Assembly: GCA_017439185.1 (NCBI GenBank)
Contig: JAFRTM010000024.1
Coordinates: 1-40,856 of the forward strand
From: Bacteroidales bacterium
GTDB taxonomy: Bacteria; Bacteroidota; Bacteroidia; Bacteroidales; P3
Reading direction: 5' to 3'
Length of the DNA: 40,856 bases
In this document: positions 1-40,856 of the stretch, piece by piece
Layout: the number at the start of each line of letters is the position of its first letter
Position numbering within the stretch: position 1 is the first letter of the stretch
The notes under the pieces: model-generated
Database searches by the model: none
Told to the model about the DNA's origin: nothing
Seen by the model: only the letters and a program-made list of their open reading frames with translations
Position numbers and translations under genes: made by a program

Positions 1-64
1 ATAATATATATTATATATATAAATATAAAATTTCTCTTTTGCTTTCGCAAAGGATATATTTCGA

Positions 65-88
65 ACTGCAACACTGCAACGCTGCAAC
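65..88. repeat. 8-bp tandem repeat, three units
   Basis: Three consecutive 8-bp units (ACTGCAAC, ACTGCAAC, GCTGCAAC) lie upstream of the S8 promoter. A heptad run follows at 121-141 (ACTCACC, ACTCACA, ATCAGTC). Both belong to the short-tandem-repeat theme seen elsewhere in the window. The rest of 1-176 is AT-rich and holds no recognisable gene. Confidence 0.7.
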
Positions 89-176
89 AACTCGGATTTG
101 CTATTCATTATAATATACCTACTCACCACTCACAATCAGTCGCTTAGAAAATATTTTGAAAAAAGTTGGGAAAAAA

Positions 177-209
177 TTTGCAGAGCGCACTCGGGTCTTC
201 GTACCTTTG
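177..209 (+). promoter_or_regulatory. Bacteroidota-type promoter of the S8 protease gene
   Basis: TTTG at 177-180 and TACCTTTG at 202-209 are separated by 21 bp, matching the Bacteroidota sigma-factor consensus TTTG / TAnnTTTG. Transcription would begin a few bases after 209. That leaves a leader of roughly 220 nt before the chosen start codon at 437, which is long for this window. Confidence 0.6.
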
Positions 210-436
210 CAAAAGATTTGAGAGCGGAAAGCGCGCGTCGCTCGAGAGTCAAGTCAGTAGAAACCAGACGATTGGCATCTTCAAAAGACGAGGGCAGAAA
301 GGCTAAAACCTTATGTCGGGTAAAGAAAAGCCTTATGCAGAGCGAAAACTCAAACCAACCGCCATCGGCGGTACACAATAAAAAGGGCAATAATGCGTTA
401 TATGATAAACTGAAAATTAACATAAACAAACTGAAA

Positions 437-2821
437 ATGAATATGAAAAAAGATATGAATACCATGGATTTTTGCAAGAAAGCCGTTTTGGCCGTGCTGT
501 TTGCCGTAGTGCTGGGCGGAGTGGCATGGAGCCAGGGGGTATATTGGGTAGCGTTCCGCGACAAGGCCGAATGCGGATTTGACCCCTACGGGTATTTCGA
601 CGCCAAAGCCATAGATCGTTATAAAGCCTGCGGAGCGGACCTGTGGGACAGTAGCAACTGGCCGCTCACGGCGGGATATGTCGAGGCGGTGGCCGATGTG
701 GCGGAGGAGGTGATAGGCGAAAGCCGTTGGCTGAACGCGGTGGGAGTTGCGGCAAGCGAGGCGGCGATAGAGGAGATCAGGGCATTGCCGTTCGTAAAAG
801 AGGTAAGGAAGATAGGAGGAGACATGGAGACGGCTTCGAGGAAGACGGAGGAAACAGAAGTGGCCAGTGGCCAGAATTCAGTGGTCAGCAATCAGCTGCT
901 GAGGATGAAGGGCGACTTGTTTTCAGAGAACGGGATAGACGGCAGCGGGGTAAGGATTGCGGTGCTGGACGGCGGATTCCCGAAGGTGGACAGACATCCG
1001 GCATTTTACCACCTGCACAGGAACAAGCGGATTGTGGAGACCTATAACTTCTGCAACAAGAAGACCAATGTGTACGGATGGAACTCGCACGGCACGATGA
1101 CCTTGTCGTGCATCACGGGAATATACGAAGGGCAGCAGCTGGGACTTGCCACGGGAGCGGAGTTCCTGCTGTACAGGACCGAGGTGGAGAGCGAACCGTT
1201 CAAGGAGGAGATATGGTGGGCCCAGGCCATGGAGCGTGCCGACAAGATGGGAGCGGACATCATAAGTTCGTCGTTGGGATACGGCAAGGAGAGGTATTAC
1301 CCGACGCAGATGGACGGCACGTCATACGTGGCGAAAGCGGCGACGATGGCGGCGAGGAAGGGCATACTGGTGTGCAACTCGGCCGGCAACGAAGCCGACG
1401 ACAGGCGGTGGAAGACCATCATCACGCCTGCCGATGCGGACAGCGTGCTGTGTGTGGCCGGCATAGAGCCGTCGCTGACGAACTACGCCCATGTAGATTT
1501 CAGCTCCTACGGACCGACGGCCGACGGCAGGAGAAAGCCCAACGTGTGCGCGTTCGGATATGCCGACGTGGCCAATCCGTCGGGCGGGCTGACGAATGTG
1601 GCGGGAACGTCGTTTTCGTGTCCCTTGGTGGCAGGATTTGCCGCTTGTGTGCTGCAGCTGAGCCGGGGAATAGGGATGGAGCTGTCGGCGATGGATTTGT
1701 TCCAGGTGATAGAGGAGTCGGGAGACCTGTATCCCTACTATGACTACGCATTCGGCTATGGAGTGCCGCAGGCTTCGTACTTCATAGGCGGAAGCGACAC
1801 GGTGGAGCCGCCCTACGGGCTTTACGAAGTGGACACGCTGATGCTGATCATAGCCAAACGGCATATCGACAAGGGAACGCTGTTCTACAAGATACACAAC
1901 CTGGCGAACGGCACGATAGAGGAATACTCGACGGTGGCGCTGAAGGACGTGGACTCGTCGGACATCATACTGTATTTCGACAAGCGGACTCTCGTGGGCA
2001 GGGCGGTGTGTGCCTCGCTGTTCGGCTATTACCGAGACTACACATTAACCGACGAGGAGTTCGAGAACTATGCAAGACATGCTTACATAAGCGATAAAGC
2101 CGAATATGCCACGGCACTCGGCGACGGTCAGCACAAGGTGACGCTGCACAACGACGCCTCGACGCTGAAGACGAGGCAATGGGGAACCAACTCCAAGAAC
2201 CAAGGGGACATCTATTTCCTGCTTGGCGACGCCATCCACACGCGGTCGGACGAACTCGGATTGCTGGCGTGGAGCCCAGCCTTGCGAGGCGGAGCCCGCC
2301 TGGTCCATTCGTTCGGGAAGACCTATTCGCTCGGCATAGGAATAGAGTTGGGCGGCACCTTCTTCAACTTCCACACATACGAACCTAACCCTTACGACCC
2401 CAAAGACGAATCGTCAAACACAGCGAAACCCTTTGCCACCAGCACCCTCGACAAGAAATGCCTGAGGCTGGGAGAGTTCTCGATGGAGTTCTTCCAGCGC
2501 GTGAGGCTGCTGCCCGGAGGGCTCGTCGGGAAAGGGCTGCACTGGGACCTTTCGATATACGGCTCGGTAACTTTCGCCAACTACCGCCAATACTGGTCGG
2601 ACGGCGACGGCAAAAACGCCATAACGGCAATCTACCGCCACGGATTCCAGATACCGAACGGCTGCTGGAATTGGGGATTACAGACGCGCCTCACGTACGA
2701 TTTCATCGGCGTCTATGCCCGCTATTGCATGACAGGAGTGTTATCTAAAGAAGCGGCACCAGCCCTGCCCTACAAGACGACACTGCCGCGACTGGAAGTG
2801 GGAATACAGCTTCTTTTCTAA
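437..2821 (+). CDS. Secreted subtilisin-like (S8) serine protease with beta-rich C-terminus
   Basis: About 794 residues. The frame is open upstream to 98, but I chose the ATG at 437 because a signal peptide follows at once (KKAVLAVLFAVVLGG, then AWSQG); ATGs at 443, 455 and 464 are alternatives. Residues about 35-140 resemble the YWVAFRDK-type N-terminal propeptide of Bacteroidota S8 proteases. The catalytic domain has Asp178 (AVLDGG), His218 (NSHGT), oxyanion Asn318 (SAGNE) and Ser392 (GTSFSCP), so it should be active. From about residue 560 the protein has alternating aromatic/Gly strands and ends in Phe, like a small outer-membrane barrel, rather than a recognisable type IX sorting domain. 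Heptad DNA repeats at 859-893 encode the linker before the catalytic domain. Plus-strand base use changes from G-rich to balanced or C-rich near 1900-2200. The natural substrate is unknown. Confidence 0.9.
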   Translation: MNMKKDMNTMDFCKKAVLAVLFAVVLGGVAWSQGVYWVAFRDKAECGFDPYGYFDAKAIDRYKACGADLWDSSNWPLTAGYVEAVADVAEEVIGESRWLNAVGVAASEAAIEEIRALPFVKEVRKIGGDMETASRKTEETEVASGQNSVVSNQLLRMKGDLFSENGIDGSGVRIAVLDGGFPKVDRHPAFYHLHRNKRIVETYNFCNKKTNVYGWNSHGTMTLSCITGIYEGQQLGLATGAEFLLYRTEVESEPFKEEIWWAQAMERADKMGADIISSSLGYGKERYYPTQMDGTSYVAKAATMAARKGILVCNSAGNEADDRRWKTIITPADADSVLCVAGIEPSLTNYAHVDFSSYGPTADGRRKPNVCAFGYADVANPSGGLTNVAGTSFSCPLVAGFAACVLQLSRGIGMELSAMDLFQVIEESGDLYPYYDYAFGYGVPQASYFIGGSDTVEPPYGLYEVDTLMLIIAKRHIDKGTLFYKIHNLANGTIEEYSTVALKDVDSSDIILYFDKRTLVGRAVCASLFGYYRDYTLTDEEFENYARHAYISDKAEYATALGDGQHKVTLHNDASTLKTRQWGTNSKNQGDIYFLLGDAIHTRSDELGLLAWSPALRGGARLVHSFGKTYSLGIGIELGGTFFNFHTYEPNPYDPKDESSNTAKPFATSTLDKKCLRLGEFSMEFFQRVRLLPGGLVGKGLHWDLSIYGSVTFANYRQYWSDGDGKNAITAIYRHGFQIPNGCWNWGLQTRLTYDFIGVYARYCMTGVLSKEAAPALPYKTTLPRLEVGIQLLF
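859..893 (+). repeat. Heptad tandem repeat inside the S8 protease gene
   Basis: Five 7-bp units run AGTGGCC, AGTGGCC, AGAATTC, AGTGGTC, AGCAATC, with a sixth diverged unit to 900. They encode residues about 141-152, between propeptide and catalytic domain, a position that tolerates insertion. The unit AGTGGTC recurs on the minus strand within 38927-38947. Confidence 0.65.
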
Positions 2822-2822
2822 G

Positions 2823-4031
2823 CTACTTCTTGATATAGGAGAGGAAATCGAGGTCGATGCCTAAGGCGATGAAAGGCTTTACGAGCCACGCTTTGGCAGT
2901 CACATCGTCGATGCTCATGATGTTCTTGATTTCGTTGCCATCCTTGTAGCCGCCCACGAGGACCTCGTACTCGGCGATATTGACGCCGCCGACAAGATAA
3001 AAGAAATCGACAAAGCGGAAAGAGAGTCCGAGATAGAAGTTCTTGAAGAGGTTGCTACCGCCGAATCCGACATAGAGTCCCAGGTCGTAGGCATACTGCT
3101 GGTCGAACTTTTTGAGCTCCGGACCTTTGCCGTCTTCGCCTAACTTCAGTTTATGGTTCTTGTTGAAATACTTGGTCATATCCCACAACATCACGTCGGC
3201 ACCGGTGACATAGTCGAATTCCACTTTGCCCGCATTACGGTTACGGATCACCTTCGTTATCTCGTCGTTTTCGTTTGAGCTGAGGCGAATCTCCCACTTG
3301 GGAGTGCGGAAGAAACGCAAGGCGATGCCCTGGATGGGGCGCACCTTCTTCCTGCGGTTGGCAGCCACGGCATTGCGCTCCTCGGCATCCTTGGCACGTT
3401 TCTCGAGATACTTGTTTTCCTCCTCCGCCCTCACCACTTTCAGTTCAGCCTCGCGGAGTTGCCCGCGAAGAGAATCGACGAGATGGCGATAGACGTCACG
3501 TTCTTTGGCTACCTTGTCGTAGTCCGACTTCTGGGCCGCCAACACCTGAGTTTTGGCGTCGATATCGTTTTGCAGATACTCTATCTCCTTGGTCTTGGCG
3601 TTGATGCTCACCTCCTTGGCGTCAATCTGGCCCTGCAGGCGGGTACGGTCAACGGTGGAGGCATTCATGGCATCTTTGTAGAGCTGTTCCTTCTCGGAGA
3701 TTAGCTGCTCCTTCTCGCGCATGGCCTTGATCTGGCTTCCCAAGAGTTGGTTTTTGTTTTCCAGCTCCTGCTGAAAGCGCTCGTTCATGATGACCAGAGA
3801 GTCGCGCAGATGCTGCAGCCGCTCGATATGCTGCCTCAGCGCAGCGTTCCGGGCCTCGCAGGAATCCGTGAGCGGGTCGCGGAAGGGTTCGACGGAGACG
3901 GGAACCGAGACGTAATACATCGTATCCGGCTCAATGTACAGGACCGAGTCGGTCTGGGCAGAGACAGATGCCCCGAGAGACACTAACGAAAGAAGACAGA
4001 ATATGGAAAATAGGCGTTTCACCTTGATCAA
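2823..4031 (-). CDS. Exported coiled-coil protein with beta-rich C-terminal domain
   Basis: 402 residues, family not recognised. A signal peptide is clear ([20 protein letters not shown], cleavage probably after SVSAQ). Residues about 60-225 are highly charged and rich in Glu, Lys, Leu and Gln with heptad spacing, indicating a long coiled coil. From about 240 the sequence is rich in aromatic/Gly strands ([33 protein letters not shown]), suggesting an outer-membrane-associated or small barrel domain. Its ATG overlaps the hisS stop by 4 bp, so it is probably co-transcribed with and translationally coupled to hisS. Its stop lies 1 bp from the stop of the convergent S8 gene. A structural role in the envelope is an inference. 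Confidence 0.8.
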
Positions 4032-5377
4032 TGTTTCGTTATATAATCCACCACCTCGCCGACAGCCATCGTGGTCTGCTCGCCGCTACGCATATCTTTA
4101 AGGGTCACCGTGGAGTCAGCCACCTCTTTCTCGCCCACGAAAGCGACAAACGGGACACCCTTCCGGTTGGCATAGTCCATCTGTTTCTTCATCTTAGCCG
4201 ACTCGGGATACATGATAGCGCTGACGCCCGCCCTGCGAAGCTTGGTAACACAGCTGATGCAGTAGCGCTGCTCCGCCTCGCCGAAGTTGATGAACAGGAC
4301 CTTGGCCGCCTCGCCGATGCCTTGGGGGAACTTGCCGAGTTCGGTCAGCACATCATATATGCGGTCAGCACCGAACGAGATGCCCACGCCCGACACGCCG
4401 GGCATGCCGAAGATGCCCGTCAGGTTGTCGTAGCGGCCGCCGCCGCAGATACTTCCCATCGCCACATCGTTGGCCTTTACCTCGAAGATGGCACCGGTAT
4501 AGTAGTTCAATCCACGGGCAAGCGTAAGGTCAAGTTCGACAAAACAGGCGGTAGGATCTACGGAAATGAGGGAGAAGAGCTGTTCGAGTTCTTCGACGCC
4601 CTTGCTTCCGGTCTCATTGCCCAAGAATATCTCCTTCAGCTTGGCGAGTTTGGCATTATTGTCGCCCGAGAGGTTGAAGATGGGGTCAAGCGCATTGATA
4701 TGATCCTCGGACAAGCCACGCTCACGCAGCTCCGCCCTGACATTTTCCAAGCCGATCTTGTCGAGTTTGTCGATTGCCACCGTGATGTCCACCAATTTGT
4801 CGGGAGCTCCAATCATATCGGCGATGCCGGCCAACACCTTGCGGTTGTTCACCTTCACCGTAACGTTGATACCGAGTCTCGAGAAGACCATATCAATCAT
4901 CTGCACCAGCTCCATCTCGTTGGTCAGCGACTCGCTCCCGATCATATCGGCATCACACTGGTAGAACTCACGATAGCGACCCTTCTGAGGCCTGTCGGCA
5001 CGCCATACGGGCTGCAGCTGATAGCGGCGGAACGGGAAAGCCAGTTCGTCACGGTGCTGGACCACGAAGCGCGCGAAAGGAACGGTGAGATCATAGCGCA
5101 GACCGCGCTCGCAAATCTGCGGAGCCACCTTGTGGTAGTCGGCCGAGAAATCCACATCCTTCATAAAATCGCCCGAATTCAACACCTTGAACAGCAGTTT
5201 GTCGCCCTCTTCGCCATATTTACCCATCAGCGTGGAGAGGTTTTCCATGGCGGGAGTTTCTATCTGCTCGAAGCCATAAGCCTCGAAAACGTCCTTTATG
5301 GTGTTGAAGATGTAGTTTCTACGAGCCATCTCGACAGGCAGAAAATCACGAGTTCCTTTTGGTATAGAGCATTTCAT
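4028..5377 (-). CDS. hisS: Histidyl-tRNA synthetase
   Basis: 449 residues, a normal length. HisRS charges tRNA-His with histidine in the cytoplasm. Visible class II synthetase features are the N-terminal KGTRDFLP, motif 2 around [15 protein letters not shown] followed by [12 protein letters not shown], the histidine-specific [12 protein letters not shown] and GGGRYDNL segments, and motif 3 [11 protein letters not shown]. The C-terminal 100 residues form the anticodon-binding domain ([12 protein letters not shown] onward). The start at [12 protein letters not shown] is the usual N-terminus. The gene heads a two-gene unit with the coiled-coil protein, with a promoter between 5406 and 5439. Confidence 0.97.
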
Positions 5378-5405
5378 AGCATTAGACTTTTCCTTAATGA
5401 TTTTG

Positions 5406-5439
5406 CAAAATTACTAATTTTTATTGTTTCCACAGCAAA
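5406..5439 (-). promoter_or_regulatory. hisS promoter (minus strand)
   Basis: Read on the minus strand there is TAATTTTG (5406-5413), matching TAnnTTTG, with TTTG (5436-5439) 22 bp upstream, slightly wider than ideal. The site lies 29 bp before the hisS start codon. It is interleaved with the divergent DUF389 promoter. Confidence 0.5.
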
Positions 5440-5454
5440 TCACACATTTTTTTG

Positions 5455-5462
5455 TATCTTTG
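5455..5462 (+). promoter_or_regulatory. -7 element of the DUF389 gene promoter
   Basis: TATCTTTG at 5455-5462 fits the TAnnTTTG consensus. No good TTG is present at the -33 position. The start codon at 5484 is close, giving a leader of about 15 nt, and this supports starting the protein at 5484 rather than at the upstream in-frame ATG at 5424. Confidence 0.5.
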
Positions 5463-5483
5463 CAAACAGAAAGAATCCCGCCT

Positions 5484-6794
5484 ATGAAATTTAACTTCAA
5501 GAAAATCAGCGAAGAATTCAAGTCATACTTCAACCTGATGGCCGACAAGGAGAACGAAGAAGAGGTGATACGGCAAGTGACAAACAACGTGGCTTTCCGT
5601 GGCGCGAACCTCTGGATTTTGATATTCGCCATATTCATAGCCTCTCTCGGACTCAACGTCAATTCCACCGCAGTCATCATAGGAGCCATGCTCATCTCGC
5701 CGCTCATGGGCCCGATTATTGGAATGGGAGTCGCCGTGGGTCTATACGACTTCGCCCTTCTGCGCCGCTCGTTCAAAAACTACATCGTCGCAACCGCCAT
5801 ATCGGTTATCACCGCCACCATATACTTTGCCATCTCGCCGCTCAGCGATGCACAGTCGGAGCTGCTGGCCAGGACCTCCCCTACCCTCTACGACGTACTT
5901 ATCGCCTTCTTCGGAGGCGCCGCCGGAGTGGTGGCACTCACCAACAAGAACAAAGGGCAGGTAATACCCGGAGTGGCGATAGCCACTGCGCTGATGCCCC
6001 CACTCTGTACCGCCGGCTATGGTCTCGCCACAGCCCAATGGACCTATTTCTTCGGCGCCTTCTACCTTTTCTCCATCAATACCGTATTCATCGCGATAGC
6101 TACCTTCCTCGGCGTAAAGCTCCTAAGGTTCCACCCCAGCGCGGCACTCTCGTCAGAGCAGATGAACCGTGGCCGCAGGATAATCACGATAATTGTCATA
6201 GTGACGATGATTCCTGCCACACTCATCACAATTCGCATCATACAAAAGAATATCGCCAACCGCAATATGAAGCATTTTGTGCAGCAGGAGCTCAACTACA
6301 GCGGCGTTCACATCCTCTCCTTTGAGAAGCAAGCCGACACCCTGACTGTGATTTCCATCGGCCGGCCGATAGATTCCACGTCCATAGCCACCGCCGAAAG
6401 CCACATGCAGTTCTATGGCATGAAAGACCACAAGCTGCAAGTCATCCAGGGAACCAATTCCGAGTCTATCATACACCTCGCCGAGCTACACAACCCTGCA
6501 GAACACCCACTGGCCCACGCCTCCGCCCTGCACATCGACTCATTGGAGCGCCGCCTCGCCAACTATTCGTCACTCGACACTCTCTCGGTAGCCCTCTCAC
6601 GGGAAGCTCCTGTAATATTCCACGAGATAGACAGCGTATCATTAGGGCTGCACGGACAATCCTACGTTGCCATCGTCTCGTTGAAGACCCGCAATCCTTT
6701 GCCTCCCAACAAATACAGCCAACTCACGGAATGGATGTCCACCCGGACTCAGATTCCCGACCTGCAAATACTGCAAAGCACTATAAAGAAATAG
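5484..6794 (+). CDS. DUF389 family (TIGR00341-like) integral membrane protein
   Basis: 436 residues. The frame is open from 5424, but the promoter at 5455-5462 lies inside that extension, so MKFNFKK at 5484 is preferred. A soluble N-terminal stretch of about 45 residues precedes a membrane region with about six hydrophobic segments. The family-typical block NSTAVIIGAMLISPLMGPIIG is clear, followed by GGAAGVVAL, and a later segment carries IATALMPPLCTAGYG. Residues about 255-436 form a hydrophilic C-terminal domain. The family is widespread; its transport or signalling role is not established. The gene is convergent with the O-antigen ligase-like gene, and their 3' ends overlap by 14 bp. Confidence 0.85.
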   Translation: MKFNFKKISEEFKSYFNLMADKENEEEVIRQVTNNVAFRGANLWILIFAIFIASLGLNVNSTAVIIGAMLISPLMGPIIGMGVAVGLYDFALLRRSFKNYIVATAISVITATIYFAISPLSDAQSELLARTSPTLYDVLIAFFGGAAGVVALTNKNKGQVIPGVAIATALMPPLCTAGYGLATAQWTYFFGAFYLFSINTVFIAIATFLGVKLLRFHPSAALSSEQMNRGRRIITIIVIVTMIPATLITIRIIQKNIANRNMKHFVQQELNYSGVHILSFEKQADTLTVISIGRPIDSTSIATAESHMQFYGMKDHKLQVIQGTNSESIIHLAELHNPAEHPLAHASALHIDSLERRLANYSSLDTLSVALSREAPVIFHEIDSVSLGLHGQSYVAIVSLKTRNPLPPNKYSQLTEWMSTRTQIPDLQILQSTIKK

Positions 6795-8229
6795 ACTTCT
6801 CCTCCTCGCGGCTGCTCAAATCCAACGCCACCACGGCCGCCGTAAACGCCCAGAACGGGACGGCCAGTTTGTCGGTATCGAGGAAGTTGTTGAAACAACC
6901 ATGTACATAATATGTAAGCAGGCTCAGCGTGAACGCCAAAGCCAGATGGCGCGTCACCGGGTCTTTCGCCTTCCTATAGACTTTCACCCCCGTAGTAAAC
7001 GTAAGCAGGAACAGAGAGACCACGATGGCCACCCCCGGAACGCCTTGCTCAGTCAGTGGGCCGATATACTCGCTGTGGGCATTGCCCAAATCGCCGGCGT
7101 TGGTGGATATGGTAGAAAGCTGATAAGAGCGCTGGTAACTGGCATAGAGAAACTGATAGGTGCCGGCGCCGGTGCCGGTTACCGGATGTTCCTCCCACAT
7201 CCTCAGGGCCGACGCCCAACGGTTCAGCCGCTCCAAATTCGAAGCGTCGGTTGAAATATTGGAGATTGACTTTACCTGATTGCCCAAATCGGCAGAAGAG
7301 TCCACATTGTTCTTTCCCATCCTATAGAGCAGGTCTCCCTGATAGGTATAGAAGAGCCCTACACCCAACGCAAACACCACCATCATCCATTTCACCTTCA
7401 TGCCCATCTTCACCGCAAAAAACACTCCCACCGCAGCCACCAGGCTAATCCATGCCGCACGGGAGAAAGAGAGGTACAACCCTAAGGCCATTATGCCGAA
7501 CAGCACAGCCCACCACAACCGGTTCCACCCATGGGAGTCGCGGCTGAATATAAAGTATAACGCAGCCGGCAACATCAGAGCGATGACACAACCGTAGGCC
7601 GTATGGTCGTTATAGAACGGGCGCATAGCGTGGTGAAGCGTCGGCAGATCGTGCAGATGGCCGATAGTCTTCATGGTAGAAAGCAGGATTATGGCGATCA
7701 ATCCGATGGCATAAGCCCAGAAAAACTGCCCGATACGGTTTCTGTTTCTGAACACATAGCAACCGCCAAAATAGAACGTCACGATAAACCACATCTGGGC
7801 GGCTGTGTGCTTGAAGGAGACAAGCGGCAACTGACTCAGGGCCGACGTAACAATCATCCACCCCAACATGACCAAGACCGCGATGGTCACCGGATGTTTG
7901 AAGAATTCCCGTCCAAACGGCCGTTCCAAGACGGCACGGACTAAAAAGATGAGCGAGAATATCATCATCAGCGGTTCTACCGGCAGCGACAGGTCCATTC
8001 CCTGTAGAAGTTCGGCATCTACCGAGAACGGCGTAAGAAACGCCATCCCGATCAGCGACAGCTCTAACCGGCTCACCATCAATACCAACGCCAACAGCAC
8101 CGCCGGCACGGCCATGATAATGTAATTATGGTTTAGCAATGCGACAGCATCAGCCACCACAAAAAGCACCACCGCAGCCAACGCCGCCCAGGTCTTCCAA
8201 TGCTCGCTATGGACACCGGCACGCCTCAA
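6781..8229 (-). CDS. O-antigen ligase/polymerase-like (WaaL/Wzy) membrane protein
   Basis: 482 residues with roughly 10-12 hydrophobic segments. A large periplasmic loop carries the O-antigen ligase family signature: an HPVTGTGAGTYQF segment followed by NAHSEYIGPLTEQGVPG. Such proteins transfer O-antigen or other polysaccharide from undecaprenyl diphosphate to lipid A-core, or polymerise it; sequence alone does not separate these roles. The start is 1 bp after the stop of the Wzz-like gene, which supports a shared job in surface polysaccharide assembly. It is the last gene of the long minus-strand run starting at 20917. I see no terminator before the convergent DUF389 gene, which it overlaps. 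Confidence 0.85.
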   Translation of the reverse strand: MRRAGVHSEHWKTWAALAAVVLFVVADAVALLNHNYIIMAVPAVLLALVLMVSRLELSLIGMAFLTPFSVDAELLQGMDLSLPVEPLMMIFSLIFLVRAVLERPFGREFFKHPVTIAVLVMLGWMIVTSALSQLPLVSFKHTAAQMWFIVTFYFGGCYVFRNRNRIGQFFWAYAIGLIAIILLSTMKTIGHLHDLPTLHHAMRPFYNDHTAYGCVIALMLPAALYFIFSRDSHGWNRLWWAVLFGIMALGLYLSFSRAAWISLVAAVGVFFAVKMGMKVKWMMVVFALGVGLFYTYQGDLLYRMGKNNVDSSADLGNQVKSISNISTDASNLERLNRWASALRMWEEHPVTGTGAGTYQFLYASYQRSYQLSTISTNAGDLGNAHSEYIGPLTEQGVPGVAIVVSLFLLTFTTGVKVYRKAKDPVTRHLALAFTLSLLTYYVHGCFNNFLDTDKLAVPFWAFTAAVVALDLSSREEEKSISL

Positions 8230-8230
8230 A

Positions 8231-9106
8231 TCAGTCCTCCTTGATTCTCAGGTCTTCGTTTTTCACATATTCGAGAACCACCAATACCGCAATACAGAGC
8301 AGCAAAGCACCGAGCGTGCCTGCTGCAATAATGGCGATACGCTTCGGATAAGCTTTCTTGTCGGACACCGAAGCCTTGTCGAGCATAAAACGATGGCACA
8401 CCGGAGTTTCCATGTCGGCCTTGGTGACAGCCTCGTAAGACTTGATCAGCGCCAATCTCCCGCACTCCTCTGTTATCAAATCCTTCAGCGAGGCCTGCTG
8501 ATGGGCATTACGGCTCAGTGAATCCTCCAAACAGGCGATTTCTTCCTGCAAGGCATTACCTGTGGACACCAACAGTTCATGTGCGTCACAAGCCCTTTCG
8601 TGCTGAACACGGGTACAGAGCGTATCATAGTAGGTCACTATAAAATTGGCTATGTCGGCAGCCCACTGCGGGTCGCAGTCCATCACCGACACCTCTACTC
8701 CGAGATAGTCCGTCCTCCGCACCGTCACATTGCCTTTATAGTTCTTGTTCAACTTGTACAACTTGTGCGGATCGTCGGGACTTATGGCGTAATGGGTGAG
8801 CAGGTTGAAACGGCTGCACACGGTATCTCTCATAGTCTGGGAAGAGAGGACCTGTATCGCATATTCGCAATTCTCCTCATCGCCATAGTCGAGAAAGTCA
8901 TAGGTGTAGCGGTCTCCGAGTATCGCCTTGGTCATTCGGTTTGAGCTTGTGGGCAGGAATACTGCCGTGGACTTATACATCGGCTTGATCAGGAACGCCG
9001 TGACGGTAGAACCCACCACTCCTATGGTCAGGGCTATCACCATCACTTTCCACCATTTGCATAAAAACCTCAACGTCGGGTTTGTCTTCTTTTGCATATT
9101 TGTCAT
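8231..9106 (-). CDS. Wzz-like polysaccharide chain-length determinant protein
   Basis: 291 residues with the classic Wzz topology: an N-terminal membrane segment (VMVIALTIGVVGSTVTAFLI) followed by the PMYKSTAVFLP motif, a periplasmic part with a helical region (about 165-225), and a C-terminal membrane segment (RIAIIAAGTLGALLLCIAVLVVL). The cytoplasmic tail is short, with no tyrosine kinase domain. Wzz proteins set the length distribution of O-antigen or capsule chains. An ATG three codons downstream (MQKKTN) is an alternative start. It sits between rimO (21 bp gap) and the O-antigen ligase-like gene (1 bp gap). Confidence 0.85.
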   Translation of the reverse strand: MTNMQKKTNPTLRFLCKWWKVMVIALTIGVVGSTVTAFLIKPMYKSTAVFLPTSSNRMTKAILGDRYTYDFLDYGDEENCEYAIQVLSSQTMRDTVCSRFNLLTHYAISPDDPHKLYKLNKNYKGNVTVRRTDYLGVEVSVMDCDPQWAADIANFIVTYYDTLCTRVQHERACDAHELLVSTGNALQEEIACLEDSLSRNAHQQASLKDLITEECGRLALIKSYEAVTKADMETPVCHRFMLDKASVSDKKAYPKRIAIIAAGTLGALLLCIAVLVVLEYVKNEDLRIKED

Positions 9107-9127
9107 TTTTATATATTCATTATTATA

Positions 9128-10447
9128 TTATTCGTTATTCTCATCTACCGGTGTCCCGCTGACATCGTGCTCCCACGCCTCGTTAATCCTCACTTTCACC
9201 ACATCGCCCGGCCGATAGTCATGGTCGCTGAACACTATCACCTCGTTATCCACCTCGGGTGAATCCCACTGTGTACGTCCGGCATAGAAATCCTCAGCGA
9301 CGCCGTCAATCATCACCTCCACTTCTTTTCCCAACAACTGCTGGTTCTTTTCCAACGCTATCTCTTCCTGGATTTCCATTATCTCGTCTCTCCTATGCTG
9401 CTTCTCGTCGTCGCTCACCGGATCACCGAGCGCCATGGCCGGAGTTCCCTCTTCGGGAGAATAGGCGAACACTCCAAGACGGTCGAACTTGGCCTCTCTG
9501 ACAAAGTCTTTCAGCTCTCCGAAGGCTTCTTGGCTTTCGTTGGGGTAACCGACAATGAGGGTCGTCCTCAGGCACACTTCTGGCAGCTTCCTGCGTATCT
9601 CTCTTATCAGACGGAGGGTATGATCCTTGTCGATGTGCCGCTGCATCGACTGCAACACAGGCGTCGAGATGTGCTGCAACGGTATATCAATATAACGGCA
9701 GATGTTGGCGTGTCGCCGCATCACGTCAAGCAGCTCCATTGGAAAATCGGCAGGATATGTATAATGCAGTCTTATCCATTGTGCCCCGCTTTCCGTCGCC
9801 AACCGGTCCATCAATTCGGCTATCATACGCTTGCCGTAGCGGTCAATGCCGTAATAGGTGGTGTCTTGTGCAATAACTATGAGTTCCTTCACTCCCGACG
9901 CCACCATCCCACGAGCCTCTTCCACGATTTCTTCCATAGGGCGGGAGATATGGCGATGCCTGATCTTCGGGATGGCGCAATACGAGCAATGGCGGTCACA
10001 ACCTTCGGCAATCTTCAGATAGGCATAGTGTCGGGGAGACGACATCTTGCGTTTGGCGGCAAACGGGATTTTTTTAGAATCCTTGCCTGCCAAACTCACC
10101 AGGTATTTAATCAGCTTGTCCCACTCGTTTGTGCCGAACCAGGCATCGACCGCAGGAATCTCTTTTTTGAGTTCCCTCCGGTAACGTTCCACGAGACATC
10201 CGACGACCACCAACACTCGTGGCCGGCGTCCCCTCTCCTTTATCCCGGCTTGCTCCAGTATCGTATTAACCGACTCTTCTTTCGCGTCTCCTATGAATCC
10301 ACAGGTGTTCACCACTATGATATCCGACAGCTGACGGCCATAGTAGTCGAACCGCACTTTCATGCCGGCCGACTCAAGATGTCCGGCGATATTCTCGCTG
10401 TCCACTTTGTTCTTGGAACAACCCATGGTTATGATGTTTACCCGCAT
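9128..10447 (-). CDS. rimO: Ribosomal protein S12 methylthiotransferase RimO
   Basis: 439 residues. RimO is a radical-SAM enzyme that methylthiolates a conserved aspartate of ribosomal protein S12. The N-terminal UPF0004 domain shows three cluster cysteines: Cys10 (MGCSKNK), Cys49 (NTCGF) and Cys84 (VGCLVERY). The radical-SAM motif is Cys150-x3-Cys154-x2-Cys157 (EGCDRHCSYCAIP). A C-terminal TRAM domain starts near LLGKEVEVMIDG. The MGCSKNKVDSE start and IPKIRH segment favour RimO over MiaB. It lies 2 bp after ftsY in the same transcription unit. Confidence 0.95.
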   Translation of the reverse strand: MRVNIITMGCSKNKVDSENIAGHLESAGMKVRFDYYGRQLSDIIVVNTCGFIGDAKEESVNTILEQAGIKERGRRPRVLVVVGCLVERYRRELKKEIPAVDAWFGTNEWDKLIKYLVSLAGKDSKKIPFAAKRKMSSPRHYAYLKIAEGCDRHCSYCAIPKIRHRHISRPMEEIVEEARGMVASGVKELIVIAQDTTYYGIDRYGKRMIAELMDRLATESGAQWIRLHYTYPADFPMELLDVMRRHANICRYIDIPLQHISTPVLQSMQRHIDKDHTLRLIREIRRKLPEVCLRTTLIVGYPNESQEAFGELKDFVREAKFDRLGVFAYSPEEGTPAMALGDPVSDDEKQHRRDEIMEIQEEIALEKNQQLLGKEVEVMIDGVAEDFYAGRTQWDSPEVDNEVIVFSDHDYRPGDVVKVRINEAWEHDVSGTPVDENNE

Positions 10448-10449
10448 AT

Positions 10450-11403
10450 CTATTCGTCGAAGAGTGAGTTGACAAATTCATTGGCATTGAACACCTGCAA
10501 GTCGGTCATCTGCTCGCCGAGTCCTATATATCGTATAGGTATATGGAACTGGTCGCAAATGCCTATGGCCACACCGCCCTTGGCTGTGCCGTCGAGTTTG
10601 GTGAGCGCGAGCGCGTTGACTTCTGTGGCGGCAGTGAACTGACGGGCCTGCTCCACCGCGTTCTGTCCCGTTGAGGCATCGAGCACCAGCAGCACCTCGT
10701 GTGGCGCATCGGGCATAAGTTTCTGCATCACTTTCTTTATCTTGGTAAGCTCGTTCATCAGGCCCACTTTATTATGCAGTCGGCCTGCTGTGTCTATGAG
10801 CACCACGTCGGCATTCTTGGCGAGTGCCGACTGAAGGGTGTCGTAAGCCACCGAGGCGGGATCGGTATTCATGCCCTGCTGCACTATCGGCACATCTACC
10901 CGTTGGCTCCATATCGTCAGTTGCTCCACTGCGGCAGCACGGAATGTGTCGGCGGCTCCCAACACCACGCTTTTGCCAGCCGACTTATACTGGTAGGCAA
11001 GCTTCCCGATGGTTGTCGTCTTCCCCACTCCGTTGACGCCCACGACGAGAATCACGTATGGCTTCTTCGGCAACGGGCTGTCGAAATCGACGGGAAACTC
11101 TTCCTTGTTCTGTACAAGCAGCGAGGCAATCTCGGCTTTCAATATGGAGTTAAGCTCGCTTGTGGATATATAGCGGTCACGCTTTATGCGTTCCTGCAGC
11201 CGGTCAATGATTTTCAAGGTCGTCTCCACTCCCACATCGCAGCCTATAAGGGTCTCTTCCAGGTTGTCGAGGACACTGTCGTCGATTGTCGTCTTGCCCA
11301 TCACCGCACGCTGCAGGCGCGTGAGGAGCGACTGTTTTGACTTCTCGAGCCCCTGGTCGAGGGTTTCTTTCTTTTTGTCTTTGAATACAGAGAACAGTCC
11401 CAT
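10450..11403 (-). CDS. ftsY: Signal recognition particle receptor FtsY
   Basis: 317 residues, a short FtsY without the long acidic N-terminal A region of enterobacterial proteins. FtsY docks SRP-ribosome complexes at the inner membrane for co-translational insertion. The N domain covers about 15-100. The G domain has the P-loop GVNGVGKTT (122-130), DTFRAAAVEQL, DTAGR, and TKLDGTAKGG for guanine binding, ending with the GLGEQMTDLQVF segment. SRP (Ffh) itself would begin differently and carry a Met-rich M domain, which is absent here. The gap to rimO is 2 bp. Confidence 0.96.
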   Translation of the reverse strand: MGLFSVFKDKKKETLDQGLEKSKQSLLTRLQRAVMGKTTIDDSVLDNLEETLIGCDVGVETTLKIIDRLQERIKRDRYISTSELNSILKAEIASLLVQNKEEFPVDFDSPLPKKPYVILVVGVNGVGKTTTIGKLAYQYKSAGKSVVLGAADTFRAAAVEQLTIWSQRVDVPIVQQGMNTDPASVAYDTLQSALAKNADVVLIDTAGRLHNKVGLMNELTKIKKVMQKLMPDAPHEVLLVLDASTGQNAVEQARQFTAATEVNALALTKLDGTAKGGVAIGICDQFHIPIRYIGLGEQMTDLQVFNANEFVNSLFDE

Positions 11404-11441
11404 AGATTTTCTCCCTTCGTTAATTTTCGTTTATCATCAGG

Positions 11442-12005
11442 TCACAGAGCTTTTTCCATCACCGGTTTCTTCTCTTTGGCGAACACCTTCATGTAGTCGT
11501 CGTAGGTGTATTCACGGTAGTCGCCCGAGGCAAAATACCAAAGCACTACAAGGAAATCGTCGGGCGACATGTATCCCGGTACCACTGTGAGCAGGGTCTT
11601 GTCGTCGTCGAAAATGGCGAACGAGGGAAATCCCATCCTCTGCCCCAAGATGGCACGTGCAAAAGGATGGGTCGCACGGCCTTCGGTAACCGTCTGGCTG
11701 AAACTTGTGCCGTTCCACGTGAAAGAGCTGTGCCCTTCGGCGTCAAACTTTATCGGGGTGTAGTATTTGTTCATCAACTTGGCCACGGTTGTGTTGGAGA
11801 AGGTGTCGCGGTCCATACGCTTGCACCATCCGCACCAGGTGGTGTAGAAGTCTATAAAGTAGAGCTTGCCTTTCTTGTCACTGGATGAGCGGCCCCGGCT
11901 ATTGTCGGTCTTGGCGGCTTCCTCGATGGTGGACCATTTCACTTGTGCTACGGCGCTCCCTGCGAGGAGCATGGCGAGCATCACTATTGCTAATGTCTTT
12001 TTCAT
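11442..12005 (-). CDS. Exported thioredoxin-like protein
   Basis: 187 residues. The signal peptide is MKKTLAIVMLAMLLAGSAVAQ. A thioredoxin-fold domain follows with the redox motif Cys58-Gly-Trp-Cys61 (TTWCGWCKRMD) and later MGFPSFAIFDDD, whose cis-Pro-type FP position is typical of the fold. The CGWC motif and WCKRMD context resemble DsbD-gamma/thioredoxin_7 proteins that reduce periplasmic disulfides, but the exact partner is unknown. The gene is 38 bp from ftsY and 6 bp from the lpxB-spoIID gene, inside the long operon. Confidence 0.88.
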   Translation of the reverse strand: MKKTLAIVMLAMLLAGSAVAQVKWSTIEEAAKTDNSRGRSSSDKKGKLYFIDFYTTWCGWCKRMDRDTFSNTTVAKLMNKYYTPIKFDAEGHSSFTWNGTSFSQTVTEGRATHPFARAILGQRMGFPSFAIFDDDKTLLTVVPGYMSPDDFLVVLWYFASGDYREYTYDDYMKVFAKEKKPVMEKAL

Positions 12006-12011
12006 ATTGTG

Positions 12012-14507
12012 TTATTGTTTTGTTTCTTGTTTTGAATTGTCTTCGTTATCTGTGAACTTGTATTGCCAGTCGGTGGCGTTGTCTTGCTTGCTTTCGTCAT
12101 AGACCTCTTCTCTCTCCTCGCGGTCCCTGATGCGGAAGAGCCTGCCCAGCCAGTCGTCTTTTTTGGACTTCACCTGTGTCTTGCGGTTCTTGTCGTCTTC
12201 GATGATCTGGCTTATCTGCCGCACATAGTTCTCCACGTAATTTTTGGGCGAATCGGGGTCGTGGTGAAGTTTGGAGCCGAGGTAGTAGTGGTGGATTATG
12301 CTGTCGTAGGGTATGCCAAGCTCCACCATACGGATGGTTCCCTCCTGGCTGAGACCTACGCCGTGGCCATAACCGTGGCCGTCGAGGGTTACTTTCTTGG
12401 CGGTGCTGTCGTATATCACACTGAAATAGGTAGACTTGAGTTTGAGGTCCACTCGTACTCGCGTGAGCGGTATTCCGGCAATCCGGGCCTTGCGGTGCTC
12501 CTGCTTGAAGTTGAGCAGCTGACGGCGTATGGCGGTATCGGCGGTGTTGAGCTTGTGGGTCTTGGCAAAGTATCCCAACCAGGCGCTCTCGGTCATCGTC
12601 TTGGTCCAGTTGGTCTGCTTCATACGATAGGAGAAGGTGTCGGGCACGCTGCGCAGGTAGGGCAGGGCCGAGCGCCACACGTCCTCGGAGTTGGCGGTCT
12701 CGCCTCCACTGTTGGAATGGAACGGCGTTTCTATGAGGTTACCGTTGGCGTCGGTTATCGTCTCGCCACTGCTCTGCATGGTGCCGAGCATTATGTCGGG
12801 ACGCACACAGCGGTTGTGGTAGGCTTGGCAGTGCACGTGGTCGCAGAAGTTGTAGCCTTCTTTCTTGTGCTTGTTGATATTGCGGAGGGCCCAGGTGCGC
12901 GATATTATGGCCTGAACTCGGAATATATCGGTTTTGTCGCCATAGATTTCCGACTGCACCACTCCGGCTATATAGGTCTCAAACTCCACCTCGTTGATGA
13001 GCATGAGGCTGTTCTGGTTGGTCGAGGTCACATGGAGGCTGCCTTCATAGGTCCTCTGCTTCACTCCGGCCGGATTGATACAGAGGATACAGGCGGTATC
13101 GGTCGCGATAAGGCTCACTTTTTTGTAGGCTCCATAGCTGTAGTCGTTGACCGTGAGCGTCACCTTGCCTCCATGGGGCTTCATCTCTACGGCGAGGTCC
13201 TCGGCAAGCTGGGGCTCCAACATGACGGTGTCATCGACAAAGAGGGCATAGGCTCCGAGGTCGAAGGAGACGTTGACGGCCGATATGGTGTTGGTGGAAA
13301 ACAGCCGCACTTTCACCTTGTCGGCTGAAGCGGCAAGAGGAAGCATCATTACCAGAATCAGGGCTATGGTTTTGGCTAAGGGTTGCTCTGTGGCAACTCT
13401 GTGGCAACTCTGTGTTTGCCCTATGGTTGCGATAACCGTCTCGGCCACTTTTTTCGAAGCTCCGCTACCGCCCATTATCTGGCGCATACGGCTGTACCCC
13501 TCGCGTTGCTGACGGCGATAGTCTTCGTCTTCGGTTATCAGGCGGAACTGTTGCTCTACCGCTTCGTCGTTGCAGTCGTTCTGCAAGAGCTCTTTCACTA
13601 TGGGTTCGTCGGCTATGAGGTTGACCAGCGAGATATATTTCACTCTGTTGCCCACCAGTCTCCGCGCTATGGCTATGGAGAGTGCGTTGGCCCTGTAGCA
13701 CACCACCTGAGGGGTGTCGGCAAGGGCTGTCTCGAGGGTGGCGGTGCCGCTGCACACCACGGCGGCACGGCTGGTGGCAAGGATGGTCTGTGTGTGGTCG
13801 TATTCCACGCTGATATTGGGAACACCTGCAATGTGGCGGTCGTAGGCCGCATGGCCCAAGTGGCTCACTCCTGCCACCACGAAATGGTACTCCGGGTGCC
13901 GGTTGGCTAGCCTTACCATCTGGGGTAGCAGGCGGCTGATCTCCTGGTGGCGGCTGCCGGGCAGGAGGGCTATCTGGTTCCCTTTGCGTTCCTGGGACTG
14001 TGTCTCTTCTGCGTCGAGCAACGGATGGCCTACATACTCGGCTTTCTCGAAATTGTTACGCCTATAGAAGTCCTCTTCGAAGGGGAGGATGCAGAACAGC
14101 CGGTCCAGATTTTTTCTCATCTGCCTTATGCGCCCTTTCTTCCAGGCCCACACCTGAGGGGAGATATAGTGATAGTTGCGATAGCCTTTGCGGTGGGCCC
14201 ATCGTGCGATGCGCAGGTTGAAGCCCGGAAAGTCAATATAGATTATGGCATCGGGCTTGAACTCTTCGATATCGTGCTTGCAGAGCCTCATGTTGGCGTT
14301 TATCTGCGACAGGTGTTTTAGCACTTCTACGAAGCCCATAAATCCCAATTCTTTTATGTGCTTCACTCTTGTGCCTCCTTGCAGTGTCATAGCATCGCCG
14401 CCCCAGAAGCGGATGTCGGCTTCGGGGTCTTGCCTCTTCAGCTCTTTCATCAGCTTGGCGCCGTGCTGGTCGCCAGAGGCTTCTCCTGCTATGATGTAGT
14501 ATTTCAT
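12012..14507 (-). CDS. lpxB: Fusion of lipid-A-disaccharide synthase (LpxB) and SpoIID/LytB-domain protein
   Basis: 831 residues. Residues 1 to about 362 are a complete LpxB (start MKYYIIAGEASGDQHGA; GSRHQEISRLLP; CSGTATLETAL), which joins UDP-diacylglucosamine and lipid X to make the lipid A disaccharide at the inner membrane. Residues about 377-395 (LAKTIALILVMMLPLAASA) look like a signal peptide or signal anchor. Residues about 396-780 match the SpoIID/LytB domain (NEVEFETYIAGVVQSEI; AIISRTWAL; HSNSGGETANSEDVW; GHGYGHGVGLSQ), a family linked to peptidoglycan cleavage or amidase enhancement. The usual arrangement is two separate genes. The join lies at an 11-bp tandem repeat (13386-13414), and no good separate start exists for the second part except two ATGs inside the hydrophobic stretch. 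Either it is a real membrane-tethered fusion or a frame change in the repeat has merged two genes. Confidence 0.9.
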   Translation of the reverse strand: MKYYIIAGEASGDQHGAKLMKELKRQDPEADIRFWGGDAMTLQGGTRVKHIKELGFMGFVEVLKHLSQINANMRLCKHDIEEFKPDAIIYIDFPGFNLRIARWAHRKGYRNYHYISPQVWAWKKGRIRQMRKNLDRLFCILPFEEDFYRRNNFEKAEYVGHPLLDAEETQSQERKGNQIALLPGSRHQEISRLLPQMVRLANRHPEYHFVVAGVSHLGHAAYDRHIAGVPNISVEYDHTQTILATSRAAVVCSGTATLETALADTPQVVCYRANALSIAIARRLVGNRVKYISLVNLIADEPIVKELLQNDCNDEAVEQQFRLITEDEDYRRQQREGYSRMRQIMGGSGASKKVAETVIATIGQTQSCHRVATEQPLAKTIALILVMMLPLAASADKVKVRLFSTNTISAVNVSFDLGAYALFVDDTVMLEPQLAEDLAVEMKPHGGKVTLTVNDYSYGAYKKVSLIATDTACILCINPAGVKQRTYEGSLHVTSTNQNSLMLINEVEFETYIAGVVQSEIYGDKTDIFRVQAIISRTWALRNINKHKKEGYNFCDHVHCQAYHNRCVRPDIMLGTMQSSGETITDANGNLIETPFHSNSGGETANSEDVWRSALPYLRSVPDTFSYRMKQTNWTKTMTESAWLGYFAKTHKLNTADTAIRRQLLNFKQEHRKARIAGIPLTRVRVDLKLKSTYFSVIYDSTAKKVTLDGHGYGHGVGLSQEGTIRMVELGIPYDSIIHHYYLGSKLHHDPDSPKNYVENYVRQISQIIEDDKNRKTQVKSKKDDWLGRLFRIRDREEREEVYDESKQDNATDWQYKFTDNEDNSKQETKQ
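13386..13414. repeat. 11-bp tandem repeat at the lpxB-spoIID junction
   Basis: The unit CTCTGTGGCAA is present at 13386-13396 and 13397-13407, followed by a partial third copy (13408-13414). It encodes residues about 365-374 of the fusion, where copies are read in different frames (SCHR, then VATE). Because 11 is not a multiple of three, gain or loss of a single unit changes the frame linking lpxB to spoIID. Confidence 0.85.
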
Positions 14508-14788
14508 ATTATGCGTTGCTTCAATAAATAGGCGAGGAAGGCCACCGTCGCCACAAACATTACCGTGACCGCACCTTTAGTTGCCCGGGGATATTCGCGG
14601 GTCTTGGCATAGTATCTCACCAGGATGATGCCCGGCAGGAGCGCCGCAGCCAGCCACTGCAGGTGATGGGCTATCGGGTATCCCAACAGACTTGTCACCG
14701 CCCAGACCACTCCTACTCCTACCGCTATCACGGCGGCTTCCCATCCGGCGCCTACAAGGTACTTGTCTATGTTCAACGGGTTCTTCAT
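14504..14788 (-). CDS. Small integral membrane protein, function unknown
   Basis: 94 residues with three hydrophobic stretches (AAVIAVGVGVVWAVTSLLGYP; LQWLAAALLPGIILVRYY; GAVTVMFVATVAFLAYLL). No enzymatic motif is visible and I do not recognise a named family. It is locked between surE and lpxB by 4-bp ATGA overlaps at both ends, so translation is coupled, which makes it a real gene and suggests a role near lipid A or envelope synthesis. It ends in the basic LLKQRII tail. Confidence 0.75.
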   Translation of the reverse strand: MKNPLNIDKYLVGAGWEAAVIAVGVGVVWAVTSLLGYPIAHHLQWLAAALLPGIILVRYYAKTREYPRATKGAVTVMFVATVAFLAYLLKQRII

Positions 14789-15552
14789 CTCTTTTTCATC
14801 ATTTGCGTTATCTCTCCGATGGCCTGGTAGTTGGTGTAGTCGGGATGTATTGGGACCACACTTATGTATCCGTCGGCGAGGGCTCGCTCGTCGGTGTCGG
14901 CCTCCATATCGTTACAAATGAAACGGCCGCTCATCCAATAGTAGGGCATTCCGTTGGGGTCAAGACGCTTCACGAAACTGTCCACCCACTGGGCCCGCGC
15001 CTCCCTGCACACCTTCACTCCTTTCAGTTCGGATGCCGGAAGACTGGGTATATTGACGTTGAGGCTCACATGCTCGGGCAGCCCCTCTTCCAGCACTCGG
15101 CCTATGATGTCTCTTATATAAGGCACTGCCGCGCTGAAGTCGGCGTCCATCTGGTGGCTGAGTAACGAAAAGCCCACCGCGTCGTAACCGGCATTGGTGG
15201 CCTCTATCACCGCTCCCATAGTGCCGCTGTACATCACGTTGATCGAAGCGTTGCTCCCATGGTTTATTCCCGAAAGGACCAGGTCCACCCTGCGGGGACA
15301 GAAATGCTCGGTGGCCATCTTCACACAATCCACCGGTGTGCCGTCACAAGCATAGACGTTCAGCCCTTCGCTTTCTTTGATGGTCCTCACACGCAGCGGC
15401 CGGTTGGTGGTTATCGAGTGGCTCATCCCGCTCGAGTTGCACTCGGGCGCCATCACCACCACATCGCCGAATTCCTGCGCCACCTCGTCGAGTACCCTCA
15501 ACCCTTTCGAGACAAAGCTGTCGTCGTTTGTTATGAGTATCAACGGCTTCAT
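14785..15552 (-). CDS. surE: 5'/3'-nucleotidase SurE
   Basis: 255 residues, the family's usual length. SurE is a metal-dependent phosphatase acting on nucleoside 5'- and 3'-monophosphates. The N-terminal LILITNDDS holds the metal-binding Asp10-Asp11 pair; PECNSSGMSHS carries the conserved Asn/Ser region, and DLVLSGINHGSNAS is the second signature, with Asn ligand to the metal. The gene overlaps both neighbours by 4 bp. Linkage to lpxB is by operon structure only. Confidence 0.95.
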   Translation of the reverse strand: MKPLILITNDDSFVSKGLRVLDEVAQEFGDVVVMAPECNSSGMSHSITTNRPLRVRTIKESEGLNVYACDGTPVDCVKMATEHFCPRRVDLVLSGINHGSNASINVMYSGTMGAVIEATNAGYDAVGFSLLSHQMDADFSAAVPYIRDIIGRVLEEGLPEHVSLNVNIPSLPASELKGVKVCREARAQWVDSFVKRLDPNGMPYYWMSGRFICNDMEADTDERALADGYISVVPIHPDYTNYQAIGEITQMMKKR

Positions 15553-16628
15553 TCTATGCGTCTCCTTTCTCTTCCAGTGAAGAAGCTGGCGGGTTGCAGT
15601 ATGTTGTCGAAAGTGTAGTATTGTATCAGCACCGTGTCGCGGTTATCGACCACGGCATATAGGCGGTTGAGGTCGAAGGTGTTGTACATCGACGTGTCGG
15701 CTATCGTCTGCAGGTCGTCGGGATTGGCATATTTCACGTAGGTCTTCACCTCATGCTCGCGACCGTTGACTTCTTTCACCCGCAGGATTGCCTTGGGGGC
15801 GTGCCGGAAGGTGGTGTCCAGCTCGGCCTGTGGCACTGCCGAGGCATATTCGTCGAAGTTCAACTTGGTAAAGCTGGCAAGCATCTGCGCCACTCTCACC
15901 GTGTCGAACCCTTCTACAAGCAGCCCTCCTGCTATCAGCTCGAAGCCCTCTCCCCTGCGCTTCACCACAAACGACTCCTGCGGCTCGCCTGTTATCTCGA
16001 GACTCACCTCGTCGATGGACTTCACCGCCACGTCCATTATCCTATGGCTCCGCCAGGCTATGGGGTCAGCAATAAACCGGGTGTTCAGTATGCCGCGGAA
16101 TCCGGGTATATATACCACCAGCGGCTCTTTGTCGCCATCCCTCAGCATATAGGTCCCCATCATATCTTGCGTCTCGTGTCCGACAAAATAGGTTGCCGTC
16201 TTCTTTTCCCTCGGGAAGAGTTTCAACTTGCCTCCGAACCAATTGATGGCATAACGGTATTCATAGACTTCCACCTTGGTGTTCGAGGCGGAAAGGTTCT
16301 TCAGCACGTTGGGCACGGCCGACTTGTTCACTTTCTCTCTTATCCTCATCTTGGTGAGAGTCTCGAGGAGCAGCCCTTCCACCATCTCTTTGCTGGCATA
16401 GCAGCTGTCGTCAACTCTCCAAGCCGAATCGCCTTCGTCGCCGTAGGTGCGCCGCAGCACCACATGATGGTCACGGTTGTCGGCTATGAAGATAGCCACT
16501 ATCGACTCTTTGTTGTCTATGTTTATCTCTTTGTAGGTACGCGGCCGGTTGCCGACTGCAGCCAGCACTCCGGCTACCACTCCCACCAACGTCACTATCG
16601 CTATTATTATCCAGTTGCGCTTGCTCAT
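15549..16628 (-). CDS. DUF4340 domain-containing membrane-anchored protein
   Basis: 359 residues. One N-terminal membrane segment (WIIIAIVTLVGVVAGVLAAVG) anchors a periplasmic domain rich in beta strands with repeated elements, as in DUF4340 proteins. This family typically lies directly downstream of gldF/gldG-type ABC transporter genes, as here, and is thought to be an accessory of that complex; its biochemical role is not known. It overlaps gldG and surE by 4 bp each, so it is co-translated with both. Confidence 0.8.
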   Translation of the reverse strand: MSKRNWIIIAIVTLVGVVAGVLAAVGNRPRTYKEINIDNKESIVAIFIADNRDHHVVLRRTYGDEGDSAWRVDDSCYASKEMVEGLLLETLTKMRIREKVNKSAVPNVLKNLSASNTKVEVYEYRYAINWFGGKLKLFPREKKTATYFVGHETQDMMGTYMLRDGDKEPLVVYIPGFRGILNTRFIADPIAWRSHRIMDVAVKSIDEVSLEITGEPQESFVVKRRGEGFELIAGGLLVEGFDTVRVAQMLASFTKLNFDEYASAVPQAELDTTFRHAPKAILRVKEVNGREHEVKTYVKYANPDDLQTIADTSMYNTFDLNRLYAVVDNRDTVLIQYYTFDNILQPASFFTGRERRRIE

Positions 16629-18439
16629 TTCTTGCGTTTTAGTTGTTTGCGTCCTTTGTCTGAATTATCTGCTCCTGAAGTATTCTTTTTCCAGCGCCGC
16701 TTCCTGAGCACCACCACCAATGCTGCCACGGCAGCCATCACCAACGCAGGCAACACCACGTTGACCACCTTCACCAATGCTGCACTTTTCTCCACCTTCA
16801 CCATGTCGAGCTTCCTCAACTGCACGCTCTTGCCTCGCGTAGCCATCACGTCGTCGTTGCCGGCGAGGTAATTCACTGCGTTCATGATGAACTCCCTGTT
16901 GGCATAGAGGGTCTGCGTATAGTTGTCGAACCCCAACGGGAATGTGGTTCTCTCCTGGGCACTGAACCGGTTCTTTATGATGTCTCCGTCGCCCACCACG
17001 ATTATCTTCGTGTCTTCGCTTCGGTCGCGGTAGCCAATCTCAGGTGCCGATGCGAAGTCGGGCGTCAGACGATTGTGGAACATCGAGGTGAACTTTCCTT
17101 CCACCAGCACCGCCACGGGGACTTCTTTGTGGTTATACAGCCGCTGGTCGGGTTCTACCTTCGCCTCGTTGAGGTCTATCACCACCGGCGCATTCTTCAG
17201 ACGCGTGTACTCCGACGTGGTGAGCAGCACCGTCTTCTGCAAGTCGTCTTCGTTCTGCAACAGGTCTATGCTGCTGGCAAAGTCGCTCTTTATCACATCG
17301 AGATTCCTCACTATCGGATGCTGCGAGGTGGCTATAAGGTCGGGGAAGTAATACCACGGGGTGAAACTGTATTGCGGCTTGTCGCCCATCTGCCCCACCA
17401 CCATCGGTATCGGCCGGCACCTTATGTCCATCACCAAGTTGCTGTTTATCCTCAGTCCATAACGGTAGAACATATCGTCAAGCCCCAAGGTGTTGGCAAC
17501 GGCCAGCATCTGCGGCTGCTTCGACAGGCTATCCATGTCTGCCCTCACTCCGTCAACAAACCACAGCACCCGTCCGCCTGACATTATGTACTGGTCCAGC
17601 ACAAAGAGGTCTCTCTCGCTGAACGGCTCCGTGGGCCGTGCTATGATTAGCACGTCGTATTTCGGGGCGAAGCTGTAGGACGAGTCTTTCTTCACCGTGG
17701 TGCGCAACGACTGTATGTTCTCCCCTATCGTCACGGTGTCCAACGTGTACTGCTCGTACAGCGACCGCTGTATCTCGTAGAGGTTCGGCGACGGCAACTC
17801 GCCGTGGCCTATCTCGAACGCCACGGTGGGCTTCCTCGAACGCGAGAGGGTCCTCACGGCACTCGACAACTGGTATTCCAGATTCTGCACCGAGTTGTTG
17901 ATCTCGTCGTCGGCGGCCACATATTTCTGGCTGGTAAGCAACTGCACGTAGGTCTTCTTCCCTTTGTAGCTTATCTCTGCCGCGGGCAACAGCACCAGCT
18001 GCTGCATACCGTTCTTGGTCTTCACCTGTATGGGCGAGGGCTGTATGTCGTGCTCCATCAGTTGCCGGTAGGCGGCTGCTTTCTCTTTCTCGTCTTCTAT
18101 GTCGGCGATATTGAAGAAGTCATACTCCACATTGCGGTTGTAGGCCCTGAACTGGTTGAGCATGTCCTTGGTCTCGTTCCTGAGCCTCCTGAACTCGGCC
18201 GGCAGGTCGTCGCCTTCAAGATACACCCTGAACTGCAACGGCTCGTCAACTTCTTTCAGCAATTCTTTGGTCTGCTTCGACAGGGAGTAGCGCTGGTCTT
18301 CGGTCAGGTCTATGCGGCCGAACAGGTATATTCCTGCCACGTTGACGGCCACCACCGCAACAACGGCGGCTATCATCTCCACCAGACTGCTCTGCAACTG
18401 CCCTCTCTGTTTCTTATTGCTCTCGTTTCTCTTTTTCAT
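16625..18439 (-). CDS. gldG: GldG-like ABC transporter auxiliary protein
   Basis: 604 residues. Membrane segments at both ends (near 22-42, VVAVVAVNVAGIYLFG, and near 560-580, VVLPALVMAAVAALVVVL) flank a large extracytoplasmic region. It has the ABC_transp_aux features: RYSLSKQTKELLKEVDEPL near the start, then FEIGHGELPS and LDQYIMSGGRVLWFVDG. GldG works with GldF and the ATPase GldA in gliding bacteria; many non-gliding Bacteroidota keep gldFG, where the transported substrate is unknown. No gldA is visible in this window. The gap to gldF is 3 bp. Confidence 0.87.
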   Translation of the reverse strand: MKKRNESNKKQRGQLQSSLVEMIAAVVAVVAVNVAGIYLFGRIDLTEDQRYSLSKQTKELLKEVDEPLQFRVYLEGDDLPAEFRRLRNETKDMLNQFRAYNRNVEYDFFNIADIEDEKEKAAAYRQLMEHDIQPSPIQVKTKNGMQQLVLLPAAEISYKGKKTYVQLLTSQKYVAADDEINNSVQNLEYQLSSAVRTLSRSRKPTVAFEIGHGELPSPNLYEIQRSLYEQYTLDTVTIGENIQSLRTTVKKDSSYSFAPKYDVLIIARPTEPFSERDLFVLDQYIMSGGRVLWFVDGVRADMDSLSKQPQMLAVANTLGLDDMFYRYGLRINSNLVMDIRCRPIPMVVGQMGDKPQYSFTPWYYFPDLIATSQHPIVRNLDVIKSDFASSIDLLQNEDDLQKTVLLTTSEYTRLKNAPVVIDLNEAKVEPDQRLYNHKEVPVAVLVEGKFTSMFHNRLTPDFASAPEIGYRDRSEDTKIIVVGDGDIIKNRFSAQERTTFPLGFDNYTQTLYANREFIMNAVNYLAGNDDVMATRGKSVQLRKLDMVKVEKSAALVKVVNVVLPALVMAAVAALVVVLRKRRWKKNTSGADNSDKGRKQLKRKK

Positions 18440-18442
18440 CGT

Positions 18443-19180
18443 TTACCTCCTCCATTTCCTGCTTTGCAACACCATACGGCAGCCCATCAGCGCCAGCACT
18501 GCCACTCCTAAGTAGTAGAACACGTCTCTCGTGTCCACCACTCCGCGGCTGATGCTCTCATAGTGCGCCAACATTCCCAGCTGTCTCACCGCCAGGTCGC
18601 CTTTGCCGAAGATGCCCAGATGATAGAGTCCTTCAAATCCCAGATACATCGCGGCACACAGCAGGGCCGCCACTATGAACGCCACTATCTGGTTGTTCGT
18701 CAAAACGCTGGCCAGAAGTCCCATCGCCACAAAGGCCGCACCTATCAGCAACAATCCCACATAACTGCCTGCCACGCTCCCGCTGTCTATGTTGCCGGCC
18801 GGCGAGCCCAGTCGGTAAACCGTGACATAATACACCAGCGTCGGCAGCAGGGTCACCGCCACCAGGGTTACCCCCGCCAGGTATTTCGCCATCACTATGC
18901 CGCCCTCGCCTATCGGCTTGGTCAGCAGCAGCTCCATGGTACCGGCCCTCTTCTCTTCGGCAAACATCCTCATCGTTATCGCGGGTATCAGGAACAGATA
19001 CAATAGCGGCGCACTGGCAAACAGGCCGTCCATCGCCGCAAATCCGTTGTCGGTTATGTTGTACGACCCTTTGAACACCCACAGCAGCAATCCCTGCAAC
19101 ACCAGGAACACCACCACTGCCAGCCATCCTGTCAGCGACGTGAAAAAGGTCGATATTTCTTTCCTATAAAGTATCCACAT
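18443..19180 (-). CDS. gldF: GldF-like ABC-2 type transporter permease
   Basis: 245 residues with six hydrophobic segments. The start MWILYRKEISTFFTSLTGW and the block FAEEKRAGTMELLLTKPIGEGGIVMAKYL are typical of ABC-2 permeases of the GldF group. It would form the membrane channel with GldG and an ATPase encoded elsewhere. It is 33 bp after the M28 homologue and 3 bp before gldG, giving the order gldF-gldG-DUF4340 common in Bacteroidota. Confidence 0.88.
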   Translation of the reverse strand: MWILYRKEISTFFTSLTGWLAVVVFLVLQGLLLWVFKGSYNITDNGFAAMDGLFASAPLLYLFLIPAITMRMFAEEKRAGTMELLLTKPIGEGGIVMAKYLAGVTLVAVTLLPTLVYYVTVYRLGSPAGNIDSGSVAGSYVGLLLIGAAFVAMGLLASVLTNNQIVAFIVAALLCAAMYLGFEGLYHLGIFGKGDLAVRQLGMLAHYESISRGVVDTRDVFYYLGVAVLALMGCRMVLQSRKWRR

Positions 19181-19213
19181 TGCTCGTCTATTCTCTTATT
19201 TTCTTGTTGTCTG

Positions 19214-20917
19214 TCATTCCTCGTACGTCCACGGACCATATTCCTGCAGCTTGCTCTCGTAGGTCCTGCCGCGATACATCCCCTTGGCCAGCTCCAACAC
19301 GGTGTGGGCCGTGAGGGTCGCCGCCTTGTGCAGCATCTCTCGGTTTATGTTCTCGGGGGTGTCGCTCGGCACATGGCTGTGCTGCTGGCCTCCGAAGGTG
19401 GTGATGGTCAGCGACGGCACTCCGAGCAACGCCATCGCCTTGGCGTCTCCGCTGGGCTCGGTTTGGAAGCCCTCAACCACCTGCTCACTGAATTTCTCGT
19501 TGCCGGTCGGCTTCTGTTTCTTCAGCGCCTTGAGCTTCTTGGGATCTTTGGCAGCCTCCTTCTCGGCCTGCTTCTTGGCTTTCTCTCTCTCAAACAGTTC
19601 CTGCTCGGTGGCATACACCTTTATCGTCTTCTTGCTGCGTCCCACGCTCTTGGTCCAGATGCTGTCCTGACTTATTGCTATGTCCCACAGCCTTGGCGAC
19701 TTCAGGTTGCCTCTCACGTCGAGCGAGTCTCCGCTTCCTACGCACTCCAGCGTCAGCATCGCCTCGATTCTCTCCTGTTTCTTGTAATGTCTCACGAAAT
19801 ATTGGCTTCCCAAATATCCCAACTCTTTGCCGCCGAAGAACACCACCAGCACACTCCTCTTGGGTCTCTCTCTTATGTCCAGCTGGCTGAGCACTCGCAT
19901 CGTCTCCAGCACCGCCGCCACAGCACTCGCGTTGTCGTCGGCTCCAGGATACATGTAGGTATCGCCCTGCTGGCCGTCGCCGTCAAGCGACGCTCCTATC
20001 ATAATCTCTTCCCTCCTCACCTGCTTGCTCGCACCTTTCAGTCTCGCCACTATGTTGCGGCAGCCCACCTTGGGCCTGTATGTGGCGTTGACTTCTATCT
20101 CAAACCTCTTCTTCAGTGCAAACGAATGGGTTTGATGGTCTTCCTGCAGTCTTGCCATAGCCTCGTCGAGGGTCAGCGACTCGCCTCTCAGCAACTCGTC
20201 GGCAAAATAGCGGCAGGGCTGCACCATCGGGAAGGTCGCCAGGTGGGGCAACTCTCCACTATACACCCTGTTCTGTACCTCCCAGTCGGCGGCCGTCTTG
20301 CTCATATTCACCATCACCAGTCCCACGGCTCCGTGCCTCTTGGCCACCCTCGCCTTGTCCCTCGCCGTCGCATAGGCGTCGGTCACACTGCTCGGCAACC
20401 AGTTGGGCACTCCACTCACACACATCACTATCTTTCCCTGCGCATCCACGTTGGAATACTCGTCCAACGCTGCACAGTCCAGTCCATATCCTACAAACAC
20501 CACCTCGGCATCCACATATCCTCTTCCCGTCATTCCGGCACAACTGTAATCTTTTCCTAAACTGTAAGTCTTGCGCTCCTTGCTCCCGGGCTGGTAAACC
20601 CTGAACGTGCAGTTCTCCACCTCGTTACACTCCACCGTGAATCCCTCCTGGAACCAGCTGCCGCCATCGCCCGCCGGCTCCAAGCCGTAGCTCTTCAGCA
20701 CCTTTATCACATAACGCTCGGCAGCCGTATATCCGTCAGTGCCGGCCAACCGTCCATGATAACGCTCACTGCAGAGCTCTATCACATGCTTCATCAGCGT
20801 GTCCTGGTTCACCTCCAGTTTAACGCCCTGCGCCTTCGTTCCTACTGCATAAAACAATGCCGTCAGCATCATCGCCACTCCCAAAATTCTTTTTACAGAC
20901 TGTTTCATTATCTTCAT
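19214..20917 (-). CDS. Exported M28-family peptidase homologue with degenerate active site
   Basis: 567 residues. The signal peptide is ILGVAMMLTALFYAVGTKAQ. A PA-like insert lies near 120-240 (VFVGYGLDCAALDEYSNVDAQGKIVM). The M28 core is recognisable by PGADDNASA, ELGYLGSQYF and a C-terminal HSHVPSDTPENIN, but key positions differ. The first zinc-ligand His of the usual HxD motif is Ser (GASLDGD). The catalytic Glu of GEE is Lys (GGKELG), and the later Asp of NLDMVG is Glu (LTLECVG). The bridging Asp of ADDN and the final His remain. A Lys/Glu-rich insertion of about 50 residues (FEREKAKKQAEKEAAK onward) lies before the last ligand. It may be a non-catalytic binding protein or have altered metal use. 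It is the first gene of the long operon. Confidence 0.88.
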   Translation of the reverse strand: MKIMKQSVKRILGVAMMLTALFYAVGTKAQGVKLEVNQDTLMKHVIELCSERYHGRLAGTDGYTAAERYVIKVLKSYGLEPAGDGGSWFQEGFTVECNEVENCTFRVYQPGSKERKTYSLGKDYSCAGMTGRGYVDAEVVFVGYGLDCAALDEYSNVDAQGKIVMCVSGVPNWLPSSVTDAYATARDKARVAKRHGAVGLVMVNMSKTAADWEVQNRVYSGELPHLATFPMVQPCRYFADELLRGESLTLDEAMARLQEDHQTHSFALKKRFEIEVNATYRPKVGCRNIVARLKGASKQVRREEIMIGASLDGDGQQGDTYMYPGADDNASAVAAVLETMRVLSQLDIRERPKRSVLVVFFGGKELGYLGSQYFVRHYKKQERIEAMLTLECVGSGDSLDVRGNLKSPRLWDIAISQDSIWTKSVGRSKKTIKVYATEQELFEREKAKKQAEKEAAKDPKKLKALKKQKPTGNEKFSEQVVEGFQTEPSGDAKAMALLGVPSLTITTFGGQQHSHVPSDTPENINREMLHKAATLTAHTVLELAKGMYRGRTYESKLQEYGPWTYEE

Positions 20918-20978
20918 TTTTTATTATTTTCTTGATAACCACTCCCTTATGCCTTTTTCGGACCTTAGGGATTATCTG

Positions 20979-21008
20979 CAAATATAATAAATATATTTAT
21001 ATTAACAA
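20979..21008 (-). promoter_or_regulatory. Promoter of the 12-gene envelope operon
   Basis: On the minus strand, TTG (21006-21008), 19 bp spacing and TATATTTG (20979-20986) match the Bacteroidota consensus exactly. The element is about 60 bp before the start codon at 20917. No equally good promoter stands out in the short gaps downstream. Confidence 0.7.
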
Positions 21009-21037
21009 CTTTTTCTACAACATTTTTTCAACACTCT

Positions 21038-21408
21038 TCACTATATAGAAACTTTCAAACCCGTTTTTCGGACACACAATTCAAAACTTTTTCCCTTTTT
21101 TAACATTTCGGCACAACCCTCTCCTCCCTCCTCCAAGCCGGCTGACCGACAAACCGCCTCTCTCTTTTATAAGAGAGGCGGAGGCAGGAACCATAAAAAA
21201 AATCGTCCCGACCACCTCCACCAAAAATCTAAACATTACCGACCACACCTTAACTTACCCTTACTTTGCCCTTAATCTATATCGAATCAACCATTAATCA
21301 AGTATTAAGAGACCTTTAACCAAGTATTGACTATCCGATGTCCCGATTTTTCAAAAAAAATCAAAAAACTGTGTCCGAAAAACAACCTCAAGGGGTTCTA
21401 TATAGTGA
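21038..21408. repeat. 371-bp region bounded by two-block inverted repeats
   Basis: The outer arms are perfect over 13 bp: TCACTATATAGAA (21038-21050) and TTCTATATAGTGA (21396-21408). The inner arms are perfect over 14 bp: GTTTTTCGGACACA (21063-21076) and TGTGTCCGAAAAAC (21370-21383). The spacer between blocks is 12 bp on both sides but has diverged, so these are two 39-bp arms. No ORF lies inside and no target duplication is visible. The motif TTTTTCGGAC also occurs once outside, at 20954-20963. It could be a MITE-like remnant or paired regulatory sites. Confidence 0.6.
21154..21181. terminator. Strong hairpin inside the intergenic inverted-repeat region
   Basis: CCGCCTCTCT (21154-21163) pairs perfectly with AGAGAGGCGG (21172-21181) around an 8-nt loop. 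No U tract follows directly; an A tract is present at 21195-21203. The class is uncertain: it may be a terminator for unseen transcripts or part of the repeat element. Confidence 0.4.
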
Positions 21409-21414
21409 CCGGGG

Positions 21415-21434
21415 TTACAGTCGCGAGACTGCAA
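21415..21434 (+). other. Small hairpin with GCGA tetraloop
   Basis: TTACAGTC (21415-21422) pairs with GACTGCAA (21427-21434) with one A-C mismatch, closed by a GCGA (GNRA-type) loop. It lies just outside the inverted-repeat region and upstream of the rpsO promoter. It may be part of a structured RNA or repeat. The remainder of 21435-21558 shows nothing I can name. Confidence 0.3.
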
Positions 21435-21558
21435 TGCGCTCCTCCCCCTCCAAGAGTTCTTTGACATATTACTATCAAAATTCACGTCTAAACTTTCTTA
21501 ATAAATGTTAAATTTTACATTTTCCTGCACAAAATGCCACCGAAATAAAAAGTTTATG

Positions 21559-21566
21559 TATCTTTG
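21559..21566 (+). promoter_or_regulatory. -7 promoter element of rpsO
   Basis: TATCTTTG at 21559-21566 fits TAnnTTTG; no TTG is found at the ideal upstream distance. It would give a leader of about 45 nt before the rpsO ATG at 21619. Confidence 0.55.
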
Positions 21567-21618
21567 CATCTCGGAAATAAACGAAGAAAATATATAAAAC
21601 ATTAAAAAAGAAACAGTT

Positions 21619-21888
21619 ATGTATCTGACAAAAGAAAAGAAACAGGAAATTTACGAGAAATTCGGCAAATCCGCTCAGAACTCCGGTTCCGCTGAGAGCC
21701 AGATCGCTCTCTTCACCTACCGCATCCAGCACCTCACCGAGCTTATGAAGCGCAACCGCAAGGACCAGGTCTCCGAGCGCGCTCTCGTTCGCCTCGTGGG
21801 TAAACGTCGCCGTATGCTCGACTATCTCAAAGAGACCGACATCGAGCGCTACCGCGCCATCGTCAAGGAACTCGGCCTGAGAAAATAA
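21619..21888 (+). CDS. rpsO: 30S ribosomal protein S15
   Basis: 89 residues, the full family length. S15 binds 16S rRNA in the platform of the small subunit. The family pattern is clear: SAESQIALFTYRIQHLTEL, then RALVRLVGKRRRMLDYL and the C-terminal ERYRAIVKELGLRK. rpsO precedes pnp, as in many bacteria, with a 95-bp gap containing a stem-loop. Use of C-ending codons is strong, as expected for a highly expressed gene here. Confidence 0.98.
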   Translation: MYLTKEKKQEIYEKFGKSAQNSGSAESQIALFTYRIQHLTELMKRNRKDQVSERALVRLVGKRRRMLDYLKETDIERYRAIVKELGLRK

Positions 21889-21924
21889 AACACTCCGAAT
21901 CTCAAAGAGTTAAGACAATTAATC

Positions 21925-21955
21925 AGTCTGCGCCGGACGGCCGACGCAGACTTTT
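21925..21955 (+). terminator. Stem-loop with T run between rpsO and pnp
   Basis: AGTCTGCG (21925-21932) pairs with CGCAGACT (21945-21952), with a 12-nt GC-rich loop and TTTT at 21952-21955. It could act as a partial terminator or as a processing/autoregulation site for pnp; in other bacteria the rpsO-pnp spacer is where RNase III and PNPase control pnp mRNA. Confidence 0.6.
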
Positions 21956-21983
21956 GCAGTAATAATAATAAGGATACACGAAA

Positions 21984-24215
21984 ATGAACATTATCACAAA
22001 GAAATTCGACCTCGGCGACGGCCGCATGGTCGAGATCGAGACCGGTAAGCTTGCCAAGCAGGCCGACGGCTCTGCAGTTGTACGTATGAACGACACTATG
22101 CTCCTCGCAACGGTGTGCTCCAAACGCGAAGTCGGCGAAAACGTCGATTTCATGCCGCTGACGGTGGACTACCAGGAGAAATACGCCGCCATGGGTCGCT
22201 TCCCCGGCGGTTTCTTCAAACGTGAGGCTCGCCCCTCCGAGCATGAGATCCTCATCGCCCGCCTGGTCGACCGCGCCCTCCGTCCTCTCTTCCCCGACAA
22301 CTTCCACGCCGAAGTGCAGGTCCAGATAACACTCATATCGGGCGACAAGGACACCATGCCCGACCAGCTCGCAGCTCTCGCCGCAGCTTCCGCTCTCGCA
22401 GTGTCTGACATTCCTTTCAACGGACCGGTATCCGAAGTCCGCGTCTCCTACCTCGACGGCCAGTACGTCATCAACACCCCGATGCAGGACATCGAGCGTG
22501 CCGACCTCGACCTCATAGTCGCCGCCACCGAGGAGAACATCATGATGGTGGAAGGCGAGATGAAAGAGGTGAGCGAAGACGTGATGCTCGGAGCTCTCAA
22601 AGCCGCTCACGAGGCCATCAAGATCCAGTGCCGCGCCATCGCCGAGCTGACCGTTGAGGCCGGCAAGACCGAGAAACGCGAATACTGCCACGAGGTCAAC
22701 GACGAAGACCTCCGCCAGCGTGTGAGGGATGCCGTATATCAGAAATGCTACGATTTCTCGAAACAGGGCATCGCCAACAAACACCAGCGCGAAGAGGGCT
22801 TCGAGGCCATCAAGCAGGAGTTCATCGACGCCAACTATACCGAGGAAACCCTCACCGACGAGATAAAGTTTATGATAGACCGCTACTATCACGACACCGA
22901 GCGTGAGGCTATGCGCGACATGGTGCTCAACGAGCGCACTCGCCTCGACGGCCGTCAGCTCGACCAGATCCGCCCCCTCTGGAGCGAAGTCGACTATCTC
23001 CCGTCGGCCCACGGCAGCGCCATATTCACTCGCGGCGAAACCCAGTCGCTCTCTACCTGCACCCTCGGCACCAAGCTCGACGAGCAGGTCATCGACGGCG
23101 CCGTCATCGAGGGCACTCGCCGCTTCCTGCTGCACTACAACTTCCCCGGCTTCGCCACCGGCGAGGTCAAGGGCAACCGTGGTCTGAGCCGCCGCGAGGT
23201 GGGTCACGGCCATCTCGCCTGGCGCGCCCTCAAAGAGGTCCTGCCCTCCGAGGCCGACTGCCCCTACACCATCCGCGTGGTCTCCGACATCCTCGAGTCC
23301 AACGGCTCCTCCTCCATGGCCACCGTATGCGCCGGATGCCTCGCACTCATGGACGCTGGCGTGAAGATCCGCAAGCCGGTCGCCGGCATCGCTATGGGAC
23401 TCATCTCTAAGGGCGACAAATGGGCCGTCCTCTCCGACATCCTCGGCGACGAGGACCACCTCGGCGACATGGATTTTAAGGTCTGCGGCACTCGCGACGG
23501 TATCACCGCTTGCCAGATGGACATCAAGGTCGACGGCCTCAGCTATGAGGTCCTCGCCAAGGCTCTCGAGCAGGCCCGCCAGGGTCGTCTCTTCATCCTT
23601 GACCACCTACAGTCCACCATCGCCGAACCCCGTGCCGACTACAAAGACTTTGTTCCGCGCATCGTCCAGATCGAGATACCCAAAGACTTCATCGGCGCTG
23701 TCATCGGTAAAGGTGGCGAGGTCATACAGAAAATCCAGAAGGAGACCAACACCATCATCAATATCGAAGAGAAAGGCGAAGTGGGCATCGTCGACGTCGC
23801 CTCTCAGAACAAGGACGACATCGAGGCCGCCATCAAGTGGATCAAGGACATCTGCACCGTTCCCGAGGTGGGTCAGGTCTACGACGCCAAAGTGGTTTCC
23901 ATCGTCGAGTTCGGCGCCTTCCTCGAGTTCCTGCCTGGCAAGGAAGGTCTCATGCACATCAGCGAGTACGACTATAAGCGTCTCGACACTCTCGAAGGCC
24001 TCATCCACGAGGGCGACACCATCCAGGTGAAGATCATCGCCATCGACGAGAAGACCGGAAAGCTGAAGCTCAGCCACAAGGCTCTGCTGCCCAAGCCGGA
24101 AGGCTACGAGGAGCGTCCTCCTCGCCGCGAAGGCCCCCGTCATGACGGTCCCCGTCGCGATGGCAACGGTGGTGGCGAACGCCGCAGCGGTGGCAACGGT
24201 CCGCGCAGAAGATAA
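21984..24215 (+). CDS. pnp: Polyribonucleotide nucleotidyltransferase (PNPase)
   Basis: 743 residues. PNPase degrades RNA 3' to 5' with phosphate and is part of RNA turnover complexes. Domains in order: first RNase PH domain (about 10-145, with [16 protein letters not shown]), the helical domain (about 245-320), second RNase PH domain (about 325-560, with FTRGETQSL and [15 protein letters not shown]), KH domain ([20 protein letters not shown], GxxG loop intact), and S1 domain ([21 protein letters not shown]). The tail is Arg/Gly-rich and low in complexity ([14 protein letters not shown]), as in other Bacteroidota PNPases. The long opposite-strand ORF across it is an artefact of its codon bias. 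Confidence 0.98.
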
Positions 24216-24223
24216 CAACCACT

Positions 24224-24242
24224 AATCCGAGCCTCTCGGATT
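24224..24242 (+). terminator. Short perfect hairpin after pnp
   Basis: AATCCGAG (24224-24231) pairs with CTCGGATT (24235-24242) around a 3-nt loop, starting 9 bp after the pnp stop. There is little T tract after it, so it may protect the 3' end or work together with the stronger hairpin at 24257-24296. Confidence 0.5.
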
Positions 24243-24256
24243 ATTCAAAATTCAGC

Positions 24257-24296
24257 AAAACCGCAGGGAGTTTTTCTAACACATCCCTGCGGTTTT
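24257..24296. terminator. Bidirectional terminator shared by pnp and lpxK
   Basis: AAAACCGCAGGGA (24257-24269) pairs with TCCCTGCGGTTTT (24284-24296). The T run at 24293-24296 serves pnp and the A run at 24257-24260 serves the minus-strand operon. The lpxK stop codon (24276-24278) sits in the loop, so the last lpxK codons form one arm of the hairpin. Confidence 0.8.
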
Positions 24297-25376
24297 CAGT
24301 CTGTCTAAATACGAGATATTTTCCTTCACCAACGACAAGAGTGTACCGGAAAAACTGTTGCCTCCATCTTCGTAGAAACCCACAGAAATCGGAAGATAGT
24401 AGATCGGCAGGTCGGCAAGTTCTTCCGCATACGCCCGCAGTCTCTCTATGTCCTTCTCCGTAGTCACTATTGCCTTGCTCTCTGAATTTATCGCATCGAA
24501 ACGTTGCCGCAACTGGACTATGTCGGAACGGGTGAACCGATGATGGTCAGGGAACGCGAGATGGTCCACCTTGCGGCCGTGGCACCTGAGTTCGGCCAAC
24601 AACGGAGCGCTGTCGGCTATAGCTGTCAGACACAACAAGTATCTCACATCGTTGAGCGCGCACACCCGACCATCGGCAAACGACACCGGCTTTCCATAGT
24701 CTATATATGAGAAAAACACTTTCTGGTAACTCTGCGCCTTCAACGAGGTATAAATCAGATGACGCTCAAGCGCGTTGACTTTGCGGGGGGACTTGGTCAC
24801 CACTATAATATTGGCACGAAGGTATCCTGACGACGGCTCTCTTAGATTTCCGAAAGGCAGGATGTGGTCTGCGTAGAACGGATGCCGGTAGGGGGTGAGC
24901 AGAATATTTACCGTAGGCTTGACTGTACGGTGTTGGAAACAGTCGTCAAGGACAATCACCCGTGGCGGCTGCTCCTGCGACAAAAGGCGGTTGACGCCTT
25001 CATGACGGTTGCGGCAAACTGCCGTGGTAATCTCCGGATGTCGGCGCGTTATCATCGCCACTTCGTCTCCCATTGTCTGCGACAGGTTTTCCTCAAACGG
25101 AGTGTCTCCCTCGTGCATCACAAAACCTCTACTGTTGCGCCCATACCCACGTGAGAGCAATGCGGTCTCATACTTGTCTTTTAAGAAATCTATGATATAC
25201 TCTGCCATAGGGGTCTTGCCTGTACCTCCGGTAGAGAGGTTTCCTATGCCGATAGTGACAACCGGATGTGTGTGCTGATGCAGGACTCCGAGGTCATACA
25301 GCACATTGCGCACCTTCACCACAATGGCATACCACATAGTAATCGGAAACAAAAGCCAGGAAAGGAGTCGTACCAT
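24276..25376 (-). CDS. lpxK: Tetraacyldisaccharide 4'-kinase LpxK
   Basis: 366 residues. LpxK phosphorylates the 4' position of the tetraacyl disaccharide to make lipid IVA at the inner membrane. The N-terminus has the membrane-associated helix (LLSWLLFPITMWYAIVVKVRN), followed by the P-loop GIGNLSTGGTGKTP (about 43-56). LSRGYGRNSRG, VIVLDDCFQHR and the later LAFPDHHRFT segments are all diagnostic. It is the last gene of the 13-gene minus-strand operon, 4 bp after the GT2 gene, which places an essential lipid A step under the same control as the aryl-lipid-type genes. Confidence 0.95.
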   Translation of the reverse strand: MVRLLSWLLFPITMWYAIVVKVRNVLYDLGVLHQHTHPVVTIGIGNLSTGGTGKTPMAEYIIDFLKDKYETALLSRGYGRNSRGFVMHEGDTPFEENLSQTMGDEVAMITRRHPEITTAVCRNRHEGVNRLLSQEQPPRVIVLDDCFQHRTVKPTVNILLTPYRHPFYADHILPFGNLREPSSGYLRANIIVVTKSPRKVNALERHLIYTSLKAQSYQKVFFSYIDYGKPVSFADGRVCALNDVRYLLCLTAIADSAPLLAELRCHGRKVDHLAFPDHHRFTRSDIVQLRQRFDAINSESKAIVTTEKDIERLRAYAEELADLPIYYLPISVGFYEDGGNSFSGTLLSLVKENISYLDRLKTAGMC

Positions 25377-25380
25377 AATG

Positions 25381-26124
25381 TCAGGATTTTAGTTTGCGCT
25401 TGAGACAATGAAACAACATAGACGGATAGCCGTACAATAACGCCAACAGGCACAAAAACGTATTAAGAACCGATATTCGTAGAAAATCTGCTATCGGCCG
25501 GAAATGAGACACTCTGTCTGCCGGATAATCGACCCTTACCGGCACCGACGTCAACTCCACTCCTCTCCATGCCGACAACACCAACAACGCCAGCTCTGCC
25601 TCGTACCTGTTGGAGATAAGGCCCAACGGCGGCAACGAGTCAAGGTTGTACAACCTGAATCCCGACTGGGTATCTGGCATCCTGCATAAGGTCTGCAACG
25701 CAAACCAGAAGTTGGAAAAACGGTTGGCAAACGTATTGCCCCTCGGCATATTGTCCGCCTTCAAACTCCTCGCCCCAACCACCAGCAATCCTCGCTGCTC
25801 TTTCTCAAGAATCCTGCTCGCTTTTTCTACCAACAGTGGCACATCTTCTGGGAAATGCTGAAGGTCGCTGTCTATTGTCACAACGTGGGTAAATCCCAGT
25901 TGTCGGGCTCGCTCAAAACCTCTGCACAAAGCGTAGCCTTTGCCGCGGTTCGGAGAATATGACACGACTTCTATACCTTTAGCCTCTGCAAGAATATCTA
26001 GCGTGGAATCTGTCGAACCATCGTTTACCACTATAACATTGGAACAAACCGCAAGAGTGCGCTCAATCACCTCCTGAAGTGTGCCGCCGTTATTATAGGT
26101 AGGTATAACGATGCAATATTTCAT
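25381..26124 (-). CDS. Family 2 glycosyltransferase, DPM1/ArnC-like
   Basis: 247 residues. GT-A fold features are CIVIPTYNNGGTLQEVIERT, VIVVNDGSTDST and THVVTIDSDLQHFPED, whose Asp cluster binds nucleotide sugar and metal. The domain resembles dolichyl-/polyprenyl-phosphate sugar transferases. A single hydrophobic segment near the C-terminus (VLNTFLCLLALLYGYPSML) probably contacts the membrane. The sugar and acceptor are not predictable. It overlaps the LolA-like gene by 4 bp. GT2 and LolA-like genes are frequent members of aryl-polyene/flexirubin loci. Together with the SMR-like protein at 26737 it could make and flip a lipid-linked sugar (inference). Confidence 0.85.
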   Translation of the reverse strand: MKYCIVIPTYNNGGTLQEVIERTLAVCSNVIVVNDGSTDSTLDILAEAKGIEVVSYSPNRGKGYALCRGFERARQLGFTHVVTIDSDLQHFPEDVPLLVEKASRILEKEQRGLLVVGARSLKADNMPRGNTFANRFSNFWFALQTLCRMPDTQSGFRLYNLDSLPPLGLISNRYEAELALLVLSAWRGVELTSVPVRVDYPADRVSHFRPIADFLRISVLNTFLCLLALLYGYPSMLFHCLKRKLKS

Positions 26125-26720
26125 CGGCTTGCTTTCTGGTTGCGAAACACTATGACTGTGGCATTGCCGTCTTTCTCTTGCAACTCCAACCGCTGGACTA
26201 ACGTATTGCGCTTGTCAAACGTCACCGTCACCGACTGGAACATTCTCTGCATATCTCGCCTTACAGGTTTGAGTTCTGCCCTATAGGTGTTTCCTTCGTC
26301 ATATATCTTACTTGAAAACAACCTCTCATTAAAAACACTCCCTCCCACAAAACTTTCCCTTATCATCGTAGCCATAGCTTTCGACATTCTGTTGCCGCTC
26401 TTGCGCTCGCGGCCGTCTCCTGTGACGACAGAGAGGTTATCTCCCTTGATCACAAGAGTAGTGCTTTGGGGCGATGTATAACTCCACCTCACCTCGTCTG
26501 GAGCCATAAAACTAAGTGTGCCTTTCGACTCTATCGGTGCCGCAAGCATCGTCGAAGTTCGAGTCTGCACAAAATCCGCCTTCAAGCCCTTTAGGTTTTT
26601 GCTTGCCGATGACAATTTGGTCACAACGGCCGAACGCTGGTCTCCGGTCAATTCACTCGCCTGAGCAACACAAACCACCGTCAAGCACAACAAGCACAAT
26701 AGGGACAATATTCGTTTCAT
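26121..26720 (-). CDS. LolA-like outer-membrane lipoprotein carrier homologue
   Basis: 199 residues. The signal peptide is ILSLLCLLCLTVVCVAQ. The mature part has the LolA-type pattern: KNLKGLKADFVQTRTSTMLAAPIESKGTLSFMAPDEVRWSY is spread over consecutive strands, followed by TLVIKGDNLSVV. LolA binds lipidated cargo in the periplasm. A LolA homologue embedded in this biosynthetic operon, not beside general lolA partners, suggests dedicated transport of the operon's lipid product to the outer membrane, as proposed for aryl-polyene clusters. Confidence 0.85.
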   Translation of the reverse strand: MKRILSLLCLLCLTVVCVAQASELTGDQRSAVVTKLSSASKNLKGLKADFVQTRTSTMLAAPIESKGTLSFMAPDEVRWSYTSPQSTTLVIKGDNLSVVTGDGRERKSGNRMSKAMATMIRESFVGGSVFNERLFSSKIYDEGNTYRAELKPVRRDMQRMFQSVTVTFDKRNTLVQRLELQEKDGNATVIVFRNQKASR

Positions 26721-26736
26721 ATGACAACTGCAATAT

Positions 26737-27090
26737 TTACTTCATAATAAAGAAACACCCCACAACAATCAATCCCACTCCCAACCAGCGCAACCACGGC
26801 ACTTGCTCTCCAAATACCAAAATTGCAGCCACCATTCCAAAGATATAACTGAGCGCCGTGAGTGGATGAGCCTGGCTAAACGGGAAATGCCTCAATATGT
26901 ATAGCCAGAGCACGCTTGCTATACCGAACGAAGCACCGCAGGCCAAGAACCACCAATCGACCAATGCCGCCCGGAAATAACTCCACGACCAGCTAAAAGA
27001 CGGCATCTTCTGCATCGCCAACTTGAGAAACACGTTCCCGCCGGCGAGGAAAAGGGTCTGCACTGCTACGAGTAGAACTAAACGGAACAT
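26737..27090 (-). CDS. Small EamA/SMR-like four-helix membrane protein
   Basis: 117 residues with about four hydrophobic helices, half the size of a normal EamA transporter and similar to small multidrug-resistance or ArnE-type proteins. Visible features are LVLLVAVQTLFLAGGNVFLKLAM at the start, AHPLTALSYIFGMVAAILVFGE and a final WLGVGLIVVGCFFI; the PLTALSY and FGE spacing is typical of DMT helices. It probably functions as a dimer. ArnE/ArnF flip an aminosugar-polyprenyl lipid, so a lipid-sugar flippase next to the GT2 gene is plausible but unproven. Confidence 0.75.
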   Translation of the reverse strand: MFRLVLLVAVQTLFLAGGNVFLKLAMQKMPSFSWSWSYFRAALVDWWFLACGASFGIASVLWLYILRHFPFSQAHPLTALSYIFGMVAAILVFGEQVPWLRWLGVGLIVVGCFFIMK

Positions 27091-27103
27091 ATTATCGTGA
27101 GTA

Positions 27104-29350
27104 TTATTTTCGTGTCAAAAGTATTAGTGACTGGACTCCATCCTCATCGCCTCCTTCCACCAAAAGGCATTCCGGGCCCACAATCTTCGGTGCAGAGTCA
27201 TCAATATTTAACGGGCGCGCAACTTCTCCTGCCGACAAGCAACAGGCTGCAGCATACACACCCAACGCCTCGGCCGAGAATCCTTCTCCAAATAAGTGCT
27301 TATACTGCAGCAAAGGAACCTCCCCATACACCTTCCGGGCACTCGCAAGCAAGCGTGCATCGTGGGTCTCTCTACCATTCAGGCCCAGCAACACTCCCGC
27401 GACTTTATCCAACGACAACCCTGCCTTCGCCAGCAACCGCAACAGTGCCAAGTGCTTTTCCTCATCGGTTGGGCAATGCTGCATCTCGACTCCGGACAGT
27501 TTACACATGGCACGGGACAAATTCTCTCCCCTATCGCTCAACAGAAACGCCGCCGAGCACTCGCCTGCCGTAACTCCCTGGTTTCCCAAAAATCCGTGCT
27601 TAGCAAAAATCCGGAAGAAACCTTCTGTCATCTCGTCCTGTGCGGTGACAAGGGCTGTGGACAGATACCCCAGTCGCTGCTGTAACCATATATCATATAG
27701 CGAAGCGGCAAACGATGACCCGTTGTGGGAATAGGTGGCATTATAGCCGTGATTGACAGTCCTTATTGCTATTGTGGACGCCGCGGTGTTGTGTGTGGAT
27801 TGCATAAAGCAGGCAGGTTTCACGTAACCTTCCCCGTCATCATATAGGCTGTCGAGAATCTGCTCGGTATATTCTATGCTTCCAAGCCCCGTCCCTGCCA
27901 CTATGGCATCTGGCACACAATCTGCTGTCGCTTTTCCTGCCGTGACCGCTGCACGTCTCAGCATAAGTCCCATACGCCGTGCTTCGAGTGGTTTCAGGTA
28001 CTCTCCGAAGGATGGATCTTCTGCTTTCTCAAATGGAGTATTATGAATCTTTGGCGATGTCATCCAATCTCTGCTGAGCGGCTGCTGCAATGACACCTGC
28101 TCGGCTGCACATATATAAAGCTGTCGGGAATCTGGCATTGCCGGCATTGCCACTCTCACTTCCGGTGCGGCAAAAAGCAACGCCGTATCATTACCGCCAA
28201 AGGCAAACGAGTTGCTCAGCACATAATGCAATCGGACATCTCTCATTGTATGGCATACCGGCTTGACACATCCTTCTCCCGGCGTGTCGCAGTGCAAATT
28301 GGCCGGCACAAAGCCATGCTCCACAGCCAAGAGGCTGATAACCGACTCTATCGCTCCCGACGCACTGGTCGTATGTCCTGTAAAGGATTTTGTCGAAGAG
28401 ACAGGAACTCGGCAGTCTTCGCCAAACAAACGGAGCAATGCGGCACTTTCTGTAGCGTCGTTATTTTCTGTACCCGTTCCGTGCGCATTAATATAGTCCA
28501 CTTGCGATGGTTCAATTCCCGCCATCTCCAGCGCCTTCTTCATGGCCCTGTAAGGACCTTCCCCATTCTCTGAGGTTGCTGTCTGATGACTCGCGTCACA
28601 GGCATTGCCGTAACCTGCCAACAACGCCTTTGCCGACACTCCTCTCTGTCTTGCGTGAGTTGCCGATTCCAGCACGAGATACGCAGCTCCCTCTCCAAGG
28701 TTCAAGCCTCCTCGGCTTGCATCGAACGGTCGGCACAATCCTTTGTCAAGAATCATCAACGACCCAAAGCCGTTAAGGTGCAACCGCGTCAGACACTCCG
28801 TTCCTCCAACCACCACACAATCTGCCTCCCCTGTCTTTATCATATTGGCGCCGAGTACCACCGCATTGGCTGCCGACGAGCAGGCGGTGGACAAGGTGGT
28901 CGCCATACGCACAGGACCTACCTCTTCAACTATCTGCTCTGTACAGGCTCCACACGTATAGGTTTTTATATAATCGTTATAGTCGTCATTTCCGAGCCAG
29001 TCGCGATAATATTTCTCTCCCATGTCCATTCCTCCCACCGTGGTCCCCGACACTACCGACACCTTCCCCATCTCGTCTCTGCCAATGCCGGCCTCTTCCA
29101 GCGCCTCTTTCATCGCGACAATACCCATCAACGCAGACCGCGAGATAGGTTTCTTCCCTACTCCTGCGAGCAACCTGAGCTCTTCATTGTCCAATGGCAC
29201 TTCGCCTACAGGAAATTCGGTCTGGGTCGTGTCCAGAAAACGGACCGGACCTATTCCGGCTCGCTCCTCGAGCAAGGCTTGCAAGGTAGCCTCCTTGCCG
29301 ACACCCAACGCCGATATGACACCGGCTCCTGTTATCCAGACCTCCTCCAT
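27104..29350 (-). CDS. Tandem beta-ketoacyl synthase fusion (active KS plus KS-like domain)
   Basis: 748 residues. Residues 1 to about 395 form a FabF-type ketosynthase with a complete triad: Cys157 (STACSSAAN), His290 (NAHGTGTENND) and His326 (KSFTGHTTSASG). Residues about 408-748 form a second thiolase-like domain resembling the Ketoacyl-synt_2 type of aryl-polyene loci. Its nucleophile position reads FMQSTHNTAAS, with Gln-Ser-Thr and no Cys, so it cannot condense in the normal way and may act as a chain-length or partner subunit. KS and chain-length-type proteins usually come from separate genes; here they are one chain. The gene lies 9 bp after the ACP gene. Substrates are predicted to be ACP-bound aryl or acyl chains. 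Confidence 0.9.
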   Translation of the reverse strand: MEEVWITGAGVISALGVGKEATLQALLEERAGIGPVRFLDTTQTEFPVGEVPLDNEELRLLAGVGKKPISRSALMGIVAMKEALEEAGIGRDEMGKVSVVSGTTVGGMDMGEKYYRDWLGNDDYNDYIKTYTCGACTEQIVEEVGPVRMATTLSTACSSAANAVVLGANMIKTGEADCVVVGGTECLTRLHLNGFGSLMILDKGLCRPFDASRGGLNLGEGAAYLVLESATHARQRGVSAKALLAGYGNACDASHQTATSENGEGPYRAMKKALEMAGIEPSQVDYINAHGTGTENNDATESAALLRLFGEDCRVPVSSTKSFTGHTTSASGAIESVISLLAVEHGFVPANLHCDTPGEGCVKPVCHTMRDVRLHYVLSNSFAFGGNDTALLFAAPEVRVAMPAMPDSRQLYICAAEQVSLQQPLSRDWMTSPKIHNTPFEKAEDPSFGEYLKPLEARRMGLMLRRAAVTAGKATADCVPDAIVAGTGLGSIEYTEQILDSLYDDGEGYVKPACFMQSTHNTAASTIAIRTVNHGYNATYSHNGSSFAASLYDIWLQQRLGYLSTALVTAQDEMTEGFFRIFAKHGFLGNQGVTAGECSAAFLLSDRGENLSRAMCKLSGVEMQHCPTDEEKHLALLRLLAKAGLSLDKVAGVLLGLNGRETHDARLLASARKVYGEVPLLQYKHLFGEGFSAEALGVYAAACCLSAGEVARPLNIDDSAPKIVGPECLLVEGGDEDGVQSLILLTRK

Positions 29351-29359
29351 AGTCTCTTG

Positions 29360-29617
29360 CTACTTGCTCCGATGTTGCTCTATGTATTCCGCCATCACTC
29401 TCACCGACTGGAACACGTCCTTGGCCGCCTTGGGATCTTGCAACTTGATGCCGTATTTCTTCTCCATAAGCACTATCAACTCCAATGCGTCGATAGAATC
29501 CAGCCCTAAACCTTCATTGAACAATGGAGCGTCGTTGTCTATATCTTCGGGCTTCATCCCTTCAAGGTTCAAAACCTCTATGATCTGCTGTTTGAGTGTT
29601 TGAATTAATTCTTCCAT
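29360..29617 (-). CDS. Acyl carrier protein of the biosynthetic operon
   Basis: 85 residues with the phosphopantetheine site Ser41 in GLGLDSIDALELIVLMEK. It is acidic, as expected. It is unlikely to be the housekeeping acpP because it is embedded between ketosynthase-type genes and carries the LGLDSIDALEL variant seen in specialised lipid or polyene systems. Its start overlaps the preceding 205-residue gene by 13 bp, indicating coupled translation. It would carry the growing chain for the neighbouring ketosynthases. Confidence 0.93.
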   Translation of the reverse strand: MEELIQTLKQQIIEVLNLEGMKPEDIDNDAPLFNEGLGLDSIDALELIVLMEKKYGIKLQDPKAAKDVFQSVRVMAEYIEQHRSK

Positions 29618-30222
29618 TCTATCAATGTTTTTATATCGTTTTCTATGTTGTCGTCTCTTCCCACCAATGCCATACGGACCTCGAAATGTTCCTCGGCATC
29701 ACACTCCACCCATCCTACGATGGCCGACTGTGTTTCCTTATCGGCGAACAACGCCGACACCTGTACGGCCATTGCTTGGCTATTCTTCTCGGGGAGGACC
29801 AGAAAATTAGTCTCCCCATAATATTTGTTGCGTATCGCTATCTCGCCCGTGACGATATTTGCCAGCGTGTAAACAAACAAAGCGGGACTTGGAAAGTAGT
29901 TCTCCTCGTCTGATATCGTCGCCTGATAACGGGTATCTGTATATAACGAGCCGCTCTCATTGAACAACACTATCGCCCTTTCTGCCGTCCCGTAGCATTT
30001 CCTCTGCTCCACATCCCTGCTGCCCGACTCTTTGGCCAGCAACAGCTCCGACGCGACAAATCCGACCTTACACAGGCTGTCCATCTTGAAATACTTCATA
30101 TAATTTCCGACATAACCCCTATATATCTCGTCTATCATTCCCATTCCCTGAGCCTCCACGCCAATACGTTCTCCATCTACGACAACGCCTCTCGTCTCGT
30201 CAAGAATCACCCAATGCCTCAT
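29605..30222 (-). CDS. Thiolase-fold-like small protein of the aryl-lipid operon
   Basis: 205 residues, not confidently assigned. The segment YFPSPALFVYTLANIVTGEIAIRNKYYG followed by TNFLVLP resembles the region around the nucleophile in Ketoacyl-synt_2 domains (compare FMQSTHNTAASTIAI in the 748-residue neighbour). No Cys is present at that point, and the usual C-terminal His motifs are missing. It may be a truncated KS-like partner that stabilises the ketosynthase complex. It overlaps the upstream KS by 4 bp and the ACP gene by 13 bp, so it is a real, coupled gene. The chain ends in an acidic stretch (NIENDIKTLIEWKN). Confidence 0.65.
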   Translation of the reverse strand: MRHWVILDETRGVVVDGERIGVEAQGMGMIDEIYRGYVGNYMKYFKMDSLCKVGFVASELLLAKESGSRDVEQRKCYGTAERAIVLFNESGSLYTDTRYQATISDEENYFPSPALFVYTLANIVTGEIAIRNKYYGETNFLVLPEKNSQAMAVQVSALFADKETQSAIVGWVECDAEEHFEVRMALVGRDDNIENDIKTLIEWKN

Positions 30223-31367
30223 ACTCCCCCTCCTTTCCTATATAACATAACCGCGTTGCATCCTCCGAACCCCGAGAGCATCTTCACAAACGACGGTCTG
30301 TCCGTTGTCGTCAACTCTCCGTTTATCTTTATATTGCCACTCACTCCTTTCTTCCCGAATCCTCTCGTCGCCAGCACCACACCCTCTTCCACCGCCTTCA
30401 TCGACACCAGACACTCCAACACTCCGGCCGCTCCCATAGTATGTCCCAGATAGCCTTTCAGACTATTTACCGGCACATCCGTGATACCAGCTCTCTCCAA
30501 GGCTATCGACTCCATCTCGTCGTTGTACATCGTCGCCGTGCCGTGCGCATTCACAAACGCCAACTCCTCCATCCCAACGCTGGCCAGCACAGTCCTTAAA
30601 GCCCTATACGACCCTTCTCCTGTACGCGAAGGTCCGGATATATGATTGGCGTCATTACGTATCGCCCCTCTCTCCAGCACCCACCTGCCTGAAGCTTCGT
30701 CAGAAAGAGTCAGAACCATCGCAGCGGCGGCCTCTCCAAGATTCAATCCTTTACGCTCCGCATCGAATGGGCGGCACCCTTCGGGCGACAAAGCCTTGAA
30801 CGACTGAAATCCCGACACTATAAATTCCGTCAGCACGTCACATCCGACCACCACCGCATAACGGCAGATCTTCTGCTCCAACATTCGCTGCGCCACAATC
30901 TGCGCACACAGTCCCGACGTACAAGCGTTGCTCACCACCACCGGATCATTGCCGTTGCCCAATTCCCTCACAACTCTACGAGCCCCTTCTCCAAGGTTCA
31001 GTCTTCTCTCGAACTTGTGTCGAACTTGTGTCCTAGTTGTGTCGAACCTGTGTGCTAGTTGCTCTATATTCCCTTTTGTAGTAGAAAACACGAATGCCAC
31101 ATCACCTCTCTTACCGTCTATTCCCGCCTCCTGCAATGCAGCACGTGCCGACCTCAACGACAACGACTCGAAACGGGTAAGGCAGTCGTCTGGTCCCTCT
31201 TCTTCCCAATTCATCATTGAGCCGACAAAAGGTTCCTCGAGGTTCCACAGCTTCCGGGTGCGGAGACTGCTCTCGCCTCGTGCCAAAGCCTCATATACGG
31301 AATCCACCGAATTCCTGAGTGGCGATATTATGCTTCCTCCTATCTTTACAACCATCGTTTCTTCCAC
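30219..31367 (-). CDS. Beta-ketoacyl-ACP synthase (FabF-like)
   Basis: 382 residues. The triad is complete: Cys149 (SNACTSGL), His275 (NAHGTATMYND) and His309 (LKGYLGHTMGAAG). GLNLGEAAAAMVL and the C-terminal GFGGCNAVMLYR are also typical. It should condense malonyl-ACP with an acyl or aryl-ACP. Residues about 102-120 are encoded by five 11-bp repeat units (31009-31063) in what is normally a variable surface loop. The first ATG gives a 22-bp overlap with the thioesterase gene; the ATG four codons later (MVVKIGGS) is an equal alternative. The N-terminus is shortened compared with FabF. Confidence 0.9.
   Translation of the reverse strand: MEETMVVKIGGSIISPLRNSVDSVYEALARGESSLRTRKLWNLEEPFVGSMMNWEEEGPDDCLTRFESLSLRSARAALQEAGIDGKRGDVAFVFSTTKGNIEQLAHRFDTTRTQVRHKFERRLNLGEGARRVVRELGNGNDPVVVSNACTSGLCAQIVAQRMLEQKICRYAVVVGCDVLTEFIVSGFQSFKALSPEGCRPFDAERKGLNLGEAAAAMVLTLSDEASGRWVLERGAIRNDANHISGPSRTGEGSYRALRTVLASVGMEELAFVNAHGTATMYNDEMESIALERAGITDVPVNSLKGYLGHTMGAAGVLECLVSMKAVEEGVVLATRGFGKKGVSGNIKINGELTTTDRPSFVKMLSGFGGCNAVMLYRKGGGV
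31009..31063. repeat. 11-bp tandem repeat inside the ketosynthase gene
   Basis: The units are TCGAACTTGTG (31009-31019 and 31020-31030), TCCTAGTTGTG (31031-31041), TCGAACCTGTG (31042-31052) and a diverged TGCTAGTTGCT (31053-31063). They encode residues about 102-120 of the KS. A net gain of three units (33 bp) keeps the frame, which could explain why the gene is still open. Confidence 0.75.
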
Positions 31368-31777
31368 TCTTTATAGAAGGCCGGCGACGACACTTCCAGT
31401 TGATAATTCCTGTCCATAAACACCTGCACCGAACTGCCTGTTGTCAGCACTTCCCCCGTCTCGCTGTCTTTTATCTCGTAGTCGAACAATATCTTCGCCG
31501 CCTCACATGGCCGGTACGTCACCGTCAGCAGTGCCTTCCTGCCATATTCCATCGGCTTGCGGTAATGAAACGCGATATCCACAACCGGCACAAAATAGCC
31601 TTGCCCGTATATAGTCAGATAGTCCAGTCCGTACTTACGCCCGAACGCCTCACGTCCGTCCTCGAAGTACTGCATATAATTTCCGTGCCACACCACCTTC
31701 ATCGAGTCCACCTCGCTAAACCTCACCTCTATCTCTACCGTTTCGCTAAGCCGCTTTTCCATCTTCCCAAAAATCAA
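31346..31777 (-). CDS. 4HBT hotdog-fold acyl-CoA/ACP thioesterase
   Basis: 143 residues from the first ATG; the ATG at 31762 (MEKRLSETVE) is more likely because it shortens the overlap with the upstream acyltransferase gene. The YbgC/4HBT pattern EVRFSEVDSMKVVWHGNYMQY is clear, with the Asp in the catalytic position, followed by FGRKYGLDYLTI. Similar proteins appear in aryl-polyene loci, where they may release or edit chains, or act as a dehydratase-like hotdog. Substrate is unknown. Confidence 0.87.
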   Translation of the reverse strand: MIFGKMEKRLSETVEIEVRFSEVDSMKVVWHGNYMQYFEDGREAFGRKYGLDYLTIYGQGYFVPVVDIAFHYRKPMEYGRKALLTVTYRPCEAAKILFDYEIKDSETGEVLTTGSSVQVFMDRNYQLEVSSPAFYKEWKKRWL

Positions 31778-32609
31778 AATAGTTAAACCATTGCTCGGGA
31801 TATTTCCTCAAGACTTCCTCGAGCACTTCTGCGTATTCCTTCACGTCCTTCACCTCTCTGATGATTATCCTATACCGCCTCATTCCTTCCTTCATAACGA
31901 ATATCGCCAACATCTCTGCCCCGTGACTCCTCGCCACAGCAAACGGTCCTGCCGGAAACGACGCCTCCTCTCCGAAGAAAGGACAACGTTCGACCTTTTT
32001 TGAACCGAATATCCTGTCTGCAGGAATGCTCACGATCTGCGATGACGACAACGCATTGTGTATGGCGAATATATGACTCATGTCGTCACTCGTCACTATC
32101 ATGCCGATATTGTTTCTTGCCAGTATCTTCGCACGGTTATCCATCACCGTCTGAGACTCTCCCCCGTAGACAAGCGCGTTGAACTGCTTGTTCTTCGACA
32201 CCAGATAATAACCGGCCATCTCATAGCATCCCACATGGGCACTCAGTATCACAAAACCGTCTTCCTTCGCGTCATATTGCTCGAACAAGTCGTAACGGTC
32301 CAGCTCGATATTGAACTTCTTGCCGGCGAACACCGCAAAACGGTCCAGCACCACTTGTCCGAACCTGAAAAAATTCTCACACATATAGACAACCGACTTC
32401 ACCCTACCGTAGCCCATACGCCTGCGATAAAAGTCGTATATCGCCTTGCGTCCCTTCCTTCCGAACAAGATATAGAACGGCACCACCATCAACATCACTC
32501 CGTACAGCAGCCACAACGGCAGATAGCGGTAAAGCCACACCAGTGCGCGCTGCATCCACTCCGTACCGTCGGTACGTCCCTGCCAATGTCTATTGCCTTG
32601 CTCCGCCAT
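31746..32609 (-). CDS. LpxL/HtrB-like acyltransferase
   Basis: 287 residues. A membrane helix lies near 27-50 (LPLWLLYGVMLMVVPFYILFG). The lysophospholipid/lipid A acyltransferase motif HX4E is present as His125 to Glu130 (SAHVGCYE). Lipid A enzymes normally read HxGNWE there, so the Cys-Tyr variant suggests a different acceptor. It may acylate a glycolipid or esterify the aryl chain made by the operon. It overlaps the thioesterase gene by up to 32 bp and lies 12 bp after the methyltransferase gene. Confidence 0.85.
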   Translation of the reverse strand: MAEQGNRHWQGRTDGTEWMQRALVWLYRYLPLWLLYGVMLMVVPFYILFGRKGRKAIYDFYRRRMGYGRVKSVVYMCENFFRFGQVVLDRFAVFAGKKFNIELDRYDLFEQYDAKEDGFVILSAHVGCYEMAGYYLVSKNKQFNALVYGGESQTVMDNRAKILARNNIGMIVTSDDMSHIFAIHNALSSSQIVSIPADRIFGSKKVERCPFFGEEASFPAGPFAVARSHGAEMLAIFVMKEGMRRYRIIIREVKDVKEYAEVLEEVLRKYPEQWFNYFDFWEDGKAA

Positions 32610-32621
32610 TTTGATATTTTC

Positions 32622-33722
32622 TTAGTGGTCGCGTTTTCTGCATATCATAATACTGTGGCCGTGGCCCAGGTTGTCCACTATCTCTTCCACTTCCAGGCCC
32701 GACGCCTCCACTATCCGCGCCATATCATCCGAGTGGTACATCTTGCTCGTACCGTTGGCTATAGCCGTAAAGTATAGACTCGTCATAGTGAGACAGAACG
32801 CTGCCGTCTCATATTTCTGCCGATCCCAGAATGTCTCCATAATATACAGGTGGCTTCCCTCGTCCATTATCTGGCAAGCACGCTCCAGGATACTCTGAAC
32901 CTCATCCTCGCCGAAGCAGTCCAGGAATTGGCTCATCCATATAACGTCGAAATGTTTCTGCGGAAACTGCGACTGCCCGTCGAGCAGGTTCATGCCATAG
33001 CCACCAATTCGTTCAGCCCCTTTCTTGCCTGCCACAAACTTTCTCATCATCTCCAACTGCTGCGGCAAGTCCACAATAGTCACCTCCACCTCGTCACTAT
33101 AGTCCACGCACCTCAAAGCCCAGCGGCCCGTGTTACCTCCCACATCAAGCAGACTCTTCGTCCCTCTCGAGAAGACCACCTCCAACGCCTGGTCAAACGA
33201 ATTGTCGGAATAGAAATGGTCGAAGCCGAACCAGCTCTTCTGTACCTCTTCCGGCAGCTGCGACAGCCCTTCGTACACCGTCGGCCAGTCGCCGAAATGT
33301 TCCAGTCCTGCCGGACGTCCTTCCTTCAGCGATTCTTCCAACCTGAACAGACCTTCATAGTTGACATCGTGGTTGAATGCCATATTCACCTTTACCAGTT
33401 CGTCGGTCAACAGAAACCAGCCTGCCTTGCTCAAGGTAAACCTGTCGGTAGTCCTATCCACTTTTACCGTACCTATACACAGCGACGCTTCCATCATCAC
33501 CTTCACGGCGTAGTTGCTCAGCCCTGTCGCCTGCGACACCTCCTGCTCGGTCATTCCGTTCTCGCTATTCCTCAACAGTTCCAATATTCCGAACTTCACC
33601 ATCAACCGCGACACCTGGAACACCATAGGGCCGAATGCGATCCATTCAGCCAGCCGCTGTGCCTCACGTGCCCCCTGTTCGTCTCGGGTGTACCGCTTGT
33701 CCAATTCTGCCGACAGATTCAT
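32622..33722 (-). CDS. SAM-dependent O-methyltransferase
   Basis: 366 residues. The N-terminal part (about 20-115) is the helical dimerisation/winged-helix domain of plant-type O-methyltransferases (FGILELL, QEVSQATGLSNYAVKVMMEASL). The C-terminal Rossmann domain has SAM motif I LLDVGGNTGRWAL, acidic VTIVDLPQQLEMMR, and FDVIWMSQFLDCF. A phenolic hydroxyl from the tyrosine-derived starter is a plausible target, since aryl-polyene head groups are often O- or C-methylated; this is inference from context. Gaps are 12 bp on both sides. Confidence 0.87.
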   Translation of the reverse strand: MNLSAELDKRYTRDEQGAREAQRLAEWIAFGPMVFQVSRLMVKFGILELLRNSENGMTEQEVSQATGLSNYAVKVMMEASLCIGTVKVDRTTDRFTLSKAGWFLLTDELVKVNMAFNHDVNYEGLFRLEESLKEGRPAGLEHFGDWPTVYEGLSQLPEEVQKSWFGFDHFYSDNSFDQALEVVFSRGTKSLLDVGGNTGRWALRCVDYSDEVEVTIVDLPQQLEMMRKFVAGKKGAERIGGYGMNLLDGQSQFPQKHFDVIWMSQFLDCFGEDEVQSILERACQIMDEGSHLYIMETFWDRQKYETAAFCLTMTSLYFTAIANGTSKMYHSDDMARIVEASGLEVEEIVDNLGHGHSIMICRKRDH

Positions 33723-33734
33723 TTCCCTTTATTT

Positions 33735-34466
33735 TTAGGTGTACAATCCTCCGTTTATTGATATTGCCTGACCTGTGATGTAGGCTGCCTCGTCGCTGGC
33801 GAGGAACGCCACCAGGGCCGCCACCTCTTCGGCGGTGCCGAAACGCTTCATCGGTATGGTCTGCTTCAGTTCATCGACATTGAGGTCCTTGGTCATATCG
33901 GTAGCTATGAATCCCGGTGCTATGGCGTTCACCGTCACTTTGCGGGCCGCCACTTCCAGTGCCAGCGCTTTCGTGGCACCTATCAGTGCTGCCTTGGCTG
34001 CCGTATAGTTGGTCTGTCCGGGCATACCTTTCAGGCCCGACAGAGACGCCATATTGATGATTCGTCCGTTACGTTTCTTCACCATCGTGGTTACCACGCG
34101 GCGGGTGATGTAGAAGAATCCGTTCATCGTGGTGTTGACCACCTTGTCCCATTCCTCGTCGCTCATGAACACCATGATGTTGTCGCGACGGATTCCTGCG
34201 TTGTTAACCAATGCCGAGATATATTCTCCCGGATGGGCAGCCTCCCATTGGTCGAGAGCTTGGTTGATAGCCTCTTTGCTGCTCACGTCGAACGGCAACA
34301 ACTCGGCCTGGCCTCCTTCGGATTCTATCTCCTGCTTCGCCGCCTCGGCTGCCGCTTGGTTCGATTGGTAGTTCAGCACCACGGTGTAACCCTCTTTTGC
34401 CAGCCGCTTGGCCACAGCCTTGCCGATACCTCGCGAGCCTCCTGTTATCAATGCATATTTGCTCAT
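33735..34466 (-). CDS. fabG: 3-oxoacyl-ACP reductase, FabG-like
   Basis: 243 residues, a standard short-chain dehydrogenase. Visible are the cofactor loop TGGSRGIGKAV, NNAGIRRDN, catalytic Ser in MASLSG, and the TNYTAAKAAL Tyr-Lys pair. The C-terminus AAYITGQAISINGGLYT is typical of FabG. It reduces 3-ketoacyl-ACP with NADPH. Position after TAL and before the methyltransferase indicates a pathway-specific copy, corresponding to ApeQ-type reductases. Gap to TAL is 29 bp. Confidence 0.94.
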   Translation of the reverse strand: MSKYALITGGSRGIGKAVAKRLAKEGYTVVLNYQSNQAAAEAAKQEIESEGGQAELLPFDVSSKEAINQALDQWEAAHPGEYISALVNNAGIRRDNIMVFMSDEEWDKVVNTTMNGFFYITRRVVTTMVKKRNGRIINMASLSGLKGMPGQTNYTAAKAALIGATKALALEVAARKVTVNAIAPGFIATDMTKDLNVDELKQTIPMKRFGTAEEVAALVAFLASDEAAYITGQAISINGGLYT

Positions 34467-34495
34467 ATCTGTTATGTTTTATTTTTCTGCAACCA

Positions 34496-36022
34496 TTATT
34501 TTTTGTTTCTCAGCCACTCTTCCACCCTTGCTATGTCGTCGTAGAACGGTGTGTCCTCTACGAATTTCGGCACCATAGCCCTCACCTGCCCGTATGCCTC
34601 ACGTGTGGCCGGAGCCAGCTTGCCGCTTATCTCCAGACAGTCGGTGGCTTGCGCCAAGGCGATGTATTGTATTGCCAGCACCTGATAGCAGTTGTCTATC
34701 ACACGTTTGGTGAGCAGCGCCGTATTGGTTCCCATGCTCACAATGTCCTGGTTGTCGTTGTTGTTGGGTATCGAATGCACATAGTTGGGCATAGCCAGAG
34801 TCTGACATTCCGCCGTGGTGCTGGTGGCTGTAAACTGGCACGCCTGCATGCCGTAGTTCAGCCCGAGCACTCCCATATTCAGGAACGGCGGTAATATCTC
34901 GTTTATGCGGTCGTGGAACAAGTAGTTCAGTTGTCGTTCCGCAGTCATCGCCAGTCTCACCATTGCTATCTTCACCTTGTCCTCTTCGAGCGATATGTAG
35001 TCACCGTGGAAGTTGCCCCCGTGATACACGTTCTTGCTCTCCGGATCCACTATCGGGTTGTCACAAGCGCTCACCAGCTCTTCCTCTATGACCCTGCGGG
35101 AATTCTCCAGCGTCTCGGCGATAGGTCCCAATATCTGTGGGGTGCAGCGCAGCGAGTAATAGGCTTGCACCTTGTCTTTGAACACACGCTCTTCTTTGTG
35201 GCCTCCGTCGTACAGCAGGTGTTCCCTTTTCTTCAGGCACTGGCTACCTTTCGCCAGTTTCCTCATCCTGGCAGCCACCTGCTGCTGGCCGCTGTGGCGG
35301 CGGCAGCCGTTCAGCACTTCCGACATCCAGTCGTCGTACGAGCCCGCTATCTCGTTCATCCACACTCCTGCCAGCTCCGCCCATCCGAGCAGCCGCTCGG
35401 CATAGTGCTGGTTCACCACCGATATTCCGGTCATCACGCTGGTGCCATTAGTTATCGAAAGACCTTCGCGGATATATATCTTCAGCGGCTCCAGCCCGTT
35501 TTCCTTCATCACCTCGGCGGTCGCTCGCCATTCTCCCTTCCAGTGCACCTTGCCTTCGCCAATCAGCGTCAGCGCTATATGTGCCAGCTGCACCAGGTCG
35601 CCGCTGGCTCCCACGCTGCCGTGCTGGGGAATAAAGGGATAGATGCCCCTATTGATAAACTCCACCAGGAGTCGTGCCACGTCGCTGTGCACGCCGCTCT
35701 TGGCCTGCATCACCGTTCCCAGCCGCGCTATCATGGCAGCTTTCACATAGATGTCCTCAAGCGGTTCTCCGGCGCCTGTCGAGTGGCTACGGATGATGTT
35801 GTACTGCAACTCCTTCAGCCGCTCGTCATCGACCCGCCACTGGGCCATGGGACCGAATCCCGTGTTGATGCCGTAGATAATCTTCTCCTTGGCGAATGAT
35901 TGCAGAAAACGGTAGCACTCGTCAACTTTCTTCACCATATCGTCCGTGAGGGCCATTTTTTCGCCTCCAAACAATATCTTCTCTACGTTCTCGTAGCCAA
36001 ATATGTTCCTATTCCCTTCCAT
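34496..36022 (-). CDS. Aromatic amino acid ammonia-lyase, probably tyrosine ammonia-lyase
   Basis: 508 residues. The MIO cofactor triad is Ala139-Ser140-Gly141 (GSVGASGDLVQL). Catalytic Tyr50 lies in IYGINTGFGPMAQ, and the selectivity region reads LQYNIIRSHS. VYHGGNFHGDYISLE and HSIPNNNDNQDIVSMGTN complete the family pattern. The sequence closely follows my memory of flavobacterial tyrosine ammonia-lyases from flexirubin clusters. It would deaminate tyrosine to 4-coumarate. Histidine lyase is the main alternative, but no hutU, hutI or formiminotransferase gene is nearby, while fabG, KS, ACP and methyltransferase genes follow. It is the first gene of the operon, under the promoter at 36086-36093. 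Confidence 0.88.
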   Translation of the reverse strand: MEGNRNIFGYENVEKILFGGEKMALTDDMVKKVDECYRFLQSFAKEKIIYGINTGFGPMAQWRVDDERLKELQYNIIRSHSTGAGEPLEDIYVKAAMIARLGTVMQAKSGVHSDVARLLVEFINRGIYPFIPQHGSVGASGDLVQLAHIALTLIGEGKVHWKGEWRATAEVMKENGLEPLKIYIREGLSITNGTSVMTGISVVNQHYAERLLGWAELAGVWMNEIAGSYDDWMSEVLNGCRRHSGQQQVAARMRKLAKGSQCLKKREHLLYDGGHKEERVFKDKVQAYYSLRCTPQILGPIAETLENSRRVIEEELVSACDNPIVDPESKNVYHGGNFHGDYISLEEDKVKIAMVRLAMTAERQLNYLFHDRINEILPPFLNMGVLGLNYGMQACQFTATSTTAECQTLAMPNYVHSIPNNNDNQDIVSMGTNTALLTKRVIDNCYQVLAIQYIALAQATDCLEISGKLAPATREAYGQVRAMVPKFVEDTPFYDDIARVEEWLRNKK

Positions 36023-36048
36023 TATTTTTTACATATCATTATTCCTCA

Positions 36049-36067
36049 GCAACTTACGCCAAGTTGC
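36049..36067 (-). promoter_or_regulatory. Leader hairpin upstream of the ammonia-lyase gene
   Basis: GCAACTT (36049-36055) and AAGTTGC (36061-36067) form a 7-bp stem with a 5-nt loop inside the predicted leader of the 13-gene operon, 27 bp before the start codon. It could influence translation or mRNA stability; no known riboswitch matches. Confidence 0.4.
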
Positions 36068-36085
36068 CAAGATTTATCCTAACTG

Positions 36086-36093
36086 CAAATATA
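36086..36093 (-). promoter_or_regulatory. -7 promoter element of the 13-gene aryl-lipid-type operon
   Basis: On the minus strand TATATTTG (36086-36093) fits TAnnTTTG. No TTG is found at -33, so an activator may be needed. The predicted leader is about 55 nt. The following stretch, 36094-36190, is AT-rich with nothing recognisable. Confidence 0.55.
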
Positions 36094-36192
36094 CGAATTA
36101 TTTTTTATATAATAATGTTTCCATAAATATTTATATTCTGCGGTCAGAATCCGCCGTTCTGTAACCGGCTAATAATGATAGCCTTGTACAAC

Positions 36193-36227
36193 AAGAGGAG
36201 ACTCCCCGTCTTGGGGAGTCTCCTCTT
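36193..36227 (-). terminator. Terminator of the 2-oxoacid oxidoreductase operon
   Basis: AAGAGGAGACTCCCC (36193-36207) pairs perfectly over 15 bp with GGGGAGTCTCCTCTT (36213-36227) around a 5-nt loop, 19 bp beyond the stop of the last gene. The T run on the minus strand is weak, but the stem is very stable. Confidence 0.8.
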
Positions 36228-36245
36228 TCTCTATCGCCTTTTTGC

Positions 36246-36797
36246 TTAGAGGACCTGTACCGGCTCGATCAAGCCTTTACCGATCTCTATAGCTTCCTCG
36301 TTCTGAGGGATGAGGTTCCAGTGACGCTGAGGCAGCGAGTGCTCGAGACCTTCGTGGATATACTTGGGCTCCACGATCGGTTTCAGCTTCAGGAAGCCGC
36401 CGAGGACCACCATGTTGAACACCTTGGAGATACCCATCTCCTGAGCCTTGGCGGTAGCAGCGATCTTGTAGATGCTGATATCCTTGCGCGTAGGCTCGTG
36501 GGTGATGCCGTTGGGGTCGTAGATCAGCAGTCCGCCAGGCTTCACGCTGCTCTCAAACTTATCCAGCGACTGCTGGTTGAGGATGATAGCGGTGTCAAAC
36601 TGGTTGATGATGGGCGAGCTGATGCGCTCGTCGCTGATGATGACACTCACGTTGGCGGTACCGCCACGCATCTCGGGACCGTAGCTGGGCATCCAGCTAA
36701 CCTCTTTATCCTGCATTACTCCGGAATAGGCCAATATCTTACCCATTGAGAGAACTCCCTGTCCTCCGAATCCGGCTATGATTATTTCTTCTGTCAT
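36246..36797 (-). CDS. 2-oxoacid:ferredoxin oxidoreductase gamma subunit
   Basis: 183 residues. It has the gamma-domain pattern AGFGGQGVLSMGKILA followed by SWMPSYGPEMRGGTANVSV. With the alpha, beta and ferredoxin-like subunits encoded just upstream it forms an enzyme that oxidatively decarboxylates a 2-oxoacid with CoA and reduces ferredoxin. The genes match the VorB-annotated (branched-chain 2-oxoacid) or Kor-type sets of Bacteroidales; the true substrate (2-oxoglutarate or branched-chain oxoacid) is not decidable here. It is the last gene of the operon. Confidence 0.92.
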   Translation of the reverse strand: MTEEIIIAGFGGQGVLSMGKILAYSGVMQDKEVSWMPSYGPEMRGGTANVSVIISDERISSPIINQFDTAIILNQQSLDKFESSVKPGGLLIYDPNGITHEPTRKDISIYKIAATAKAQEMGISKVFNMVVLGGFLKLKPIVEPKYIHEGLEHSLPQRHWNLIPQNEEAIEIGKGLIEPVQVL

Positions 36798-36837
36798 TGT
36801 TTCTTTGTTTTTGTTTGTTAATAAAACCTTTTGGGCA

Positions 36838-37686
36838 TTACTGCATCACTGTCAGAGGATGGTCAACGGCGAGGCGTGCCACATCGACGTTCTCGACCAG
36901 TTTGCCTTCCACCTTGATGTCTCCTACGGGGTAGTTCGGCATCATGTTGTCTTCCATCCACTTGTTGGCCTGTACCGGGGTCATCTTCCAGCCGCTGTTG
37001 CAGTTGGAGAGGATTTCCACGAAGCTCAAGCCCTTCTTCAGTTTCTGGTTCTCGAAAGCCTGACGTATGGCAGCTTTGGCCTTGCGCACGGCCTGCGGAG
37101 TCTGCACGCTCTGACGGGTCACGTAGTAGGTGCCCGGGAGGGTGGCGATCAGCTCGGTAATACGCAGCGGGTAGCCGTTGATATCGACCCTACGGCCGTA
37201 AGGCGTGGTGGCGCTCTTCATGCCGATCAGCGTGGTGGGAGCCATCTGTCCGCCCGTCATACCGTAGATACCGTTGTTGACGAAGATCATGGTGATATTC
37301 TCACCGCGGTTGCAGGCGTGAATAGTCTCAGCCGTTCCGATAGCTGCGAGGTCGCCGTCGCCCTGGTAGGTGAACACGAAAGTGTCGGGGTTCAGCCTCT
37401 TCACAGCGGTAGCCAGTGCGGGAGCACGGCCGTGGGCTGCCTCCTGGAAGTCCACGTCGAAATAGTTGTATGCCAGCACGGAGCATCCCACAGGGCTTAC
37501 GCCTACGGTCTTGTCCTGGATGCCCATCTCGTCGATCACTTCGGCGACGAGGCGGTGGGTGGTGCCGTGGCCGCAGCCCGGGCAGTAGTGCATCACGGCG
37601 TCCGTGAGTACTTTGGTCTTGGTGTAAACCTCGGTGTAACCTTGGTTCAACAGCTCTTGTTTGCGAGCTTCTATATCTTGATTCAT
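36838..37686 (-). CDS. 2-oxoacid:ferredoxin oxidoreductase beta subunit (TPP-binding)
   Basis: 282 residues with start MNQDIEARKQELL at 37686. The frame is open 25 codons further, but that extension is only a translation of the 8-bp repeats in the intergenic gap. It contains the cluster/TPP residues YCPGCGHGTTHR, the TPP motif GDGDLAAIG, and NNGIYGMTGGQMAPTT. It binds thiamine diphosphate and probably part of a 4Fe-4S site and performs the decarboxylation with the alpha subunit. Gap to the gamma gene is 40 bp. Confidence 0.93.
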   Translation of the reverse strand: MNQDIEARKQELLNQGYTEVYTKTKVLTDAVMHYCPGCGHGTTHRLVAEVIDEMGIQDKTVGVSPVGCSVLAYNYFDVDFQEAAHGRAPALATAVKRLNPDTFVFTYQGDGDLAAIGTAETIHACNRGENITMIFVNNGIYGMTGGQMAPTTLIGMKSATTPYGRRVDINGYPLRITELIATLPGTYYVTRQSVQTPQAVRKAKAAIRQAFENQKLKKGLSFVEILSNCNSGWKMTPVQANKWMEDNMMPNYPVGDIKVEGKLVENVDVARLAVDHPLTVMQ

Positions 37687-37703
37687 ATTCTTCAAATTAT
37701 TTT

Positions 37704-37786
37704 GTTGATACGTTGATATGCTGATATGTTGATATGTTTTTCGCGTCAGGTTTCTTATCAACGGATAAACCTATCAACTTATCAAC
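37704..37786. repeat. 8-bp tandem repeats with an inverted counterpart between alpha and beta genes
   Basis: Four 8-bp units (GTTGATAC, GTTGATAT, GCTGATAT, GTTGATAT) cover 37704-37735. TATCAAC then appears three times in reverse sense (37756-37762, 37772-37778, 37780-37786). The two sets can pair in several registers, giving a hairpin in the operon mRNA between the alpha and beta genes. Confidence 0.7.
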
Positions 37787-37789
37787 GAT

Positions 37790-38872
37790 TTACTTTATAA
37801 TTTTGTTTTCCAATGCTTCGAGGACCTCTGTGGGGGTCGGGATGATACCGCCGAAACGGCCGAAGTGCTCGGTCTTCACACCGCAAGCGGTGGCAAGCTT
37901 CACATCTTCGATCATCTGACCGGCGCTCATCTCCACGCAGAGGATGCCTTTCACGTGTTTCGCCACCTCGGCCAGCTGTTTGGTCGGGAACGGGAACAGG
38001 GTTATCAGGCGGAACAAGCCAACCTTGATGCCTTTTTCGCGAGCCATCTGCATAGCCTTCATAGCTATACGGCTGCTCGAGCCGTAGGCCACGAAGATAT
38101 AGTCGGCATCTTCGCAGTTCAGCATCTCGTAGCGCACCTCTTTCTCTTTCATCTCGGCATATTTGGCCTGCAGTTTCAGGTTGAACACCTCCTGGCGGGA
38201 GCTCTCGAGCTCGAGCGAAGTGATGATGTTGTGAGGACGGTTGGCAGGTTTGCCCCAGGTGCCCCACGGAGCGTTCTTACGACGTTCTTCCTCGGTCCAG
38301 CGGGGAACATAGTCGCGGGTGTAGAGCTTCTCCATGCACTGTCCGATAGCACCGTCCGAGAGGATCAGCACGGGGTTACGGTATTTGAAGGCGATGTCCC
38401 AAGCGTCGAACACAAAGTCGTACATCTCCTGCACGCTGGCCGGAGCCAGGGTGTAGAGCTGATAGTCGCCGTGTCCGCCACCCTTCACGCTCTGGAAATA
38501 GTCGCTCTGCGACGGCTGTATCGTTCCCAGTCCGGGACCGCCACGCATGACGTTCACCACCAGGCAGGGAATTTCGGCGCCGGCCAGGTAGGTCAGACCT
38601 TCCTGCATCAGCGATATTCCGGGGCTCGACGACGAGGTGGCCACCTTCTTTCCGGTAGCGGCTCCGCCGTACACCATATTGATAGAAGCCATCTCACTCT
38701 CAGCCTGTAACACCGTCATTCCGGTGGTCTCCCACGGTTTCTCTGCCATCAACGTTTCCATTACTTCCGACTGCGGGGTGATAGGATATCCGAAATAACC
38801 GTCCGTACCACTGGCAATCATTGCGCGAGCAATTGCTTCATTGCCCTTCATCAATTTCAGTTCTTTTGCCAT
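37790..38872 (-). CDS. vorB: 2-oxoacid:ferredoxin oxidoreductase alpha subunit (VorB-type)
   Basis: 360 residues. The N-terminal pyrimidine-binding domain contains GYPITPQSEVMETL and the QAESEMASINMVYGGAATGKKVATSSSSPG block (spread over two adjacent strands), which is diagnostic of alpha subunits. GGPGLGTIQPSQSDYF follows. The C-terminal domain covers about 240-360. The name VorB (3-methyl-2-oxobutanoate) follows common annotation; substrate preference is inferred only. Gap to the beta gene is 103 bp and contains repeats. Confidence 0.9.
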   Translation of the reverse strand: MAKELKLMKGNEAIARAMIASGTDGYFGYPITPQSEVMETLMAEKPWETTGMTVLQAESEMASINMVYGGAATGKKVATSSSSPGISLMQEGLTYLAGAEIPCLVVNVMRGGPGLGTIQPSQSDYFQSVKGGGHGDYQLYTLAPASVQEMYDFVFDAWDIAFKYRNPVLILSDGAIGQCMEKLYTRDYVPRWTEEERRKNAPWGTWGKPANRPHNIITSLELESSRQEVFNLKLQAKYAEMKEKEVRYEMLNCEDADYIFVAYGSSSRIAMKAMQMAREKGIKVGLFRLITLFPFPTKQLAEVAKHVKGILCVEMSAGQMIEDVKLATACGVKTEHFGRFGGIIPTPTEVLEALENKIIK

Positions 38873-38887
38873 AATTCTTTCTTTTGG

Positions 38888-38948
38888 GTGATCTGTGATC
38901 CGTGATTGTCTCTCTTCCGATTCCTCTCACTGACCACTTCTCACAGAT
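38888..38948. repeat. Heptad repeats between ferredoxin and alpha-subunit genes
   Basis: GTGATCT, GTGATCC and GTGATTG (38888-38908) are followed by TCACTGA, CCACTTC and TCACAGA (38927-38947). ATCTGTGA (38891-38898) and TCACAGAT (38941-38948) are perfect inverted copies and could form a hairpin. The minus-strand reading of the second block resembles the heptads in the S8 protease gene. Confidence 0.65.
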
Positions 38949-39167
38949 TTAACACTTGATTTTGTACACAGAGATTACACCATCGGGGCATACCATTGCG
39001 CAGCTTGCGCATCCTATGCACTTGTCATTCACGGTCTCGGTATAGTTGTAACCTTTGCCGTTCACATTCTTCGACAACGCGATACATTGCATCGGGCATG
39101 CTGCCAAGCATACGGCGCAGCCTTTGCAACGCTCCGTATCGATAACGATTTGTCCTTTAAATGCCAT
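38949..39167 (-). CDS. Two-cluster 4Fe-4S ferredoxin-like subunit of the oxidoreductase
   Basis: 72 residues with two CxxCxxCxxxCP motifs: Cys14/17/20/24 (CKGCAVCLAACP) and Cys50/53/56/60 (CIGCASCAMVCP). It is the delta subunit that passes electrons between the TPP site and free ferredoxin. As first gene of the operon it sits about 57 bp after the promoter at 39224-39253. Confidence 0.95.
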   Translation of the reverse strand: MAFKGQIVIDTERCKGCAVCLAACPMQCIALSKNVNGKGYNYTETVNDKCIGCASCAMVCPDGVISVYKIKC

Positions 39168-39223
39168 AATTTTAGTTTTATGTGATTAATAATTGATAAT
39201 TTTTACCCTTACAAAGTGGACTG

Positions 39224-39253
39224 CAAAGATACACATTTTTTCTTACACTGCAA
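39224..39253 (-). promoter_or_regulatory. Promoter of the 2-oxoacid oxidoreductase operon
   Basis: Read on the minus strand: TTG (39251-39253), 19 bp, TATCTTTG (39224-39231), an exact match to the Bacteroidota consensus. Confidence 0.75.
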
Positions 39254-39293
39254 GCTTTTTTACAATAAAATTATCAACAATATATATATATCG

Positions 39294-39830
39294 CTAATTA
39301 TCAGGCCCATTATAAAACGTCCGAAGTGCCTGTTCCGCCCTTTTCTTATAAAACAGATATTTTGCACTATCAACCGGCATAAAATCGGCATAACCAGAAC
39401 ACAGTTCCGCCATTCCAGATGCGGCAGAATACGAAGACAGTGGTGCATCGTCTAAAAGCGTATCAGCGGCATATTTAAGATAGGGGAAAATTATAGAAAT
39501 CCAGACCGAATCCTTGTTCAAAGAATCATTGAGCAATATACAATCTGCAAATTGTTGCGCAGCAAAAGGATCTCCATATTTCTCAGCAAGAATAAATGAA
39601 TACATTGCATAATCCCTGTCAGTCACCCGCCCATTTTTGCTGCTCATATTAATATTTTGCTTGCCATACTCATTCAAATCTCCCATAAAAATATTACGGT
39701 CTGCCCTGCTGAGCTCCGACAAACACTTATCAGAAACCCTGTCACCATTAGTGTTTCTATGATAAAGATACCCTACAAGAACCAATAGGACAATTATTAG
39801 ACTCGATTCTATAACTATAGCCACTTTCAT
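39294..39830 (-). CDS. Membrane-anchored protein of unknown function
   Basis: 178 residues. An N-terminal signal anchor (IVIESSLIIVLLVLVGYLY) is followed by a soluble helical domain, probably periplasmic. YSFILAEKYGDPFAAQQFADCIL looks like a pair of Sel1/TPR-type helices, but I cannot assign a family. Base composition is clearly more AT-rich than neighbouring genes, which may point to recent acquisition or low expression. A consensus promoter at 39896-39925 supports it as a real single-gene unit. It ends about 40 bp upstream of the oxidoreductase promoter in the same direction. Confidence 0.65.
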   Translation of the reverse strand: MKVAIVIESSLIIVLLVLVGYLYHRNTNGDRVSDKCLSELSRADRNIFMGDLNEYGKQNINMSSKNGRVTDRDYAMYSFILAEKYGDPFAAQQFADCILLNDSLNKDSVWISIIFPYLKYAADTLLDDAPLSSYSAASGMAELCSGYADFMPVDSAKYLFYKKRAEQALRTFYNGPDN

Positions 39831-39895
39831 ATTATTACAATGATTAGTTTTTCATTAAACCACTCTACTTCGTAAAAAAACGCACATTGACAATG

Positions 39896-39925
39896 CAAAG
39901 ATACAAACAATTTTCCACTCCACAA
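39896..39925 (-). promoter_or_regulatory. Promoter of the orphan membrane-anchored protein gene
   Basis: On the minus strand TTG (39923-39925), 19 bp spacing, then TATCTTTG (39896-39903). It is 66 bp before the start codon at 39830. The other bases of 39831-40109 are AT-rich and show nothing else I can name. Confidence 0.72.
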
Positions 39926-40109
39926 CACCCCCCAAAAAATTTTAACACTTCCCCCAACAAAACCACCCACTTTTACCTCCAAATACATCAAAATCCAATC
40001 ATATAGTTATCATAGACTTGATACCTACTTGAGTCCTATGTGTCAGTAACTTACAAAAAACCATAAAAATAATTTTCCCAAAAAACTTCGCCATTTAAAA
40101 ACTTCTTTG

Positions 40110-40117
40110 TACCTTTG
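40110..40117 (+). promoter_or_regulatory. -7 promoter element of the DUF6266-like gene
   Basis: TACCTTTG at 40110-40117 fits TAnnTTTG; a TTCG at 40087-40090 is a poor -33 match. It is 20 bp before the ATG at 40137. Confidence 0.5.
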
Positions 40118-40136
40118 CCCCATCATTTCACTTCTT

Positions 40137-40856
40137 ATGGCAACAAATTGTTCGTTAAACCATTGGTCCGGCAACGTAGGAGGAATCATCGGCTACACCG
40201 TCCGCGGCCACCGCTACCTCCGCTCCATGCCCGCCCACGTCCGCAACCCGCGCACACCCGCCCAGCAGGCCCACCGTTCCCACTTCTCCCTCGTCTCCAC
40301 CTTCATCCACACCCTCGGCCCCATCTACAAGCTCGGCTACCGCTACCACAACCCCGACCTCTCCCCACGCGCCAACCTCTTCCACCACATCTTCTACGAC
40401 GCCGTAAACCCGGAAACCCTCACCCTCGACCCCGCCCGAGTCCTCATCTCCCGCGGCACCCTCTCAACCTTCCAACCCACACAAGTCACTCACACCGAGA
40501 CCTCCATCTCCCTGCGCTGGCACCTAACCCAAGGCACCCCACAAGACCAGCTCCACCTCCTCCTCTACAACGTAACCCAAGCCACCTCTCGCCCCTACTA
40601 CAACGCCGCCACCCGCGCCACCGCCCACCTAACCCTTACCCTCCCCGCCACCTGGGACCCCACCGACCACATTATATTATACGCCTTCTGGCACAACCCC
40701 AACACCCACGCCAACTCCGACTCCACCATACCCCTCCAACTAAACAATCCAAGCAATCAAGACGAATACAATCAGCAACTTACCCACCTCTCTCAAACCC
40801 TAACCCACTCCCACCGCCACCCCATAACACCCAAACTCCTCGCCAAAATCCACAAA
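40137..40856 (+). CDS. DUF6266-like protein, 3' end beyond the window
   Basis: 240 codons are open to the last base of the window, with no stop, so the gene is partial. The start MATNCSLNHWSGNVGGIIGYTVRG, then RYLRSMPAHVRNPRTPAQQAHRSHF, agrees with the N-terminal pattern of DUF6266 proteins of Bacteroidota (a Gly-rich opening, an Arg-containing strand and a T-x-AQQ-x-x-R-x-x-F helix). These proteins have no known function. The remaining sequence is rich in Thr, His, Leu and Pro. The coding strand is extraordinarily C-rich (for example 31 C to 7 G in 40561-40620), more than any neighbour. Confidence 0.7.
   Translation, partial: MATNCSLNHWSGNVGGIIGYTVRGHRYLRSMPAHVRNPRTPAQQAHRSHFSLVSTFIHTLGPIYKLGYRYHNPDLSPRANLFHHIFYDAVNPETLTLDPARVLISRGTLSTFQPTQVTHTETSISLRWHLTQGTPQDQLHLLLYNVTQATSRPYYNAATRATAHLTLTLPATWDPTDHIILYAFWHNPNTHANSDSTIPLQLNNPSNQDEYNQQLTHLSQTLTHSHRHPITPKLLAKIHK

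What the first reader, a model, noticed from the sequence alone, without database searches (positions are those of the whole stretch)
24276..36022. Compact TAL-initiated aryl-polyene/flexirubin-like operon linked to lipid A synthesis
Thirteen same-strand genes with overlaps or gaps under 30 bp run from one promoter to one terminator: ammonia-lyase, FabG, O-methyltransferase, LpxL-like acyltransferase, hotdog thioesterase, KS, KS-like fragment, ACP, KS-KS fusion, SMR-like, LolA-like, GT2, lpxK. Known aryl-polyene and flexirubin loci combine KS/ACP/FabG/hotdog/LolA/GT2/acyltransferase genes, and flexirubin loci use tyrosine ammonia-lyase for a 4-coumaroyl starter. Here no coumarate ligase, clear dehydratase or MMPL exporter is visible, and lpxK is included, so the product may be a different aryl lipid, perhaps glycosylated and coupled to outer-membrane biogenesis. 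The product inference is mine.
Basis: partly seen in the sequence, partly recalled or inferred. Interest (0 to 1): 0.82.

Follow-up and report, generated by a model that had tools for sequence, protein, structure and literature searches.

The report
Flexirubin-type pigment operon, scattered pathway
The genes are most of a known bacterial pathway for tyrosine-derived pigment lipids (flexirubin-type aryl polyenes); the steps that seemed to be missing are encoded elsewhere in the same genome, so this is a familiar system in a scattered arrangement.

Summary
In detail: thirteen tightly packed minus-strand genes at 24276-36022. Four proteins pass curated NCBIfam cut-offs for flexirubin biosynthesis: FlxA tyrosine ammonia-lyase, FlxB, FlxJ-family methyltransferase, LolA2. 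The "missing" functions lie elsewhere in the genome. C18 holds FlxY, the coumarate-ligase family (709.6 bits, cut-off 520), beside an MMPL-acyltransferase fusion. C26 holds a FabB-like ketosynthase, a second ACP and two complementary dehydratase-like proteins. C11 holds a second MMPL with a LolA-like protein. Strong FlxY matches occur in exactly the 7 of 37 same-genus genomes with the locus. Same-genus G014 looks intermediate: its main locus lacks the ketosynthase and thioesterase, and a mini-cluster carries an 87% identical ketosynthase. Scattering is not unique: 13 of 57 related loci with at least 8 kb after the lyase lack KS1 or the KS-CLF gene there. Linkage to lipid A is not supported: lpxK lies on other contigs in the other six flx-bearing genomes of the genus. 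No dialkylresorcinol synthase was found, so the anchor is open. Known kind. No chemistry was tested.

The parts
34496..36022 (-). FlxA-type tyrosine ammonia-lyase, 508 aa; ASG (MIO) motif at residue 139, 'RSH' at 78, NQD at 424
   Evidence: NCBIfam FlxA_rubin_TAL 838.5 bits, cut-off 700; Pfam Lyase_aromatic; motifs
33735..34466 (-). FlxB-type 3-ketoacyl-ACP reductase (SDR), 243 aa
   Evidence: NCBIfam FlxB_rubin_SDR 394 bits, cut-off 340
32622..33722 (-). FlxJ-family SAM methyltransferase, 366 aa, probably acting on the ring (inference)
   Evidence: NCBIfam FlxJ_fam_MTase 599.4 bits, cut-off 560; the methyl of C. pinensis flexirubin comes from methionine (PMC3992019)
31746..32609 (-). LpxL-fold acyltransferase, cluster-specific subfamily, 287 aa
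   Evidence: Pfam Lip_A_acyltrans 44.8 bits; the six other flx-bearing genomes of the genus also hold a better-scoring LpxL elsewhere
31346..31777 (-). 4HBT hotdog thioesterase, 143 aa (start codon uncertain; overlaps the gene before it)
   Evidence: Pfam 4HBT_2
30219..31367 (-). Ketosynthase KS1, ApeO-like, with Cys, His and His motifs, 382 aa
   Evidence: Best PDB match 6qsp_A, E 9.2e-34; motifs
29605..30222 (-). KS-like fragment, ApeC-like partial chain-length factor, 205 aa; fused to KS1 in several relatives
   Evidence: AlphaFold model pLDDT 86.8; Foldseek hits to KS/CLF folds including ApeC 6qsp_B, E 1.6e-4; fusions of 552-579 aa
29360..29617 (-). Acyl carrier protein, 85 aa, DSID motif at residue 40
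   Evidence: NCBIfam PRK09184.1 86.4 bits, cut-off 70; motif
27104..29350 (-). Fused KS (Cys, His, His motifs) and CLF-like half without the Cys motif, 748 aa
   Evidence: Pfam ketoacyl-synt, Ketoacyl-synt_C and Ketoacyl-synt_2; motifs
26737..27090 (-). EamA/SMR-like small membrane protein, nearest to ArnF/ArnE flippase subunits, 117 aa
   Evidence: Pfam EamA; ArnF 42.5 bits, below its cut-off 99
26121..26720 (-). LolA2 flexirubin-type periplasmic carrier, 199 aa
   Evidence: NCBIfam LolA2_flexi 149.9 bits, cut-off 125
25381..26124 (-). GT2 glycosyltransferase, nearest to polyprenyl-phosphate-type sugar transferases, 247 aa
   Evidence: Pfam Glycos_transf_2; AglJ 75 bits, below its cut-off 325
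24276..25376 (-). lpxK, the only lpxK found in the genome; probably an unrelated neighbour that may be co-transcribed
   Evidence: TIGR00682 137.1 bits, cut-off 91.95; on other contigs in the other six flx-bearing genomes of the genus
36086..36093 (-). Possible -7 promoter element TATATTTG
   Evidence: consensus recalled; motif not enriched in the window
24223..24243 (-). Terminator-like hairpin after lpxK
   Evidence: 13 such sites found against 9.5 expected in the region, so weak

Best explanation
This is the larger part of a flexirubin-type aryl-polyene pathway. FlxA would deaminate tyrosine to 4-coumarate, and FlxY (contig C18) would activate it. KS1 with its ApeC-like partner, the fused KS-CLF and the FabB-like FlxC' (C26) would extend it with malonyl units on two ACPs. 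FlxB would reduce each keto group, and a two-subunit dehydratase (C26), in which one subunit supplies His and the other Glu, would make the double bonds. The FlxJ-family enzyme would methylate the ring. The acyltransferases and GT2 would attach the polyene acid to a lipid, and MMPL with LolA2 would carry it to the outer membrane. The pathway is spread over four places (C9 window, C26, C18, C11), most simply because a single locus was broken up, its in-locus ketosynthase being lost and replaced by one of a different clade. Shown: family memberships, gene positions, co-occurrence of FlxY and MMPL with the locus, an intermediate-looking genome (G014), the KS phylogeny. Inferred: every reaction, the product, membrane location, the order of losses, and joint operation of the four places.
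For: Four window proteins and C18 FlxY pass curated flexirubin cut-offs. Same-genus genomes with the locus: 7 of 37 (TAL in 6; G013 by other genes). FlxY scores above 300 bits in the same 7 and at most 88.6 in the other 30 (Fisher p 9.7e-8, not corrected for relatedness). MMPL matches below E 1e-30 are in the same 7. Canonical G008, G011, G019 and G023 carry FlxC, ACP2, FabZ-like and MMPL in the locus. G014 lacks FlxC and the thioesterase there and has a mini-cluster whose FlxC is 87% identical to the C26 copy; G039 is also split. FlxC of G000 and G014 falls in a 9-row clade (100/100) apart from that of the canonical same-genus genomes. Dehydratase halves complement: Gln at the recalled His position in 51 of 54 rows (3 gaps) with Glu in 54 of 54; the FabZ-like partner has His in 23 of 23 and Glu in 2 of 23. 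[quoted passage not shown] KS1's best PDB hit is 6qsp_A, and 6qsp_B is ApeC.
Against: No chemistry or expression data. No DarB-type KS III found, so the product cannot be called flexirubin. G054 has FlxY, a mini-cluster KS and ACP and other KS genes but no TAL match, so the set does not always imply tyrosine. In 13 of 57 related loci the lyase is not followed within the fetched stretch by both KS1 and the KS-CLF; in 4 of these no cluster gene follows and in 7 only FabG or FabG and a LolA, so the lyase alone does not prove a linked locus. The DH subunit's match to the solved heterodimer is not significant (6qsr_B, E 0.41), and the FabZ-like subunit matches ordinary FabZ better than 6qsr_A. Ancient duplication with differential loss could also explain the FlxC tree. 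Roles of the methyltransferase, SMR and GT2 are guesses. The genome is a 28-contig assembly, 92% complete. The TAL tree places the window with G011 only weakly (88, not starred).
Confidence: 0.85

Rival explanations
1. The compact operon works alone and makes a short, non-polyene aryl lipid (for example a coumaroyl or beta-hydroxy aryl lipid).
For: The operon has no ligase, dehydratase, second ACP or MMPL, and gene gaps leave no room for them.
Against: Candidates for all of these are in the same genome. FlxY and MMPL track the locus across the genus. G014 keeps DH, ACP2, FabZ-like and MMPL beside the corresponding operon.
Confidence: 0.07
2. The operon is functionally tied to lipid A: the polyene acid is put on a lipid A-type acceptor by the LpxL-fold enzyme, and lpxK is co-regulated for that purpose.
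For: lpxK follows GT2 by 4 bases. The only Lip_A_acyltrans match in G000 is the cluster copy, whereas 34 of 37 same-genus genomes have a copy of 78 bits or more. A glycolipid anchor, potentially lipid A or a derivative, was proposed for the E. coli aryl polyene (PMC8253772, passages).
Against: lpxK is on a different contig from the locus genes in G008, G011, G013, G014, G019 and G023. After GT2 come MMPL (7), FlxY (1) or a 349-aa ORF (1) in 9 relatives read there. No lpxK match in the 80 related loci, though only L066 and L069 hold more than 1 kb after GT2. The other six flx-bearing genomes of the genus also have a better-scoring LpxL, so its lack in G000 may be an assembly gap.
Confidence: 0.06
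3. The lyase is a histidine ammonia-lyase and the locus serves catabolism.
For: Motif 1 reads SH as in HAL (recalled), and C. pinensis FlxA is also HAL-like at motif 1 (PMC3992019).
Against: It passes the FlxA cut-off and falls below that of HutH. The genome has a second lyase homologue at C13, 34% identical. C. pinensis FlxA deaminated Tyr and Phe but gave no detectable product with His.
Confidence: 0.02

Closest known systems
Flexirubin gene cluster of Chitinophaga pinensis, flxA-flxY (PMC3992019: parts 1 and 2 of 5 of the text, and passages)
   Same: FlxA TAL, FlxB reductase, FlxY ligase, several KS, dehydratases, thioesterases, LolA, glycosyltransferase, exporter; NCBIfam also names FlxJ
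   Different: There one polyene cluster plus a separate darA/darB cluster; here four places and no DarB-type KS III found; lpxK adjacency here
Bacteroidales aryl-polyene loci, e.g. Phocaeicola vulgatus L077, Hoylesella saccharolytica L028, Prevotella micans L037; a Bacteroides xylanisolvens cluster is reported similar to the C. pinensis flexirubin cluster (PMC12940132, passages)
   Same: Gene families and most of the gene order
   Different: These three keep a FlxC-type KS, an ACP2 (L028, L077; detected in L037 too) and DH inside the locus
Proteobacterial APE clusters (E. coli apeA-R, PMC8253772; Acinetobacter ApeO:ApeC, ApeR, ApeI/ApeP, PMC8358021 and PMC8041823; passages read)
   Same: KS:CLF, FabB-like second KS, two ACPs, heterodimeric dehydratase, KR, thioesterase, acyltransferases, LolA-like and RND export
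   Different: Starter there is 4-hydroxybenzoate, loaded by ApeH, not tyrosine-derived coumarate

Membership tests
Flexirubin-type aryl-polyene gene set | FlxA tyrosine ammonia-lyase | tested here: met
   838.5 bits, cut-off 700
Flexirubin-type aryl-polyene gene set | FlxY 4-coumarate CoA ligase | tested here: met
   Not in the window; G000:C18:66360-67652, 709.6 bits, cut-off 520
Flexirubin-type aryl-polyene gene set | FlxB reductase, FlxJ-family methyltransferase, LolA2 | tested here: met
   394, 599.4 and 149.9 bits, all above cut-offs
Flexirubin-type aryl-polyene gene set | Dehydratase and MMPL/RND exporter | tested here: met
   C26 hotdog pair (assignment as dehydratase rests on family resemblance and residues, no curated cut-off passed except Pfam FabA for one); MMPL at C18 and C11
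Flexirubin sensu stricto (dialkylresorcinol ester) | DarB-type KS III and DarA | tested here: not met
   PF08541: 0 matches in G000, while 11 of 14 control genomes ring. No FabH was seen either, so incompleteness (92%) is possible. DarA not tested
Aryl polyene (APE) pathway | KS:CLF pair of the ApeO:ApeC kind | tested here: met
   KS1 best hit 6qsp_A; KSf fold hits KS/CLF including 6qsp_B, TM-score 0.51 by query length; fused KS-CLF
Aryl polyene (APE) pathway | Heterodimeric dehydratase with one active site | tested here: inconclusive
   Complementary residues; 6qsr_A E 3.6e-5 but 6qsr_B E 0.41 (that 6qsr is ApeI/ApeP is recalled)
Aryl polyene (APE) pathway | Coloured polyene product in the outer membrane | not testable with these tools
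   Needs chemistry

The most novel reading that the evidence does not exclude
In this lineage a flexirubin-type pathway was broken into four unlinked modules. Its FabB-like ketosynthase, second ACP and dehydratase were replaced by a module of a different clade, dialkylresorcinol synthesis is absent, and the operon captured the only lpxK in the genome, so that the polyene acid is now loaded onto a lipid A-like glycolipid and made in step with lipid A.
Probability: 0.07. Interest if true: 0.6.

Novelty: new member of a known kind. Interest (0 to 1): 0.27.

Why it matters
It shows that cluster-by-cluster genome mining can call a pathway incomplete, or suggest a new product, when the missing steps lie elsewhere in the genome. 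It gives a traceable series (canonical locus, G014, scattered form) for how a secondary-metabolite cluster is taken apart with a core ketosynthase of another clade. It also flags a widespread tyrosine-to-lipid pathway in gut Bacteroidales whose product and lipid anchor I did not see reported in the listings and passages from eight paper searches.

Tried and rejected
A self-contained novel aryl-lipid operon: rejected after candidates for the missing steps were found in the same genome. Linkage to lipid A: rejected on unlinked lpxK and the separate acyltransferase subfamily. HAL/catabolism: rejected. Contamination of C26, C18 or C11 from another lineage: their fetched stretches have GC 0.52-0.53, like the window (0.53), while G039 and G054, which share the FlxC clade, are 0.39-0.42; composition cannot exclude a close relative. 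Contig breaks as the cause of the split: the window operon is bounded by pnp and POR; the C26 cluster (105718-110009 of 152579) and C18 set (66360-71973 of 105233) are internal to their contigs; the C11 pair (68413-71595 of 76218) ends about 4.6 kb from its contig end.

Paper searches for Bacteroidales or split flexirubin loci listed 5, 2 and 3 papers; of these I read passages of PMC8863827 and PMC9769736 only, so absence from print is not shown. Led nowhere: the promoter motif is not enriched; the 205-aa protein has no Pfam or NCBIfam match and no significant PDB sequence match (best E 0.025). The ORF tiling missed the esterase between MMPL and FlxY on C18; it was read.

It also called the scattering unusual; a recount shows it is commoner, and I lowered interest from 0.3 to 0.27 for that.
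Full report
Check of the observation. Thirteen minus-strand ORFs fill 24276-36022, with gaps of 29 bases or fewer and five overlaps. The flanks are pnp and a POR oxidoreductase gene. NCBIfam names four of them as flexirubin proteins above curated cut-offs: FlxA TAL, FlxB, FlxJ-family methyltransferase and LolA2. Of the 57 kept loci with at least 8 kb after the lyase, 44 carry KS1 and the KS-CLF downstream. Of those 44, 40 also have a FlxC-type KS, 42 a DH-type gene and 41 an ACP2-type gene. The other 13 lack KS1 or the KS-CLF in the stretch: in 4 no cluster gene follows, in 7 only FabG or FabG and a LolA, and 2 (L029, L063) have part of the cluster.

What the window lacks, and where it is. In canonical relatives the order is TAL, FabG, FlxC (a FabB-like KS), methyltransferase, ACP2, acyltransferase, dehydratase, thioesterase, KS1, KS-like fragment, ACP, KS-CLF, SMR, LolA, FabZ-like, GT2, MMPL (single genes were not matched in some rows). 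The window lacks FlxC, ACP2, both dehydratase-like genes and MMPL. The same genome carries at C26 a run FlxC', ACP, hotdog DH, thioesterase, FabZ-like, CrtD-like oxidoreductase. At C18 it carries an MMPL-acyltransferase fusion, 49-55% identical to the in-locus MMPL of four relatives, then an esterase and FlxY. At C11 it carries a second MMPL followed by a LolA2-like protein that is below the family cut-off (67.9 bits against 125).

Evidence that these belong together. Among 37 same-genus genomes, FlxA-type TAL is in 6. G013, 83% complete, has the locus acyltransferase, MMPL and FlxY but no FlxA-type TAL match. FlxY above 300 bits is in exactly these 7; the best score in the other 30 is 88.6 (Fisher p 9.7e-8 without correction for kinship). 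MMPL matches below E 1e-30 are in the same 7. The mini-cluster type of FlxC is in G000 and G014 but not in the four canonical same-genus genomes, which have the in-locus type.

How it came about. G014 lacks FlxC in its main locus, where a 174-aa ORF sits, and the thioesterase; it keeps ACP2, DH, FabZ-like and MMPL, and has a mini-cluster like C26 with the KS 87% identical. G039, of another family, is also split. A tree of 60 rows (59 FlxC and an outgroup) puts the FlxC of G000, G014, G039, G054, G056, G057, P. vulgatus and two others in one clade (100/100), apart from that of G008, G011, G019 and G023. So the C26 copy is not simply the genus's own in-locus gene moved; replacement by a copy of another clade is the simplest reading, and old duplication with differential loss is the alternative. 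The composition of C26 is host-like, so the event is not recent or is from a similar-GC donor. The TAL tree places the window with G011 with modest support only.

Mechanism. KS1 has the Cys, His and His motifs and its best solved match is 6qsp_A; chain B of that entry is ApeC. The 205-aa fragment models at pLDDT 86.8 and matches KS/CLF folds, the ishigamide CLF entry first and ApeC tenth, with TM-scores of 0.5-0.6 by query length. In the second half of the KS-CLF fusion no Cys motif was found. FlxC' is closest to FabB, like ApeR, a FabB-like KS reported to raise throughput (PMC8358021, passages). The two hotdog proteins are complementary at the catalytic positions recalled from FabZ: one has Gln for His but keeps Glu, the other keeps His but mostly not Glu. 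An APE cluster is reported to include heterodimeric ApeI/ApeP dehydratases with a single active site (PMC8041823, passages). From the work on C. pinensis FlxA and FlxY (PMC3992019), tyrosine to coumarate to coumaroyl-CoA is the expected start. Everything after that is inference.

Lipid A. lpxK was found in 57 of 61 genomes, nearly always once. In the other six flx-bearing genomes of the genus it is on a different contig from the locus genes; for the fragmented G013 this is weak evidence. In 9 relatives read past GT2 the next gene is MMPL in 7 (G008, G011, G014, G019, G023, G056, G057), FlxY in G039 and a 349-aa ORF in G054. No lpxK match was seen in the 80 kept loci, but only two of them hold more than 1 kb after GT2. 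In G036 and G009 lpxK sits by homologues of window genes at 2823-5377. The cluster acyltransferase scores 43-61 bits against Lip_A_acyltrans, while a separate copy of 78-110 bits exists in 34 of 37 same-genus genomes. G000 shows only the cluster copy, which may be a gap in a 92% complete assembly. The link is positional, and among the genomes examined it was seen only here.

Against the reading. No DarB-type KS III was found, nor any FabH, so classical flexirubin is not claimed. G054 has much of the set without a TAL match. Product, anchor and function are untested.

Comparison with what is known. Flexirubin clusters are reported in five of six Bacteroidetes classes, 268 clusters (PMC9248904, passages). 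A Bacteroides xylanisolvens arylpolyene cluster is reported similar to that of C. pinensis (PMC12940132, passages). Flexirubin-homologue clusters are mentioned for Prevotella oralis (PMC6469967, passages). 244 aryl-polyene clusters are reported from Bacteroidetes of the sheep and goat gut (PMC9769736, passages). LolA2 and LolB2 of flexirubin loci are described in PMC11885536 (passages). This is therefore a new member of a known kind with a scattered layout.

Noticed in passing
L165, L166 (G054): A genome with FlxY, FlxC', KS, LolA and GT2 genes but no TAL match: possibly a flexirubin-type pathway with a different starter acid.
   Followed up: partly
L020, L031, L032, L033, L043, L065, L074, L075, L076, L079, L080: FlxA-type lyase loci with at least 8 kb downstream but no ketosynthase genes there (only FabG, or FabG and a LolA, or nothing): other scattered layouts, or other uses of the lyase.
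   Followed up: partly
G000 whole genome: No KS III C-terminal domain (PF08541) match at all, so neither FabH nor DarB was seen; either an assembly gap or unusual fatty-acid initiation.
   Followed up: no
window 16625-19180: Genes matching ABC_transp_aux/DUF7088 (16625-18439) and an ABC-2 membrane protein (18443-19180), resembling GldG and GldF (names recalled).
   Followed up: no
L162, L164: The mini-cluster has a FabG beside it in G014 and G039, so it may be a reusable elongation module.
   Followed up: partly
L171, L172: In G056 and G057 the in-locus MMPL protein is 1279-1285 aa, longer than the 1078-1152 aa proteins of the same-genus genomes.
   Followed up: no
window 25381-26124 and 26737-27090: A small EamA/ArnF-like membrane protein near a polyprenyl-phosphate-type GT2 suggests a flipped lipid-linked sugar as part of the anchor (inference).
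   Followed up: no
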